A stretch of 64,000 nt of DNA, taken from positions 22,198,991-22,262,990 of the forward strand of contig CP136061.1 in assembly GCA_032622095.1 (NCBI GenBank), in the 5' to 3' direction. The notes beneath the pieces are model-generated. The model was not told the origin of the DNA. It was given only the letters and a program-made list of their open reading frames with translations, and ran no database searches. Both the position numbers and the translations under genes were made by a program. Below are positions 1 to 64,000 of this stretch, one piece after another; positions within the stretch are counted from its first letter, which is position 1, and each line of letters starts with the position of its first letter. This stretch comes from Siphonodentalium dalli (lineage: Eukaryota; Mollusca; Scaphopoda; Gadilida; Siphonodentaliidae).

Positions 1-483
1 AAAAACAAAATAAAAGGTCAGCAGACCACAGTGTCCCCCGAAAACGTGGCAAGTCGATGCCGCTTTGTTGAAGAAATAAAAAAAATATGTTGAAATTTTC
101 TAAGTTGAAAAGGGTTAATAACTCTGTAAAAAAATAATTTTTCCGTCATCTGTATACATCTTGCACATCTCCAATATGTGGGTAACAATACTCTGAAGTT
201 TCAAATATCTAAGATCAAAACTGTAGAAGGAGTTGATTACACCACGAAGGTACCCTCATACAGAAAATTATAAAAAATGTTGAAATTTTCTAAGTCGAAA
301 AGGGTTAATAACTCCGTCAAAAAATAATATTTTTCCGTCATCTATATACATGTTGCACATCTTCAATATATGGGCAACAATATTCTGAAGTTTCAAATCT
401 CTGGGCTGAAATCTGTAGGAGGAGATGATTACACCACGAAGGTACTCAAAAGTGTGATGGACAGATGGACAGCTCGACGGACG
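1..483 (+). mobile_element. pearl/Helentron-like element, partial (runs off left edge)
   Basis: Two tandem units of about 190 bp start near 89 and 279. Both begin TGTTGAAATTTTCTAAG and contain AGGGTTAATAACTC and GATTACACCACGAAGGTA. A GACGGACGG-type tract follows at about 457-483. This order of tandem core, then ACGG-like tract, is that of bivalve pearl elements (non-autonomous Helentron-like). The left end lies outside the window, so element limits are uncertain. Confidence 0.45.
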
Positions 484-577
484 GTACTACCAACATCTAC
501 CCTTTATGAGCTAAATAAATTATGAGCTATTTTTATCCAATTTTTACGAGTTTGCAATAGTGGTTCCAACATTTGAT

Positions 578-690
578 GTTTATGAGCTTTTTTGTGTCCA
601 ATATCAAGGAGCTTTTTTGTGTCCAATATCAAGGAGCTTTCGGCGTCCAATAACAAGGAGCTTTCGGTGTCCAATATCAAGGATGTTATG
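578..690. repeat. 25-bp tandem repeat, about 4 units
   Basis: Units of the form GAGCTTTTTTGTGTCCAATATCAAG occur in variants (TTTTGTG or TCGGCG in the middle). The GTCCAAT and GAGCT words recur in the larger tandem array at 1681-2550, so the two may share an origin. Confidence 0.6.
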
Positions 691-1355
691 TGAAATCCAA
701 ATATGAGATTATTTCAGTCCCATGTTACAAGTTCTTAGAAATTTCCCATAAATTCATAAACCAAACATAGGTGGCGGCTCACTGCCCGAGGTGAAGTGTC
801 TTTATGTGGGTCTTGGGTGACTGCTGCACCAATAGTCCACTTATTGATTTGAATTTAATATCATGATGTACTGGCAATATTCAAAATCTCACTTTTTAAA
901 TAGCTGCCAGAAGACGACTTGTTGATATTCACTGGTCTCAAACAAACAGATGGATTAATCGATTGATAGCTTAGGGTTTAACAGAGTCTATCTTGAAACT
1001 ACAGGACCTTCTGTACCAAGGTTGCCTGGTTAAATGGCTTATATGCCCATGTACAGTGTTAGGCCGTGGGACGAAGTGGAAAATTGTTACTTTTTTTCTT
1101 AACACAACGGGGACTAAAAAATTATTATCACATATGATGCACCATGATACAGATAATTGGTATAGGCGATTGATGTTCACTCAGGTGAAGGGCTTCGTGT
1201 GAGCGAACACCGATTGTATGCGTACTGGTTTTACAATTACCAAACAAGTTTTCCGGGACTATCTGTCCGAGAAAAAACGGAACATTCAATTCGAAAATCT
1301 TGAGACAAGACCATCCGTATACATATACATTATTCATTTGACGGACGGGATACAT

Positions 1356-1428
1356 GGGCTCATATTCCCTTCATGGAGACTGGAGTCCATATCCAATCGA
1401 ACGCGATCCATGAGGGGAATATGAGCCC
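1356..1428. repeat. inverted repeat, 22-bp arms
   Basis: GGGCTCATATTCCCTTCATGGA at 1356-1377 reappears in reverse complement at 1407-1428 with one or two differences, enclosing about 29 bp. It would fold as a hairpin. No transposon ends were recognised. Confidence 0.6.
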
Positions 1429-1455
1429 AGGGTTCGTACACCTTTGTCCCAGTGA

Positions 1456-1519
1456 AATTCCAGTATATTTCCAGTATACATGTATTCCAGTATAAAATAT
1501 ATAAATTTCCAGTATAATT
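1456..1519. repeat. short tandem TTCCAGTATA repeats
   Basis: TTCCAGTATA occurs four times in about 60 bp with AT-rich spacers. It is low complexity and no function is visible. Confidence 0.5.
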
Positions 1520-1680
1520 ATGTGATGTAATACGTTATAATACTGATCAACATATATACATAAATAAAATTGGAACCTACAACCTACCATGTAAACATGA
1601 AATCTATGTTGGTGTGAACAACTGCTGTAGGTATGACTACACCATCTATTATTAGGCAACATGGCGACTGTGGTGTTATT

Positions 1681-2550
1681 TCAGCCTGTCCGATTATTGC
1701 GAGCTACGAAAGTCCAAATATTATTATAAAGGGTTCAATCATTTGCCAATGTTCATAAAATTGTTGCTGTTCTTGTGTGTATATATATATATCTGCCTGT
1801 CCAATTATTGGGAGCTACATAAATCACTGTATCAGCGTGTCCGATTATTGAGAGTTACAAAAGTCCAAATACTAAGAGCTCAATCATAGACTAATGTTTA
1901 CAAAAATATCGCTGTTTTTGTGTATATATAGATCTGCCTCTCCAATTATTGGGAGCTACAAAAGTCCAAATATTAAGGGTTCAATCATATGCCAATATTC
2001 ATGAAATTGTTGCTGTTCTTGTGTGTATATATAGATCTGCCTGTCCAATTATTGGGAGCTACACAAATCACTTTATCAGTGTGTCCGATTATTGGGAGTT
2101 ACAAAAGTCCAAATACTGAGAGCTCAATCGTAGACTAATGTTTACAAAAATATCGCTGTTTTTGTGTATATATAGATCTGCCTGTCCAATTATTGGGAGC
2201 TACATAAATCAGCGTGTCCGATTATTGGGAGCTACAACAGTCCAAATATTAAGGGTTCAATCATATGCCAATATTCATAAAATTGTTGCTGTTCGTGTGT
2301 GTATATATATATATCTGCCTGTCCAATTATTGGGAGCTACATAAATCACTGTATCAGCGTGTCCGATTATTGGGAGTTACAAAAGTCCAAATACTAAGAG
2401 CTCAATCGTAGACTAATGGTTACAAAAATATCGCTGTTTTGTGTATATATAGATCTGCCTGTCCAATTTTTGGGAGCTACATGTATAAGTCAGCGTGTCC
2501 GATTATTGGGAGCTACAAAAGTCCAAATATTAAGGGTTCAATAATTTCTT
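1681..2550. repeat. tandem array of ~240-280 bp units with TCCAATTATTGGGAGCTAC
   Basis: Three to four units carry the same landmarks in order: CCTGTCCAATTATTGGGAGCTAC, an alternate half-unit GTGTCCGATTATTGGGAG, GTCCAAATA, a TTGCTGTTCTTGTGTGTATA or ATCGCTGTTTTTGTGTATA stretch, and TATATAGATCTGCC. Each full unit is a doublet of two diverged half-units (ATTAAGGGTTCAATC type and ACTAAGAGCTCAATC type), making a simple higher-order repeat. The short open frame at 2138-2344 is a by-product of the repeat. Confidence 0.75.
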
Positions 2551-2560
2551 TGTAACCCCA

Positions 2561-3047
2561 CCAAACTGAATCAATGAAAATGATCATTTATTTGAAACCA
2601 TAATCAAAGTTGTGGGCCATAAATTAACTGAGAAAATTAATGTTTTTCGGCAATAGGTAATGCTATATGTTTTGTAAACATTCAATCAGAGACTTTAAGG
2701 GAGAAACCTGAGTGTGTTCGGATTCGTTTGCATATGCAAATTAGATTGAAAGGTCAAAGTACGAGTTCACCATTGGCAGTCGCCATACAATACACACTTT
2801 CAGTTTCACTGTCATGACTGTGTGTGAATATTTTAATTGTGTGAATGGTGTATTGGGGATTTCATAATATAAATAGCAGTTGGGACCAAATGTATGCGCC
2901 CACACAAGGTGACAAGTCGTGGAAGTTTATTTCAAGTTTGCAGCGAATGATGAGACAAAATAATTCGGTTCAGATGATTTATCAAAATTGATTTTCACAT
3001 CAGCAAATGGGCTGAAAGTGAATCACAGCTGGTTGATCGGAAATAAT
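2561..3047. other. non-repetitive stretch with an octamer dyad and a TATA-like motif
   Basis: No gene is recognised. The stretch holds the palindrome TTTGCATATGCAAA at 2727-2740, two overlapping inverted POU octamer-like words, and TATAAATAG at 2868-2876, about 130 bp downstream. This could be a promoter, but no convincing coding exon follows. The motifs are short enough to be chance. Confidence 0.25.
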
Positions 3048-3125
3048 AGGGCTGCAACGATTAATTGCGATACATATGTATCGCAATTCGATTTCTCATG
3101 ATACGTGTACGGTGTATCGTATCTT
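3048..3125 (+). mobile_element. hAT-like terminal fragment
   Basis: TAGGGCTGCAACGATTAAT at 3048 has the form of many hAT ends (T/CAGGG...CAACGATTAAT). A perfect 22-bp palindrome centred on ATACATATGTAT follows. The partner end and an 8-bp duplication were not found. Confidence 0.3.
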
Positions 3126-3246
3126 GTGAAGAATATCACCTATTTTTTACGTCAAATAGAAAAATTACCCATATTTAGTGCTTTGTTCTAGAAATTTGGG
3201 TAGATAATCTTCACAGAACATGGTTTTTGCGCATAGTCACTATCGT

Positions 3247-3411
3247 GATACACTACATAAATCACTGTATCAGCGTGTCCGATTATTGGGAGTTACAAAA
3301 GTCCAAATACTAAGAGCTGTTTTGTGTATATATAGATCTGCCTGTCCAATTATTGGGAGCTACATGTATCAATCGGCATGTCCGATTATTGGGAGCTACA
3401 AAAGTGCTCGT
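3247..3411. repeat. isolated copy of the 1681-2550 tandem unit
   Basis: It carries the same landmarks as the main array (ATAAATCACTGTATCAGCGTG, TATATAGATCTGCCTGTCC, TTATTGGGAGCTACA), separated from it by about 700 bp. The left edge abuts unrelated sequence. Confidence 0.7.
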
Positions 3412-3629
3412 GTGATAAGGGGGGTAACTGCAAAATTAGTCCATCGGATGGACTGGCTAAAAATCCAAATTTTAGGAGGTTAATTATAAATAATGTTTTT
3501 CTGACAGCAAACCTCATAAATATTGTTTGTATGAACATTTTTCAAATTATTAGGAGCTTAGCTCACAATATTTGTTAGCTCATAACTATGGGCTAGACAC
3601 ACTTTTTAGCTCATAAACATCAACAGTTT

Positions 3630-3727
3630 GAACGGTACAACAGCGCGACGGACGGACAGACGGATGTCCCGACGGACGGACAGAACCCGTTTCTATAGTC
3701 CCCCAAAAATAAATTTTTCGGGGGACA
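3630..3727 (+). mobile_element. pearl/Helentron-like 3' end
   Basis: A GACGGACGGACAGA tract is followed by a hairpin GTCCCCCAAAAAT/ATTTTTCGGGGGAC (3699-3725). The same tract-plus-hairpin order ends the elements at 11983 and 12800. It may be the right end of the element whose left parts lie before 483. Confidence 0.5.
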
Positions 3728-3759
3728 AAAAAACTTACTTTTAACACTGATATCGGTGA

Positions 3760-4044
3760 ATGTTTCACGCATTCAATGGAGACAAAAGCACAGCGATTGC
3801 TTTCGGTGAAATTACCCACATATTATACACAGATACATGTACTGTAATAGTGATTTCCAATAACAAAGACAAGACAGGTGCTGCTGTGTCTGGTGTGGAG
3901 GGGGAGATGAGGTTGTTAAACCCTCATTGCGAGATAGATACACCAATATGTGGAAATTGCAGTGCAATGATGCTGGACGAATTCCAGTTGTTGCCAGGCC
4001 ATATGGCAAATATTAATATTAAAGACTGTTTCAAGACTGGTTGA
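3760..4044 (+). CDS. unrecognised 94-codon open frame
   Basis: The open frame runs from an ATG to a TGA. It has a CGNC pair and mixed, non-repetitive composition (IDTPICGNC, MMLDEFQLLPGHM), so it reads more like true coding sequence than the shadow frames around it. No family was recognised and no splice sites were assigned. It could be a terminal exon, a decayed transposon fragment or chance. Confidence 0.2.
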   Translation: MFHAFNGDKSTAIAFGEITHILYTDTCTVIVISNNKDKTGAAVSGVEGEMRLLNPHCEIDTPICGNCSAMMLDEFQLLPGHMANINIKDCFKTG

Positions 4045-4271
4045 TAGGCATATAGCAATTTTCAAATGTAAATATTAAATCATCTGTAACTTTGAATCTG
4101 AGTTTCTTGTTTCTCTATCATCTGGGTTGATCCCCTTGAGACTAAGAAGTTCATAATGTGGGCTCTTATCAAGTATCATACAAGAATTGACTTATTATTG
4201 TTAAAAATACAGAAAAATAGAAATATTTAATAAAATAAATGATTTGCCTGCCTACCATCCCTAATTATTTT

Positions 4272-4402
4272 GAGCTCGTTAGCGGAAACAAATGTCTTTT
4301 TTTAGGCCTAATTTTTCTGCAGCAATCCACATACTAGTAACAGCTGAGAATAGATGAGGCAAAAAAAAAAAGATAGTATGTTTCCGCTAACGGTAGGTAG
4401 GG
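4272..4402. repeat. inverted repeat sharing GTTAGCGGAAACA
   Basis: Arms of about 45 bp begin with GTTAGCGGAAACA (left, 4279 on) and TGTTTCCGCTAAC (right). Each is followed inward by T-rich then GCC/TTCT/CAGC matches. It is probably a small MITE. A related GCGGAAACATAGTATC word occurs at about 6952. Confidence 0.45.
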
Positions 4403-4744
4403 AATTTTTTTTTTTTTATTTTTTTATTTTTTATCCAGCTGCATAAATATTGAACTACCTCGACCGAAGTGACATAAAATGCCAACTCATGTTGTGGGGA
4501 AAGTATTACTTGAACAACACAGTGGAAATATACATTAAGATTGAATAAAAGATTAAACTCGGTTTATGCTTAAGTGTGTGATTTGTTATTCACATGCCGC
4601 ATTTTCATAATTTTGGCTATATTACTTGGTATGAAATTGATGACACTAACGTTTTATGAGAATTTTACCCATAATACCACCATTACACCGGCACTTGTAT
4701 TGTGATGACTACATCCTATTGTCTGGAGGTAGAAGTACATGTAC

Positions 4745-4806
4745 ATCCTATCTCCACAGCACACTTGTGACTTCCTTCACTTCAATTCAAACTCTAACTG
4801 CTGTTT
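4745..4806 (-). mobile_element. inverted fragment of the Copia 3' LTR region
   Basis: About 58 bp (from ATCTCCACAGCACACTTGTG to TAACTGCTGTTT) is the exact reverse complement of sequence at about 6566-6625, downstream of the Copia frame. An ordinary LTR element would show direct, not inverted, repeats here. Confidence 0.75.
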
Positions 4807-4812
4807 TTATGG

Positions 4813-6366
4813 GTGAATAGTGTTCAGTGGAAAAGGACCAGTCAAACCGAAGAAGTGTTGATGACATTTGTGCCAAAGGACAGACTTCACGATCCTTCGT
4901 GTGGGAATGCAATAATTCAAGAGCTTCAGAAGTTAAAGGACTTTGATACTTATGAAGAGGTAAATGAAAATGGACAACAATGCATTTCTACATGCTGGGT
5001 ACTGACACAACGGGGAGCTGATGTCCGGGCCCGTTTAGTCGCCCGTGGATTTGAGGAGGAAGGTTTGACACAAAATGATTCACCTACTGTAAGCAAAGTA
5101 TCCATAAGACTATTCTTGACATTGGCAGTAAATAAAAAATGGAATGTTAAAACAACTGATATTAAGTCAGCGTTCCTCCAAGGAAAAAAATTGGAAAGGG
5201 AAGTCTTCATCAGACCTCCTAAAGAAGCTCAGACAGAAGGAAAAGTTTGGAAGTTGAAAACATGCTTGTATGGTTTAAAAGATGCAGCTCAGCAATTCTA
5301 CACAAGTGTTGTACATGAACTAAATCATCTTGGTTGTGAGTTATCTACACTAGATCCTTCTCTGTTCTACAAACGAGGAAAAGATGGTGAACTACAAGGA
5401 ATACTTCTCAGCCATGTGGATGACTTTCTTCATGCTGGTGATAAGGATTTTAACGAACATGTAATGGGTGGCTTGCGACAGCGTTTCCTAGCTGGAAAAG
5501 TAGAGGAGGTAACATTCACTTACGTTGGGTTCCACATTGAACAGAAAGCTGATGAAATAATTCTGCACCAGAATAACTATATTCATGGAGTAAGAGACAT
5601 TGAGTTACGTGCGGAAAGAGTTGCCTGCAAAAATGATGAATTAAGTATGAATGAATACACTGATCTGCGTTCTATTGTTGGAAGTCTAAATTGGATTGTG
5701 CAAGGGACAAGACCTGATTTGGCTTTTGAGTTAATAGAACTGAGCACTAAATTCAGAAAAGGTCAAGTTTGTGATCTGGCTAGAGCAGTGAAGATCATAT
5801 CAAGAGTGAAATCTGAGACAACATCAATTCGATTTCCATTCATGGGACTTCCTTTAGATGATAAGTGGAAATTAGTGGTTTTTACTGATGCTGCTTATGC
5901 AAATTTGCCTGATGGAATCAGCAGTACAATGGCATATGTTCTATTTGTCGTAAATCCAAATAAATTGAGCTGTCCTCTATCTTGGAACTGCCATAAGATA
6001 AAAAGAGTGGTGCGTTCAACATTGGCTGCCGAAGCAATGAGCTTGCAGGAAGGTGTCGAGGAGGCGATATATGTCAGGAAAGTGTTATGTGAATTGTGCA
6101 GTATCCAAGAGACAAAGATCCCCATTGTTGCCTATGTGGATAACAGGAGTGTGGTGGAAGCTGTGCACACAACTAAAATGGTTGATGATAAACGTCTTCG
6201 AATCGATATTGGTGCGATGAAACAATGTCTTGATCGAGGTGAAGTAGAAAGCATTCGATGGTGCCCAGGTTCGAGTCAGCTTGCCAATTGCCTAACAAAA
6301 CGAGGTGCTTCCGGCGAGCAGCTGATTGCTACATTCCAGAGAGGGAAAGTAGCAATTGACATTTAG
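4813..6366 (+). CDS. Ty1/Copia-type polyprotein, RT and RNase H part (5'-truncated)
   Basis: This is an open frame of about 517 codons with no internal stops. It begins inside the Pol polyprotein, so gag, protease and integrase are missing. Residues about 30-270 match the Copia RVT_2 reverse transcriptase: RLVARGF at 74-80, the catalytic TTDIKSAFLQG (Asp116), CLYGLKDAAQQ, and HVDDFLHAG (Asp203-Asp204), where Tyr of the usual YVDD is His. Residues about 350-500 match the Copia RNase H: FTDAAYA (Asp359), STLAAEAMS (Glu407), YVDNRSV (Asp443), and the ANCLTK tail. The first in-frame ATG (4861) lies within the domain and the frame opens at 4798 after a stop, so this is a deletion derivative rather than a gene with its own start. 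A purine-rich tract and LTR-like sequence follow at once. Relation to mollusc/crustacean GalEa-type Copia is plausible but unproven. Confidence 0.9.
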   Translation: MNSVQWKRTSQTEEVLMTFVPKDRLHDPSCGNAIIQELQKLKDFDTYEEVNENGQQCISTCWVLTQRGADVRARLVARGFEEEGLTQNDSPTVSKVSIRLFLTLAVNKKWNVKTTDIKSAFLQGKKLEREVFIRPPKEAQTEGKVWKLKTCLYGLKDAAQQFYTSVVHELNHLGCELSTLDPSLFYKRGKDGELQGILLSHVDDFLHAGDKDFNEHVMGGLRQRFLAGKVEEVTFTYVGFHIEQKADEIILHQNNYIHGVRDIELRAERVACKNDELSMNEYTDLRSIVGSLNWIVQGTRPDLAFELIELSTKFRKGQVCDLARAVKIISRVKSETTSIRFPFMGLPLDDKWKLVVFTDAAYANLPDGISSTMAYVLFVVNPNKLSCPLSWNCHKIKRVVRSTLAAEAMSLQEGVEEAIYVRKVLCELCSIQETKIPIVAYVDNRSVVEAVHTTKMVDDKRLRIDIGAMKQCLDRGEVESIRWCPGSSQLANCLTKRGASGEQLIATFQRGKVAIDI

Positions 6367-6438
6367 GAAAAATGGATGATAAGGACTGTATATTTGTCAA
6401 TATTTCTGTGGTTTTATCAAAAGAACTAAAACAACATA

Positions 6439-6630
6439 AAAAGAGGAAAGAGGGAGATTGTTGAGCTACAGTGTAATTAACATCAGTGAAACAGGAAGAG
6501 CTACAGTGTCATTAACATCAGTGAAACAGGAAGTGAACTCATGACCTGGAAATGACATCATGGACAGAAACAGCAGTTAGAGTTTGAATTGAAGTGAAGG
6601 AAGTCACAAGTGTGCTGTGGAGATATAATA
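6439..6630 (+). mobile_element. Copia polypurine tract and 3' LTR (partial)
   Basis: A purine run (AAAAGAGGAAAGAGGGAGA, about 6439-6457) lies 70 bp after the Copia stop. TGTTGAGCTACAGTG at 6459 starts with TG as an LTR should. An internal near-duplication, GAGCTACAGTGT(A/C)ATTAACATCAG, follows. The part at about 6566-6625 is repeated in inverted orientation upstream of the frame. The right end of the LTR was not fixed. Confidence 0.6.
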
Positions 6631-6639
6631 GGTAATTAG

Positions 6640-7030
6640 CCATTAACACTAGTAGCATGCCTGGTTTTTGGAAACAGTACCCTTACCATGTGTGGTGATA
6701 ACCTCTATATATATATATGCTGATACACACCCACCATGTCTGTTGATAGTTCCCAAACAAGGCTTAAAGCAGGCCTGAGATCCATTCTCAGGAAATTAAA
6801 AATTAAAACGGTCACTTTACACAGGGATATGTTAGAAACCATGCGTTTTGCACACTATTGAACATCATTATGTATGTGCATTGGTGGTAAAAAAAAAGAA
6901 TTATCAATAAAAAGATAAGGTCGGCAGTTATTTTTAGGGTTGGTCGATGTGCGGAAACATAGTATCTTTTTTCTTTTGCCTGACGCAAAATTAAAAAGTT
7001 AACCTCCTTTCATTGTAATTTCGGCAGAAG
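6640..7030. other. no gene seen
   Basis: AT-rich sequence with a (TA)n run near 6705. Near 6930-6980, GCGGAAACATAGTATC resembles the inverted repeat at 4272-4402 and may be a partial copy of it. Confidence 0.5.
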
Positions 7031-7051
7031 GATTCTTGAGCTCCAATTTCA

Positions 7052-7137
7052 TGGAGGGGCAGTATTCCCTCCAGCGAGGGGCAGTATTCCCTCCAACGAG
7101 GGGCAGTATTCCCTCCAGCGAGGGGCAGTATTCCCTC
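7052..7137. repeat. 22-bp tandem repeat, 4 units
   Basis: Units read GAGGGGCAGTATTCCCTCCAGC or nearly so. Each contains the short dyad GAGGG...CCCTC. The last unit is cut by the insertion that starts at 7138. Confidence 0.85.
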
Positions 7138-7655
7138 TAGATCATGCCATGAATCTCTACTCTGGCTAACGCCCGTAGAGATCATATTCCACCAGTACAA
7201 AACCTTGGATCTTTTTGAAGTTTTGACAGGGAACCTTATACAGTCGAGAACATAATGCGGGGAATATATTTCTTAGTTGTTATCTTTTCCTTAATAATGT
7301 ACTTCACTGTAGGCGAATTTCCCAACTCAAAATTGAATGCTTTTCTCTGACTTGTGAGCTGATATCGCAATAAACATCAAATTAATTACCCAGGAAAAAT
7401 GCCATAAGATTAAGTGTATGCGTCACGAAGCAATATCGCTCACAAATTCACTTAACTTTTGAGTTGGGACCTTCACCTACAGTGAAGTACATTATTAAGA
7501 AACAAATAATAACTAAGAAATATATACCCCGTGTTATTTTTCGACTTTATAAGGTTCCCTGTCAAAACTTCAAAAAGTTCCAAGGTTTTGTACTGGTGGA
7601 ATATGATCTCTACAGAACAGACGTTAGCCAGAGTAGAGATTCATGGCATGATCTA
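7138..7655. mobile_element. Mutator-like non-autonomous element with ~195-bp TIRs
   Basis: The left arm (7138-7332) and right arm (7457-7655) are inverted copies beginning TAGATCATGCCATGAATCTC. They continue with few differences to CCCAACTCAAAA, around a loop of about 124 bp. The flanks are the 9-bp direct repeat TATTCCCTC (7129-7137 and 7656-7664). Long TIRs with a 9-bp duplication are the Mutator/MULE pattern. The target was a 22-bp tandem repeat containing the same word, so the duplication is slightly less certain than in unique DNA. No coding capacity is seen. Confidence 0.8.
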
Positions 7656-7669
7656 TATTCCCTCCAGCA

Positions 7670-8157
7670 ATGATGAGGCAAGTCAACTGGAATTTCATGT
7701 AGATGGATAAGCATTAGATTATAAGGCTACTATTTTCATCATGTTTTTAAATTGTTGAAATGTACAGCCACAGAATAAGCCAGAATTCCAGTATAAATTT
7801 GTTGGAAATTGGAATGAAATCTTCTGGTGGGTGTAATCTGCTCAGCCGCTGTGTACAGCTATTATGAAAATCAGGAAAATATATATAATTTAATAATTTA
7901 ACACATTATCTTTAGAGTAACAGATTTCATTTTATACAAATTTATGGCGATCAAGTATAAGGCTACTATAATCAAAAGAGGGAATCTACAGTAATTGAAA
8001 CTCACAGAATTTGGTAAGACTTCTTTTTCGCTTGCATTGTGAAATGATGGACTCCACTCTTCAGATATTGTGTCCTTGACATTGCTGAATGTTTTTCTAC
8101 ATGCATGGAAAAATGCATAGCTGTAAATAAAAATAAAAGATTCATAAGAAGTGCAGC
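7670..8157. other. no gene seen
   Basis: AT-rich sequence. TATAAGGCTACTAT occurs at about 7720 and 7960, suggesting an old duplication. Nothing else was recognised. Confidence 0.4.
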
Positions 8158-8161
8158 TTAA

Positions 8162-8553
8162 CCCTTTACCCAACAGAAGGGCCCTGTGCCAATGCATTCT
8201 CTTATATATGCGAGTCGACCATAGGTCGCCTCGCATATATAAGAGAATGCATTGGCTTAACACATTAAAAATTATAAAATTGTTAAAGAATGTAAGAAAA
8301 AATGGTAAAAAGTGTTAAAAAAAGATTTTTTTTAGGCCAATGCATTCTCTTATATATGCGAGGCGACCTATGGTCGACTCGCATATATAAGAGAATGCAT
8401 TGGCACAGGGCGTAACTGTAACTATCACAATGTGGTCAAGGAGCCAGTTCCAATGATATCCATATTTGTATGGTTCTATTGAGACAGACCGAAGATATTT
8501 TAGGCTGTTGAAGCTTTATTTGGCCGTTTTTGGCCGGTTTGTTGGGTAAAGGG
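8162..8553. mobile_element. piggyBac-like MITE, copy 1
   Basis: TTAA duplications (8158-8161, 8554-8557) flank ends CCCTTTACCCAACA...TGTTGGGTAAAGGG, the piggyBac arrangement. Inside are two near-perfect 69-bp hairpins (8188-8256 and 8336-8404) built on GCCAATGCATTCTCTTATAT and its complement, in mirrored orientation around an AT-rich spacer. They are followed by about 140 bp of single-copy sequence. No transposase is present, so it would depend on one supplied elsewhere. Confidence 0.9.
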
Positions 8554-8600
8554 TTAATCCTTCCATGGTGTGAGATTCCTGAAATTTGGCAAAAACCCTG

Positions 8601-8640
8601 TGTCATTGCATTCACTTATAAGTTATATATGCGAGTCTCA
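8601..8640 (+). mobile_element. degenerate fragment of the GCCAATGCATTCTC hairpin core
   Basis: CCCTGTGTCATTGCATTCAC followed by TTATATATGCGAGTC matches the left edge of the hairpin core found in the piggyBac-like MITEs, without the rest. Confidence 0.5.
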
Positions 8641-8838
8641 AAATACCTCACTACTCATTTAGGTCCAGAGAATTTTTTTTAATTTTCACTCTGATGATAA
8701 TCACAAGAATATAATAAATAAACGCCATAATATATAGGTATGCAGCATGAGATTTCATATGACATGACCAGCATATTTTAACCTGAATAACCTATCCAGT
8801 TCAGTGACTAACTGTAAATTGAAAAAAAAAAATTCCTA

Positions 8839-9221
8839 CCCTGCTGGACAAAACAAGCGTCCATTGGCACCGCGGTGTATTTGCCGTTCGGCCGCGGTGT
8901 CAGAGTTTGTAACTGCAGTTGAGCACCGAGGCCGAACGGCAAGTACACTCAGACACTGCGGCCAAACAGCAAGTTCACTGCGGCCGAAAGGCAACTACTC
9001 TCGCACTCGAATGGCATGTACACCGTGGTTAGATTTCTGGTTTGTATTGTCTTTTGTCAGTTTGATGAGAGTACACTGTGGCAACTACACCATGCTGAAT
9101 GGCAGTTATACCGCGGCCCAACTGTAGTTAGCTGGTGGAGCTGCGGTGTAGTTGCATTTCGGCCGCGGTGGCAACGCTAACCGAACCGCAGTTAAGTGGA
9201 CACTTGTTTTGTCCAGCAGGG
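8839..9221. mobile_element. MITE with CCCTGCTGGACAAAACAAG ends, TA target
   Basis: Ends CCCTGCTGGACAAAACAAGC and GCTTGTTTTGTCCAGCAGGG (with one or two differences) are flanked by TA (8837-8838, 9222-9223). The interior is GC-rich and made of scattered GGCCGAACGGCAA and CCGCGGTG words in both orientations, unlike the surrounding AT-rich DNA. A Tc1/mariner-type target is suggested; the family is not proven. Confidence 0.75.
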
Positions 9222-9433
9222 TACCTACCAGAATCAGAATGTTTATTACCAATCAAGGTCCCAGATGGGTAGGTACAATTAAGCAGAGTTTCCTCCAAAT
9301 AATAAACAATGCGTAAATTGATTACATACATGTATATTAAGAAAATAAATGTGGAGAATGAATGTGATTATAAAATTAAATATATTATTTGGCACTGAAT
9401 ATCCAATTCAAATTTATAGTGGTATGTTCCTTA

Positions 9434-9887
9434 GGCCAAATAAAAATATACCTGTGTTTCTGGTGACATGCAAGAAAAAAATAGGGGTGGGGGTGGCTTT
9501 TCTTTTCATTTCATTTTATTTTATTTTTTTATTTTATTTTCAACTTTGATCAAATTAAATATGAATACCTCCCCAGACTGCTTCTCCTTGTTTGTAATGG
9601 ACTATAAAATAATAAAACTAAGTAGATAATTATAGAATATAGTGTAATTTATTGTTTTATTGAATAAAACACGACAAAAAAAGTTTGATTCGGCTGTGAC
9701 CTAAATTAATTGTGGTATAATATCCGGTTTAACAGCACACGTGATGGATCCGTTTTTCACAGGTATGAATTAGTTTACATGGACGGATGCGTACTAATTT
9801 TGCAAAATCAATAAAATGAAAATGGTCATGGGCACCGAAATAGGGGTGGGTGGGTCACCAGAAACACAGGTCTATTTTTTTTTGGCC
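9434..9887. mobile_element. Harbinger-like MITE
   Basis: Ends GGCCAAATAAAAATA...CTGTGTTTCTGGTGAC and the matching inverted right end (GTCACCAGAAACACAG...TTTGGCC) are flanked by TTA on both sides (9431-9433, 9888-9890). GG-initial ends with a 3-bp T(A/T)A duplication are typical of PIF/Harbinger. AGGGGTGGGGGTGG and AGGGGTGGGTGGG sit next to each TIR on the same strand. The 66-codon frame at 9349-9549 is incidental. Confidence 0.75.
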
Positions 9888-9937
9888 TTACTAAAGTGAA
9901 AAGTCAATGGACGTGTGTTGATTGTACTAAGACTGCC

Positions 9938-10760
9938 AGGGTTCGGTGCCATTGTGGGGACAGGATTCCTACCTGCAGCACATAGTGTCCAATCAATACG
10001 TATTTAAATATAAATACTTTGTAATAGACCCAGACTCATACTGGAGCTGCGAGGGGTCGATGCCAATACTAGAGACAATTTTCTACCTGCAGCATAAAGT
10101 ATCAGACTGGTCTGAAGATTGATAACTTTCTCTCACACTAATCGATATGTATGATCCATAATACCAGTAATTTAAATATCTAAGACAAATTTGAATTGGA
10201 TGTTTGTTGTTCAATAAAATTGATGACCAGTCAATGATTGAGCTAACTGTACACTGATGCTGCCAGGCAGGCCTTTAGATTACCCCAAATTCACGGCGTT
10301 AAAATGTGCCCAAATAATATTGGTGGTATTCGAGACAATTGAACTGTCAAAGCTTGAGGAATAGTAAAATACTATTCTTCACAAATATTTAAGGGCATAA
10401 ATGGCAACTTCAACAAAATATTTGGTCATTGCACAATGATATAAAGTCATTTGTTTGTTTGATTCAGTACCTAGAACCCAGGAAATTGCTTCTTTTGAGC
10501 ATCTATTAAAAAAAATTCCCACGCCGATCCGAACTATGGTCGGCCCGCCGCGTCCGTATTCTTTCCTGATGTGCCCAAATTAGGCAAATCTAAAGGCCTG
10601 CTGCCAGGGGTCGGTGCCATTATCATTATGAGGACAAAGGTCCTACCCGCAGCACAGAGTGTCCAATCAGAACTTATTATGCATAAATTATTAACTTGTA
10701 TGGATACAGGAGCTGCCATGGGTCGGTGCCAATGTTATGAGAATATGTTAGTGCCTCATA
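9938..10760. repeat. dispersed ~110-bp repeat (CTGCCAGGGGTCGGTGCCAT...CCTACCTGCAGCA)
   Basis: Copies begin at about 9938, 10041, 10597 and 10691. They share a GGGTCGGTGCCA start, a GAGACA/GGGGACA middle and, in three, CCTACC(T/C)GCAGCA plus AGTGTCCAATCA. The intervening 10100-10590 holds no recognised gene. Confidence 0.5.
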
Positions 10761-10810
10761 AACAAAGCTGTGAATAATAAAAGATAAAAGATAATCATTG
10801 AAGAATCCAA

Positions 10811-11983
10811 TATGAACAAGCAGTCGCAGACGGCGGTATCCCCCACCGAAATGTGGAGTTGGGGAAGTGCATTCTCAACAAGCAGTCGCAGACGGCGGTA
10901 TCCCCCGCCGAAATGTGCAGTCGGGGAAGTGCATTCTCAATAATGTTTACATTCTCCACCGAAATGTGCAGTTGGGGAAGTGCATTCTCAACAAGAGGTG
11001 GGATTTTGTCAAAAAGCATGGCTTGCGAACTCATTTTAGGACTGACATTTGTGGAAATTGGCCATGTGACATCGTCCATTTGCACTAAAAATATGCACTA
11101 AAAATAATAAACAAAGTCCAATAACTCTGCTGAAAATATCCGGCCGGACCTGGTTTGCGAACTTGTTCTAGATACTGGTCATGTGAACTCATATACCAAA
11201 ACTCTTTGAAATCTGTTGACATTTGTGCAAATGAGCCCTGTGACGTCCATTTGCACACAAAAAAATAAACAAAGTCCAATAACTCTGCTGAAAATATCCG
11301 GCCGGACCTGGTTTGCGAACTCGTTCTAGATACTGGTCATGTGAACTCATATACCAAAAATCTTTGAAATCTGTTGACATTTGTGGAAATGAGTCCTGTG
11401 ACGTCGTCAATTTGCACACAAAAACATAAATAAAGTCCAATAACTCTGCTGAAAATATCCGGCCGGACCTGGTTTGCGAACTCGTTCTAGATACTGGTCA
11501 TGTGAACTCATATACCAAAATTCTTTGAAATCCGTTCACATTTGTGGAAATGAGCCCTGTGACGTCTATTTGCTATTTGGTTAAATTCGACAAAAATAAT
11601 AAACAAAGTCCAATAACTCCGGTAAAAATATCCGGCCGGACCTGGCTTGCAAACTCATTCTAGGTAATGGTCAGGTAAACTCATATACCAAATATCTTTG
11701 AAATCCGTTGAGATTTGTGGAAATGAGCCCTGTGACGTCGTCTATTTGCTATTTGGTAAATTCGACAAAAATAAACAAAGTCCAATAACTCCGGTAAAAA
11801 TAACTGGCCGGATCTGGCTTGCGAAATCATTCTAGGTAATGGTCAGGTGAACTCATATACCACAAATCTTTGAAATCCGTTGACACTTGTTCAAGTTATG
11901 ACTCTTACAAGTTCGGGACGGACGGCTCGATGGAACCCATTCCTATATCCCCCGCAAATTTTCAATTTGGCGGGGGATAATAA
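10811..11983 (+). mobile_element. pearl/BIV160-like (Helentron-related) element A
   Basis: A leading region of two and a half ~64-bp repeats (GCAGTCGCAGACGGCGGTAT...GGGAAGTGCATTCTCA) is followed by five core units of about 160-175 bp, starting near 11113, 11272, 11435, 11607 and 11776. Each has AAAGTCCAATAACTC, AATATCCGGCCGGACCTGG and TGAACTCATATACCA. The element ends with a GGGACGGACGG tract and a hairpin ATCCCCCGCAAATT/AATTTGGCGGGGGAT (11946-11978). This is the order known for bivalve pearl elements. Open frames in the core units arise from the repeat period. Confidence 0.75.
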
Positions 11984-11987
11984 TATT

Positions 11988-12800
11988 TGCGTTCTCAGTA
12001 TGTGCTAAACAAGAGGTGGGATTTTGTCTGGCTTGCGAACTCATGTTAGGTACTGGTCATGGGAATGAATATACAAATAAACAAAGTCCAATAACTCGGC
12101 TGAAAATATCCGGCCGGACCTGGTTTGCGAACTCGTTCTAGATACTGGTCATGTGAACTCATACACCAAAAAGTCTTGAAATCCATTGACATTTGTGGAA
12201 ATGAGCCCTGTGACGTCGTCCATTTGCACACAAAAAAATAAACAAAGTCCAATAACTCTGCTGAAAATATCCGGCTGGACCTGGTTTACGAACACGTTCT
12301 AGATACTGGTCATGTGAACTCATATACCAAAAATCTTTCAAATCCATTGACATTTGTGGAAATGAGCCCTGTGACGTCGTCTATTTGCTATTTGGTAAAT
12401 TCGACAAAAAGAATAAACAAAGTCCAATAACTCCGGTAAAAATATCCGGCCAGACCTGGCTTGCGAACTCATTCTAGGTAATGGTCAGGTGAACACATAT
12501 ACCAAATATCTTTGAAATCCGTTAAGATTTGTGGAAATGAGCCCTGTGACGTCGTCTATTTGCTATTTGGTAAATTCGACAAAAATAATAAACAAAGTCC
12601 AATAACTCCGGTAAAAATATCTGGCCAGACCTGGCTTGCGAACTCATTCTAGGTAATGGTCAGGTGAACTCATATACCACAAATCTTTTAAATCCGTTTA
12701 CATTTGTTCAAGTTATGACTCTAACAAATTCTGGACGGACGGACAAACGGAACCCATTACTATATCCCCCGCAAATTTTAAATTTGGCGGGGGATAATAA
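11988..12800 (+). mobile_element. pearl/BIV160-like (Helentron-related) element B
   Basis: It abuts element A head to tail. It starts with the same GCGTTCTCAGTATG...AACAAGAGGTGGGATTTTGTC leader, holds four core units (near 12083, 12246, 12420, 12597), then a GGACGGACGGACAAACGG tract and the ATCCCCCGC hairpin (12764-12795). Early units use AACTCTGCTGAAAATATCCGG and later ones AACTCCGGTAAAAATATC, the same order as in element A. This points to tandem duplication or successive insertion at the same end. Confidence 0.75.
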
Positions 12801-12815
12801 CAGGTAAGTCAATAC

Positions 12816-13611
12816 TAGTGTTGAAACAACTAGGGTTTTTCGTAGACGACTAATCGACAGTCAAAAATCAAGATGAAGTCGACTAATCGACAACCCCCAT
12901 TCCCATGGAAAACTTCCAATTAACTACGTCATTATAGAGTACTATAAAATCACTGCGAGATAACTGCTGTTCCCATTTTTCATGGGTATTATGATCAGAA
13001 AACAGAAACCGGTGGCCGGTGCTACAACCCAATGGCCGGTGCTACTAAATTTGTATCCATCAAGCTAATTAATACTGGGTGTCTTAGCTAAGTTGGCTTC
13101 AATTGGTTCCCTAGTGTATAGGTTTCTTGTTTAACGTTGTATTATGACACATTCATCGTACCATATCCGGACAATTTGTCCATACTCATACCGAATTAAT
13201 TGCACAGATAATGACAGAGAATATGCAATAAACGTATTGGTATAATTATTGTATTCAATTAAACTGACATTACGCGACACAAATTGAAAGAACATCAAAG
13301 GATCCAAAGTGCGGTAGCTGATACAGCTATCTTTGATCAGCCATCGCGCAACGATGTTTATTTATTTGCGACATTGTCAATTTCATAACTGGTGTTTTTG
13401 TAAGTAATTCTATTAAATAACACGGCTTTTGTTTTAACTGTCCTTGCCATTGTTGGTATATCGTATTGTACTATTGTTCCTTTATTCGCAATATGTTTTA
13501 AAAACATAGTGCGTGCTAAATTTAATACACAAATGCAACAAATCGACTTGGGATTCTGGAGTCGACTTTTGGTGAACAATTCATCGACGTTGACTAATCG
13601 TTTCAACACTA
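12816..13611. mobile_element. hAT-like non-autonomous element
   Basis: Ends TAGTGTTGAAAC and GTTTCAACACTA are flanked by perfect 8-bp duplications GTCAATAC (12808-12815, 13612-13619). GACTAATCGAC words lie inside both ends, as in many hAT TIRs. The 796 bp hold no transposase frame; a minus-strand frame at 13358-13609 has no hAT motifs. Confidence 0.88.
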
Positions 13612-13619
13612 GTCAATAC

Positions 13620-14425
13620 ATCCAAATCCACCTATGTCCCATCGTCTTGCTCAATCATTCTTGACAATCTGAGTAGAGTCAGGGGAAACAGAGGTATTTT
13701 AACGTGGCCTTGGATTAGACTATTGAATGACCGCTCTTCTGATATTTTACTACACTCCATTTAAAAACTGGCTGTCATGGCGAAATTATTCCTTGTGCAG
13801 CGCCAATCTGACCCCTCGCTACTAAATCAGTCTGCCAATGTATGTCCAAAATGTTGGGGTTTTTTGTTGACAAATAAATATTGCCAATTCTATATTATAT
13901 GCAGACCATTATGCATACAAAAACATACAATTTTGAAAATAAATTATGATGGATTGTTTGTAGATTATGATGGGGACACTGGAGGAAATGCCTCCTTTGA
14001 TTCCATTTTTCCTCCCTCAGACCCCCACCTACGAAAAGGGGATAACCCGTTCTCGTGCTCTCCCCCACAACGCGTTCGGCTTCGGTCATCAATTCGCGAT
14101 GAATAGTCCATTCCCTTGCTTTATTTTTTAGCAATACAACACTGGTGACCTCATTACAATATAATTTCCTGTTGAGCATGTGCCATGCTGTGACGTCACA
14201 TGCTATGTCAATAATTTGAAGCACACACTGAATGAATTAGTACAGTCGCGTTCAGAACTGTCTTCAATAACGACCAATAGGCCTTTTCGTCTGTAGGGGA
14301 AAATATGGTAAAGTGTATTTCCAAATTGCACTTGTTTTTCTGCTCTGCGATTCGCCATTGTTATAGTGATTCTCGCATTACAAGTTACGGTGAATGCAAT
14401 GAAATATGCTTAGCTCCACTTTGAA
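13620..14425. other. no gene recognised
   Basis: Mixed-composition sequence. Two overlapping 109-codon frames (13777-14106 plus, 13895-14224 minus) lie here but show no domain, repeat or splice pattern that I recognise. Confidence 0.4.
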
Positions 14426-15146
14426 CTTGGAGGTAGTGCTGGGCGGTTTCCCGATTAATCAACAATACCCGGTTAAAATTTCAATATCGTCAGTAATATC
14501 GTCTAAACTGAAATAATCGTAATATCGTCGGCAATCAGTGGGTGCCAGCCAATCATAGCGTGTACAAACAAATAATTTAACTCTAGCCTACATGTAAATC
14601 TAGTTATTTAAGTTTTTAAATCCCAGTGTAACATCCAGGTGTGCAATCAAAACACACAGAATAGAAAACAGAGTCAGATCGGGAGGGAGGCTCCGGGAGC
14701 ATTGGGCTTGAATCAAGTAAGTAAGGTCCACATTTTGTGCACATGCACATGCACCCAGAGAAGGATCCAGGGCTGTTTTGATACCTGTTACAGGTTTGGG
14801 CGCCCAAACTCTGGAGGCCCAAATGTCTCCAAATTCCAATTGGATAGTATTTATTAAATTTGGATTTTCCATATTTTCAAGGAATTATTCTATAATTCAA
14901 CAACATGTATAAATGCAAATCATAAGTCTGCAGATGATATAGTCTATTATATAGAGCCTTTATTTGCACCATCAAGTGTCCAGTACGGAATATTTTAACA
15001 TCCTAATTTATATAGGGACATCCTCAAATACAGAACAGGTGTCCCCAAAAAATCTCTGGATTCTTCCCTGCATGCACCATCAATCAAAATAATCAATGGG
15101 CGAATATACCACCCTCTTCTCGTCTATAAGAAACCACTCACTGCAA

Positions 15147-16463
15147 TAGTGCTGGGACGGTTGTCCGGATAACCGGTTACGGTTCGGTTACGCTTGTCAA
15201 CCGGTTGGAGGAGGCCACAACCGGATAACCGTAATATTGATAACGATCGTACTATCAACGTAGTACTCCGTGTAAATGTTGCCGAAATCATTTACGGAAG
15301 TTTAAGTAATGAGAGTAAGCCGCTTATAAGCGATTTGGACAGTTGATTTTGTATTCATATACCCCACAACACATGCCTGTTTGATCACTGGCAGCTTTTC
15401 TAGACATGAAACCAACAACTACACTCTGTGTCAGTCTGTGAATCACTTGTTAAACATTCAATGCCAATTTCCTTTGGCGGCAATACATGACGTTCCCGCT
15501 GCACGCGCACCGCGGCATACATCAAAGCAATCAAGTCTAAACTATTATATTACTACGTCATCAATAGTATGTCTGTTTTCTCGAAACTGCCCCTGTCATA
15601 ATGTCATTACCATTAGTTCATCTCAAAGCGATGACAGAAGACCTACAAAAACGAAAATCGAACGTTTGGGGACATATATAGTCCTAATTGAAGATGACGA
15701 AACAAAAAGAAGAAGAAATGGGCGGTATATATACAAGGCCTGCCGAACGCGATTCGTTTATTCTGGTTCAACATCCAATATGAAGTCGCACACCCAGAAA
15801 AAACACATAGGCCTACTGGGAGTGGGAACTCGGAGTATATCTAGTGCTGTATTCGATAACTTTATTTCCTAGACACTGGCTGGGGCTTGCGTAATGAATC
15901 ACGACGATTTAATTTTGTATGAATTTGTTTATTAAATAATTGAAGTAACATCGTGTAGCCACTGTGATTAATATATACCTGCCTATACCCAAACACTAGT
16001 AAACATTACTAAACAACAGTATACCTACCTTCAGTACCTTGTTTGGGCTAATCGTGCCCGGAATATAACACACGAGGGAGGAACTATATTTTCGTCGCTG
16101 AAGGTTTTGCAAGCAAGCGTTATTTATATATGCGGTGTGGAACTCCCGTAAACATTGATATACTAGCGCACCACTAATATATATTATATTTTAGTTTGTT
16201 TGAGCTCAAAACTGAATTAATTTATACACATTTACAACTATTTGATCGCCGTAGCGGGAAAGCATTGTACGACCGAGACATCGTTTGTGCTCGCGTGTAT
16301 ATCAACGTTTCCGGGATGCGTAATGAACACTTGTTTTGCCGATATAGTGACCAGTGTATTCAACCTCATACTTAGGGTAATGCTGGTCGCAGTTAACCGG
16401 TTAGGGTTCGGTTAATGCCCATGGTTAACCGGTTAGGAAAAAACCCCAACCGTCCCAGCACTA
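15147..16463. mobile_element. hAT-like element (inner), nested
   Basis: Ends TAGTGCTGGGACGGTTG and CAACCGTCCCAGCACTA are flanked by the perfect 8-bp duplication CACTGCAA (15139-15146, 16464-16471). Subterminal AACCGGTTA words recur near both ends. It lies wholly inside the element 14434-17085, so it inserted later. A decayed BED-finger coding remnant is present at about 15657-15872. Confidence 0.9.
15381..15872 (+). pseudogene. hAT transposase N-terminal remnant with broken BED zinc finger
   Basis: In the 163-codon frame, residues about 93-145 resemble the start of a hAT transposase. A basic KRRRNGRYIYKACRTRF segment is followed by YSGSTSNMKSHTQKKH. The TSN(L/M)..H....H half of a BED finger is clear. 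The first zinc-binding Cys of the CxxC pair is gone (only KAC remains), so the finger would not be complete. The frame stops soon after, and no catalytic domain or dimerisation (hATC) region follows within the element. The upstream residues 1-90 look like read-through of non-coding DNA; the true start is not determinable. Confidence 0.6.
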
Positions 16464-17544
16464 CACTGCAATTGGTTAAAACCAATTGTATAGAATTAGA
16501 GCTTCAAACCCTCCCAAAAATACATGGTGTCCTCCTTGCTTGGCCGAAATCCAAAGATTATGTACATTTGTACTACGTGTGTTTGGACTTTGCTAAAAGA
16601 CTGAACCTCATTGTCAAATTTGTCTTGCCGGTATTAATCCACATTTCCATTTGTCAAGCAACTCAATTAAGTGTCATCAGGAATAACATATATATATTTA
16701 CTCAACTTAGTTGAACATACCGAGTTAGAAAAGGATACTATAGTATAGAACACTTTTAGTTTTGGCATAGACGACATAATACTTTTACTAATTACCGGTA
16801 TAAACCAGAATTTGTCAAGTCACCGGAACAAAATTAACCGGATAGCGGAATTTAACCTGTGAATTTAATTTATCATTCCGAGGTTGTCACTGGTTGAGTG
16901 GTTGTGTGTGTTATTCCCGACGTCAACTTGTCAAAATTAATGCCAATGATGTGATTCTATCAAACAGTAAGAAATGGTTTTCAGTCTCTAGTATCTGTTT
17001 AAAAAAAAATGCGATTATATCGTTAACAGCGGTTTTAATTTCTAAAAATCGTGGTTTTTATTTTCGTTAATATCGTCCAGCCCTACTTGGAGGAAGTCTC
17101 GCAAAACAAATATTGAGTAGGCGGAACTATAAAAGCTTCCCAGTTGTTAAAAGACAAAAGGTGTATCCAATGGGAATTTGGGAAATCTCAGACAAATATG
17201 ACAGCAATTATTATCCATCAATCTAAATTTAATTAATAATCATCGCCATTCCATACATTGTCGCAATTTACAAGTATTCAATCAAGACTTTTACACCGCG
17301 TTCAAGTGTTTCCCACACGGTCATAATGTTACTCTGAGTCGGCACCTTTGATCTCTTTGTCAAACAACTACCGGCATACATCAAAGGCAGCGGACAACTG
17401 ACATCGACGGAAATACATTTGCGACAGTGTGTTTATATTTCTTTGATGTATTTGGCTTTGAAACTATACCGAGATAGGGAGTGCAATGAATGTATATAGG
17501 TCCATTACGGGAACAAACGCACAATATATATATATAAACATCGG

Positions 17545-17631
17545 AATCGGAAATCGTCCGATTGTGCCTCCAGTTAATGAGTTATCGGAAATCGGTTCTG
17601 ATGGGCTTTTTCATTATCGGAACATCACTAG
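17545..17631. mobile_element. hAT-like right-end fragment
   Basis: ATCGGAATCGGAAATCGTCC is followed by AGTTATCGGAAATCGG and TTATCGGAACATCACTA. In reverse this is TAGTGATGTTCCGATAA, a common hAT terminus. No matching left end or duplication was found. Confidence 0.4.
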
Positions 17632-17639
17632 CTGATTCC

Positions 17640-18380
17640 TATTTATATATCAGAATATCACTAGTGAGTCATAGAAAATACAAACCTGAAGAACGTTAGG
17701 ACAAATACCACAACATGGTGGTAGGTATAGGCTGCGCCAGATTTTGGAGCAGAATTGGCTCTGTTTCTTTGCTCTGCTCGTTCTTCCATTTTCAGCATTT
17801 AATTTGTAAACTTTCTTTTGTCAGTGACACTTGATTTATATAATTAATGCTTTTAATTTATTTTGTTATGTTTCCATTGCCCTGATTAATAATTTGATCT
17901 GATTCCGAATCTGAAACTATCTCGTTTGCTCACTGAGTCACTGTCACTGTCGCTAATCTCAGATTCCAGGATTTTTCTCTCAAGACGAGTGAAAACTGTC
18001 AAAGTTCACCTCGAAATTACTGCTCTAAATTCGATCATTAATACTGCAAAACGCTTTGGCTAAGACTACACATTTTTCATATAACACTGTATCCTCGCTG
18101 TATATATAAAAGTTGATAAGCCATAAAAATAAGGCCAAAAACGCTGGAGTTAAAATAAATAAAAACAACAAAACAAAACGAACCCGGAAATTGAAATATC
18201 AAGAGTTATGTGCTCTTGGCAAGAGGTGGATGTTTCACAGATCTGCACATCGATCATTACGCTACACACCGACTATCAAAGATTTTTTTTTTTTTTGCAT
18301 GGGTGGGTTTGGGGGGGGGGATAACCCCGGGATTGTCGGAAGGACCGATTGTTCCTCCCCTTAACCCCTCATGTATTTTG
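17640..18380. other. no gene recognised; poly-T then poly-G tract
   Basis: AT-rich sequence with a T14-class run at about 18282 followed closely by a G10-11 run at 18309. The stretch next to 18436 on the minus strand is probably 3' UTR of the ORF there, and contains AATAAA-like words. Confidence 0.35.
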
Positions 18381-18435
18381 CCTTTAATTTAGAACAATTA
18401 AGAAAATAAATAATAAAAAAGTAGCAATTTTTGGT

Positions 18436-19194
18436 CTATCTTTTTCTTTTGGTCTTTTTCTTTTTGGGCCTCTTCGCTGGCGGTGGTGCAGACGAAGGGG
18501 CATCCGAGGGAGAGGCGTATCTTGAGCTGCTGGTGTCGGTCTTCTTGACTGGCTTCTCCATCCGGAACTGGATGTCCCCATCCACTAACCGGTATTCTAG
18601 GTTAGATGGGTCACCAGAGTCTGCTGCTGTATAGATTTCATCTTTTTCCAACAGTGCGCAGTCAGCCTTGGTCATGATGTATTTCTGTTGTTTGGCTGCC
18701 GCAGCGTGTACTCGGCTTTCCAAGGCTTCGTGTTTCAGCAGAATGAGTTCTTCTTTGTCTTCTTCGGTGTTGTTGTTGTTGTTGTTGCCAGTGGTAGAGC
18801 TGGGAGACACCGGGATGAGATGGAACTCCGGTGTCCGTGGTGGCAAGCTGTCCAACTCTACCTCGAAGCTGGCGGCAGGAACAGCAGGGGTGGTTTCCTG
18901 CTCCCTTTCTCCGCTCGCCTCGACGACGACAGCAGGGACCCCCGGCAGATCAACGGAGTCCCTGCTAGCTGGTGCGATGTCGCCTGTCTCCATGCAGGTC
19001 GGGTCGTCTGGGCGTCTCTCAGACAACTCCGACCTGCCGGCTGTGACACTAGACGTCGGCTGATCCACACGGGGAGGGGTGACTGGCAGATCAACAGTCA
19101 CCCCCTTCTTCTTCTTCCATTTCGCCCGTCTGGCGGCGTCCCTTCTTTTTCTGGTATGCGTCTTCTTCTTGGGAGGCCCCTTCCCACTCTTCAT
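18436..19194 (-). CDS. Lys/Arg-rich gag- or ORF1-like protein (second ORF of a pair)
   Basis: An uninterrupted 252-codon frame from ATG. The N-terminus is strongly basic (about residues 1-31, KKKTHTRKRRDAARRAKW). The middle (32-140) is Pro/Ser/Thr/Glu-rich and looks disordered, with a run of six Asn near residue 138. A more ordered Ala/Glu/Leu segment with EALESRVHAAAAKQQK and YRLVDGDIQFRMEKP follows, and the C-terminus is again basic (KRPKKKKTKRKR). It is GC-richer than its surroundings. The start lies 3 nt past the stop of the ORF at 19198-19446 (TGA TCC ATG), so the pair could be translated by termination-reinitiation. Basic ends around a disordered core fit nucleic-acid-binding ORF1/gag proteins of retroelements, but no RT follows and I do not recognise the family. 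Confidence 0.45.
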   Translation of the reverse strand: MKSGKGPPKKKTHTRKRRDAARRAKWKKKKGVTVDLPVTPPRVDQPTSSVTAGRSELSERRPDDPTCMETGDIAPASRDSVDLPGVPAVVVEASGEREQETTPAVPAASFEVELDSLPPRTPEFHLIPVSPSSTTGNNNNNNTEEDKEELILLKHEALESRVHAAAAKQQKYIMTKADCALLEKDEIYTAADSGDPSNLEYRLVDGDIQFRMEKPVKKTDTSSSRYASPSDAPSSAPPPAKRPKKKKTKRKR

Positions 19195-19197
19195 GGA

Positions 19198-19446
19198 TCA
19201 GGAGGCAGTCTTGGAGTTGGTGTCCCGGGCCTGTGATCTCTGGATGCCAGCATCTTCAGTCCGGAACTCCAGGCAAAGGGTCAGGTATCCCCTGCTAGAC
19301 TGGAGACTCCAGTTAGCAATGTCCAATACCCGACTCCTTTGCACTGCGGCCAACACGGCGTCTGGGATTAAATCCATAAGCCTAATCCAAAACCGTCTCA
19401 CCGGCGTTAAGCACGGGGGCAGCTGCACCCGGAGGCGCGCCCACAC
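19198..19446 (-). CDS. 82-codon ORF directly upstream of the Lys/Arg-rich ORF
   Basis: The frame reads as ordinary globular protein (FWIRLMDLIPDAVLAAV, then ANWSLQSSRGYLTLCLEF) and lacks low-complexity sequence. It ends in TGA 3 nt before the next ATG on the same strand. The real start may lie further upstream, since similar GC-rich sequence continues to about 19520. Function is unknown. Pairing with the basic ORF suggests a bicistronic retroelement-type transcript. Confidence 0.35.
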   Translation of the reverse strand: MWARLRVQLPPCLTPVRRFWIRLMDLIPDAVLAAVQRSRVLDIANWSLQSSRGYLTLCLEFRTEDAGIQRSQARDTNSKTAS

Positions 19447-19529
19447 GACTCACCCGTGCTCAACGCTCTGACAAAAGAGGAACTAATAAGGTCGAAGCAA
19501 TCACGACCGTTTCGCTCCACTCCCTGCCA

Positions 19530-20400
19530 GAGATAAAAGAAATCGCATATGAAAAGTCATTTTATATCCGATTTCTATGGGTTCTATGCCTGTCGTGGTT
19601 TTTTTTTATTCTGTCAGCGCCATGTGTAACTTAAGTTGATGTGGTTATTGACTCATCATTGTCACAAGGCTCGTGGTGAGTGAGTTTATTCTGCCCAAGC
19701 CCCGGCATTTCACAGTAAAGGCTCACAGAAGCGCCTTATTTCCACGGTCCTGTGAGTATGTGAGTCGAATTTGACCAGGTAATTTTTGCCATTTTCTCGT
19801 GACTTCTTCGCAGTAGGGGTCATTAACGTGCGCACATTTTTGCACACACTACAGCTATTATCGTCGGCTCCCGATGACCCGATCCCACGGAATTCCTAGC
19901 ACAGCACTTGGCATCCCCATTGCACATGACAATACAAGAAAACCATAGTCAGTAATGGTAACTCCCTCAAGATTATATTATGAGGCATAATTATATAAAA
20001 TATATTGGTTTCACGAAGCACCACCACAGAATTCCGTTAAAACAATTAATCCTTCAAATTATTACAACAACGATGGCTTAATTATCACTGAATGTTTCTC
20101 ATTCATCACAACAGAAAGCCTCTAAATGCGGACCAAACATCTACTAATCGGATTAAATACACCCGATACTTCGCAATACGACCTTTAGTCACGGACAGTT
20201 TCAAATCCGAACTCACAAAACATACTTGTATGTTCCCACCTGTAAACAAACAGACAGCTTCCAAATAGTATGAAGCTCCAACTTCTTTAAATAAATTATA
20301 AAAATAACAAAACATATGCTTTTAAGTTTTTAATTACATGCGCCTCCACATAATCCTTAGCACATTGAGGGCGATGGAGGATCAAGTAGATGTCAAATAG
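19530..20400. other. no gene recognised
   Basis: Possibly 5' sequence of the minus-strand ORF pair. About 19814-19910 is GC-balanced and reads like part of a dispersed repeat (GTAGGGGTCATTAACGTGCG, CCGATGACCCGATCCCACGG), but no second copy occurs in the window. Confidence 0.3.
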
Positions 20401-20406
20401 ATATAG

Positions 20407-20586
20407 ATGTCTACATTCCTACTGATACATACTTCATTAGTAATGTTAGCTGTTATATTATGTCTTGTGGATTGTGTTCCCGCAATAAAATCTTCAAGAG
20501 TGGCCCAGCCATTGTTCAATCCTAAATTTCGAAAAGCAATTAACGCAAACTCCGGACAGAGTTGTCTCTCATCGCTCCGACATCTG
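20407..20586 (+). CDS. first coding exon of a putative secreted peptide/protein
   Basis: An ATG opens a 60-codon run that ends at a consensus splice donor (CTG|GTAAGG at 20586/20587), in phase 0. Residues 1-26 form a textbook signal peptide: short N-region, hydrophobic core LVMLAVILCLV, small residues before the probable cut (CVPA|IKS). The next 34 residues are basic and polar, with RVAQPLFNPKFRKAI and one Cys (QSCLSSLRHL). That would fit a neuropeptide, hormone or other small secreted precursor continuing in later exons. No downstream exon could be assigned by eye, and no family was recognised. Past the donor the frame stays open to 20685, but that part looks intronic. Confidence 0.45.
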
Positions 20587-20689
20587 GTAAGGATTTCTGA
20601 CATTATCTTATATAGTTCTTATGTGTTAGGATTAGAGTTGTCTATGTGCCAATACCAAATGAATTACAATTATTGCAACTTTTGATGGT

Positions 20690-21160
20690 TAAAATAAGAT
20701 AATAGGTGACTAAATATAGTTCCACCGATACGTAAAAATAGATGTATCGGTCCGCAAAGTACCTTCCTTCCGACAGTGATCTATCGCAGTGAACGGAGAG
20801 GGCGCTGCAAATAATTTGCAATTAACGCTGTCATAAAAGTTACATACTGCAACAATGATACATCCGCGAAGATACATCCGCGAATACATACATCGTGCAG
20901 AAAGTCTAACCGGTACGTTATATAGTGAGTACATTTTAAATTACAATTACTGCTTAGCTCATATGGCATAGCCAGATATGCCTGGCAGTATACACCGTAC
21001 ATGGTGCTAAGAGAGGAGCGGAGGTAGGATATTTATCCAGGATGCTTTTCGATGTGTCTGAGATTATCTTGCTACTGAAATAATTTGCAGAGCATTTATC
21101 ATGGTATCATTGGCTGATTCGTGATGCCCATGGTACTGGGAATGCATACGGCGATACAAA
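20690..21160. other. no gene recognised
   Basis: AT-rich. Contains CATCCGCGA(A/G)ATACATCCGCGAATACATAC, a short local duplication near 20865. It could be intron of the exon ending at 20586. Confidence 0.35.
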
Positions 21161-21164
21161 GACC

Positions 21165-21245
21165 GCATGTCGGATTCGAACCCCGACGGTGTCGAAGATG
21201 TGGACCAGAGCCCGGCCCACCGGCCCACTAACCTATGTATGCAAT
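21165..21245 (-). mobile_element. tRNA-derived SINE head
   Basis: On the minus strand, GGGGTTCGAATCC matches the pol III B box, and GGGCCGGTGGGCCGGGCTC with CTCTGGTCCAC upstream resembles the A-box/anticodon side. The same TCTGGTCCA word occurs in the SINE head at 47328. No cloverleaf with a good acceptor stem forms, so a SINE remnant is preferred to a functional tRNA gene. Confidence 0.45.
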
Positions 21246-21365
21246 CAGGGCCCTATATAGAGATCTACTGTAAAATACAAATACGCTGATCTGTATATAT
21301 TTTAAAGCTTCTTTTAAGGAATTGGTTTGTTAAAAAGGCATAAAGCTTTAGTTTTTTCATGTGAT

Positions 21366-21522
21366 ATACAAGATCTTCAACTCGTTATGTTGGAATATAA
21401 GATTTTATGAAAATCGTTTAATAAATTTGATTGACAACTTGTCTGCGACTCGTTGTGATTCTGTTTATCAAACTCGTTTCATAAAATCTTATATCCCAAC
21501 ATAACTCGTTGGAGATCCTCTA
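21366..21522. repeat. inverted repeat, ~45-bp arms
   Basis: GATCTTCAACTCGTTATGTTGG...ATAAGATTTTATGAAAATCG pairs with CGTTTCATAAAATCTTATAT...CATAACTCGTTGGAGATC across about 65 bp. It is MITE-like; ends were not fixed. Confidence 0.6.
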
Positions 21523-21524
21523 TA

Positions 21525-23095
21525 TACACTTATACACACTGCTACTGACTAAATAACACTAGTATCCATACAATAACTATTTGTGCTATGGGTTCAAACA
21601 TCACAAAATAGCATAAGCTAAGAACCTGGTGTGAATTGAACTGTGGCGGGTTCTCAAGCCGATCTACCCCCTTCACATTAGAAAAAACGTCAACAAATGG
21701 CATACGTAGCATGATGATGGAAGTGGGCCATCATACCGCAGTCATTTCAACCAGGCCCGCTGTGCTCACTGTATGCGACCACGCTAATATGTATACTTGT
21801 GTAAAGTTGGATTAAAGATATATAATGTCACAAATCTCCACTCTGGTCATAGACCAAGGATTCCAGGTTCAATGTGCCAATTTAATTAGTTTTATACAAT
21901 CTACCATTCCATGATTCCAACACGACAATTTAACATTGTATATATTGTATAGGTTTATAACGATCACAAGCTTTTTGGCTGACAGATATGACTCCAATAT
22001 CATCATCTTTAATAATGGTCATAATTTATGAATACATATATTTATGGTCTATTATAATATTATTACATTCATATGTTATGAATTTATGTACATTATACAG
22101 TTATTATACCATTGTCAGAATAAATAAATCGATCAATCATCTAGACAAGAAATGCACAAACACCATATCGAACCAGTTATTCCAGTCAACTATGTTCATT
22201 AAAGTAGTACAAAACTAATTTAATGTTGAGACCATTCACGCTATTTATCAAAATACGAAATTGAACATGACCAGAAAGTACACTTAAAAGTATAAAAACA
22301 ACAGTCAGCACGATAGGCAAGCCCATAATTATACACGTCGAATATGTGAAAAGTCTACTCAGGCATGTCTACACCGCCATTTTTTATTCAAATTTTGACT
22401 CAATTTTTCAGTGTCTACTCCGTCATGTTCCATTTTATTCTGAAAGTAATGAGTTTGTCAATATACTGCCCATATACTTTACATGCATGTAGCGTGGTCC
22501 TGTCTGATTGCATGGTTTACCCACCTTTTGGAGGATATCCTGTGAATCCGTCAGAAACATCGAAATATACTGACATATTGGACGGCTCGAAATTAAAAAT
22601 AAAAAAAAATATGCAACAGAACTCATCGCTATATCCATCTCGCAGACAATTTATCCACCGAAAGTATGTTACATATTAATGTCCTTCGATGTAGTCCAAA
22701 GCATCCGGCCTTGGTAACCTGTTCGAAAAATCCGTCACACTTGCAGAAAAGGGGTAATTATGAACAACTTGTCGTAACTTTCCCAAGCGGCCATCTTGGA
22801 TTGTCTACTCCGTTTTCTGCTCCACAGTTTGCACACTGTATTAATAATGTAGGCGACTTCACCGAGTACTGGAATATCCAGGCCCTCTATTCCCCCTCAA
22901 GTGCAAAGAGTTCCACACTCAAGTGAATTTCAGTAAACTGATTGTCTCGGCGAAAAGATCATTTATCGACATAATTAAGCTGAATTCCAAACAACAATGA
23001 AGGAAACACAATGGTAGATCGAAATTCTGTGGAACACTATATAAAACACATAAATTGTACATTACACAATTATTAAATTACAAAGGAATTATGCT
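21525..23095. other. no gene recognised
   Basis: Several 60-104-codon frames occur (for example 22365-22679) without domains, signal peptides plus splice sites, or repeats. Phrases TCTACTC(C/A)G(T/G)CATGT recur at 22350-22440 and 22801, suggesting a faint local duplication. Confidence 0.35.
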
Positions 23096-23103
23096 CATAT
23101 TAC

Positions 23104-23185
23104 AAGAAATGTGTTTTATAGTATAGGACCAATGAATTGTGTTTTATAGTATAGGACAAATTAATTGTGTTTTATAATATAGGGC
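23104..23185. repeat. ~30-bp tandem repeat, 3 units
   Basis: AATTGTGTTTTATAGTATAGG and close variants follow one another, with GACCAATG/GACAAATT/GCCACTGC linkers. Confidence 0.7.
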
Positions 23186-23219
23186 CACTGCAGCATTGTA
23201 GGTTATGTTCCCGAACTTG

Positions 23220-23630
23220 GCTATTTTACATATTTTTTATACTGCCTTTTAAAAAAAGGTCTTAACTAAATTGGTTTGTGTATTTCCCAGCTAAAAATAC
23301 AGGCCAAGTGCAAATATTGGTTCCATCCAATAATTTTTTACATGAGTTACGCCCCTTTTTCGACATAATTTTACCGCGACAGTTAATTTTTTTTGTTTCC
23401 GACCGATAACTCTAGTTTGGAGAATTTGATCGGAACTAAAGTTGGCAATTGTGTTTCCCAGCTAAAGATACAGATCAGGTGTGCGAATATATGGGTTCTG
23501 TCCAATTATTTTCACAACAGTTATACGGCCATTTTTCCACTTATAATTTGACCTCTTTTTGGCATTGAAATTAGGGGTATATCATTCTTTGTAAGCTCAA
23601 ATTGTTATTGTATTTTACGGTAACACAATT
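23220..23630. repeat. ~170-bp tandem repeat, about 2 units
   Basis: TTTCCCAGCTAAA(A/G)ATACAG recurs at about 23284 and 23454, followed in both by ATTGGTTC/GGGTTCTGTCCAAT and ACGCCCCTTTTTCGAC/ACGGCCATTTTTCCAC. Size and ATAACTC words recall pearl-type core units, but no end hairpin is seen. Confidence 0.5.
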
Positions 23631-23814
23631 GGAAATGACTAAAGGGCGTATATATTTTGGCACGCCCTAGCGATGATCTTGTTTGTTACCATTGTTATGT
23701 CTGGTTGTAAAATCTATGTGGCCTAGCGCATGTGGTGCTTTTTGTGGGGCTTCCCCCAGTTCTGATATTGCAAAGGATAATGGCAATAAAAATACTTCAA
23801 TCTTATAAGTGCAT

Positions 23815-24560
23815 ATGAATCCTCATCAGCGCATATCTCGGTGCATAAGCACTCACGATTCACAGCTGTTATTTTGGGTGTATAGATAAGTTGTAATACG
23901 CGCCTGCCCACGATGACCTTAACCCTTTACCCAACAAACCTTCCAAAACCGGCCAAATAAAGCTTCAACAGCCTAAAATATCTTCGGTCTGTCTCAATAG
24001 AACCATACAAATATGGATATCATTGGAACCGGCTCCTTGACCACATTGTGATAGTTACAGTTATGCCATGTGCCAATGCATTCTCTTATATATGCGAGTC
24101 GACCATAGGTCGCCTCGCATATATAAGAGAATGCATTGGCCTAAAAAAAATCTTTTTTTAACACTTTTTACCATTTTTTCTTACATTCTTTAACAATTTT
24201 ATAATTTTTAATGTGCTAAGCCAATGCATTCTCTTATATATGCGAGGCGACCTATGGTCGACTCGCATATTTAAGAGAATGCATTGGCACAGGGCCCTTC
24301 TGTTGGGTAAAGGGTTAATACAACATTTCTCTGGACTTCTCTGGCGGAGATTTGTTAACGTATGTCGGGCGTAAACAATTACGAAACATCGTGAATTGCC
24401 GATATATATCAAGTATAGTTCAGAAATATGTTCTTCTATGTGTAATTATAAATAGGTAGAAAAATACCATATATGCGATTTTGCACGGATAGAAACATTA
24501 ACATCTACTGATTGATTAACCTCACATTACTAAACAGCACGTTGCAACAGCAAAGCCATC
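23815..24560. repeat. unclassified dispersed repeat, copy 1 (split by piggyBac-like MITE)
   Basis: It starts with GCGCATATCTCGGTGCATAAGCACTCACGATTCACAGC and resumes after the MITE (24319 on) with ACATTTCTCTGGACTTCTC, matching the uninterrupted copies at 26362 and 28353. It ends near GTTGCAACAGCAAAGCCA. Function is unknown. Confidence 0.6.
23923..24314. mobile_element. piggyBac-like MITE, copy 2 (opposite orientation)
   Basis: TTAA at 23919-23922 and 24315-24318 flanks CCCTTTACCCAACA ends. It is the reverse complement of the copy at 8162, of the same 392-bp length, with both internal hairpins. It interrupts a dispersed repeat whose uninterrupted relatives in this window lack it, confirming a mobile unit. 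Confidence 0.92.
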
Positions 24561-24781
24561 CAACAAAATTCACGGGAAACATATCAGTTGGGGCATGCAG
24601 TTTCTTAAAAGTGTTTTAAAATATAGCTTTTCAATCAATAACATTATATTACAAATAACAAGACTGAACAATGTATAAGTCATAATATTTTTATGTGGAT
24701 TTTCGGAACCCGAGTAAATGATTATTGTAAAAAACAATTAAAATCTTATAGGATCCTATAGGTGTTCTGATATGAAACCGT

Positions 24782-24929
24782 TACAGTAATGCCCAAAGTA
24801 ATTGACCACTTAACCACAGCAGAATTATGGGTAATTTTTCAGGATTTAGTCGGAAATATGGCTTGTTGCCATTCAATTACCCATGATTCTGCTGTTGTTA
24901 AGTGGTCAATTACTTTGAGCATTACTGTA
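24782..24929. mobile_element. mariner-type MITE (TA target)
   Basis: TA, then CAGTAATGCCCAAAGTAATT...GACCACTTAA and the inverted partner TTAAGTGGTC...AATTACTTTGAGCATTACTG, then TA. Arms are about 53 bp around a 40-bp loop. Shape and target fit a Tc1/mariner-type MITE. Confidence 0.75.
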
Positions 24930-25262
24930 TATAAGCGCATCTCGGTACATACGCACTCACGATTTACTATACTATACTATGTTGGGTGTTGCGACAAATG
25001 TAGTGTACGTCACAAATCAGACGACCCTATAAGACATCCCTTGACATCTCTACCGGGGATTTTTCAACAACAAAGACAGGAACTCTATGTCAGAGTCAGA
25101 GAGAGAGGCTTCATGGAACGTCTATCGGGCGGATGTATTGTGGTTTACCAATAATTCAAGTACATCAGAAATACGTTCTTCTAGTTTTAGTGTACAGAAA
25201 ACTACCCTATATATAGGCGCATTTGCATTTGTTCCCAGCAGCATTCTTGCCAGCAAGATATA
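24930..25262. repeat. unclassified dispersed repeat, copy 2
   Basis: Contains GCATCTCGGTACATACGCACTCACGATT, CTCTACCGGGGATTTTTC, TTCATGGAACGTCTATCGGGCGG and ATACGTTCTTCTAG in the family order. The left end abuts the MITE 24782-24929. Confidence 0.6.
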
Positions 25263-25305
25263 CTTCTGTAACTAAAGGGGTTAACAGAAAGACAGCCCAC
25301 ACCAA

Positions 25306-25706
25306 GGCTATGTCGATCTGTCGATCTGTCTGCCTGCCTGCCCCCTCCTTCCTACCTGCCTGCCTGCATGTCTGTCTGTCTGTATGTCGATCTGTCTGCC
25401 TGCCTGCATGCCTTCCTACCTGCCTGCCCGCATTCATACCTGCCTGCATGTCTGTCTGCCCGCCTGTATGTATGTATGTATGTATGTATGTATGTATATA
25501 TGTCTATCTGTATGTACGTCTGTCTGCCCGCCTTCCTACCTACATACATGTCTACCTGTATGACTGTATGTATGTCTGCCTGTCTGTCTATGTCTGTATG
25601 TCTGTCTGTATGTCTGCTTGCCTTCATATACCTGCCTGCCTACCTATATGTCTGTCTGACTGTATGTCTATATGTCTGTCTGTATGTCTGGCTGTCTGTC
25701 TGTCTT
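25306..25706. repeat. tetranucleotide microsatellite (CTGT/CTGC/ATGT)n
   Basis: About 400 bp of CTGT, CTGC, CTAC and ATGT words. Long open frames on both strands follow from the absence of stop triplets in the repeat. Confidence 0.95.
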
Positions 25707-25883
25707 CCAATTAAACAAAAATACACAGAGCACATGCAACTCAACAATGTAATAACCTATAGAATATTAACCATTCATGTCCCAATTCGTGAATAAAACG
25801 GAAAAGGAATTATTTTATAACGCATGGTATATAGCATCTCCTGTTGACTGTCGATAATTTCTGGATTTTTGAGTCATCTTTAA

Positions 25884-26335
25884 GGTTACAGTGAAGTAAT
25901 TCGATTGGTAGCGCCCTCCAACGGATTTTGGACCAAGATGCAGGAGAGAATTAAAAAAATTCTGGGCTGTGGTTGGTTAATATAGTAGTTTCGATATTTA
26001 AACATATAAAATACATGCAATCACTCCTCTTGAAATTTCAGACTCCAAACAAAACATTGGCACATTGTAAAGCACGTGGTTCCTAGATTGAATTTTTTTG
26101 GTGTGAGGTAAAAAATGTCAATATTTTTTTCATGCAATTCTGACTCTAGATTATAAATCCCAAATTTAAAGGTACATTCCATGCCTAGCGATATGATTTT
26201 TTTCATGCAGAAACTTTGCGCAGATGCCAATTCTGGTGATCATGTACTCATTTATCACAATTCATGGATAGTCAGGGCTGCAGGCCATTATATGTTAACA
26301 CTGGGCCTATGGGAAATAATTACTTCACTGTAACC
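25884..26335. mobile_element. MITE with GGTTACAGTGAAGTAATT ends
   Basis: GGTTACAGTGAAGTAATT at the left and AATTACTTCACTGTAACC at the right are perfect inverted termini 452 bp apart. Flanks are TTAA and TAAA, so a 4-bp or TA duplication is possible. It follows GAGTCATCTT, and the related copy at 26855-27007 carries the same GAGTCATCTT without this insert, giving an empty site. Confidence 0.8.
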
Positions 26336-26361
26336 TAAAACATGTTCCAATCCTTTGGAGT

Positions 26362-26835
26362 TCTTATCAAACCCGTATCAATGAATACATCGGTGCATAA
26401 GCACTCACGATTCACAGCTATTATAGTTTGTGTGCTTCGATATAACTGTAGTATACGTCACAAATCCGACGACCTGACAACATTGCTCAAGACGTCTCTA
26501 CCGGGGATTTATAAAAAATAAAGCCAGGAACTATCTGTCAGGGAGAGACTTCATGAACCAACCGCAACTTCAAGGATTATTGTACTTCGCAGAAATCGTA
26601 CGGAAATCACCGAGATTGGCCGATTGTTCATGGAACGTCTATTTACTAAAAGGTCAAATAAATCAGGAATACGTTCTGCTATTTTAAGTGGACAGAAAAA
26701 TACCGTATTGGCGAATTTGCACGGAGATAAATATTAATTTCTACGTATATATCAGCCTAAGCTTGCAGGCTTCCACGTGTCAAACGGCAGGTTGCAACGC
26801 CCAGACCAATCGTTGACTAAAAGTTCTGATAGATT
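26362..26835. repeat. unclassified dispersed repeat, copy 3
   Basis: Most complete copy: CATCGGTGCATAAGCACTCACGATTCACAGC, CACAAATCCGACGACCT, TCTCTACCGGGGATTTAT, GGAACTATCTGTCAGGGAGAG, AGGAATACGTTCTGCT, then GTTGCAACGCC. It is followed at 26855-27007 by a 150-bp segment also present at 25725-25883. Confidence 0.6.
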
Positions 26836-27167
26836 TACAATTTTAAAAAATAGACAGAGAACAACTCAACAATCTAATGACCTAAAATAGTAACCATTCA
26901 TGTCCCAATTTGTTAAAAAAAACGGAAAATGAATTATTTTATAATGCATGGTATATAGAATCTCATGTTGGCTGTTGACATTTTCGGAATTGTTGAGTCA
27001 TCTTTTCGAACCCATGCAGATCACATATATAAAATATATGTCATATTATGTACCATTTGAAAGCTCCATTGTATTATGAACTTATCCAGTGTAATAAACT
27101 GTGAGCATGTTGTTTTTGTTGAGTTACCAACGTCTTTTTGTCATCAATTAAAATTGTAGTAAAATGT

Positions 27168-27228
27168 CTATTATTTTCAATAGAGGGGGAATAACTCTAT
27201 AGAGTTATTCCCCTTCCATTGAAAATAG
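27168..27228. repeat. hairpin with perfect 28-bp palindrome
   Basis: GGGGAATAACTCTA and its exact complement meet at 27199/27200 without a loop. The outer arms TATTTTCAAT/ATTGAAAATA extend the stem. It is symmetric and loop-free, so it is more like a palindromic site or cruciform than an RNA hairpin. Confidence 0.7.
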
Positions 27229-27390
27229 ATCTATAGTTTGAATTATGTTGCCTTCTGGGAGTCAAAACGGGGGAATATTGCTATGATTTCAGCTGTTTTC
27301 TATTTCTCTATGGGCATCTTCTGAGACACAGATGTTACAAATGGTGATGAATTATAGTATTTTAATCATATTTTATGGCATAGATTGTTA

Positions 27391-27882
27391 TTTAAAGGTA
27401 CTCAATCCGATAAAAACTCCTCTCAATTACTATTTCAATGGCTTCGGGGGTCAAAAATATTTGATTCGAGTCGAGGAAGTCACCCATCAAAGCTCAGATT
27501 TGTTAGATATCGATTTTAGAAATCTATTATTTTTCATTATCGGGAATACTTTCTGGCCCAGAACACAGTCAAAATTGCGTTTTTATTACCACTTGATTTT
27601 AGAGTTATCCATCCTTGTCTATTTGAATAGTGTTTTGGTGTACACATCTCGAGCAGGTTACGAACTTGACGGCAATTATTAGTACTCATCTCGAGCAAAT
27701 AACAAATTTCAAAATTCAATATCTAATAACTCTGAGCTTTGTTTGATGGGTTCCTCGACTCGAATCAAATATATTATACCCCCAAAGCCAAAGAAATAGT
27801 AATATAGGACCCTCTGATCGGATTGTTGTTGTTGGAATCTGTTGAGATGGGGGACCCTCTGTTCGGATTGAGTACCTTTAAA
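27391..27882. mobile_element. CAATCCGA-ended MITE, copy 1
   Basis: TTTAAAGGTACTCAATCCGA at the left and TCGGATTGAGTACCTTTAAA at the right are perfect inverted ends. Inside are GTCGAGGAACCCAC-type and GAAGCCAAAGAAATAGTAAT words in both orientations. Five copies or parts occur in this window. The 116-codon frame at 27332 is incidental. Confidence 0.75.
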
Positions 27883-27953
27883 CTTTATATCAAGTCACTT
27901 AAAAAAAATAATCGGTGACTCGAAGATTAAGTGGGCCTTTAAACATGCTCTAA

Positions 27954-28348
27954 CCCTTTACCCAACAGAACGGCCCTGTGCCAATGCATTCTCTTATATA
28001 TGCGAGTCGACCATAGGTCGCCTCGCATATATAAGAGAATGCATTGGCTTAACACATTAAAAATTATAAAATTGTTAAAGAATGTAAGAAAAAATGGTAA
28101 AAAGTGTTAAAAAAAGGATTTTTTTTTTAGGCCAATGCATTCTCTTATATATGCGAGGCGACCTATGGTCGACTCGCATATATAAGAGAATGCATTGGCA
28201 CAGGGCATAACTATAACCATCACAATGTGGTCAATGAGCCGGTTCCAATGATATCCATATTTGTATGGTTTTATTGAGACAGACCCAAGATATTTTAGGC
28301 TGTTGAAGCTTTATTTGGCCGGTTTTGGCCGGTTTGTTGGGTAAAGGG
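27954..28348. mobile_element. piggyBac-like MITE, copy 3
   Basis: Same orientation as the copy at 8162. Left flank is CTAA (one change from TTAA), right flank TTAA (28349-28352). Both internal hairpins are intact. Confidence 0.9.
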
Positions 28349-28352
28349 TTAA

Positions 28353-28620
28353 ACCCTTATCAGCGAATATCTCGGTGCATAAGCACTCACGATCCATAGC
28401 CATTATAGTTTGTGTTCTGCGATAAAACTGTAATATATGTCACCAATCCGACGACCTTATACCATTTCTCAAGACGTCTCTAATGGGGATTTATCGAAAA
28501 AAAACAAAGTCAGGAACTATCTGTCAGTGAGAGCTATAGGCTTCCTGGAATGTCTGTCGGGCGTATGTACTGTGGTTTACCCATAATGTCAAGTAAATCA
28601 CAGACGACCTTTTTTTTAAC
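28353..28620. repeat. unclassified dispersed repeat, copy 4
   Basis: AGCGAATATCTCGGTGCATAAGCACTCACGATCCATAGC begins directly after the MITE 27954-28348. CAATCCGACGACCTTATACC and GGAACTATCTGTCAGTGAG follow in family order. Confidence 0.6.
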
Positions 28621-28758
28621 TCCCCATTCCTCTTAATTGTCCAATCCCTCTTGTGACGACCTATAAATGCGTCGGGGTTTATACCGCGGTTTGTCGGCGC
28701 TAACTAGTCTAATCGGCTTAAAGCCATGACCTATGTATAAAGCCATGCCACTCTCCCG

Positions 28759-28935
28759 GCCCCAGGCATGAAGTACTTCTCCGTGATATCACGAACCGTC
28801 ACGGGGTCATGTCGAGGCTGCCCCCAGGCACGGAGTACTTCTCCGTGATATCACGATCCATCACGGGGTCATATCGAGGCTGCCCCCAGGCACGGAGTAC
28901 TTCTCCGTGATATCACGATCCATCACGGGGTTATG
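28759..28935. repeat. 62-bp tandem repeat, 3 units
   Basis: Units start at about 28761, 28823 and 28885 with CCCAGGCACGGAGTACTTCT. Each holds the 10-bp palindrome GTGATATCAC and CATCACGGGGTCAT. It is GC-richer than the flanks. Confidence 0.85.
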
Positions 28936-29052
28936 TGGAAGCTTGGTAAGTGAAGCACGAACTCGCGTTCATTTCGCCTCGAGGGAAGTAGCCGCTTGGT
29001 TTGGTTTATTGCATGTTATCGTCCATTTAGACGTTAGATAAGATAAGTTTAA

Positions 29053-29439
29053 CCCTTTACCCAACAGAAGGGCCCAATGCATTCTCTTATATATGCGAGT
29101 CGACCATAGGTCGCCTCGCATATATAAGAGAATGCATTGGCTTAACACATTAAAAATTATAAAATTGTTAAAGAATGTAAGAAAAAATGGTAAAAAGTGT
29201 TAAAAAAAGATTTTTTTTTAGGCCAATGCATTCTCTTATATATGCGAGGCGACCTATGGTCGACTCGCATATATAAGAGAATGCATTGGCACAGGGCATA
29301 ACTGTAACTATCACAATGTGGTCAATGAGCCGGTTCCAATGATATCCATATTTGTATGGTTTTATTGAGACAGACCGAAGATATTTTAGGCTGTTGAAGC
29401 TTTATTTGGCCGGTTTTGGCCGGTTTGTTGGGTAAAGGG
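29053..29439. mobile_element. piggyBac-like MITE, copy 4
   Basis: TTAA at 29049-29052 and 29440-29443. Same orientation as copy 1 but with a small deletion just before the first hairpin (CTGTGC missing), which accounts for the 387-bp length. Confidence 0.9.
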
Positions 29440-29871
29440 TTAAAGCCACATGGTGGTTTGGGCTCCATAATACAAATAATATTATTAGCTTTTGAAATTT
29501 TTCCGGTATCGAAATAGGTCGATAAATATCCCAACTTCCTTTCTACGAGCATTCTATAACCCAAAAAGACGCATTGAAGTAATGAACAATGCAACTATGA
29601 ACAAGGTGTTTGGTTCCAAACAAAAAGCAGCCATTTGCACAACATGGAACAGAAAAGTGCATTCCGTGTTATTCTATTCCTGATATGGTAGCAATAAAGA
29701 GCGTTTGTCTGACTTCAGGCGAAAAATTTAAAACGGCTGGCAAGTGTTTTTCAAAGCATATGAAGCCCGGCATATCAATATTCCGTATATTTATTGACCT
29801 ATCGTATCCATCCCTCCAAATTACGTAGACAAAATTGGGAGTTTCGAATGAGCCAAGTCCGTTTAAAGATA

Positions 29872-30690
29872 CACAATCCGATTCGATGATTCCCTATGAT
29901 GACGTATCATAACATCAACAATTAACAACATTTCTTCAAAAGACTCTTATATATATAGTTATCAGAAATCGATCAGAAATCGATGGCTGACAAATAACGC
30001 TAACCACTATACGTGTTATATATCAACATTTCGGGCGTCTCAGGCGAAACGTTGGGGAAGAGAGATCGCCGGTGGTTTTCTGAACGTTGACACGGCCTCG
30101 AAGGCGAAAGACATATTAAGGACTAATTCGGGTGCGATAAACTGATAAGTTAGTACTCGGGTGCTATGCCAACTGTGTGAATGTAGCATTCTACTAGCGT
30201 CACCGAAAATCGACCATACCACTCCATAGATATCATCGTCTGAACTACGCTTAATTGTAAATATTTACATCTCGATTCGGGACGCGATAATCGGCAATAA
30301 TCTATCGCAAATCATTTCGCCATCTAGAGTCATTCCATTCAATTAATATATAATAATGACGGTGTGAGCTGTAAAATAGGATTAATATTCGTAAAAATAA
30401 CTAATTTGAGCAAGATTATTCTCCATTTCTATTTGATCACCCAACCGGAGTGTTTCATATCACTTTAAAGGAAATTTGGTATCGAGATTATGTCTATCGG
30501 CTCATTGAATATTTGTCAGGCCGCCAAATATTCCAGGTGGTGAAAAATAAGAAATTTCAAAAATCTATATCTGCATGATAACTCTGATTTTTGATGGGTG
30601 GGTTCCTCGACTCGAATCAAATAATTTTTTACCCCTGAAGCCAAAGAAATAGTAATTTAGGAGCGTTAATTCGGATTATGTATATTTAAT
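29872..30690. mobile_element. CAATCCGA-ended MITE, copy 2 (long form)
   Basis: Left TTTAAAGATACACAATCCGA; right TTCGGATTATGTATATTTAA. Contains CGCTAACCACT and TTCCTCGACTCGAATCAAATA found in other copies. It is about 819 bp, longer than copy 1, with no coding capacity seen. Confidence 0.6.
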
Positions 30691-30997
30691 ATAAGTTTAA
30701 TGACATAATACACCCACATGGGGGCAGATGCCATATATACGATACACACACATTACACAAATATATGACAAAATTATGCAATATGAATGAATTTTGATGT
30801 CTTATTCCGTTATTATGTCATCGTCACGGTGACATAATGTAGTCAAAAACATAAGCAAAAATAAAAAACAAAATCAGGAACTGTCCGTTAGTCATTCATT
30901 CATGCCTGGTTTGATCCACATGGGTCCGAGAACGTTATTATTTTATTTGTTTTATTAGTCACCCATGCGGCTGAGCTCCCAGAGAGATTTTCGAGCG

Positions 30998-31473
30998 ACC
31001 ACACAACTCACGAGCGACCACACAACTCACGAGCGACCACACAACTCACGAGCGACCACACAACTCACGAGCGACCGCACAACTCACGAGCGACCACATA
31101 AATCAGAGCGACCACACAACTCACGAGCGACCGCACAACTCGCGAGCGACCACACAACTCACGAGCGACCACACAACTCACGAGCGACCACACAACTCAC
31201 TAGCGACCGCACAACTCACGAGCGACCACATAACTCAGAGCGACCACACAACTCACGAGCGACCGCACAACTCACGAGCGACCACACAACTCACGAGCGA
31301 CCACACAACTCACGAGCGACCGCACAACTCACGAGCGACCGCACAACTCACGAGCGGCCGCACAACTCACGAGCGACCACACAACTCACGAGCGACCGCA
31401 CAACTCACGAGCGGCCGCACAACTCACGAGCGACCACACAACTCACGAGCGACCACACAACTCATGAGCGACC
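30998..31473. repeat. 19-bp minisatellite, about 25 units
   Basis: Unit GAGCGACCACACAACTCAC, with CCGCAC and GGCCGCAC variants and two shortened units (CATAA(A/C)TCAGAGC). A 172-codon plus-strand frame through it repeats HERPHNSRATTQLTSDHTT because 3 x 19 nt equals 19 codons and the unit lacks stops in all plus-strand phases. No evidence supports translation. Confidence 0.95.
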
Positions 31474-31627
31474 GGTCGAATGATATTTCTTATATTTCTC
31501 ACTGCGAAGACTTTATGTGTCCCTTTATATGGGAACCCAATGAACTCGTAGAGGGTAAAATGTGCACAAACTATAAAAAGTTGTAAACACATCTTCACCA
31601 AAAACAGAACGTGAAGAAATAGAGAAA

Positions 31628-31707
31628 CTTCGTTCTTATTATTGTAAGTTCGTTCTTATTATTGTAACTTCGTTCTTATTATTGTAAGTTCGTTCTTATT
31701 ATTGTAA
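31628..31707. repeat. 20-bp tandem repeat, 4 units
   Basis: (A/G)(A/T)TTCGTTCTTATTATTGTAA-type units follow one another without gaps, differing only at the CTTCG/GTTCG position. Confidence 0.85.
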
Positions 31708-31814
31708 GTTCCCCAAATTTCACGAGTTGAGGTAATTCTACTTACCCTGCTTGTAATTTTTACATACCATTATTTTTTATATGCGAATTCGCGTTATTGA
31801 TAGTTATTAGAGGA

Positions 31815-32203
31815 AATGCCCATTCAGTTATCAGAATCAATTAATTACCCCAAAATAATGCTAACCACTGTCAACTGTAGTATAAAATTGTCCAAAAAAG
31901 TTTTATTTGTAAACATTTTGATCAACGATATATTGCCGGATTGTCAATATATCTAACGCTAAAGCCACTTGATTTTAGAGTTATCCATCTTCATCGTTAA
32001 TTTGGTCCGAGGCCGCCAGTTTGACGATTTTTTTTACCAAGCCATCAATAACTACACATCTCGAGAGATAACAAATTTAAAAAAATCGATATGATCACTC
32101 TGAGTTTTGATGGGTGGGTTCCTCGACTCAAATCAAATAGTTTTTACCCCGAAGCCAAAGAAATAGTAATTTTGGAACGTTAATTCGGATTATGTATATT
32201 TAA
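31815..32203. mobile_element. CAATCCGA-ended MITE, copy 3 (left end lost)
   Basis: CAGTTATCAGAATCAATTAATTACC and AATGCTAACCACTGTCAACTGTAG match copy 4 in reverse. GGTTCCTCGACTCAAATCAAATA and TTCGGATTATGTATATTTAA match copy 2. Confidence 0.55.
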
Positions 32204-32204
32204 T

Positions 32205-33895
32205 AATGAAAATTAGAACAAATTCGATCTATTTTAAATGTATTTCTTGATGGTAGTTGATTTACAGAATAAAAAAAAATTCTTTCGTTTCACATGAACC
32301 CACTTCGTAGGCATTGGGCCTCTTTGTTGGCTTTAAGAATTTCACATCGGACAAAATGAATGCATTCTGTCTTGAAACCGACACTCAATATTGAGAAGGT
32401 CAAATTGAGAGACCGGGTACATGGTCATATAAGGACAGTGGACGTAATGTGAGCTTGCCAAGGTGAGGCCATATTGAATTATATCTTTGTTTCCGCTGAC
32501 CCTACCCATAATTTCAACAATGAGTAGGTATTGTTTTGGGTCAAATTACAAGTAATCACTGGACTGGATCGGATTAACTATGAAGCCTGTTCTCCCGAAC
32601 ATCCGCACATTATCTGCTTATAATATGACTTATTTTAGGTAGATAATCTGCTTAGAATCGCCTCATTTTTAGTCGATAATGTGCTGAAAATTAAAGCGCT
32701 TTAGTCACATTATAGACTCACAATGTGGCGATCCTAAGCAGATTATTTCAGGACAATGACACAAATAAGCCAACTCACGACTGTTCAGGTGTACTCTCTT
32801 TTATATGTGTTTTCATTGTGGCCCGCGCCAAAACAAAACAAAAAACGTAATGACGGATATGAGTCCATTATCTGTTAATTTCAGAATCATATAATCACAT
32901 TATGTACCTATTACACAATATAGGTCGATTATGTGCGTATTTGTGCGAGGATATGTTGAACTATGTCCACAACAAATACTCAATGAGGAGTATAGTTCCC
33001 TTATAACATATTCATAATATATCTCGATTTATTATCTGAACATGTTGATACAATAAACAGGGCTCCTTCTGTGCTTGTATTATCTATCGTCTGCTTATTG
33101 TTCATGAAACCTACTTTTAATGAACAGTAGACGATTGTAATGTATACTTTTATAACTGAGGGGGATAATCCAATTAGTCTAGACAGGGTAAATAGCTGTT
33201 AAGATTACAAAACAAATGATCGATTGACATCTAAATATCATAAACAAGTCACGTACATGTAGCCTATATATTGGAAGTTATAAGAATAAAAAAGTTTTCA
33301 ATACATTCCAATTATTCTATTCATGTGTTTATCATCAATCAATCAGTTATTTCTCATGAACCTATACATACATAGGTATGGAGATAATAACAATTTAAAT
33401 ATATACAATATGTACATAAACATGTGAGCTTCCGGTTGACAAAAGTTGTATACATGGATTATATCCAGTTTGAAAATTACAAAAAAAACATTCTCTGGGA
33501 AGTCAATAACAGATTTTGAGTAGGAAGGTTTTTTAAGGTATGTAGAGCCAGGCGAAACATTTTTATTTTATTTCGCCTAGTGTATTTAAATAGGCTAATG
33601 TGTTCCGTCACTGTCCCGAATAAAGCATTCGATTAAATCACAAGGTCTAACGATGTTTGTCTAGGGTATACTGTTACGCCGTGCTTACGTCGTGTTCAAA
33701 TTTGGTTCTAAAGAAGATTGCACGGTGATGATAAAAAGTACAGCATTGTAAACGCATGACTTGGCTATTCAGGGGAAATTACCTACACAAAGTGAAACCC
33801 ACACCGCCCACACAAGATTAGCTTAAAGTACTCGTGACCGAAAATTGAAAAGAAAGTGTTTAATTTTCAAACGTTAATTCTTTTCAATTCTCACC
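32205..33895. other. no gene recognised; weak inverted repeat inside
   Basis: AGATAATCTGCTTAGAATCGCC (32641 on) pairs loosely with GGCGATCCTAAGCAGATTAT (32733 on). GGCGAAACA...TTTCGCC occurs at 33551-33579. Nothing coding was recognised. Confidence 0.4.
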
Positions 33896-33904
33896 ACTAG
33901 ACAT

Positions 33905-34095
33905 TATATTATACATCTATTGACTGCCTTGGGTTGAATAGCGAGAACATGTGACATTTTGAACAATATGCAGGACTATTGACCGAGGCCATATGCAGAG
34001 GTCAATAGTCCTTAATTGCTGTTCAGAAGACACAATTGATGGAAAATAGCTCTGGCTATTCCACCCAAGGCAGTGAATATATAGGTGTTTTATAG
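33905..34095. mobile_element. MITE-like near-palindrome, ~190 bp
   Basis: CTATTGACTGCCTTGGGTTGAATAGC pairs with GCTATTCCACCCAAGGCAGTGAATA. Further in, AGGACTATTGACC pairs exactly with GGTCAATAGTCCT. It folds along most of its length. AT-rich flanks hide any TA duplication. Confidence 0.65.
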
Positions 34096-34486
34096 TATAT
34101 GTCACAATTCTCGCATCGTGCCAACAGTGACGTCAGCAGGCGGTGATAGTTTGAAGACTACAGCCCGGGCGATAGTTCGCTTCAAGGAGGGCAATCGTCA
34201 AAACCACTCGCTGCATGACACGTGATCGCACTTCGTCCATTCAAACGACAGTGTGGTCCCCTGAGAACTGTACGTAATAACAACACGTTTGAAGCGTTAG
34301 TGACGTTTCAATTTATTTTAGAGACACATAAACAGACTGTCATAAAAAATAGCAAGGTTTAGTTAAACAAACGTGTACAATTTTGACATATGTTGCTATG
34401 GTAAGTTATCTGGAAAATCACCTGCTTTGGTGGAGCGAAAACTACAGCCGACCGTGTGTAGGAAAACGATAGTCATATAGCGTGAC

Positions 34487-34860
34487 ACTTAGTGAACGTT
34501 CAGACGACCAAGATTCAATCGTAAGTGGAAAGTTTTCCGTCGTGGGTAGTAACTGATATTTTGACCGCGCATGCTCACGATAAAATGAATATCAAGCACT
34601 GTTTGATTTCAGCTGCGAAATCGTGGTGTATCCTTGGTTACCTTCATCCACTTGCGATGGAATCGCAATCGTGTGTACGTAAAGATCGTAGATGGAAAGA
34701 TCGTATGGTAGTCAATCACGTGGTTAACCATGGCTTTCAATATCCTCAAATGCGACGACATCGTAATCGTGTGAACAGACTATCCACCATTTTGTCGGGC
34801 CCGATTCCTCTACATGTACTTACGATTGAATCTGTTCGTCTGAACTTTCACTTAGATCGT
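34487..34860. repeat. inverted repeat around a 137-codon frame
   Basis: GTTCAGACGACCAAGATTCAATCGTAAGT (34498 on) pairs with ACTTACGATTGAATCTGTTCGTCTGAAC (34819 on). Many CGATCGT/ATCGTAAT words lie between. The open frame 34525-34938 overlaps it but shows no domain. Likely a foldback-type or MITE sequence. Confidence 0.45.
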
Positions 34861-35290
34861 CGGCTATCATACGATTTATTTATTAGCTTATGTTGTCATG
34901 AATGTAATGATATTGAAGCTATACAGTATAGAATATAATAATACATAAAATACATGACGCATGCGCTGGTTTGGGGAGGGGTTGGGTGTCGCTGTGCACT
35001 TTCGATGGAAATTGTGGCGTGGTGTTATGGTGGTTCTAATGAGGTTTCTTTTCTTAACAAGATGGGCGAAATCTAGAGTAAAGCCGTATGAGAAATATTT
35101 GGGGGGGGGGTGGGATATCATGGGGGTGGGGTGGGGTGGATTATATCGTGGTTCTAATGAAGTTTATTTTTTGGCATCAGGGACAAAAGTATTACCACAT
35201 GAGAAATAGTGTATCCACAGGGAGGGGTTGGGAATATATAGTATATATGTCCATATTGTAGGATGTGTAGTGGTTCAGCTTGGCCCATAG

Positions 35291-35512
35291 TTAAGCCCCA
35301 GTGTGTTCCTGGTATAACTTGAGGGCTTTTCGGATAAAAAGAATCAAATGGGCCAATATTCTGCTATTCTTAGTGTTGAAAAGTGCGTTTAATTTAATCG
35401 TGTTTGGCCTAGTATAGTAGTATGGTTCGATATGTCTCTTCCTAAGATCATTCAATTTTGGACATTTAAGGATAATGTGGAATTCGTCTCCTACTTCCAG
35501 GTTACATAGCTT
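35291..35512 (-). pseudogene. LINE (non-LTR retrotransposon) ORF2 C-terminal fragment
   Basis: Read on the minus strand, a 73-codon piece ends in TAA. It carries CxxCNLEVGDEFHIILKCP, followed by a basic/aromatic LRKRHIEPYYY and a final ILAHLILFIRKALKLYQEH. This matches the zinc-knuckle-like C-terminus after the reverse transcriptase of CR1/L2/Jockey-like LINEs (C..C...GDE.H....C). The frame is closed upstream by TAA at once, so this is a 5'-truncated insertion, usual for LINEs. The next sequence (35515-35572) is a piece of the AT-rich spacer of the hairpin-core MITEs. Confidence 0.75.
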
Positions 35513-37555
35513 GCATTACAATTTTTTTTACAATTTTAATAATTTTTTCTTATATTCTTTAACAGACTTATTTTGTAGGTTTAGTGCCAGGGAATCTTAC
35601 GTTTTGCATGGGCATCAAAATTATTACTATGAATACTTGGTGATAGTTTTGAGTTATAACATGCCCCTAAGGTTTTATCCAGTTTGTTTTTAAATTCGCT
35701 ATAGCATGCTTAAGCATACCCAAAACAAATTCAACCCAAAAAAATCTAATTTTTTAGGACCGATTTTACAGACCGTAAATTAGGGTCGATGAGATCGGCC
35801 CTGACCCCTGACACTGAAAGGATTAAGGCCATTCCACACAGCGTGCAGTGCCAATGCAATCGCTCGAATGGGATGGTTTCACCTAATTAGAACACATACG
35901 GCAATGCTTGCTTGCAGACGGCGTATACCTGTTCCAATACACCAAATCATTTACATATATAGGCCTCATTGTTAACAAATCGCAATGGCCTGTATTCGCA
36001 GGAACGGGTTCGTTTAAACATATTTATTCGCCATATATCCATATAAATACATACATTCAGCCACGGGATTGAAGAACAAATGCGAACCACTTATATGCTA
36101 CTTCTCTCCCGATCACCAGACAATCAATTGAAAAAATGGACATGGCATTAAACAATTATATATGGTATTTAAGTGTATAATGGTATATATAAGTTGCTGT
36201 TGTTGTTGCTAGTCTCTCGAAAGTAACGGGTTGATCCTGCACATGTATCAAACATTAAAGAACTTCCTTCTATAGAGACACGAAAATGTGCCCAAAAGTT
36301 ATTGTTAACGTATTGTGTCACACTGCAATTTGACAAATTAATGTCACACTATACCATTAAAAAGGAGAAAAATAAGACATCGGAAAAAACTCCAACCCCT
36401 CTTATAAATTATATGTCTATTTGACAGCCGTAACGAGGCTTTAATTGACGTTTCTCGGTAAACACGTTTGTGCATTTTTTTTCGCACTTTTCATACCATG
36501 TATCAGTGACCATTCAGCTGCCAGGTTTTATTTTTTGCTGATCCTAGGTAGGGGGTCCCAGGGCGAATCACTCTACTAATGTGTATTTGGTATATTATAA
36601 CCCACGAGTCCAGTGCATGTTCGTGCTGTCGGTGGCCAAATTGGCCAATGTCCAATTTTTTTCTTCGAAATTGCATGGCCAATAAAAATTTAATTTGGCC
36701 TAACTTGTTTTTACCCCAAATGGAGACGGAAAGCTAACTCAAAAGCGCTGAATAGACCGACAGGGCCGACGAACTTAGGCAACGAAATGATCGCCGTTCT
36801 TGAACACGCAGGTTTTGTACTTCGGAAATATCGTACCATGAAAACCCAACTTTATTTTGTAATGGGAGCGTTGATTGAATGATGACGGCTGCACAAAGGG
36901 GACATTACACAACTGTTTGACATCTAATCAGTCTAAAGGGACAGGATGCGGGAGAAACGCAACATTCGCGTAAAACGCTACCACAGAAGTACGTCTCTGT
37001 CCTAACCTGGCGGTGCTGACCGCGCGATCCGGCAAATTCCGAGTATTACTATTATAATGACGGTAAAGAACGAAGTCACTGGAAGCTCAACAGTTTTCTG
37101 TCAAGGTCACTTTTGAACCGTGATGCATGGCGAATCGCTGCACCATGTAGCCATTTTAGACAAAAATACGCGAATTAAAAAAAAAAAACCCAGTCGCAAC
37201 GGAATTAAAAATATACAAACAACCGCACAAGACAGCTGCCCAAGACGCAGAAAACGCTATAAAGAAGCTTTTGTATACACATATAGCGCGGCTATCCGCG
37301 GGGAAAACGCCGTCTACATGGAAGGTCCTTTACACATTACACTCGACGGATAAATCATTTGAACCGAATGGTCGAGTACGTGTAGTAGAAACGGTCACAT
37401 GAGTGAGGGTGACTTTCGTTGGCAATAGCAACAATCGTTGCAAGCTACATAGCAGTATATCGGTATCAAGGTAGCACATTTTTTCTTATATATGTGTGTG
37501 GTGAGCGTATGTTTTTAAAAAATTTATTTAATTAAACTTTTTTAATTCAAAATTT
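35513..37555. other. no gene recognised
   Basis: A (G)11 run lies at 35100 and a GGGGTGGGGTGG tract beside it. TTGGCC is clustered at 36640-36710 (GGCCAAATTGGCCAATG, TTTGGCC). A 77-codon frame at 37120-37353 with a Lys-rich start is unrecognised. Confidence 0.35.
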
Positions 37556-37559
37556 AGAA

Positions 37560-37695
37560 AAAACTAACTTTAAAATCTTCGCCAGGGTACCCCGAGTCAC
37601 CACACCAAATATGCTTGCAATCGGACCAGCAGTCTGGGAGAAAAATCCGGACAGACAGACAGACAGACAGATCGAACTCATATATATGGATTAAC
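37560..37695 (-). mobile_element. Helitron-like 5' end fragment
   Basis: On the minus strand, A|TCCATATATATGAGTTCGAT leads into (CTGT)4-5, then CCGGA and GTCCGATTGCAAGC. The same order of TC, AT-rich word and (CTGT)n starts the Helitron at 62188. No 3' hairpin/CTAG end is seen, so it is probably truncated. Confidence 0.35.
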
Positions 37696-38360
37696 TTTTG
37701 TGAAAGTTATATGCATTTCGTCTCAGAATGATATCTTTAATTATAGTTACCCGATTGCGTTTAAATTATGTATATATTGATAACTCGTGTGAACGTATAG
37801 GCAAATTTCAAATTTGGTTCGTTAATATGAAATCTGTCAAGAAGAACACTTTTTTTTCGACTTAAAATTTACTACTTATTTTGGTTTTAAGATCAGAATT
37901 TTAAATATTTCTTCTTTGGCAATTGAATGGTTTTGTTCTAAAAAGCCAAAGAGCCATTAGTAGGGGACGTGTGGCCAGAAATAAAAACATTTGTTTGTTT
38001 ACGAAGAACTTGTTTTGTTTACAATAGAAAGAAGGTTTTATTTGTAACTAATAACGAGGGTTAAACAGCTGAGAACGTGTTTGTGTGACGGCGAGTTGAA
38101 CAGTCGCCAAATCCAACAACGTGTGTAAATAGAACTCGTAATTTATGAATTGCCGCCACACTCGACCTTCCATTAACTCGTAAATGATTCTACAATAGAA
38201 TGGTTCTGTATATGTTGTTAACTCCTAGTGTGTGGATATATCTCCCTTGTTAAAACACCCGTACGTCAATTAAGAAGTAATCAGGGTCAATCAGATTTCG
38301 AGGAAACCCAAGAATCGGTTCATGAGAGTGAGTGGGAATACCCAAATGTGGATCAACCAG

Positions 38361-38760
38361 TGTAAAGAGATAGAGTGAGAGAATGGGGGAGACAAAGGAT
38401 ATATAGGGAGCGAGAATGAGATGGGAGGGAAAAAGAGAGAATGCGGGAGAGAATGAGAGAGATGAAAGAAGAGTGAGATATAGAATAGAGAGGAAAAGAG
38501 AGATATTGAGAGATGGGAAATAGGAGGGAGAGATTTAGAGGGAGAGAGAGAGAGACAAAGAGAGAGATAGGGAGAGAGAACACGGGAGAGAGAGAGAGAG
38601 AGAGAGAGAGAGCACGTGAGAGAGAGACCACGAGATAGTGAGAGAGAGAGAGCACGACAGAGAGAGTGATAATAAAGAGGAAAAGAGAGATATTGAGAGA
38701 TGGGGAAATAGGAGGGAGAGATCTAGAGGGAGATATAGATAGAGTTGGAATGAGAACATG
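38361..38760. repeat. GA-rich low-complexity tract, copy 1
   Basis: About 400 bp of (GA)n, GAGAGA, GGGAGAGA on the plus strand. The second copy at 40782-41173 is almost identical apart from a few repeat-length changes. Minus-strand Ser/Leu frames are by-products. Confidence 0.95.
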
Positions 38761-38762
38761 CA

Positions 38763-40463
38763 CGGGAGACGGAGGAAGCGAGGGGGAGTGTGAGTGACGG
38801 TATTGTGGCAGTACTGGAGACGGAGGAAGCGAGGGGGAGTGTGAGTGACGGTATTGTGGCAGTTCGGGAGACGGAGGAAGCGAGGGGGAGTGTGAGTGAC
38901 GGTATTGTGGCAGTATACGGGAGACGGAGGAAGCGAGGGGGAGTGTGAGTGACGGTATTGTGGCAGTTCGGGAGACGGAGGAAGCGAGGGAGAGTGTGAG
39001 TGACGGTATTGTGGCAGTATACGGGAGACGGAGGAAGCGAGGGGGAGTGTGAGTGACGGTATTGTGGCAGTACGGGAGACGGTGGAAGCGAGGGGGAGTG
39101 TGAGTGATGGTATTGTGGCAGTACGGGAGACGGAGGAAGCGAGGGAGAGTGTGAGTGACGGTATTGTGGCAGTATACGGGAGACGGAGGAAGCGAGGGGG
39201 GGGAGTGTGAGTGACGGTATTGTGGCAGTATACGGGAGACGGAGGAAGCGAGGGGGAGTGTGAGTGATGGTATTGTGGCAGTACGGGAGACGGAGGAAGC
39301 GAGGGAGAGTGTGAGTGACGGTATTGTGGCAGTACGGGAGACGGAGGAAGCGAGGGGGGTGTGAGTGACGGTATTGTGGCAGTATACGGGAGACGGAGGA
39401 AGCGAGGGGGAGTGTGAGTGACGGTATTGTGGCAGTATACGGGAGACGGAGGAAGCGAGGGGGAGTGTGAGTGACGGTATTGTGGCAGTACGGGAGACGG
39501 AGGAAGCGAGGGGGAGTGTGAGTGACGGTATTGTGGCAGTACGGGAGACGGAGGAAGCGAGGGGGAGTGTGAGTGACGGTATTGTGGCAGTACGGGAGAC
39601 GGAGGAAGCGAGGGGGAGTGTGAGTGACGGTATTGTGGCAGTACGGGAGACGGAGGAAGCGAGGGGGAGTGTGAGTGACGGTATTGTGGCAGTATACGGG
39701 AGACGGAGGAAGCGAGGGGGAGTGTGAGTGACGGTATTGTGGCAGTACGGGAGACGGTGGAAGCGAGGGGGAGTGTGAGTGATGGTATTGTGGCAGTACG
39801 GGAGACGGAGGAAGCGAGGGGGAGTGTGAGTGACGGTATTGTGGCAGTTCGTGAGACGAAGGAAGCGAAGGGGAGGTGAGTGACGGTATTGTGGTAGTAT
39901 GGGAGACGGAGGAAGCGAAGGGGAGTGTGAGTGACGGTATTGTGGCAGTACGGGAGACGGGGGAAGCGAAGGGGAGTGTGAGTGACGGTACTGTGGCAGT
40001 ACGGGAGACGGTGGAAGCGAGGGGGAGTGTGAGTGACGGTATTGTGGCAGTACGGGAGACGGTGGAAGCGAGGGGGAGTGTGAGTGACCGTATTGTGGCA
40101 GTTCAGGAGACGGAGGAAGCGAAGGGGAGTGTGAGTGACGGTATTGTGGCAGTTCTGGAGACGGAGGAAGCGAGGGGGAGTGTGAGTGACGGTATTGTGG
40201 CAGTACGGGAGACGGGGGAAGCGAAGGGGAGTGTGAGTGACGGTATTGTGGCAGTACGGGAGACGGTGGAAGCGAGGGGAATGTGAGTGACCGTATTGTG
40301 GCAGTTCAGGAGACGGAGGAAGCGAAGGGGAGTGTGAGTGACGGTATTGTGGCAGTTCTGGAGACGGAGGAAGCGAAGGGGAGTGTGAGTGACGGTATTG
40401 TGGCAGTACGGGAGACGGAGGAAGCGAAGGGGAGTGTGAGTGACCGTATTGTGGCAGTTCATA
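38763..40463. repeat. 51-bp minisatellite, array 1 (~33 units)
   Basis: Unit: GGGAGACGGAGGAAGCGAGG, then GGGAGTGTGAGTGACGG, then TATTGTGGCAGTAC. A 51-bp period means one 17-codon repeat (SVSDGIVAVRETEEARG) stays in frame, giving frames such as 39467-39727 and 39876-40286. Units with an extra TA (CAGTATACGGG, 53 bp) break the frame. Variant order (TTCGGG, TATACGGG, TTCAGG, ACGGTGG units) is shared with array 2. Confidence 0.97.
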
Positions 40464-40781
40464 TGTGACCCGCGATATAAAATCCAGTCGTAAGTCGGGA
40501 TTTGTTTACCCTGTGCCAATGCATTCTCTTATATATGCGAGTCGAACATATGCCGAGAATGCATTGGCCTAACAATTTTTTACAATTTTAATAATTTTTT
40601 CTTGTATTCTTTAACAATTTTATAATTTCACCCATACAGAGCCCCAGACAAACATGAGCAGACGACACTCTTCTATATGCTTCTATATATGTGTGGGGCT
40701 CCCTGCAGGGTAATGGATGTTTTTTATTTTATGTCCTAAAAATTGTAAGAAATATTTATTTTAAAAAAAATGATAAAAAAA
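40464..40781. mobile_element. left half of the TGTGACCC-ended MITE (duplicated copy)
   Basis: Identical or nearly so to 44055-44374 but cut at ATAAAAAAATG, where the second GA-rich tract begins. It is the internal junction of a tandem segmental duplication, not an independent insertion. Confidence 0.85.
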
Positions 40782-41173
40782 TGTAAAGAGATAGAGTGAG
40801 AGAATGGGGGAGACAAAGGATATATAGGGAGCGAGAATGAGATGGGAGGGAAAAAGAGAGAATGCGAGAGAGAGAGAGAGATGAAAGAAGAGTGAGATAT
40901 AGAATAGAGAGGAAAAGAGAGATATTGAGAGATGGGAAATAGGAGGGAGAGATTTAGAGGGAGAGAGAGAGACAAAGAGAGAGATAGGGAGAGAGAACAC
41001 GGGAGAGAGAGAGATAGAGAGAGAGAGAGCACATGAGAGAGAGACCACGAGATAGTGAGAGAGAGAGAGCACGACAGAGAGAGTGATAATAAAGTGGAAA
41101 AGAGAGATATTGAGAGATGGGGAAATAGGAGGGAGAGATCTAGAGGGAGATATAGATAGAGTTGGAATGAGAA
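40782..41173. repeat. GA-rich low-complexity tract, copy 2
   Basis: Repeats 38361-38760 starting at TGTAAAGAGATAGAGTGAG. It marks the start of the second duplicated block. Confidence 0.95.
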
Positions 41174-41175
41174 CA

Positions 41176-44054
41176 TGCACGGGAGACGGAGGAAGCGAGG
41201 GGGAGTGTGAGTGACGGTATTGTGGCAGTACTGGAGACGGAGGAAGCGAGGGGGAGTGTGAGTGACGGTATTGTGGCAGTTCGGGAGACGGAGGAAGCGA
41301 GGGGGAGTGTGAGTGACGGTATTGTGGCAGTATACGGGAGACGGAGGAAGCGAGGGGGAGTGTGAGTGACGGTATTGTGGCAGTTCGGGAGACGGAGGAA
41401 GCGAGGGAGAGTGTGAGTGACGGTATTGTGGCAGTATACGGGAGACGGATGAAGCGAGAGGGAGTGTGAGTGACGGTATTGTGGCAGTACGGGAGACGGT
41501 GGAAGCGAGGGGGAGTGTGAGTGATGGTATTGTGGCAGTACGGGAGACGGAGGAAGTGAGGGAGAGTGTGAGTGACGGTATTGTGGCAGTATACGGGAGA
41601 CGGAGGAAGCGAGGGGGAGTGTGAGTGACGGTATTGTGGCAGTACGGGAGACGGAGGAAGCGAGGGAGAGTGTGAGTGACGGTATTGTGGCAGTACGGGA
41701 GACGGAGGAAGCGAGGGGGTGTGAGTGACGGTATTGTGGCAGTATACGGGAGACGGAGGAAGCGAGGGGGAGTGTGAGTGACGGTATTGTGGCAGTATAC
41801 GGGAGACGGAGGAAGCGAGGGGGGTGTGAGTGACGGTATTGTGGCAGTACGGGAGACGGAGGAAGCGAGGGGGAGTGTGAGTGACGGTATTGTGGCAGTA
41901 CGGGAGACGGAGGAAGCGAGGGGGAGTGTGAGTGACGGTATTGTGGCAGTACGGGAGACGGAGGAAGCGAGGGGGAGTGTGAGTGACGGTATTGTGGCAG
42001 TACGGGAGACGGAGGAAGCGAGGGGGAGTGTGAGTGACGGTATTGTGGCAGTACGGGAGACGGAGGAAGGGAGGGGGAGTGTGAGTGACGGTATTGTGGC
42101 AGTACGGGAGACGGAGGAAGCGAGGGGGAGTGTGAGTGACGGTATTGTGGCAGTATGGGAGACGGAGGAAGCGAAGGGGAGTGTGAGTGACGGTATTGTG
42201 GCAGTACGGGAGACGGAGGAAGCGAGGGGGAGTGTGAGTGACGGTATTGTGGCAGTACGGGAGACGGAGGAAGCGAGGGGGAGTGTGAGTGACGGTATTG
42301 TGGCAGTTCGTGAGACGAAGGAAGCGAAGGGGAGGTGAGTGACGGTATTGTGGTAGTATGGGAGACGGAGGAAGCGAAGGGGAGTGTGAGTGACGGTATT
42401 GTGGCAGTACGGGAGACGGGGGAAGCGAAGGGGAGTGTGAGTGACGGTATTGTGGCAGTACGGGAGACGGTGGAAGCGAGGGGGAGTGTGAGTGACGGTA
42501 TTGTGGCAGTACGGGAGACGGTGGAAGCGAGGGGGAGTGTGAGTGACGATATTGTGGCAGTACTGGAGACGGAGGAAGCGAGGGGGAGTGTGAGTGACGG
42601 TATTGTGGCAGTTCGGGAGACGGAGGAAGCGAGGGGGGAGTGTGAGTGACGGTATTGTGGCAGTATACGGGAGACGGAGGAAGCGAGGGGGAGTGTGAGT
42701 GACGGTATTGTGGCAGTTCGGGAGACGGAGGAAGCGAGGGAGAGTGTGAGTGACGGTATTGTGGCAGTATACGGGAGACGGAGGAAGCGAGAGGGAGTGT
42801 GAGTGACGGTATTGTGGCAGTACGGGAGACGGTGGAAGCGAGGGGGAGTGTGAGTGATGGTATTGTGGCAGTACGGGAGACGGAGGAAGCGAGGGAGAGT
42901 GTGAGTGACGGTATTGTGGCAGTATACGGGAGACGGAGGAAGCGAGGGGGAGTGTGAGTGACGGTATTGTGGCAGTATACGGGAGACGGAGGAAGCGAGG
43001 GGGAGTGTGAGTGATGGTATTGTGGCAGTACGGGAGACGGAGGAAGCGAGGGAGAGTGTGAGTGACGGTATTGTGGCAGTACGGGAGACGGAGGAAGCGA
43101 GGGGGTGTGAGTGACGGTATTGTGGCAGTATACGGGAGACGGAGGAAGCGAGGGGGAGTGTGAGTGACGGTATTGTGGCAGTATACGGGAGACGGAGGAA
43201 GCGAGGGGGAGTGTGAGTGACGGTATTGTGGCAGTACGGGAGACGGAGGAAGCGAGGGGGAGTGTGAGTGACGGTATTGTGGCAGTACGGGAGACGGAGG
43301 AAGCGAGGGGGAGTGTGAGTGACGGTATTGTGGCAGTATGGGAGACGGAGGAAGCGAAGGGGAGTGTGAGTGACGGTATTGTGGCAGTACGGGAGACGGA
43401 GGAAGCGAGGGGGAGTGTGAGTGACGGTATTGTGGCAGTACGGGAGACGGAGGAAGCGAGGGGGAGTGTGAGTGACGGTATTGTGGCAGTTCGTGAGACG
43501 AAGGAAGCGAAGGGGAGGTGAGTGACGGTATTGTGGTAGTATGGGAGACGGAGGAAGCGAAGGGGAGTGTGATTGACGGTATTGTGGCAGTACGGGAGAC
43601 GGGGGAAGCGAAGGGGAGTGTGAGTGACGGTATTGTGGCAGTACGGGAGACGGTGGAAGCGAGGCGGAGTGTGAGTGACGGTATTGTGGCAGTACGGGAG
43701 ACGGTGGAAGCGAGGGGGAGTGTGAGTGACCGTATTGTGGCAGTTCAGGAGACGGAGGAAGCGAAGGGGAGTGTGAGTGACGGTATTGTGGCAGTTCTGG
43801 AGACGGAGGAAGCGAGGGGGAGTGTGAGTGACGGTATTGTGGCAGTACGGGAGACGGGGGATGCGAAGGGGAGTGTGAGTGACGGTATTGTGGCAGTACG
43901 GGAGACGGTGGAAGCGAGGGGAATGTGAGTGACCGTATTGTGGCAGTTCAGGAGACGGAGGAAGCGAAGGGGAGTGTGAGTGACGGTATTGTGGCAGTAC
44001 GGGAGACGGAGGAAGCGAAGGGGAGTGTGAGTGACCGTATTGTGGCAGTTCATA
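41176..44054. repeat. 51-bp minisatellite, array 2 (~56 units, higher-order)
   Basis: Same unit as array 1. The marker sequence CAGTACTGGAGACGG then CAGTTCGGGAGACGG appears at about 41227 and again at about 42559, and the unit order between them is repeated. Array 2 thus holds an extra ~1.33-kb higher-order copy relative to array 1. The frame 41778-42338 runs 186 codons of the 17-residue repeat. Confidence 0.97.
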
Positions 44055-44499
44055 TGTGACCCGCGATATAAAATCCAGTCGTAAGTCGGGATTTGTTTAC
44101 CCTGTGCCAATGCATTCTCTTATATATGCGAGTCGAACATATGCCGAGAATGCATTGGCCTAACAATTTTTTACAATTTTAATAATTTTTTCTTGTATTC
44201 TTTAACAATTTTATAATTTCACCCATACAGAGCCCCAGACAAACATGAGCAGACGACACTCTTCTATATGCTTCTATATATGTGTGGGGCTCCCTGCAGG
44301 GTAATGGATGTTTTTTATTTTATGTCCTAAAAATTGTAAGAAATATTTATTTTTAAAAAAATGATAAAAAAATGTTAGGCCAATGCATTCTCTTAATATA
44401 TACGAGGCGACCTATGGTCGACTCGTATATATAAGAGAATGCATTGACACAGGGTAAATAAATCACGACTTACGACTGGATTTGATATGGCGGGTCACA
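44055..44499. mobile_element. TGTGACCC-ended MITE with hairpin core
   Basis: TGTGACCCGCGATATAAAATCC...TACCCTGTGCC at the left and GGCACAGGG-like...GGATTTGATATGGCGGGTCACA at the right are inverted ends. The core (GCCAATGCATTCTCTTATAT hairpins, AT-rich spacer) is the one found in the piggyBac-like MITEs, but the ends differ. A segment ACCCATACAGAGCCCC...GGGGCTCCCTGCAGGGTAAT sits in the spacer. Confidence 0.8.
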
Positions 44500-45200
44500 G
44501 ATACAGTTTTGCCGAAGATCCGCGCCATTGATTATCAGTAGTAAATCACGTATATTATTTCTGTGGAGTAGAAGTGTCCATCAGGTGATAGAACATCGCT
44601 TGGAATCCCCACCATTTTAGCACAGAATGCATTGCGCGTCATTGAAAGTTGATTACAAGATAGAGTTGTCTCGCTTCCGTCAAAGCTAGTGTAAGCTTTT
44701 ACGCTCGATCTCAGTGTCGGTCTAACAACAACAACAAAAAAACAGAAAAAACTACAAAACCTCACCAAAAAAAAACAAAAAAACAAAAAAACATTGATAT
44801 ATTGATAATAGTTCACCAATAAAACATCGTATTAACATATTCGACATCTAACATATATATATATATATGGTTTGGAGCTTCCTCTAATGTTATAACATGT
44901 TGAATGTCTATGTTCTGGAGTGTTCCATGCATGTAGTGGCTTTTATTCGAATTGTTCCAAAGACCCCGACACCCTCAGCTGCAGTACGACAGTCAAGACA
45001 AGGGAAGGACAGTCTGTTGCTGATGGGATAAGGTTGCTGGGGATTGATATATAGTGACCGGCTATGAACCAGTCTATTAAACTTTAGTTAGGTGTAACGT
45101 CACATTAAGGGCGCGCTGTTGAACAGACGGAAGAGAAACTTCTACGTTTAGAGTATTACGTCATCAAATTAGTGTACTACGTCATCAAATTAGGGTACTA
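44500..45200. other. no gene recognised
   Basis: Contains poly-A-rich sequence (44730-44795) and a (TA)n run near 44860. TACGTCATCAAATTAG(T/G)GTAC is repeated twice at 45160-45200. Confidence 0.4.
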
Positions 45201-45201
45201 C

Positions 45202-45603
45202 TCTTTAGAAGATGAAATATGCATAATCCGAATCAAGGCTCCTAAATTGGGCCTACTATTTCTTTGGCTTCGGTGGTAAAACATGTTTGCTTCGAGTAGA
45301 GTAACCCACCCATCAAAGCTCAGAATTATCAGATATCGATTTTTGAAATATGTTATTTTTCACCACCTGGAATATTTGGCGGCCTGGCAAATTTTCGTAT
45401 AATGCCGACCGACATACGCTCGATACCAAATTGCGTTGAACAAAATGTTTAGGTATTACACTTTTTGGCCAATGTTATACTATATAGTTGACAGTGGTTA
45501 TAATTATTGTTTTGGCAATTAATCGATTCTGATAGCTGAAGCGGAATTTCAAGAACTGTTGTTATGATATGGGGACCATTGAATCGGATTGCTTACCTTT
45601 AAA
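45202..45603. mobile_element. CAATCCGA-ended MITE, copy 4 (opposite orientation)
   Basis: ATAATCCGAATCAAGGCTCC near the left and AATCGGATTGCTTACCTTTAAA at the right. The interior (TATTTCTTTGGCTTC, CCACCCATCAAAGCTCAGA, ATAGTTGACAGTGGTTA) is the reverse of copies 2 and 3. Confidence 0.6.
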
Positions 45604-45992
45604 GTACACATTGTGCTTATATCTGGTAAATCGCGAAAGACGAAAATCTCGCCATTGTCCATGCATTGTCGTATTCAGTAGTCATAATCGAGAGTTGCGA
45701 ACCCCCTCCCCCCGCCTCATATTGTACTATTAAACACGTTATTTCGTCCTGGATTTACATACCAAGAGAATTAACGGCGAAGGACAAATTGGCCCTTGCC
45801 TCAAATGAACCAACCGTCCACGTGGTGAAACCTCCATGAACCGCGTCGCAGCTTGTGGGTTAAACCAATACTAACCACAATGACGGCCCGTAATTAACGA
45901 TTAACACAACAAGATAGTTAACGGCGAAGGACATGCGATAAAATGGTCCTTGTCTCAAATGAATCCATTTAATAGAAAGGGTTATTTTGTTT

Positions 45993-46257
45993 ATTTATTA
46001 TTTATTTATTTGTGTTTAACGTCGGTTTCAGTAACCATGGTTATCTCACGACGTTGCCAGTGTTATTGGTGGAGGGAAAGTCCGTGCACTAAGGTAAATC
46101 ATGCAGTGATTCCATTGGCTGGAAGATTGACCTATTGTGCCCGGCGAAACCTGGACCATCGGCGAGTAATTGGCAACTCCCCCATATAGAGATATGGGGT
46201 ACAAATTCAGCGATAGCTCCACCGAGAATTGAACGCATAACGCCAACGTCGTGAAAC
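45993..46257 (-). mobile_element. SINE, V-SINE/RUDI-like, copy 1
   Basis: On the minus strand: a B-box-like GCGTTCAATTCTCGG, GGGGGAGTTGCCAATTACTCGCCGATGG, CTTCCAGCCAATGGAATCACTGC, TAGTGCACGG, then GACGTTAAACACAAATAAATA as the 3' tail. The same order is seen at 47715-47940 on the plus strand. The GACGTTAAACAC tail is common in mollusc SINEs. Confidence 0.8.
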
Positions 46258-46276
46258 ATGGCATGGTAGCTATCAG

Positions 46277-46865
46277 CAGGGTTAGCGATGCCCTTGCCAA
46301 ATTTGCCAATGGCAAAAATAATTCACATTTGGCAAAAAATATTTTCATTTGGCAAAAGTTTTGGCAAGTCACTTTTTAATTCCTCAAGAAAGTTGAAAAA
46401 TATTGATCAATCAATATCATTCATTTCAGGAAACTCTTACAACATAATTATATTAGTGGTCTTTTATAAGGTTTAGTAAAGGTTCACCTCTATATATTAA
46501 GATAGTTAATCTCATAGCATTAGTACCGATGGTTGGAGGGTTTACTAGTATTTAGTGTGGTGGTAGTGTTTACATAGATAATTATCCTGTGATGTGCCCT
46601 TCTGGTGAAGCAACCCTTCTGCCATTGTATTGCCCGGAGATTGGCTTATTGTTAGATGATAAACCACAATAGAGATGCGAGTATAATTAATTATTAACTA
46701 ACTGCTTTCCTATCGATATCAAAAGTCGTTCAAACCGCGAGTGTCGAAACATAAGACATAAGGTTGCAGAAAATGATACTATCAGGGACAGCATCTGGCA
46801 AATGCTAAAATAATTTGGCAAAAATATTTTTATTTGGCAAATTATTTGATCCAGCGCGGACCCTG
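46277..46865. mobile_element. hAT-like MITE with TTGGCAAA words (tentative)
   Basis: Ends CAGGGTTAGCGATGC and (reverse) CAGGGTCCGCGCTGG, each followed inward by multiple TTTGGCAAA words. 8-bp flanks do not match clearly. Confidence 0.4.
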
Positions 46866-47327
46866 CCTATATATCAGTAAAGTACATCGGGGTTAAACGC
46901 GTCGCAGCTCGAGGGTTAAACTGGGTTAAACCAATGCTAACCACAATGACATTTAATTTTAAAGAAGACCAGTGAGACGACTGACGATAGATATATCAGA
47001 TATGCGAACCGAATAAGCAACGTGAATAGAGGTAAGATAATGACTGCGCGCGCACACAATGTAACTTCTGTTTACCTAGTCTTAACGCCCACGACACAGA
47101 TTTGTGTTGTAAAATTAATTCTATAGACACACCGACGACAATCCTTCGTTATACATATGCGTTCAGTCGTCCACGTGGGCCTGATTTGGGTTAATTTATT
47201 TATATATAGTCCCATTTACCCTGGAGGTATACATTACATATATTTGTGTATGCGCACATGCGCATCTGCACATAAATTTAAGTTACGATATATATTTATT
47301 GTTGACGAAACAGTGTTCTTTAACCCT

Positions 47328-47470
47328 TTCTAATGGGGCCTCGGTCGGTCAGCCGGTAATGTGGTCTGGTCCAGACCGACTCGCTCTCCAGCGTTGGCGA
47401 TATGGGTTCAATTCCCAGTGGAGCCATCGCTGAATTTGTATCTCATATCGCTATCCAAACTCCATGCAGC
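47328..47470 (+). mobile_element. tRNA-derived SINE head, copy 2 (truncated)
   Basis: GGGCCTCGGTCGGTCAGCCGG (A-box side), a long variable-arm-like middle, then GGGTTCAATTCCCAG (B box) and TGGAGCCATCGCTGAATTTGTA, which is also in SINE copy 1. The body and GACGTTAAAC tail are missing. Confidence 0.6.
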
Positions 47471-47714
47471 GCCCTCTACATTACCACTGCGATAGAACAC
47501 TGCCGCGGAAGGATGGTACTTTGCGGACCGATACATATATTTGTACGTATCGTCGGAACTATATTTAGTAATCTATTATCTTATTTTGACGACCAAAAGT
47601 TAGCATTTATGGTCATTATTTTGGTATTGACAAGAATAATATGAACTGAGCCAGATATATAGGCAATTTTAATCCTAAAACATTAGAACTAAGAACATGT
47701 AAGAAATCCTTACC

Positions 47715-47940
47715 ACATGTCCTTGTGGCGGTGGTATCTCAGCGGAGCGATGAGAGATAACTCTGCCTGGAGTTTGATCGCTATCTGGGGGAGTTGCCAA
47801 TTACTCGCCGATGATCCGGGTTCGCCGGTACAATGGGTCATTCTTCCAGCCAATGGAAATCACTGCTACATTTACCTCAGTGCACGGCTGCTGCTGAAAG
47901 CGACGTTAAACACCAATAAACAAATAATAAATAAAAATAT
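47715..47940 (+). mobile_element. SINE, V-SINE/RUDI-like, copy 3
   Basis: GTATCTCAGCGGAGCGATGAG, GGGGGAGTTGCCAATTACTC, TTCCAGCCAATGGAAATCACTGC, CAGTGCACGG, GCGACGTTAAACACC and an AATAAACAAATAATAAATAA tail. It has tail and body but a diverged head. Confidence 0.8.
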
Positions 47941-48308
47941 AACATTATATAATTCATTATATTTACATACTAAGTGTGATTATCACAAAATCCAGCATTC
48001 TGATTGGTCGGCGCCCACGTGGCTAGTTGCAATTATTTCTCGGTGAACGCGCAACAGTTCATAACTGCAGCCTCATAATTACATCGACGCGTCATAGGTT
48101 TTGGAAAGAACAACGCGTAATGTTTTGGGCGCATTTGGACTCGCGCAGGATTGACTTAATAAATCATCGGGTTTCAATATAAAGAGAAATTGTTCCTGTT
48201 AACTTTTGCCAAGGGTGCTATGGGATATTTTGGGCTGGTTTTGTCACGATACACTTTTCGATTTAAATACATTTACAAAAGTGGCTTTTTCGCTAAATGT
48301 ATATAAAT

Positions 48309-48460
48309 ATAAGGATTAACTGTCATGTGGACTGTTTCTATGGAGATGTAACCGTGAGGTAAGTGGTCATAACTTGTATGTAAAATTTTACACAAGTTAT
48401 GACCACTTACCTCACGGTTACATCTCCATAAAAACAGTCCACATGGCAGTTAATCCTTAT
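48309..48460. repeat. 152-bp near-perfect palindrome (69-bp arms)
   Basis: ATAAGGATTAACTG(T/C)CATGTGGACTG...GTGGTCATAACTTGT pairs with its complement across a loop of about 14 nt. Only two or so mismatches are visible, so it is either a young MITE or a maintained hairpin. No duplication is evident beyond the AT-rich flank. Confidence 0.85.
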
Positions 48461-48539
48461 TTGAAGCTGTAATTTGTCTTAGAAATGATTTTGGAAAAAA
48501 ATTGCATGACATCAGAAAAAAATCTGCATTCCGGGCTCG

Positions 48540-48602
48540 GGGACACCCACCCACCCACCCGGTCCTTGTATCCTGTAATTTTTTTCGACCCCCCCCCCCC
48601 CC
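48540..48602. repeat. (CACC)n and poly-C tracts
   Basis: ACCCACCCACCCACCC then a run of about 13-14 C. Similar G/C homopolymers occur at 18309, 35100, 51429, 55535 and 55886. Confidence 0.8.
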
Positions 48603-49195
48603 ATGGATTAGAAGGTTTATTTAGGCTCATACAGGGCGTGTTTGTCATATACATGTATTCTTTTATTTAATTAGTTCCAGTTTCATGATTGAAGCGAACG
48701 TCATGTACGTCATTTTACGTCAACGAGATGCGTATGGAACGTACGTTTCATACGGATTTGTAAACATGGAACAGCAATAACAATGTACTTCTAGGAACAA
48801 GTGGATGCTAATGTGGACTTACACTTATGCCAATGATGGTGATTGCAAATCTGATCGCGTGCTTGAATGTAAATGTTACGTGCACATAGCGTGACCATGT
48901 TACGTCTCGATACCTGTTATGTAAAATAGGTCATGAGAATAAAGGATTGGATTGTGTTACATTGAGGAGTATGAGCCGCTGTAATCTAAAGAAGTCGGGA
49001 TGAATAATTCCCGGTCAATTCATTCAAGTATTCATGAGTACATGACATTATCGTAGCTTGGGGTCGTGTCACATTCCTGTATACATAACACAGCACGTAT
49101 TAGCATAAACACCGCGTAAGGCGGTGTGCAACACAAAACAATAATAAGTAACATGACAACATTGATGCAGTTAGTTACTTGAGTATAGATAGGTC

Positions 49196-49600
49196 AAAGG
49201 TACTCAATCCGATCAGACGTTCCCCATACCATCAAGATACAACAACAACAACAACAACAACAGTAACAGCAGCAGCTCTTCAAAATACGCTTTAGTTATC
49301 AGATGCTCAACAAAATATGGCCGTATTATCACTAAAGTATCACGAAACTTGACCGTATTACCACTTGATGTTACAGTTATCCATCTTCATCCGAAATTTT
49401 GTCCGAGACCCTCCGTTTGACCACGTGTTTCTGGGCCACATATTATTACACATCTCGAGAAATTACAAACTTCAAAAATCGACATCTGATAACTCTGAGC
49501 TTTGATGGGTGGGTTCCTCGACTCGAATCAAATATTTTTTACCCCCTGAAGCCAAAGAAATAATAATTTAGGAGCGTCTGATCGGATTGAGTACCTTTTA
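49196..49600. mobile_element. CAATCCGA-ended MITE, copy 5
   Basis: AAAGGTACTCAATCCGATCAG...GTCTGATCGGATTGAGTACC are clean inverted ends. The interior has TTCCTCGACTCGAATCAAATA and GAAGCCAAAGAAATAATAAT. An (ACA)n/(CAG)n stretch lies near 49249. No clear target duplication. Confidence 0.75.
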
Positions 49601-49857
49601 AACTTTAGAATGTATTACGAGTGTGTGTGCACGCACCTCTACACTATATCATCATCACGTATCGCGTCTTTAGTTACAACGTCAATGACACGTGACATAT
49701 TTGAATCTTTTCCCTTGGGTTTTAACCGACTTTACGCTGGGTAATCATGCACTTGAATGCGGGTTGGTGTCACATCACGTTCGCTGTAGTTTCAAGATTC
49801 TTTATTGTTGTTCTAATTAAATGTGTAATATACGAGCAGATCATATATAATCAACAG

Positions 49858-50262
49858 TAGTTACGTCCCGTTCTCGGTAGTTATACGTCCCGTTCTCGGT
49901 AGTTATACGTCCCGTTCTCGGTAGTTATACGTCCCGTTCTCGGTAGTTACGTCCCGTTCTCGGTAGTTATACGTCCCGTTCTCGGTAGTTACGTCCCGTT
50001 CTCGGTAGTTACGTCCCGTTCTCGGTAGTTATACGTCCCGTTCTCGGTAGTTATACGTCCAGTTCTCGGTAGTTATACGTCCCGTTCTCGGTAGTTACGT
50101 CCCGTTCTCGGTAGTTATACGTCCCGTTCTCGGTAGTTACGTCCCGTTCTCGGTAGTTACGTCCCGTTCTCGGTAGTTATACGTCCCGTTCTCGGTAGTT
50201 ATACGTCCCGTTCTCGGTAGTTATACGTCCCGTTCTCGGTAGTTATACGTCCCGTTTTCGGT
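49858..50262. repeat. 20/22-bp minisatellite, ~19 units
   Basis: Units TAGTTATACGTCCCGTTCTCGG (22 bp) and the AT-less form TAGTTACGTCCCGTTCTCGG (20 bp) are interspersed. Sequence is otherwise nearly invariant, with two single changes near 50053 and 50256. Confidence 0.95.
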
Positions 50263-50264
50263 GT

Positions 50265-52685
50265 GAATTTTTTAAACGCTGCCTATAATTTCAGCACAAA
50301 ATGGAGCATATTGCAAATTAATTCTATTAGTTCTCCATGTTATCAAACAGACCAGATATCGAGTCATAGTGTTATCGCTAACAGTGGAGAGTATATGCCT
50401 TGTTGTTATTGGCCTTTATCTTTTCGAGCACATTGGGCGCTTCCAAATCACTACTACACTGTAAATACGAATTGACGTTATATGCGTTTATTAGACATTC
50501 ATGTGTGTATAAGATGTTTAGAACTTAAACGGATTGTTTAATATTTCAATGCATTTTGCGTTCGTGTTTATTTTCTGGTGTATATTAATTAAGTGTTTAA
50601 CTAGCTGCACCATATGTCCAATCACAAATGTTTGTATCAATTGTCTTAACTCCCAATTTAGAAGAAAAACGTACACAAATGCAATCCGTACACGTGATTG
50701 AACGCGTAAGCATTTTTCCACCGGTTGTTAGATCGCCTGCTGGTGGATTATAATACTAACTTAGTGCCCCAGTTCAGTACATCATGCATGTAGATTAAGG
50801 TCTGCCTGTTATAGGGATATAGTTCACTAAACTTAGTAAAGTACATAAAATATATCTAATATTTCAAATGAGTTAAATATGCGTGGAATTAGGATCAATG
50901 GTTGCAGTTATATTCTGTATCTGATCATGTTCCACAACGATGGAAAATCTCGACCTGTTACAGGACCTAAACCTAAACGAGGCGTTTATTCAATGTGCAA
51001 TAAAATAGCCATATTGGCGTTTAAGCGATATCACGGAAAGGCCATTATGTAGTTGGAAACAAAGCCTGCATCGTGTTACTTGGTGAATACATTATGTAAT
51101 ATGTCCAGACATCTAACCATGGGCTGTGTATATGATTACCAGATGGGGTTTATTCAGGGTGTTATAGAAACAGCAGGGCATCACAAATTCACAGGCATAG
51201 CTTGAGAGACGAACATTCGGAAGGCAATTGATTTATGAAGAACTACCACAGATGGAAATCACAGATATGAGGTACGTTCTGTTGTTATCAATTTAATTTC
51301 AACATTTTATAATTTTACAACTGCGACACTTTGTATACGTTCAATTAACCGAGTACCGATATATACTATGTATTTTATGTAATAAAAGTAATCATAGCCG
51401 TAAGGACCGCGGGCTGTGGGAGCTGCAGCCCCCCCCCCCCCCCACGTGTTGAAAGCTACAAATTCGGACAATTTTCGGTAAAATTTGGACAATTTTCGGG
51501 CAAATTTAATGATATTTCAGGGGGAAATTGTGGCAGTATATTTTACATTATGCCAAAATTATAGCTATATATGATTAATTTGAATGTTTTTGAAAGTAAG
51601 ACACATGTGGTCATCGATGACTTTATTCGAGGATACACGTTTTATTTGTCCATAAGCACTACAACCGGCTTGTTCAGTAATTCCTTATCACTCTTCGTCG
51701 GCATCGACACACGCATGTACGCACATGTATACATAGTATTTCAATTTTATTAACAATTATTTATATTTCTTTTCTAGATATAAGTTCGATCGAACCAGAA
51801 AGAATATCAAGAACTATCGACAGGACACTTCGGAGTGGTGTAAAAATCAAAAGTGTTGTGACCGGTCTCCCACGCATGAATCGGAAGTGATCGGGAATTT
51901 ACAGAAAAATCACCCACAAGCTAATGCTGGATGAAATGTGACGATAAACGCTGAATCTCAAAGGCTGTGCATACATATGGATATTAATAAATGCACAACT
52001 GACAGCTGTACTGGAGCCACTGGAAGCAAGAAATAAGTACGAAAGTTTAGTTAAAATGCTACATCTATCAGGAACAGTATTTCGCTGTGCGTTCGTTGTG
52101 TCGGTGTCATTCTGTACATCTGGACGTTACTGTATGATATAACACGACGGAAATACATGTGCAGCTTCCTCAAGGTCATCATACAGTAACTACACGTGAT
52201 ATCTTTACCCCAAAACATATGTGAATTTGGTACTCACAAGAGTGTTGTGATTGTGAAATTTGGGGATATACTCCGACATTATTAATAGTGAGTCGATGTC
52301 ATACGCATGTATTGTTCTAAAAAGGAAAAATATTCTCGGACCTAATTCGTTGAAGAAATAGCAAAAAAATAGTTTATTCCTCTTTTAGACTCATTGTTAT
52401 ATCGGACTGTGACTGGATCTTATTTTAAAACATAACATGTTGGAAATTATAACCCATCTTGTTAACCTAAGATTATTTTTTTATTTTTGCCAAATGTGAT
52501 AACATTGCGTAAGTGCATCTTTTTAGTGCTTTGTTGTCAGATTCGTAATGCACATTTTCAAATGTTCCCTTATTTTTCATGTCTATCGCCATTGCTGCTA
52601 TGTTCGTTGTCATACTATGTTGAAATGAATAAACACATTCCATTTTATAAACATATTTCGTCTTATAAACGTGTCCATGTGTGTG
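50265..52685. other. no gene recognised
   Basis: AT-rich. A C16-class run lies at 51429. Near 51835 and 51950 are short GC-balanced pieces (CCGGTCTCCCACGCATGAATCGG) that might be exonic or from a transposon, but no frame of note is present. Confidence 0.35.
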
Positions 52686-52689
52686 TAAA

Positions 52690-53075
52690 GTGGAACAACC
52701 CCATAAACGCCCGGATGTGTTTTTAACCTAAACACATCAACACATCAGCTAAACACATTATTATGTTTATAACTTAAATGGCATGTTATTATAATGCGTT
52801 TATTTCCAAAACATTATATGTGTTTAATGACACAAACGTGGTGTTTAGGTAATAAACACATCAATATGTTTGGAAACTAAACGCCATGTTAACACTATGT
52901 GTTTATTCCTTAAACACATTAGTTTATTTTCTAAATATATTTGACATCTATTCATTAAAAACGTGACGTTTATATAATAAACATTCCATTTAGAAAATAA
53001 ATGCGTTGACGCGTGTGAAAACTGTAACGGTATTGCGTTTAAGATTGTGTTGAGATCCTAAACACCTATTTTTAC
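52690..53075. mobile_element. element end rich in TAAACACAT/ATGTGTTTA words
   Basis: At least ten AAACAC(A)T or complementary ATGTGTTTA words occur in 350 bp in both orientations. The right edge GTTTAAGA...CCTAAACACCTATTTTTACAGTGTA reads in reverse as TACACTGTAAAAATAGG, a common DNA-transposon terminus. No left partner was found. Confidence 0.4.
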
Positions 53076-53525
53076 AGTGTACCCACTTAGACATGCATGT
53101 TGATATTTATTATTTGATTGACTGAGTTCAATAAAATTATATTCACATAGCAAGCTGCCTTGGTGACCTAAAACATTGCCAACGTCTTTGCAATTTTCCA
53201 GCTGTTCAGTTTTACCATATGAGTAATAGGGTAAGAAGAAACACTCATATTGAACTTATTAAAAAAAAAACCCACAAATAAGCCCATATCGGTATTATTT
53301 GTATCTGAATTACGCTCTATATGAACCTAAAATGCGCTTTTAAAACTGTCCAAATATGGGACGAGTTGCATACGAAATAAGCCCATATTGGCATTATTTA
53401 ATCTATCTTGTTCCATCGACACGACTTTCAAGATTCACGCTCTTCATAATGTTTCCAATGCGGCCAGCGACATTCAACGGAATAACTGGTATACGCTCAC
53501 TATGGGGGCTTATTTAAGAATATAA

Positions 53526-55503
53526 TCAGTCCAATATAAACCTATGTGAATATTTAGGTCCTATATAAACATATGTGAATATTTAGGTCCAATATAAACC
53601 TATGTGAATATTTAGGTCCAATATAAACCTATGTGAATATTTAGGTCCAATATAAACCTATGTGAATATTTAGGTCCAATATAAACATATGTGAATATTT
53701 AGGTTCAATATAAACATATGTGAATATTTAGGTCCTATATAAACATATGTGAATATTTAAGTACAATATAAACCTATGTGATTATTTAGGTCCTATATAA
53801 ACCTATGTGAATATTTAGGTCCTATATAAACCTATGTGATTATTTAGGTCCAATATAAACTTATGTGAATATTTAGGTCCTATATAAACCTATGTGATTA
53901 TTTAGGTCCAATATAAACCTATGTGAATATTTAGGTCCAATATAAACATATGTGAAGTTTTAGATCCTATATAAACCTATGTGATTATTTAGGTCCAATA
54001 TAAACCTATGTGAATATTTAGGTCCAATATAAACCTATGTGATTATTTAGGTCCAATATAAACATATGTGAATATTTAGGTCCTATATAAATCTATGTGA
54101 TTATTTAGGTCCAATATAAACTTATGTGAATATTTAGGTCCTATATAAACCTATGTGAATATTTAGGTCCTATATAAACCTATGTGATTATTTAGGTCCA
54201 ATATAAACTTATGTGAATATTTAGGTCCTATATAAACATATGTGATTATTTAGGTCCAATATAAACCTATGTGAATATTTAGGTCCAATATAAACATATG
54301 TGAATATTTAGGTCCTATATAAACCTATGTGATTATTTAGGTCCTATATAAACCTATGTGATTATTTAGGTCCAATATAAACCTATGTGAATATTTAGGT
54401 CCAATATAAACATATGTGAATATTTAGGTCCTATATAAACCTATGTGATTATTTAGGTCCAATATAAACCTATGTGATTATTTAGGTCCAATATAAACTT
54501 ATGTGAATATTTAGGTCCTATATAAACTTATGTGAATATTTAGGTCCTATATAAACCTATGTGATTATTTAGGTCCAATATAAACTTATGTGAATATTTA
54601 GGTCCTATATAAACCTATGTGAATATTTAGGTCCTATATAAACCTATGTGATTATTTAGGTCCAATATAAACCTATGTGAATATTTAGGTCCAATATAAA
54701 CATATGTGAATATTTAGGTCCTATATAAACCTATGTGATTATTTAGGTCCAATATAAACCTATGTGAATATTTAGGTCCTATATAAACCTATGTAAAATT
54801 ATTTAGGTCCAATATAAACTTATGTGAATATTTAGGTCCTATATAAACCTATGTGATTATTTAGGTCCTATATAAACCTATGTGAATATTTAGGTCCTAT
54901 ATAAACCTATGTGAATATTTAGGTCCAATATAAACCTATGTGAATATTTAGGTCCTATATAAACCTATGTGATTATTTAGGTCCAATAAAAACTTATGTG
55001 AATATTTAGGTCCTATATAAACCTGTGAATATTTAGGTCCAATATAAACTTATGTGAATATTTAGGTCCTATATAAACCTATGTGATTATTTAGGTCCAA
55101 TATAAACCTATGTGAATATTTAGGTCCTATATAAACCTATGTGATTATTTAGGTCCAATATAAACTTATGTGAATATTTAGGTCCTATATAAACCTATGT
55201 GATTATTTAGGTCCAATATAAACCTATGTGAATATTTAGGTCCTATATAAACCTATGTGATTATTTAGGTCCAATATAAACTTATGTGAATATTTAGGTC
55301 CTATATAAACCTATGTGATTATTTAGGTCCAATATAAACATATGTGAATATTTAGGTCCAATATAAACCTATGTGATTATTTAGGTCCAATATAAACCTA
55401 TGTGAACATTTAGGTCCAATATAAACCTATGTGAATATTTAGGTCCAATATAAACCTATGTGAATATTTAGGTCCAATATAAACCTATGTGAATATTTAG
55501 GTC
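53526..55503. repeat. 29-bp satellite, ~68 units
   Basis: Unit TATAAACCTATGTGAATATTTAGGTCCAA. Variation is concentrated at a few positions: GAATATTT/GATTATTT, CCAATAT/CCTATAT, and CCTATG/CTTATG/CATATG. Combinations recur in order (for example the 58-bp doublet of a GATT-CCAATAT unit with a CTT-GAAT-CCTATAT unit), indicating higher-order structure. Confidence 0.97.
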
Positions 55504-55506
55504 CTA

Positions 55507-57585
55507 TGTGAACTTATTTATACGAGGATTTGCCCCCCCCGCCCCCCCCCCCCCCACCTGAATTATATGAATGATTAAGTCTTCATGTGGCATTTACTTA
55601 TCTAAAGATGACCTGTCCGATTATTGACGATTGGAGGGGAGGGGGGGTGTCCATCTTGAAATGTCCAACCTGACACCCCTAAGTTTGGAAAATTTCCAAC
55701 TGATGGCCACTTCAGACCAAAATTTTGACCAAAAGCAACCAAGAGTAGAAAAAACATGCTGCTGTTAGTCTAAATCAACAAATTCTCCACCAATTACTGG
55801 TTGGAAAAACAAACAATAATTTCAAACTATACGTGGTGTAAAATTTACAACTAATGTTGTGTCGAGCATGACATTTCCAATGTTTGGGGGGGGGGGGGGG
55901 TAACCCCCAATTCCATCTCCCCTAGTCCCTGCGTCAAACTGACTGCGCAGTTATCTGGTATAACGACAGACACAACGATAAACGCCGACAAATCAAAACC
56001 ATCCCGGACATACGGCCCAGATCACAAGATTGAACCGCGCACAATATTACCAAAGAATTTTGATGTGAGAGCATATATATGGACGTATTTGATATGGTTA
56101 CGCTAATGGTGATGAAATAGGTTCTTCTATTTAAAAGATTTTAGGTGTAGCCTATACTGTATGAACTTGGATATGCTGTGTCGACATGAAATGGAGGCTG
56201 TGTTGAGGATGTCGACCGTGTCTCTCTATCGATTTTCGCGACACATCCTGTGTTCTGTAGGGCAATGAACTGAAATAATTACACGAGATTGCTGTATCCT
56301 GCAATTAGGCTTCTCGCGCGAATAATACAGGAAATAATAGCGACCAGCCACTCACCAAACCAAACTCAAGAGTCGTTCCCCTAAACAGGTTCGGCATCTG
56401 AAATTAACACAGCTATAGTGCATACTCAGTCATACTGACATGCCAGTGAACTGTCTCGAATTGAGTCGAAAGCCACCACACCCGTACCTGCTATTTCAAC
56501 ATCTATAGGTAGCCTAGCTATATCACAATCTCACTTTGTAACATCGGTCCAAATCCGGACTGCTCCTGTCTAAATTTTGTACTAGCCATCTTCAAAGTGT
56601 CTACATTTCTCCCGAAAACCAGCAGTCAACAGAATTTGGAAATGAAAATATTGCCAATAAAACTCAGTTGTAGTTTAAGGGCTTTGTGGACCAAATTTTT
56701 CCCAAAATTTTATAGAGTCCAAATAAAGGATTCTGTTCATGTATATTAGTAATAATAGAAACCATGCCCATTGATGCAACATTTTGAGAGTATACTTCAT
56801 GGTGGATTATGTTAGAAATACAAAATGTGAACTTTATTGAGATTTAAAACAAATGGCACTTGAAAGAAATAAATTCCACAGATGCAAAATCCAAATCACG
56901 CCGGTCGACTTATTAACTTGCACGTGCACTCTCGACACTGACCTCTGACGACCTCTCACGGCGTAAACAAATCTTCAAGAATCTATGGGAGCGCTTTTGT
57001 ATAATAATTTTCAGTAATACTTATCATCGAAACTCACGCCGCTGACTTTGTGAGAGGCACCGTTCCCTTTATATGCGACAGAAGGCGTATTTGCGCTTTC
57101 GATTTAACTATTTATTTATACGTATCTATGTGTTTCCTAGTAAGTGCCTTACAGTTAAAACTTGACAGTTTGCAAAATAAATATAAATGACGACATCCAT
57201 TCGGGGCCTCACCCTGATTTATAAATATCCACTCCGAACAAAGCGGAAAATCTTTTTTCCTCACTCAACCGCATGACTGAAACCCACATCCATGTACCTG
57301 TACATGTTCCCACCAACCTCTCATTCACATCAACCATGTTTGTTGTCGTAATAGTGACCATTTGTATATATTATTCTCATTGCCAATCATTGTTGTATAT
57401 GTCATGCTGTTTTAATGTTTCATCTAACCAATTCACGACAGCCTCTAGTTCAACATCCAGAAATTTCTTTACCGCTAATCTATCCCATCCATCTAAAATT
57501 GTCAGCCTTCTCTCGTTTGAGACATATGAACTATATGCAGGTTGCCACCGTGAGTCGGGCTGTACTGCTGGGACCGTGGTCTAAT
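55507..57585. other. no gene recognised; several G/C homopolymers
   Basis: C8GC13-class run near 55535, G8 near 55640 and G14-class run at 55886. No domains were found in the frames; 57273-57584 is Ser/Thr-rich and unrecognised. Confidence 0.35.
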
Positions 57586-57590
57586 GACTA

Positions 57591-57735
57591 ATGGGGATTT
57601 CAGCAATGCAGCACCGAGTCGCGATTGGCAACTTCGAAAAAAAAAAAATATATATAATCCCAAAAGGATTAAATATTCGACTGTCACTGATACTTCTCGT
57701 TATAATGACGCTCCTTCTAATGTCGGGATCAGTTC
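57591..57735 (+). pseudogene. LINE 5' coding part, interrupted by a foldback element
   Basis: The frame contains a strongly hydrophobic segment (LSLILLVIMTLLLMSG) and stops being LINE-like at the insertion. The coding sense resumes in frame at 59004-59287 once one copy of the duplicated ATCAGTTC is discounted, where SVHSNPGP and then an endonuclease domain follow. Hydrophobic stretch plus NPGP is typical of the start of ORF2 in CR1/L2-like LINEs. The NPGP tail recalls 2A-type sequences but lacks the Asp and Glu of the DxExNPGP consensus. The upstream ATG at 57591 is only a candidate start. Confidence 0.65.
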
Positions 57736-57758
57736 GGTTACGTAGCGTTTTTCCGAAG

Positions 57759-58000
57759 ACCCATAACTCCGAAGGTCCGATTCTCCGAAGGTCAGATTCT
57801 CCGACGCCCCGATTCTCCGAAAGCCCATAACTCCGAAGTCCCGATTCTCCGAAATCCCATAACTCCGAAGACCCATAACTCCGAAAGCCCATAACTCCGA
57901 AGGCCTATAACTCCGAACGCCCATAACTCCGAAGGTCAATAACTCCGAAGGGCCGATTCTCCGAAGGTCCGATTCTCCGAAGGTCCGATTCTCCGAAGAT
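57759..58000. repeat. 16-bp subrepeats, left foldback arm
   Basis: About 15 units share CTCCGAAG. Two unit types alternate irregularly: ATAACTCCGAAGGCCC and GATTCTCCGAAGGTCC. The open frames in both strands (SYG/ENR repeats) exist because 16 nt cycles through all three phases. Confidence 0.92.
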
Positions 58001-58033
58001 CATGTTTTATCGCTTATTAAATAGTGTACAGTC

Positions 58034-58320
58034 CAGTGGCGGGGTCAATGGGGCCCTAGGGAAGACCGCCCCCAAAAACATGTCAAATGTCATGTAAACG
58101 TCAGGAAATCCCTCCTAGGCATTCAAATATTCACAGTGTTCCTGCCCAGGGGAGCCCCCGGACCAACGATTGGGGGCGACCCCTCCCATGTATGCGCTCC
58201 CCAAATCAGGCCTTCGTGATATGCTTTCGGCATATCATATGCATGATATAATCCCCCACAAATCCCCCACATATGCTAATTAATGTGCACCCCTAAATGG
58301 GAACCCTGGCTCCGCCACTG
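58034..58320. mobile_element. CAGTGGCG-ended segment in left foldback arm
   Basis: CAGTGGCGGGGTC...ACCCTGGCTCCGCCACTG has hAT-style CAGTGGCG termini. A diverged, shorter inverted counterpart sits at 58472-58662. No 8-bp duplication is clear. It either inserted before the palindrome formed or is a structural part of the element. Confidence 0.5.
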
Positions 58321-58471
58321 GTGTGCACCGGGTATATTATAACGAAACGCTGCAAGAATGTCAGAGTAGCCTAACATGCACAGGGGCGACAAGTTCTTCC
58401 CCGTTCACCCCTGTACATTATACTCTGGCATCTCATGGGCCAACGTAACGTTATAGTATCTGGTGTATAGT

Positions 58472-58662
58472 CAGTGGCGGGCCAGGATTCCCATTTAGGT
58501 GGGGGCAGTAGGAAAAGTTTGAATATTTTGATGCCCCATGTCGATTTCCGGGCGTTTACATGACATTGGCCATGTTTTGGTAGGGGCCCATATTGTCTGA
58601 AATAGCAAGTAGAGGTTTAATGGGGGCAGTGGGAATTTTGGGACCCCTTGGCTTCGCCACTG
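58472..58662. mobile_element. CAGTGGCG-ended segment in right foldback arm
   Basis: CAGTGGCGGGCCAGG...CCTTGGCTTCGCCACTG. In reverse complement it shares AATGTCATGTAAACG and CCTAAATGGGAA(C/T)CCTGG with the left-arm segment, but about 100 bp are missing. Confidence 0.5.
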
Positions 58663-58701
58663 GACTGTATACTATTTAGTAAACGATAATACCCCGATAA
58701 A

Positions 58702-58988
58702 ACAAAATCTTCGGAGAATCGGACCTTCGGAGAATCGGACCTTTGGAGTTATGGGCCGTCGGAGAATCGGGCCTTCGGAGTTATAGGTCTTCGGAGAATC
58801 GGCCCTTCGGAGTTATAGGTCTTCGGAGTTATAGGTCTTCGGAGAATCGGCCCTTCGGAGTTATGGGCTTTCGGAGAATCGGATCTTCGGAGTTATGGGC
58901 CGTCGGAGAATCGGGTCTTCGGAGTTGTGGGCCGTCGGAGAATCGGGTCTTCGGAGTTGTGGGCCTTCGTAGTAATAGGTCTTCGGAA
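58702..58988. repeat. 16-bp subrepeats, right foldback arm
   Basis: Inverted counterpart of 57759-58000: CTTCGGAG followed by TTATGGGC/TTATAGGT or AATCGGAC/AATCGGGC. About 18 units; unit order is not the mirror of the left arm, so the arms have evolved separately. Confidence 0.92.
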
Positions 58989-59003
58989 AACCGGTCTGAC
59001 ACC

Positions 59004-59287
59004 ATCAGTTCACAGTAATCCAGGACCCCCTCAGACCAACACAACAAAGGAAATAACCATTTTTCAATATAATATTCGTAGCATCAGAAATAAGCTAGAA
59101 AAATTAGTTGACTCCATAAACGAGTATGACATCTTATGTTTCACCGAAACCCACCTCGACCAATCTTATTCTACAGAAAAACTATTAATTGAACATTGCA
59201 GCTCCCCATTTAGATCAGACCGAAATTCAGATGGCGGGGGTGTTTGCATTTATTTTGCTGAACACCTAGGTCCGAATCGGCATCTCT
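59004..59287 (+). pseudogene. LINE AP-endonuclease N-terminal fragment
   Basis: After the foldback duplication the LINE frame continues through SNPGPP and a Thr/Gln-rich linker into an endonuclease domain: ITIFQYNIRSIRNKLEKL (the N.RS...K motif), DILCFTETHLD (Glu of the metal-binding TE motif), and SDGGGVCIYFAEH. The domain is lost at about 59287, where TGGTTTAGAC and the dyad array begin. Later endonuclease motifs and the RT are absent from the following sequence. The piece is therefore cut on both sides by other elements. Confidence 0.75.
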
Positions 59288-59660
59288 GGTTTAGACTAGG
59301 TTTTATTCTAAACCAGGTTTAACTCCAGTTTAAACTAGGTTTAAGTAGGGTTTAAACTTGGTTTTACAGTAGTTAAACCAGGTTTATGGGAGTAAAACTG
59401 GGTTTTAGTGTACTTAAACCAAGTTTTGTGATAAACTCAGTTTAAGTTGAAACTAGGTTTTATTAACGTGATAAAGTTATGGTAATATTACTAATTGTTT
59501 GTGGTGAATTGGCTATATAATCATCAGTATAAGCTTAGGTATATATGATTTATACGTACCATACGTCTCGCCTCGAACATACACCTTTAAATATACTTTG
59601 AAAAAAATTCAAAGTTAAACCACCCTACCCCAGGTTTGACTAAAACCTAGTTTTTTGGGT
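59288..59660. promoter_or_regulatory. phased array of AAACNNNGTTT dyads upstream of the HARBI1-type gene
   Basis: Exact AAACNNNGTTT dyads start at 59310, 59332, 59354, 59375, 59395, 59416, 59433 and 59450, a one-mismatch copy at 59293, and another exact one at 59643. Spacings are 17, 22, 22, 21, 20, 21, 17 and 17 bp, mostly near two helical turns. ACTAGGTTTTA(T/G)TC near 59297 is inverted near 59640. It is probably the subterminal region of the Harbinger element, that is transposase or Myb-like protein binding sites. It could also be an independent MITE. Confidence 0.55.
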
Positions 59661-59830
59661 TTATTTATTTGGCCGATATTTTTCGCCCAATATTGATGTT
59701 GTTCTTCGTGAATATGGGAGTGTTTCTGTTGAATTGGGGGAGGCGTTTATGCTCGGGTAGTTTTGCCACTCAATATTCCTGTGCAGTTTTCTGTACTTAT
59801 GAGAACACTTCTGACAAATAGGCCAGTGTG

Positions 59831-60889
59831 ATGGATGCTTTTTTGCAATATAGGTTTTACGATTCGCTCGTTCGGAGGTCACTTTGGCGCCAAAGAGCAT
59901 GGAGGGATCGGACTGATCCATTTGACACATTCGACGACGTTGATTTTAAACGACGTTATCGATTCACCAAGGAGTCAACTCGAGAAATTATTCGCTTGGT
60001 AGAAAATGACCTGCAGAGTAGCTATGGAAGACCGACTGATATGCCGCCATTTCTACAGGTGCTACTTGCGCTGCGTTTTTTTGCGACGGGGAGCTTCCAA
60101 ATGGTTGTTGGAGATTTATGCAACGTCAGCCAGTCAACAACTTGTGAATCAGTTCACAAAGTTTCGAGGGCTCTAGCCAGTAGACGGGAAGAGTACATAA
60201 AAACGCCTTTACCAGAAGAATTCCCGGAAATTGTGAAAGGATTTTACGATATGTTCGGATTTCCACATGTCATCGGAGCTGTTGACTGCACTCACGTGCG
60301 AATTTGCGGTCCCGGGGGCGATGAAGCAGCACGGTTTATCAACAGAAAGGGCTATACATCTATCAACGTGCAGTGCATATGTGATTCTCAACTTAAAATA
60401 TGGAACATTGTCGCTCGGTGGCCAGGCAGCACGCACGATGCAAGAATATTTGACAACAGCGTGGTATGTCGAGAAATGGAGGATTTAACTTGTCAGGCAT
60501 TTTTGATTGGGGATCATGGGTACGCCTGCATGCCATTTCTAATGACACCTCACCGTGACCCAACGACTCGAGCTGAGCGTGCTTTCAATATTTCTTTATC
60601 CAGGACGAGGACAGTTATTGAACGGACATTTGGGTCAATGAAACGCAGGTTTCCGTGTCTCAAGTTCATGCAAACAAAGGTTGAAAATACGCTGCCGATT
60701 ATAGTTGCTGTTGCTGTCTTGCACAACCTGGCGATACAGTTATCAGATACACTTCCCGACGAAGACGATGAACACGAAGATGTTGACGAAGATACTGACG
60801 ACGCCTCATTCGTTCGATTGGATCTACCGGACAACGCTGATGGGGCTGGTGTTAGGGAGGCAGTTGTAGAGAATTATTTCTCTAATTGA
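59831..60889 (+). CDS. HARBI1-like PIF/Harbinger transposase, intact
   Basis: The frame of 352 codons from ATG 59831 (the upstream GTG in frame is not needed) is close to the usual ~350 residues of HARBI1. Residues about 40-120 are helical, with the FFATGSFQMVVGDLCNVSQST helix-turn-helix region. The DDE_4 nuclease core follows: GAVDCTHVRI (Asp152), RWPGSTHDARIF (Asp203), GDHGYA (Asp228) and RTVIERTFGSMKRRF (Glu264), so the catalytic DDE set is complete. The C-terminus is acidic (DEDDEHEDVDEDTDD) and ends shortly after. No intron or stop interrupts it. A convergent coiled-coil exon lies 60 bp downstream, as in two-gene Harbinger elements, and a dyad array lies upstream. It could be an active transposase or a recently inactive copy; domestication cannot be judged from one locus. 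Confidence 0.92.
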   Translation: MDAFLQYRFYDSLVRRSLWRQRAWRDRTDPFDTFDDVDFKRRYRFTKESTREIIRLVENDLQSSYGRPTDMPPFLQVLLALRFFATGSFQMVVGDLCNVSQSTTCESVHKVSRALASRREEYIKTPLPEEFPEIVKGFYDMFGFPHVIGAVDCTHVRICGPGGDEAARFINRKGYTSINVQCICDSQLKIWNIVARWPGSTHDARIFDNSVVCREMEDLTCQAFLIGDHGYACMPFLMTPHRDPTTRAERAFNISLSRTRTVIERTFGSMKRRFPCLKFMQTKVENTLPIIVAVAVLHNLAIQLSDTLPDEDDEHEDVDEDTDDASFVRLDLPDNADGAGVREAVVENYFSN

Positions 60890-60949
60890 ATTAACACACA
60901 AATACATGTACCATATGATCATTTATTTAATAAAATATGATTGTAATAA

Positions 60950-61196
60950 TTATGACCTCAATGTGCGAATCTGTTCTGTCAAGAACCTTTCACGCAGCTT
61001 TTCGTTGGCTATTTCCAGTTTTAGCTTCTTGCATTCCAATGCGTGCTTCTCCTTTGCCAGCTCCAACAGACATTTTTCCATTGGCGATAGTCTTTTTTCC
61101 ATTGCCCTCTTCTTACGATTGGCACGTTGGCGTTGTGTGTCGGATATCTCCGCACCATCTGATCCTTCCCCCATTTCAACCAGATCTTCAACATCG
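60950..61196 (-). CDS. last exon of the Harbinger second protein (Myb/trihelix type), coiled coil
   Basis: On the minus strand a pyrimidine-rich acceptor (CTTGACTTTTTTCAG) precedes an open exon of about 81 codons ending in TAA. It is acidic first (DVEDLVEMGEGSDGAEI), then basic (RQRANRKKRAMEKR), then a Leu/Lys/Glu-rich coiled coil (KCLLELAKEKHALECKKLKLEIANEKL). That is the usual C-terminus of the Myb/SANT-like DNA-binding partner encoded by Harbinger elements, tail to tail with the transposase. The Myb domain exon was not found on the minus strand up to 64000, so the gene is probably truncated. Reading the frame past the acceptor to 61447 gives hydrophobic intronic nonsense. Confidence 0.6.
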
Positions 61197-61746
61197 CTGA
61201 AAAAAGTCAAGAATATGACATGAAATAAAGCGTTTATATAATCGACGACATAACGACAAATGGACACAATGTCGGTAAATGTCGGTAAATGCGCAAACAT
61301 ATAAAAGTATGTAAAAACAACACCACTGAAAAGAGTCAAACCATCAACATGGAGAAATATATCCAGTGTACACAAAACTGTTACAGTAATAAATTCAAAA
61401 ATTGTAGTCTGAATGTGACTTTCAAATACTTTGCAATGGTTTGGCATTTTCTAATGTTTACCGTCAAGGATTGATTAAACTCTGGTCTCATATTGGACTT
61501 TTTTTTTACTGTAACAGTAATGTTTACAGAACAATGATTTTGACATATGTTATCTCATTACTGGAGTGCTATTAATAATAGAAGTAAGAATAAATTCTAT
61601 AAAGTTCTTCGTGCAAGTACCTGTAAGTTGTAGATGTTAGTTGATGTATAGACTTGTATGTTAATTCGCATAAGACGACTTTGAAGATTTTGTGTCCCTT
61701 TAACCATTCCACTTCGGGAGCTGTGCTCGTGCAGCGTTACATATAC

Positions 61747-61926
61747 TGTGCCAGTGATTCTCTTATATATGCGAGTCTCCCAAATGGAACCTCGCATATA
61801 TAACATAATGTGCTGGCTTATATTACATGATCAATGTTAATAGTGTTAGGCTAATGCGTTCTCTTATATATGCGATGTTCCCTGTGCATGGAAAACTCGC
61901 ATATATAAGAGAATGCATTCGCGCAG
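61747..61926. mobile_element. diverged MITE with two GCCAATGCATTCTC-type hairpins
   Basis: TGTGCCAGTGATTCTCTTAT...ATATAACATAATGTGCTGGC and GGCTAATGCGTTCTCTTATA...ATAAGAGAATGCATTCGCGCAGGG are two hairpins with the same outer words as the piggyBac-like core but different loops. No TTAA/CCCTTTACCC ends are present. Confidence 0.6.
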
Positions 61927-62187
61927 GGTTTTCGAAATTTTTTTTAGAAAGCTCTAATCATGGAAAGATTAAAAATACACGGTCCTATTTTATATCACAT
62001 TGTTCAAACTTTCATAAGGTCAATTTGAGCTTAACAGCCAAATGTAACAAGAACAATACTTGAAATTGACGTAATTTGTGTTACGGAAAACGAGTAGAAA
62101 TGGCACAAATTCAAAACATGGTAGATCATACTCTTTTGAAAGTCGAAACTTGTCCATCATATTAGTGGGCGTAGCATTTTGCTCTAA

Positions 62188-62461
62188 TCTCATATATATT
62201 TTGAAGACCTCTGTCTGTTTGTTTGTCTGTATGTTTGTCTGTATGTTTGTCTGTCATTGATACAAATCTACGATTCTCGACCGATCGGGACGAAACTTGG
62301 TACGTGTGTGTAGTTTGACCAGGCGGGGGACGTTGTCGTATTGGCGATCCCGTGCGGCGCCCGCTTCGCGCATGCGCAGACGAGATCTCGGAAACGGGTG
62401 GAGCTATCGACTTGAAATTTGGTTTTTGAATAGCCCGGACAACGTCGGGCTCATCGGCTAG
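62188..62461 (+). mobile_element. short non-autonomous Helitron
   Basis: The 5' end TCTCATATATAT follows an A, and the 3' end CTAG is followed by T, so it sits between A and T as Helitrons do. A hairpin AGCCC...GGGCT (62432-62451) lies 6 nt before CTAG. Inside are a (TGTT/TGTC)n run, then TCGACCGATCGGGACGAAAC and CGCATGCGCAGACGAG. No Rep/helicase. The end motifs are diagnostic as a set. Confidence 0.85.
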
Positions 62462-62464
62462 TTA

Positions 62465-64000
62465 GATATATAGTATATGATATAGAAAGCGTTACAAGTG
62501 GTTTTATGGTTTTAAATCGGACAGGCCATATTTAAAGAGACCATGTCCGATTTGACACAATAGAACCACCAGCTGTTGGTATTAATATACCATTTAATAA
62601 TCAGATTGAACACATGAGTTCATAAATAGGAGGTTTTGATGGTTTAATATTGACTTTCAAAAAAGGAATTGTTTTTTATTTTTATTAGCCTAGCAAAAAT
62701 TCCAACGATCTCAACTAACAAAGAGCTCATGCCGCCGAAAGCGGTATATGATAACGAGCGTTCTCAATTATGATATTTATGGTAGTTTTCAAATATTACT
62801 TATGGATATTTTTGTGGATTTTCCCGATGCCTCTGTATCATGCGAATGTGGTGGTTTCAAGTTATTTTAATATATGTTTTGTCCCCAAAGCGAAAAATTG
62901 GCGTAGAAAGTTCTGAATTATTTGGCATCAAATCGGATGGCATCTTTAAATGTTGACGTGGTACAGCGAGGAGTCGACAACACTACTTCGGTAATTGACC
63001 GCTATTAGTCAACTTATTATCTTGCCCGGAAAGCTATTGGAAGTATGCACATGTTTATTCAACTTATAAACTTGGATAGTTAACAAATTATCTCGATTGG
63101 CTACTTTTATTGATTTGGTGTATAAACTTAACCGACTCAATTACACCAGTAATAATAAATACTGTACTAAGTAATCGACAAACGGGTACGGTACCTCTAT
63201 TAATCAAGTAGACTGTAGCAGTATATACATATCTATATACATGTATAGAAGGTCTCCGTCAGCGTGCCCAAATTAAAATTTCCAACTGCAGCCCCTTGAA
63301 ACGAACCGAATTCCCGGTCTAAACCACTTTACTCCTTGGTTTAGATCCAACTTGCACCTCTATTTTTCAAGGGTTTCAATCGTTGCAAATTTTCAAACTT
63401 TCGCCAGCATATATATGGTTGGCATTTTTTTTTTTTTACAAATGATGGACATTTCAGTCCAAACATAAGTACGAAACTATTATACTATTGATAACACAAA
63501 ATACAATTCACACACAATACTGACTTATGGAGAATGAATACATCAGGACGATTTTAACCGATATTCGGTCTGATATTCTCAACTGCTTTATGTCAATCAT
63601 AGTTTTGATAACCGTTCAACATCCTGAACAAAGTTTGGGGTCAGACCTAGTTCCTGTTGCCTCGCCACTGGGCTACGTTGAATGTTCTAGTTATTGCCTA
63701 TACCATCAATGTAAGCAAGATGAATAGGCGTGTTCAGTTTGAACCGATCGATTTTTGCACCGTGCATCACATACATGCCAAAATAATGCAAGGTACATAT
63801 CATAGATGGGAATGAAACTAAATTGAGCTGTAAGCTCAATCTAAAGGGGGCCTATTTGAGCTAGTTGCGATATAAAACTATACAGGGTATGGATATTAGG
63901 TTAAGCCGAATACATTTGGAGAGCGGGCTAGAGCTTAGATGATAGAAGTTAGCTATTGTTAAAAAGATGTGTCTGATTAAATGAGTGGTGAACTCGGACG
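62465..64000. other. no gene recognised
   Basis: AT-rich. GGTCTAAACC...GGTTTAGATCC at 63316-63348 could be the far end of the element starting near 59288 (TGGTTTAGAC shared in inverted orientation). A 66-codon frame at 63527 is unrecognised. Confidence 0.3.

Follow-up and report, generated by a model that had tools for sequence, protein, structure and literature searches.

The window, i.e. the whole stretch of 64,000 nucleotides analysed from the scaphopod Siphonodentalium dalli, contains a LINE that is interrupted by a near-complete palindrome of 1268 bp (57736-59003), which has an exact copy of ATCAGTTC on either side and no unique middle. Each half of this palindrome starts on the outside with 13 terminal bases, followed by 13 bases identical in both halves (TTTTCCGAAGACC). 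The 16-bp units come next as an array, and an inner domain, a MITE-like module and a half-core follow further inward. The coordinates of these parts and of the neighbouring features are collected in Table 1.

Table 1. Features of the palindromic element and of the interrupted LINE (positions in the window)
Feature	Position	Strand	Remark
LINE frame, 5' part: hydrophobic stretch and start of GSVHSNPGP	57588-57734	+	
ATCAGTTC, left target-site duplication	57728-57735		
Left terminal 13 bp	57736-57748		mirrored at the right end in only 7/13
Left outer array of 16-bp units: 15 full ones (8 A, 7 B), followed by a partial one	57752-57991	+	
Left inner domain	58002-58033	+	28/32 aligned bases mirrored
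Left MITE-like module, 287 bp, CAGTGGCG...CGCCACTG	58034-58320	+	
Central core, itself palindromic	58321-58471		53/66 aligned bases
Right MITE-like module, 191 bp	58472-58662	-	mirror position and orientation
Right inner domain, partial unit at outer edge	58663-58715	-	
Right outer array of 16-bp units: 17 full ones (9 A, 8 B)	58716-58987	-	
Right terminal 13 bp	58991-59003		poorly mirrored
ATCAGTTC, right target-site duplication	59004-59011		
LINE SVHSNPGP and N-terminal part of endonuclease	59005-59268	+	PF03372, E 9.5e-7; end near 59268 by eye
PIF/Harbinger-type transposase of second element interrupting the LINE downstream	59822-60889	+	PF13359 DDE_Tnp_4, E 2e-31

The palindrome was assessed by aligning the left half with the reverse-complemented right half, which gave a score of 446, while none of 200 dinucleotide shuffles exceeded 43.5. 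This result bore out the initial annotation, in which a 1268-bp palindrome bounded by ATCAGTTC had been described. For the non-tandem inner part alone the mirror score was 124, with a shuffle maximum of 41.5 and a direct-strand control of 38.5. The single-stranded element together with its duplications was predicted to fold into one long hairpin with a minimum free energy of -410 kcal/mol, a value without a shuffle control at that length. The outer ends of the element start with GGT, and the terminal 13 bp agree at 7 positions (about 3 by chance), so that a strict terminal inverted repeat is absent.

The identity between the two arms was similar across the modules, i.e. 215/253 for the arrays, 28/32 for the inner domains, 119/145 for the MITE-like modules and 53/66 for the core, all of these values leaning high because the alignments were optimised. 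Since chimeric reads or clones are able to produce mirror designs, an inverted chimera of one arm, arisen in the assembly, was considered as a source of the palindrome; it was given practically no credence, since differences between the arms affect roughly 12-20% of the aligned bases depending on the module, and extend to the number of units and to large indels.

The 16-bp subrepeats that had been reported for the outer arms were counted as 15 full units in the left arm and 17 in the right one. Two discrete types can be told apart among them: 17 units belong to type A (TCCGAAGRCCCATAAC) and 15 to type B (TCCGAAGGTCCGATTC). Unit identity is 83-90% within a type and 61-62% between the types, with similar values within and between the arms. 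A pattern of two adjacent units was found at 11 places in the window, all of them inside the two arrays. Read from the ends inward, the unit order is ABBBABAAAAAABBB in the left arm and AABABABABAABABABB in the right arm, respectively. The mirror agreement of these orders is weak, being reached by 177 of 2000 permutations; a strict mirror order is thus unsupported, and turnover has probably taken place in the arrays after the separation of the arms.

When the insert and one copy of ATCAGTTC were removed, the two flanks gave a single reading frame across the junction (...LSLILLVIMTLLLMSGSVHSNPGPPQTNTTKEITIFQYNIRSIRNKL...), just as had been proposed on discounting one duplicate. The rejoined frame reads LSLILLVIMTLLLMSGSVHSNPGP and then NIRSIRNKL...TETHLD, and runs from a hydrophobic stretch through GSVHSNPGP into an endonuclease, with the 8-bp repeat spanning the S-V codons of SVHSNPGP. 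The downstream piece was matched by Pfam Exo_endo_phos over profile positions 2-78 of 225, as in LINE endonucleases, and the 5' piece had no Pfam match. For the endonuclease piece, 5 pattern matches were obtained in viral contigs, with 0 confirmed as relatives, and none was obtained among solved structures at E up to 0.1. The net gain at the site is 1276 bp, i.e. 3n+1, and the LINE frame is therefore shifted and broken, which contradicts the initial annotation of an element inserted in frame.

The duplication is identical at 8/8 positions at this one site and adjoins both ends of the element. In the window ATCAGTTC occurs three times on the plus strand and not on the other one, and it is the longest word common to both 51-bp junction windows. 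The 8-bp word alone is weak evidence, because 125 of 3000 random window-pair draws (pairs closer than 500 bp being scored as no match) shared 8 bases somewhere in 51 bp. This frequency, together with the richness of the window in tandem arrays (57 rows), would suit an array and palindrome that had grown in place within the LINE and are not mobile, the 8-bp repeat being due to chance; such growth was judged very improbable, given the placement of ATCAGTTC exactly at both palindrome ends and the rejoining of the LINE frame within one motif, by which the case for insertion holds. The LINE is older than the insert, and the order of events that had been read from the 8-bp repeat and the rejoined frame stands.

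The motif SVHSNPGP behind the hydrophobic stretch resembles, in sequence, the StopGo/2A motif, and no activity is claimed for it. Compared with the consensus D[V/I]ExNPGP, it shows two departures. According to PMC4981915, this consensus occurs in non-LTR retrotransposons and, together with a signal sequence, in sea urchin proteins. At the E position, H is described as active in viral variants in PMC12846837, and S at the D position is absent from the variants named in section 14 of the same source.

About 260 bp downstream (boundary by eye), the same LINE is cut by a PIF/Harbinger-type element (59268-60889), which has subrepeats of ~22 bp near its start (59309-59427). The 3' end of this element was not found. 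For the remainder of the LINE, the interval 61300-64000 was examined, in which 26 stop-free frames have a length of 45 codons or more. Neither a reverse transcriptase nor an endonuclease was detected in the 10 frames that were run against Pfam, which gave 5 matches in 4 frames, each under the curated cut-off, and no further LINE piece was recognised by eye in the other 16.

Several other repeats were recorded in the window. A second long-armed element (7138-7655), with arms of about 200 bp and 178/194 aligned bases mirrored, lies within a 22-bp minisatellite and has TATTCCCTC on both sides, which is no independent sign of a duplication because the minisatellite itself holds TATTCCCTC. A Copia reverse-transcriptase frame (PF07727, 4.9e-29) is located at 4749-6625 between perfect inverted arms of 58 bp (4749-4806 and 6568-6625, respectively). 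Tandem arrays were found at 38762-44049 (51-bp unit, 102 copies), 53529-55504 (29-bp unit, 68 copies) and 49862-50262 (22-bp unit, about 19 copies), and inverted repeats at 24065-24295, 27426-27803, 44055-44499 and 45981-47943, with arms of 36 to 113 bp that are 83-96% identical.

The coding content of the palindromic element was examined through its open reading frames. Of the stop-to-stop frames with 120 aa or more, only one reaches into the element, and in it the right-arm repeats run into the LINE. The stop-free frames with 60 codons or more that touch the element number 10, and a Pfam search of these (E up to 0.1) gave no match to a transposase, in agreement with the initial annotation of an element without transposase. 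Two of the 10 frames had Pfam matches, one to the LINE endonuclease and the other, a repeat frame, under the curated cut-off; the match of the right-arm repeat frame to Fibrinogen_BP (2.6e-5) reached 23.1 bits against a cut-off of 50 bits, and was taken as a result of repeat composition. Scans of the window for tRNA and for Rfam families (at the gathering level) gave 0 and 0 matches, respectively.

Further copies were searched for in the window and in viral contigs. With the element itself masked, no second copy was found in the window at E up to 1. The 16-bp array was absent from the viral contigs of a non-eukaryotic collection, in which 1 isolated word pair was seen; this pair was rejected as a relative and attributed to chance, as it formed no array and, with BLAST at E up to 1, was not matched to the element.

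The palindrome, the arrays, the 8-bp repeat, the rejoined LINE frame and the lack of a recognisable transposase inside the element are the observations on which the following interpretation was based. The structural class is foldback-like, as judged by the long inverted arms made of short tandem units and by the target-site duplication at the ends, the latter at one site only. The element is very probably a foldback-like DNA transposon of the non-autonomous kind, mobilised in trans and inserted into the LINE; against this explanation stand its single copy in the window, the lack of a strict terminal inverted repeat and the weak mirror agreement in the order of A and B units. The element has most likely been mobile: a transposase encoded elsewhere would move it in trans by binding to the arrays of 16-bp units and cutting at the ends, and insertion into the LINE copy would leave the 8-bp target duplication.

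As for the source of this transposase, the P superfamily (Galileo-like) or the hAT superfamily, rather than a Mutator-like element, was regarded as unlikely. Duplications of 8 bp are usual for hAT elements, and the inner modules end in CAGTGGCG, which is hAT-like. The outer ends of the element, however, begin with GGT and not with CAG, and the duplication, available from one site only, departs from the hAT pattern nTnnnnAn at the seventh position. In favour of a P-type source, long repetitive arms are present in Galileo, a member of the P superfamily, as described in PMC3688188. The 8-bp duplication fits Mutator-like elements, for which 8-11 bp are given in PMC6446971, and fits others as well. 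By analogy, a Mutator/Phantom-like source was proposed tentatively, as quite possible and short of probable, because foldback structure arises in several superfamilies according to PMC3169594. The array repeats of Galileo contain sites that were bound by the DNA-binding domain of a transposase in a test reported in PMC3688188. The 16-bp units of the present element may, on the model of Galileo, be transposase binding sites.

Sea urchin TU elements possess an outer domain of about 15-bp tandem repeats, an inner domain and an 8-bp duplication, and their modular middles are made of other repeat families. The present element is like them in its short outer repeats, its inner domain, its 8-bp duplication and a modular middle made of other repeats. 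The element was also compared with Tm1, a Mutator/Phantom foldback family of root-knot nematodes with asymmetric ends and units of 13-15 bp, as described in PMC3169594. In both systems the arms are composite and built of short tandem units, of 13-15 bp in Tm1 and 16 bp here, whose number is unequal between the arms. Both also have asymmetric terminal motifs outside the inverted repeat, a feature weaker here with its partly mirrored ends (7/13). The 8-10-bp duplications given for Tm1 in that source (45 of 53 elements) include the 8 bp found here, and a non-autonomous Tm1 member of 1080 bp is of similar size to the present 1268 bp. The differences are that Tm1 duplications are most often 9 bp, that mirrored MITE modules are not among the Tm1 features reported in the available text of PMC3169594, and that no transposase was recognised in this copy, a Phantom transposase being expected of an autonomous member of that family. 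When the Tm1 unit was compared with the units of the element, shuffles scored as well in 261 of 2000 cases for B and in 630 of 2000 for A; kinship by unit sequence was thus rejected, and the resemblance to Tm1 is one of design and not of sequence.

Galileo of Drosophila (PMC3688188) has likewise long arms with tandem repeats, and differs in carrying a P-type transposase, which would have a THAP domain, none being recognised in this copy. Tetris of D. virilis, as presented in PMC4079207, is modular, has long tandem-repeat arms and 8-10-bp duplications and is without transposase, but its units are of about 220 bp as against 16 bp here. The FB/Galileo-like design suggested in the initial annotation was retained as far as foldback-like, and modified in that the poorly mirrored ends and the short units look more like Tm1 than FB/Galileo. 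The accompanying statement that descriptions of such elements are scarce beyond insects and some other groups is only half right: alongside a midge, foldbacks of sea urchin, rye and Arabidopsis are listed in PMC4079207, and those of nematodes are described in PMC3169594. The design of the element is of a known kind, and only its mirrored MITE-like modules merit further study.

The two modules have the same mirrored flanks and a mirrored orientation, and end in CAGTGGCG. The window contains 5 copies of this word, against 0.66 expected by chance and with a count of 5 in none of 100 shuffles, and the module ends account for 4 of these copies. The fifth CAGTGGCG (63663-63670, minus strand) may be a solitary end from the MITE-like family of the modules. 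The best match of the modules elsewhere in the window, outside the element, reached only E 0.13. The modules are identical at 120 of 140 aligned columns, or at 119 of 145 with other gap costs (82-86%). By eye, a possible 6-bp target repeat TATACA was seen at the right module and a less clear one, TGTACA/TGTGCA, at the left module. The matching inner segments noted initially contain these mirrored modules.

Because of the large indels between the modules (287 and 191 bp), separate insertions of one family into each arm, at the same mirrored target of a palindrome that was already present, are possible, and by eye the flanking target, TGTACA/TATACA, also forms a palindrome or comes close to one. 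This separate entry is rather doubtful in view of the shared position and mirrored orientation of the modules and of a divergence close to that of the surrounding arms. On the same grounds of position, orientation and arm-like divergence, the simplest history is probably that a module was captured once and that one half was then duplicated in reverse. In such a history, a MITE-like module would have entered one half, the half would have been copied in reverse into a full palindrome, the arrays would have turned over, and the element would later have inserted into the LINE.

The element adds a foldback sequence for which no match in print was found by searching literature text with three of its unit strings, a weak test because papers seldom print such strings. 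A wider proposal, speculative and more doubtful than not, is that the foldback was formed when one entire half, together with its captured MITE, was duplicated in reverse, and not by gradual lengthening of terminal repeats, and that the types A and B, discrete in both arms, would be separate binding sites for transposase or host factor. Foldbacks are proposed in PMC3169594 to evolve by gradual expansion of their terminal repeats. The mirrored modules may serve as a marker of palindrome growth, and in this copy they speak for the duplication of an entire half as against such terminal expansion.
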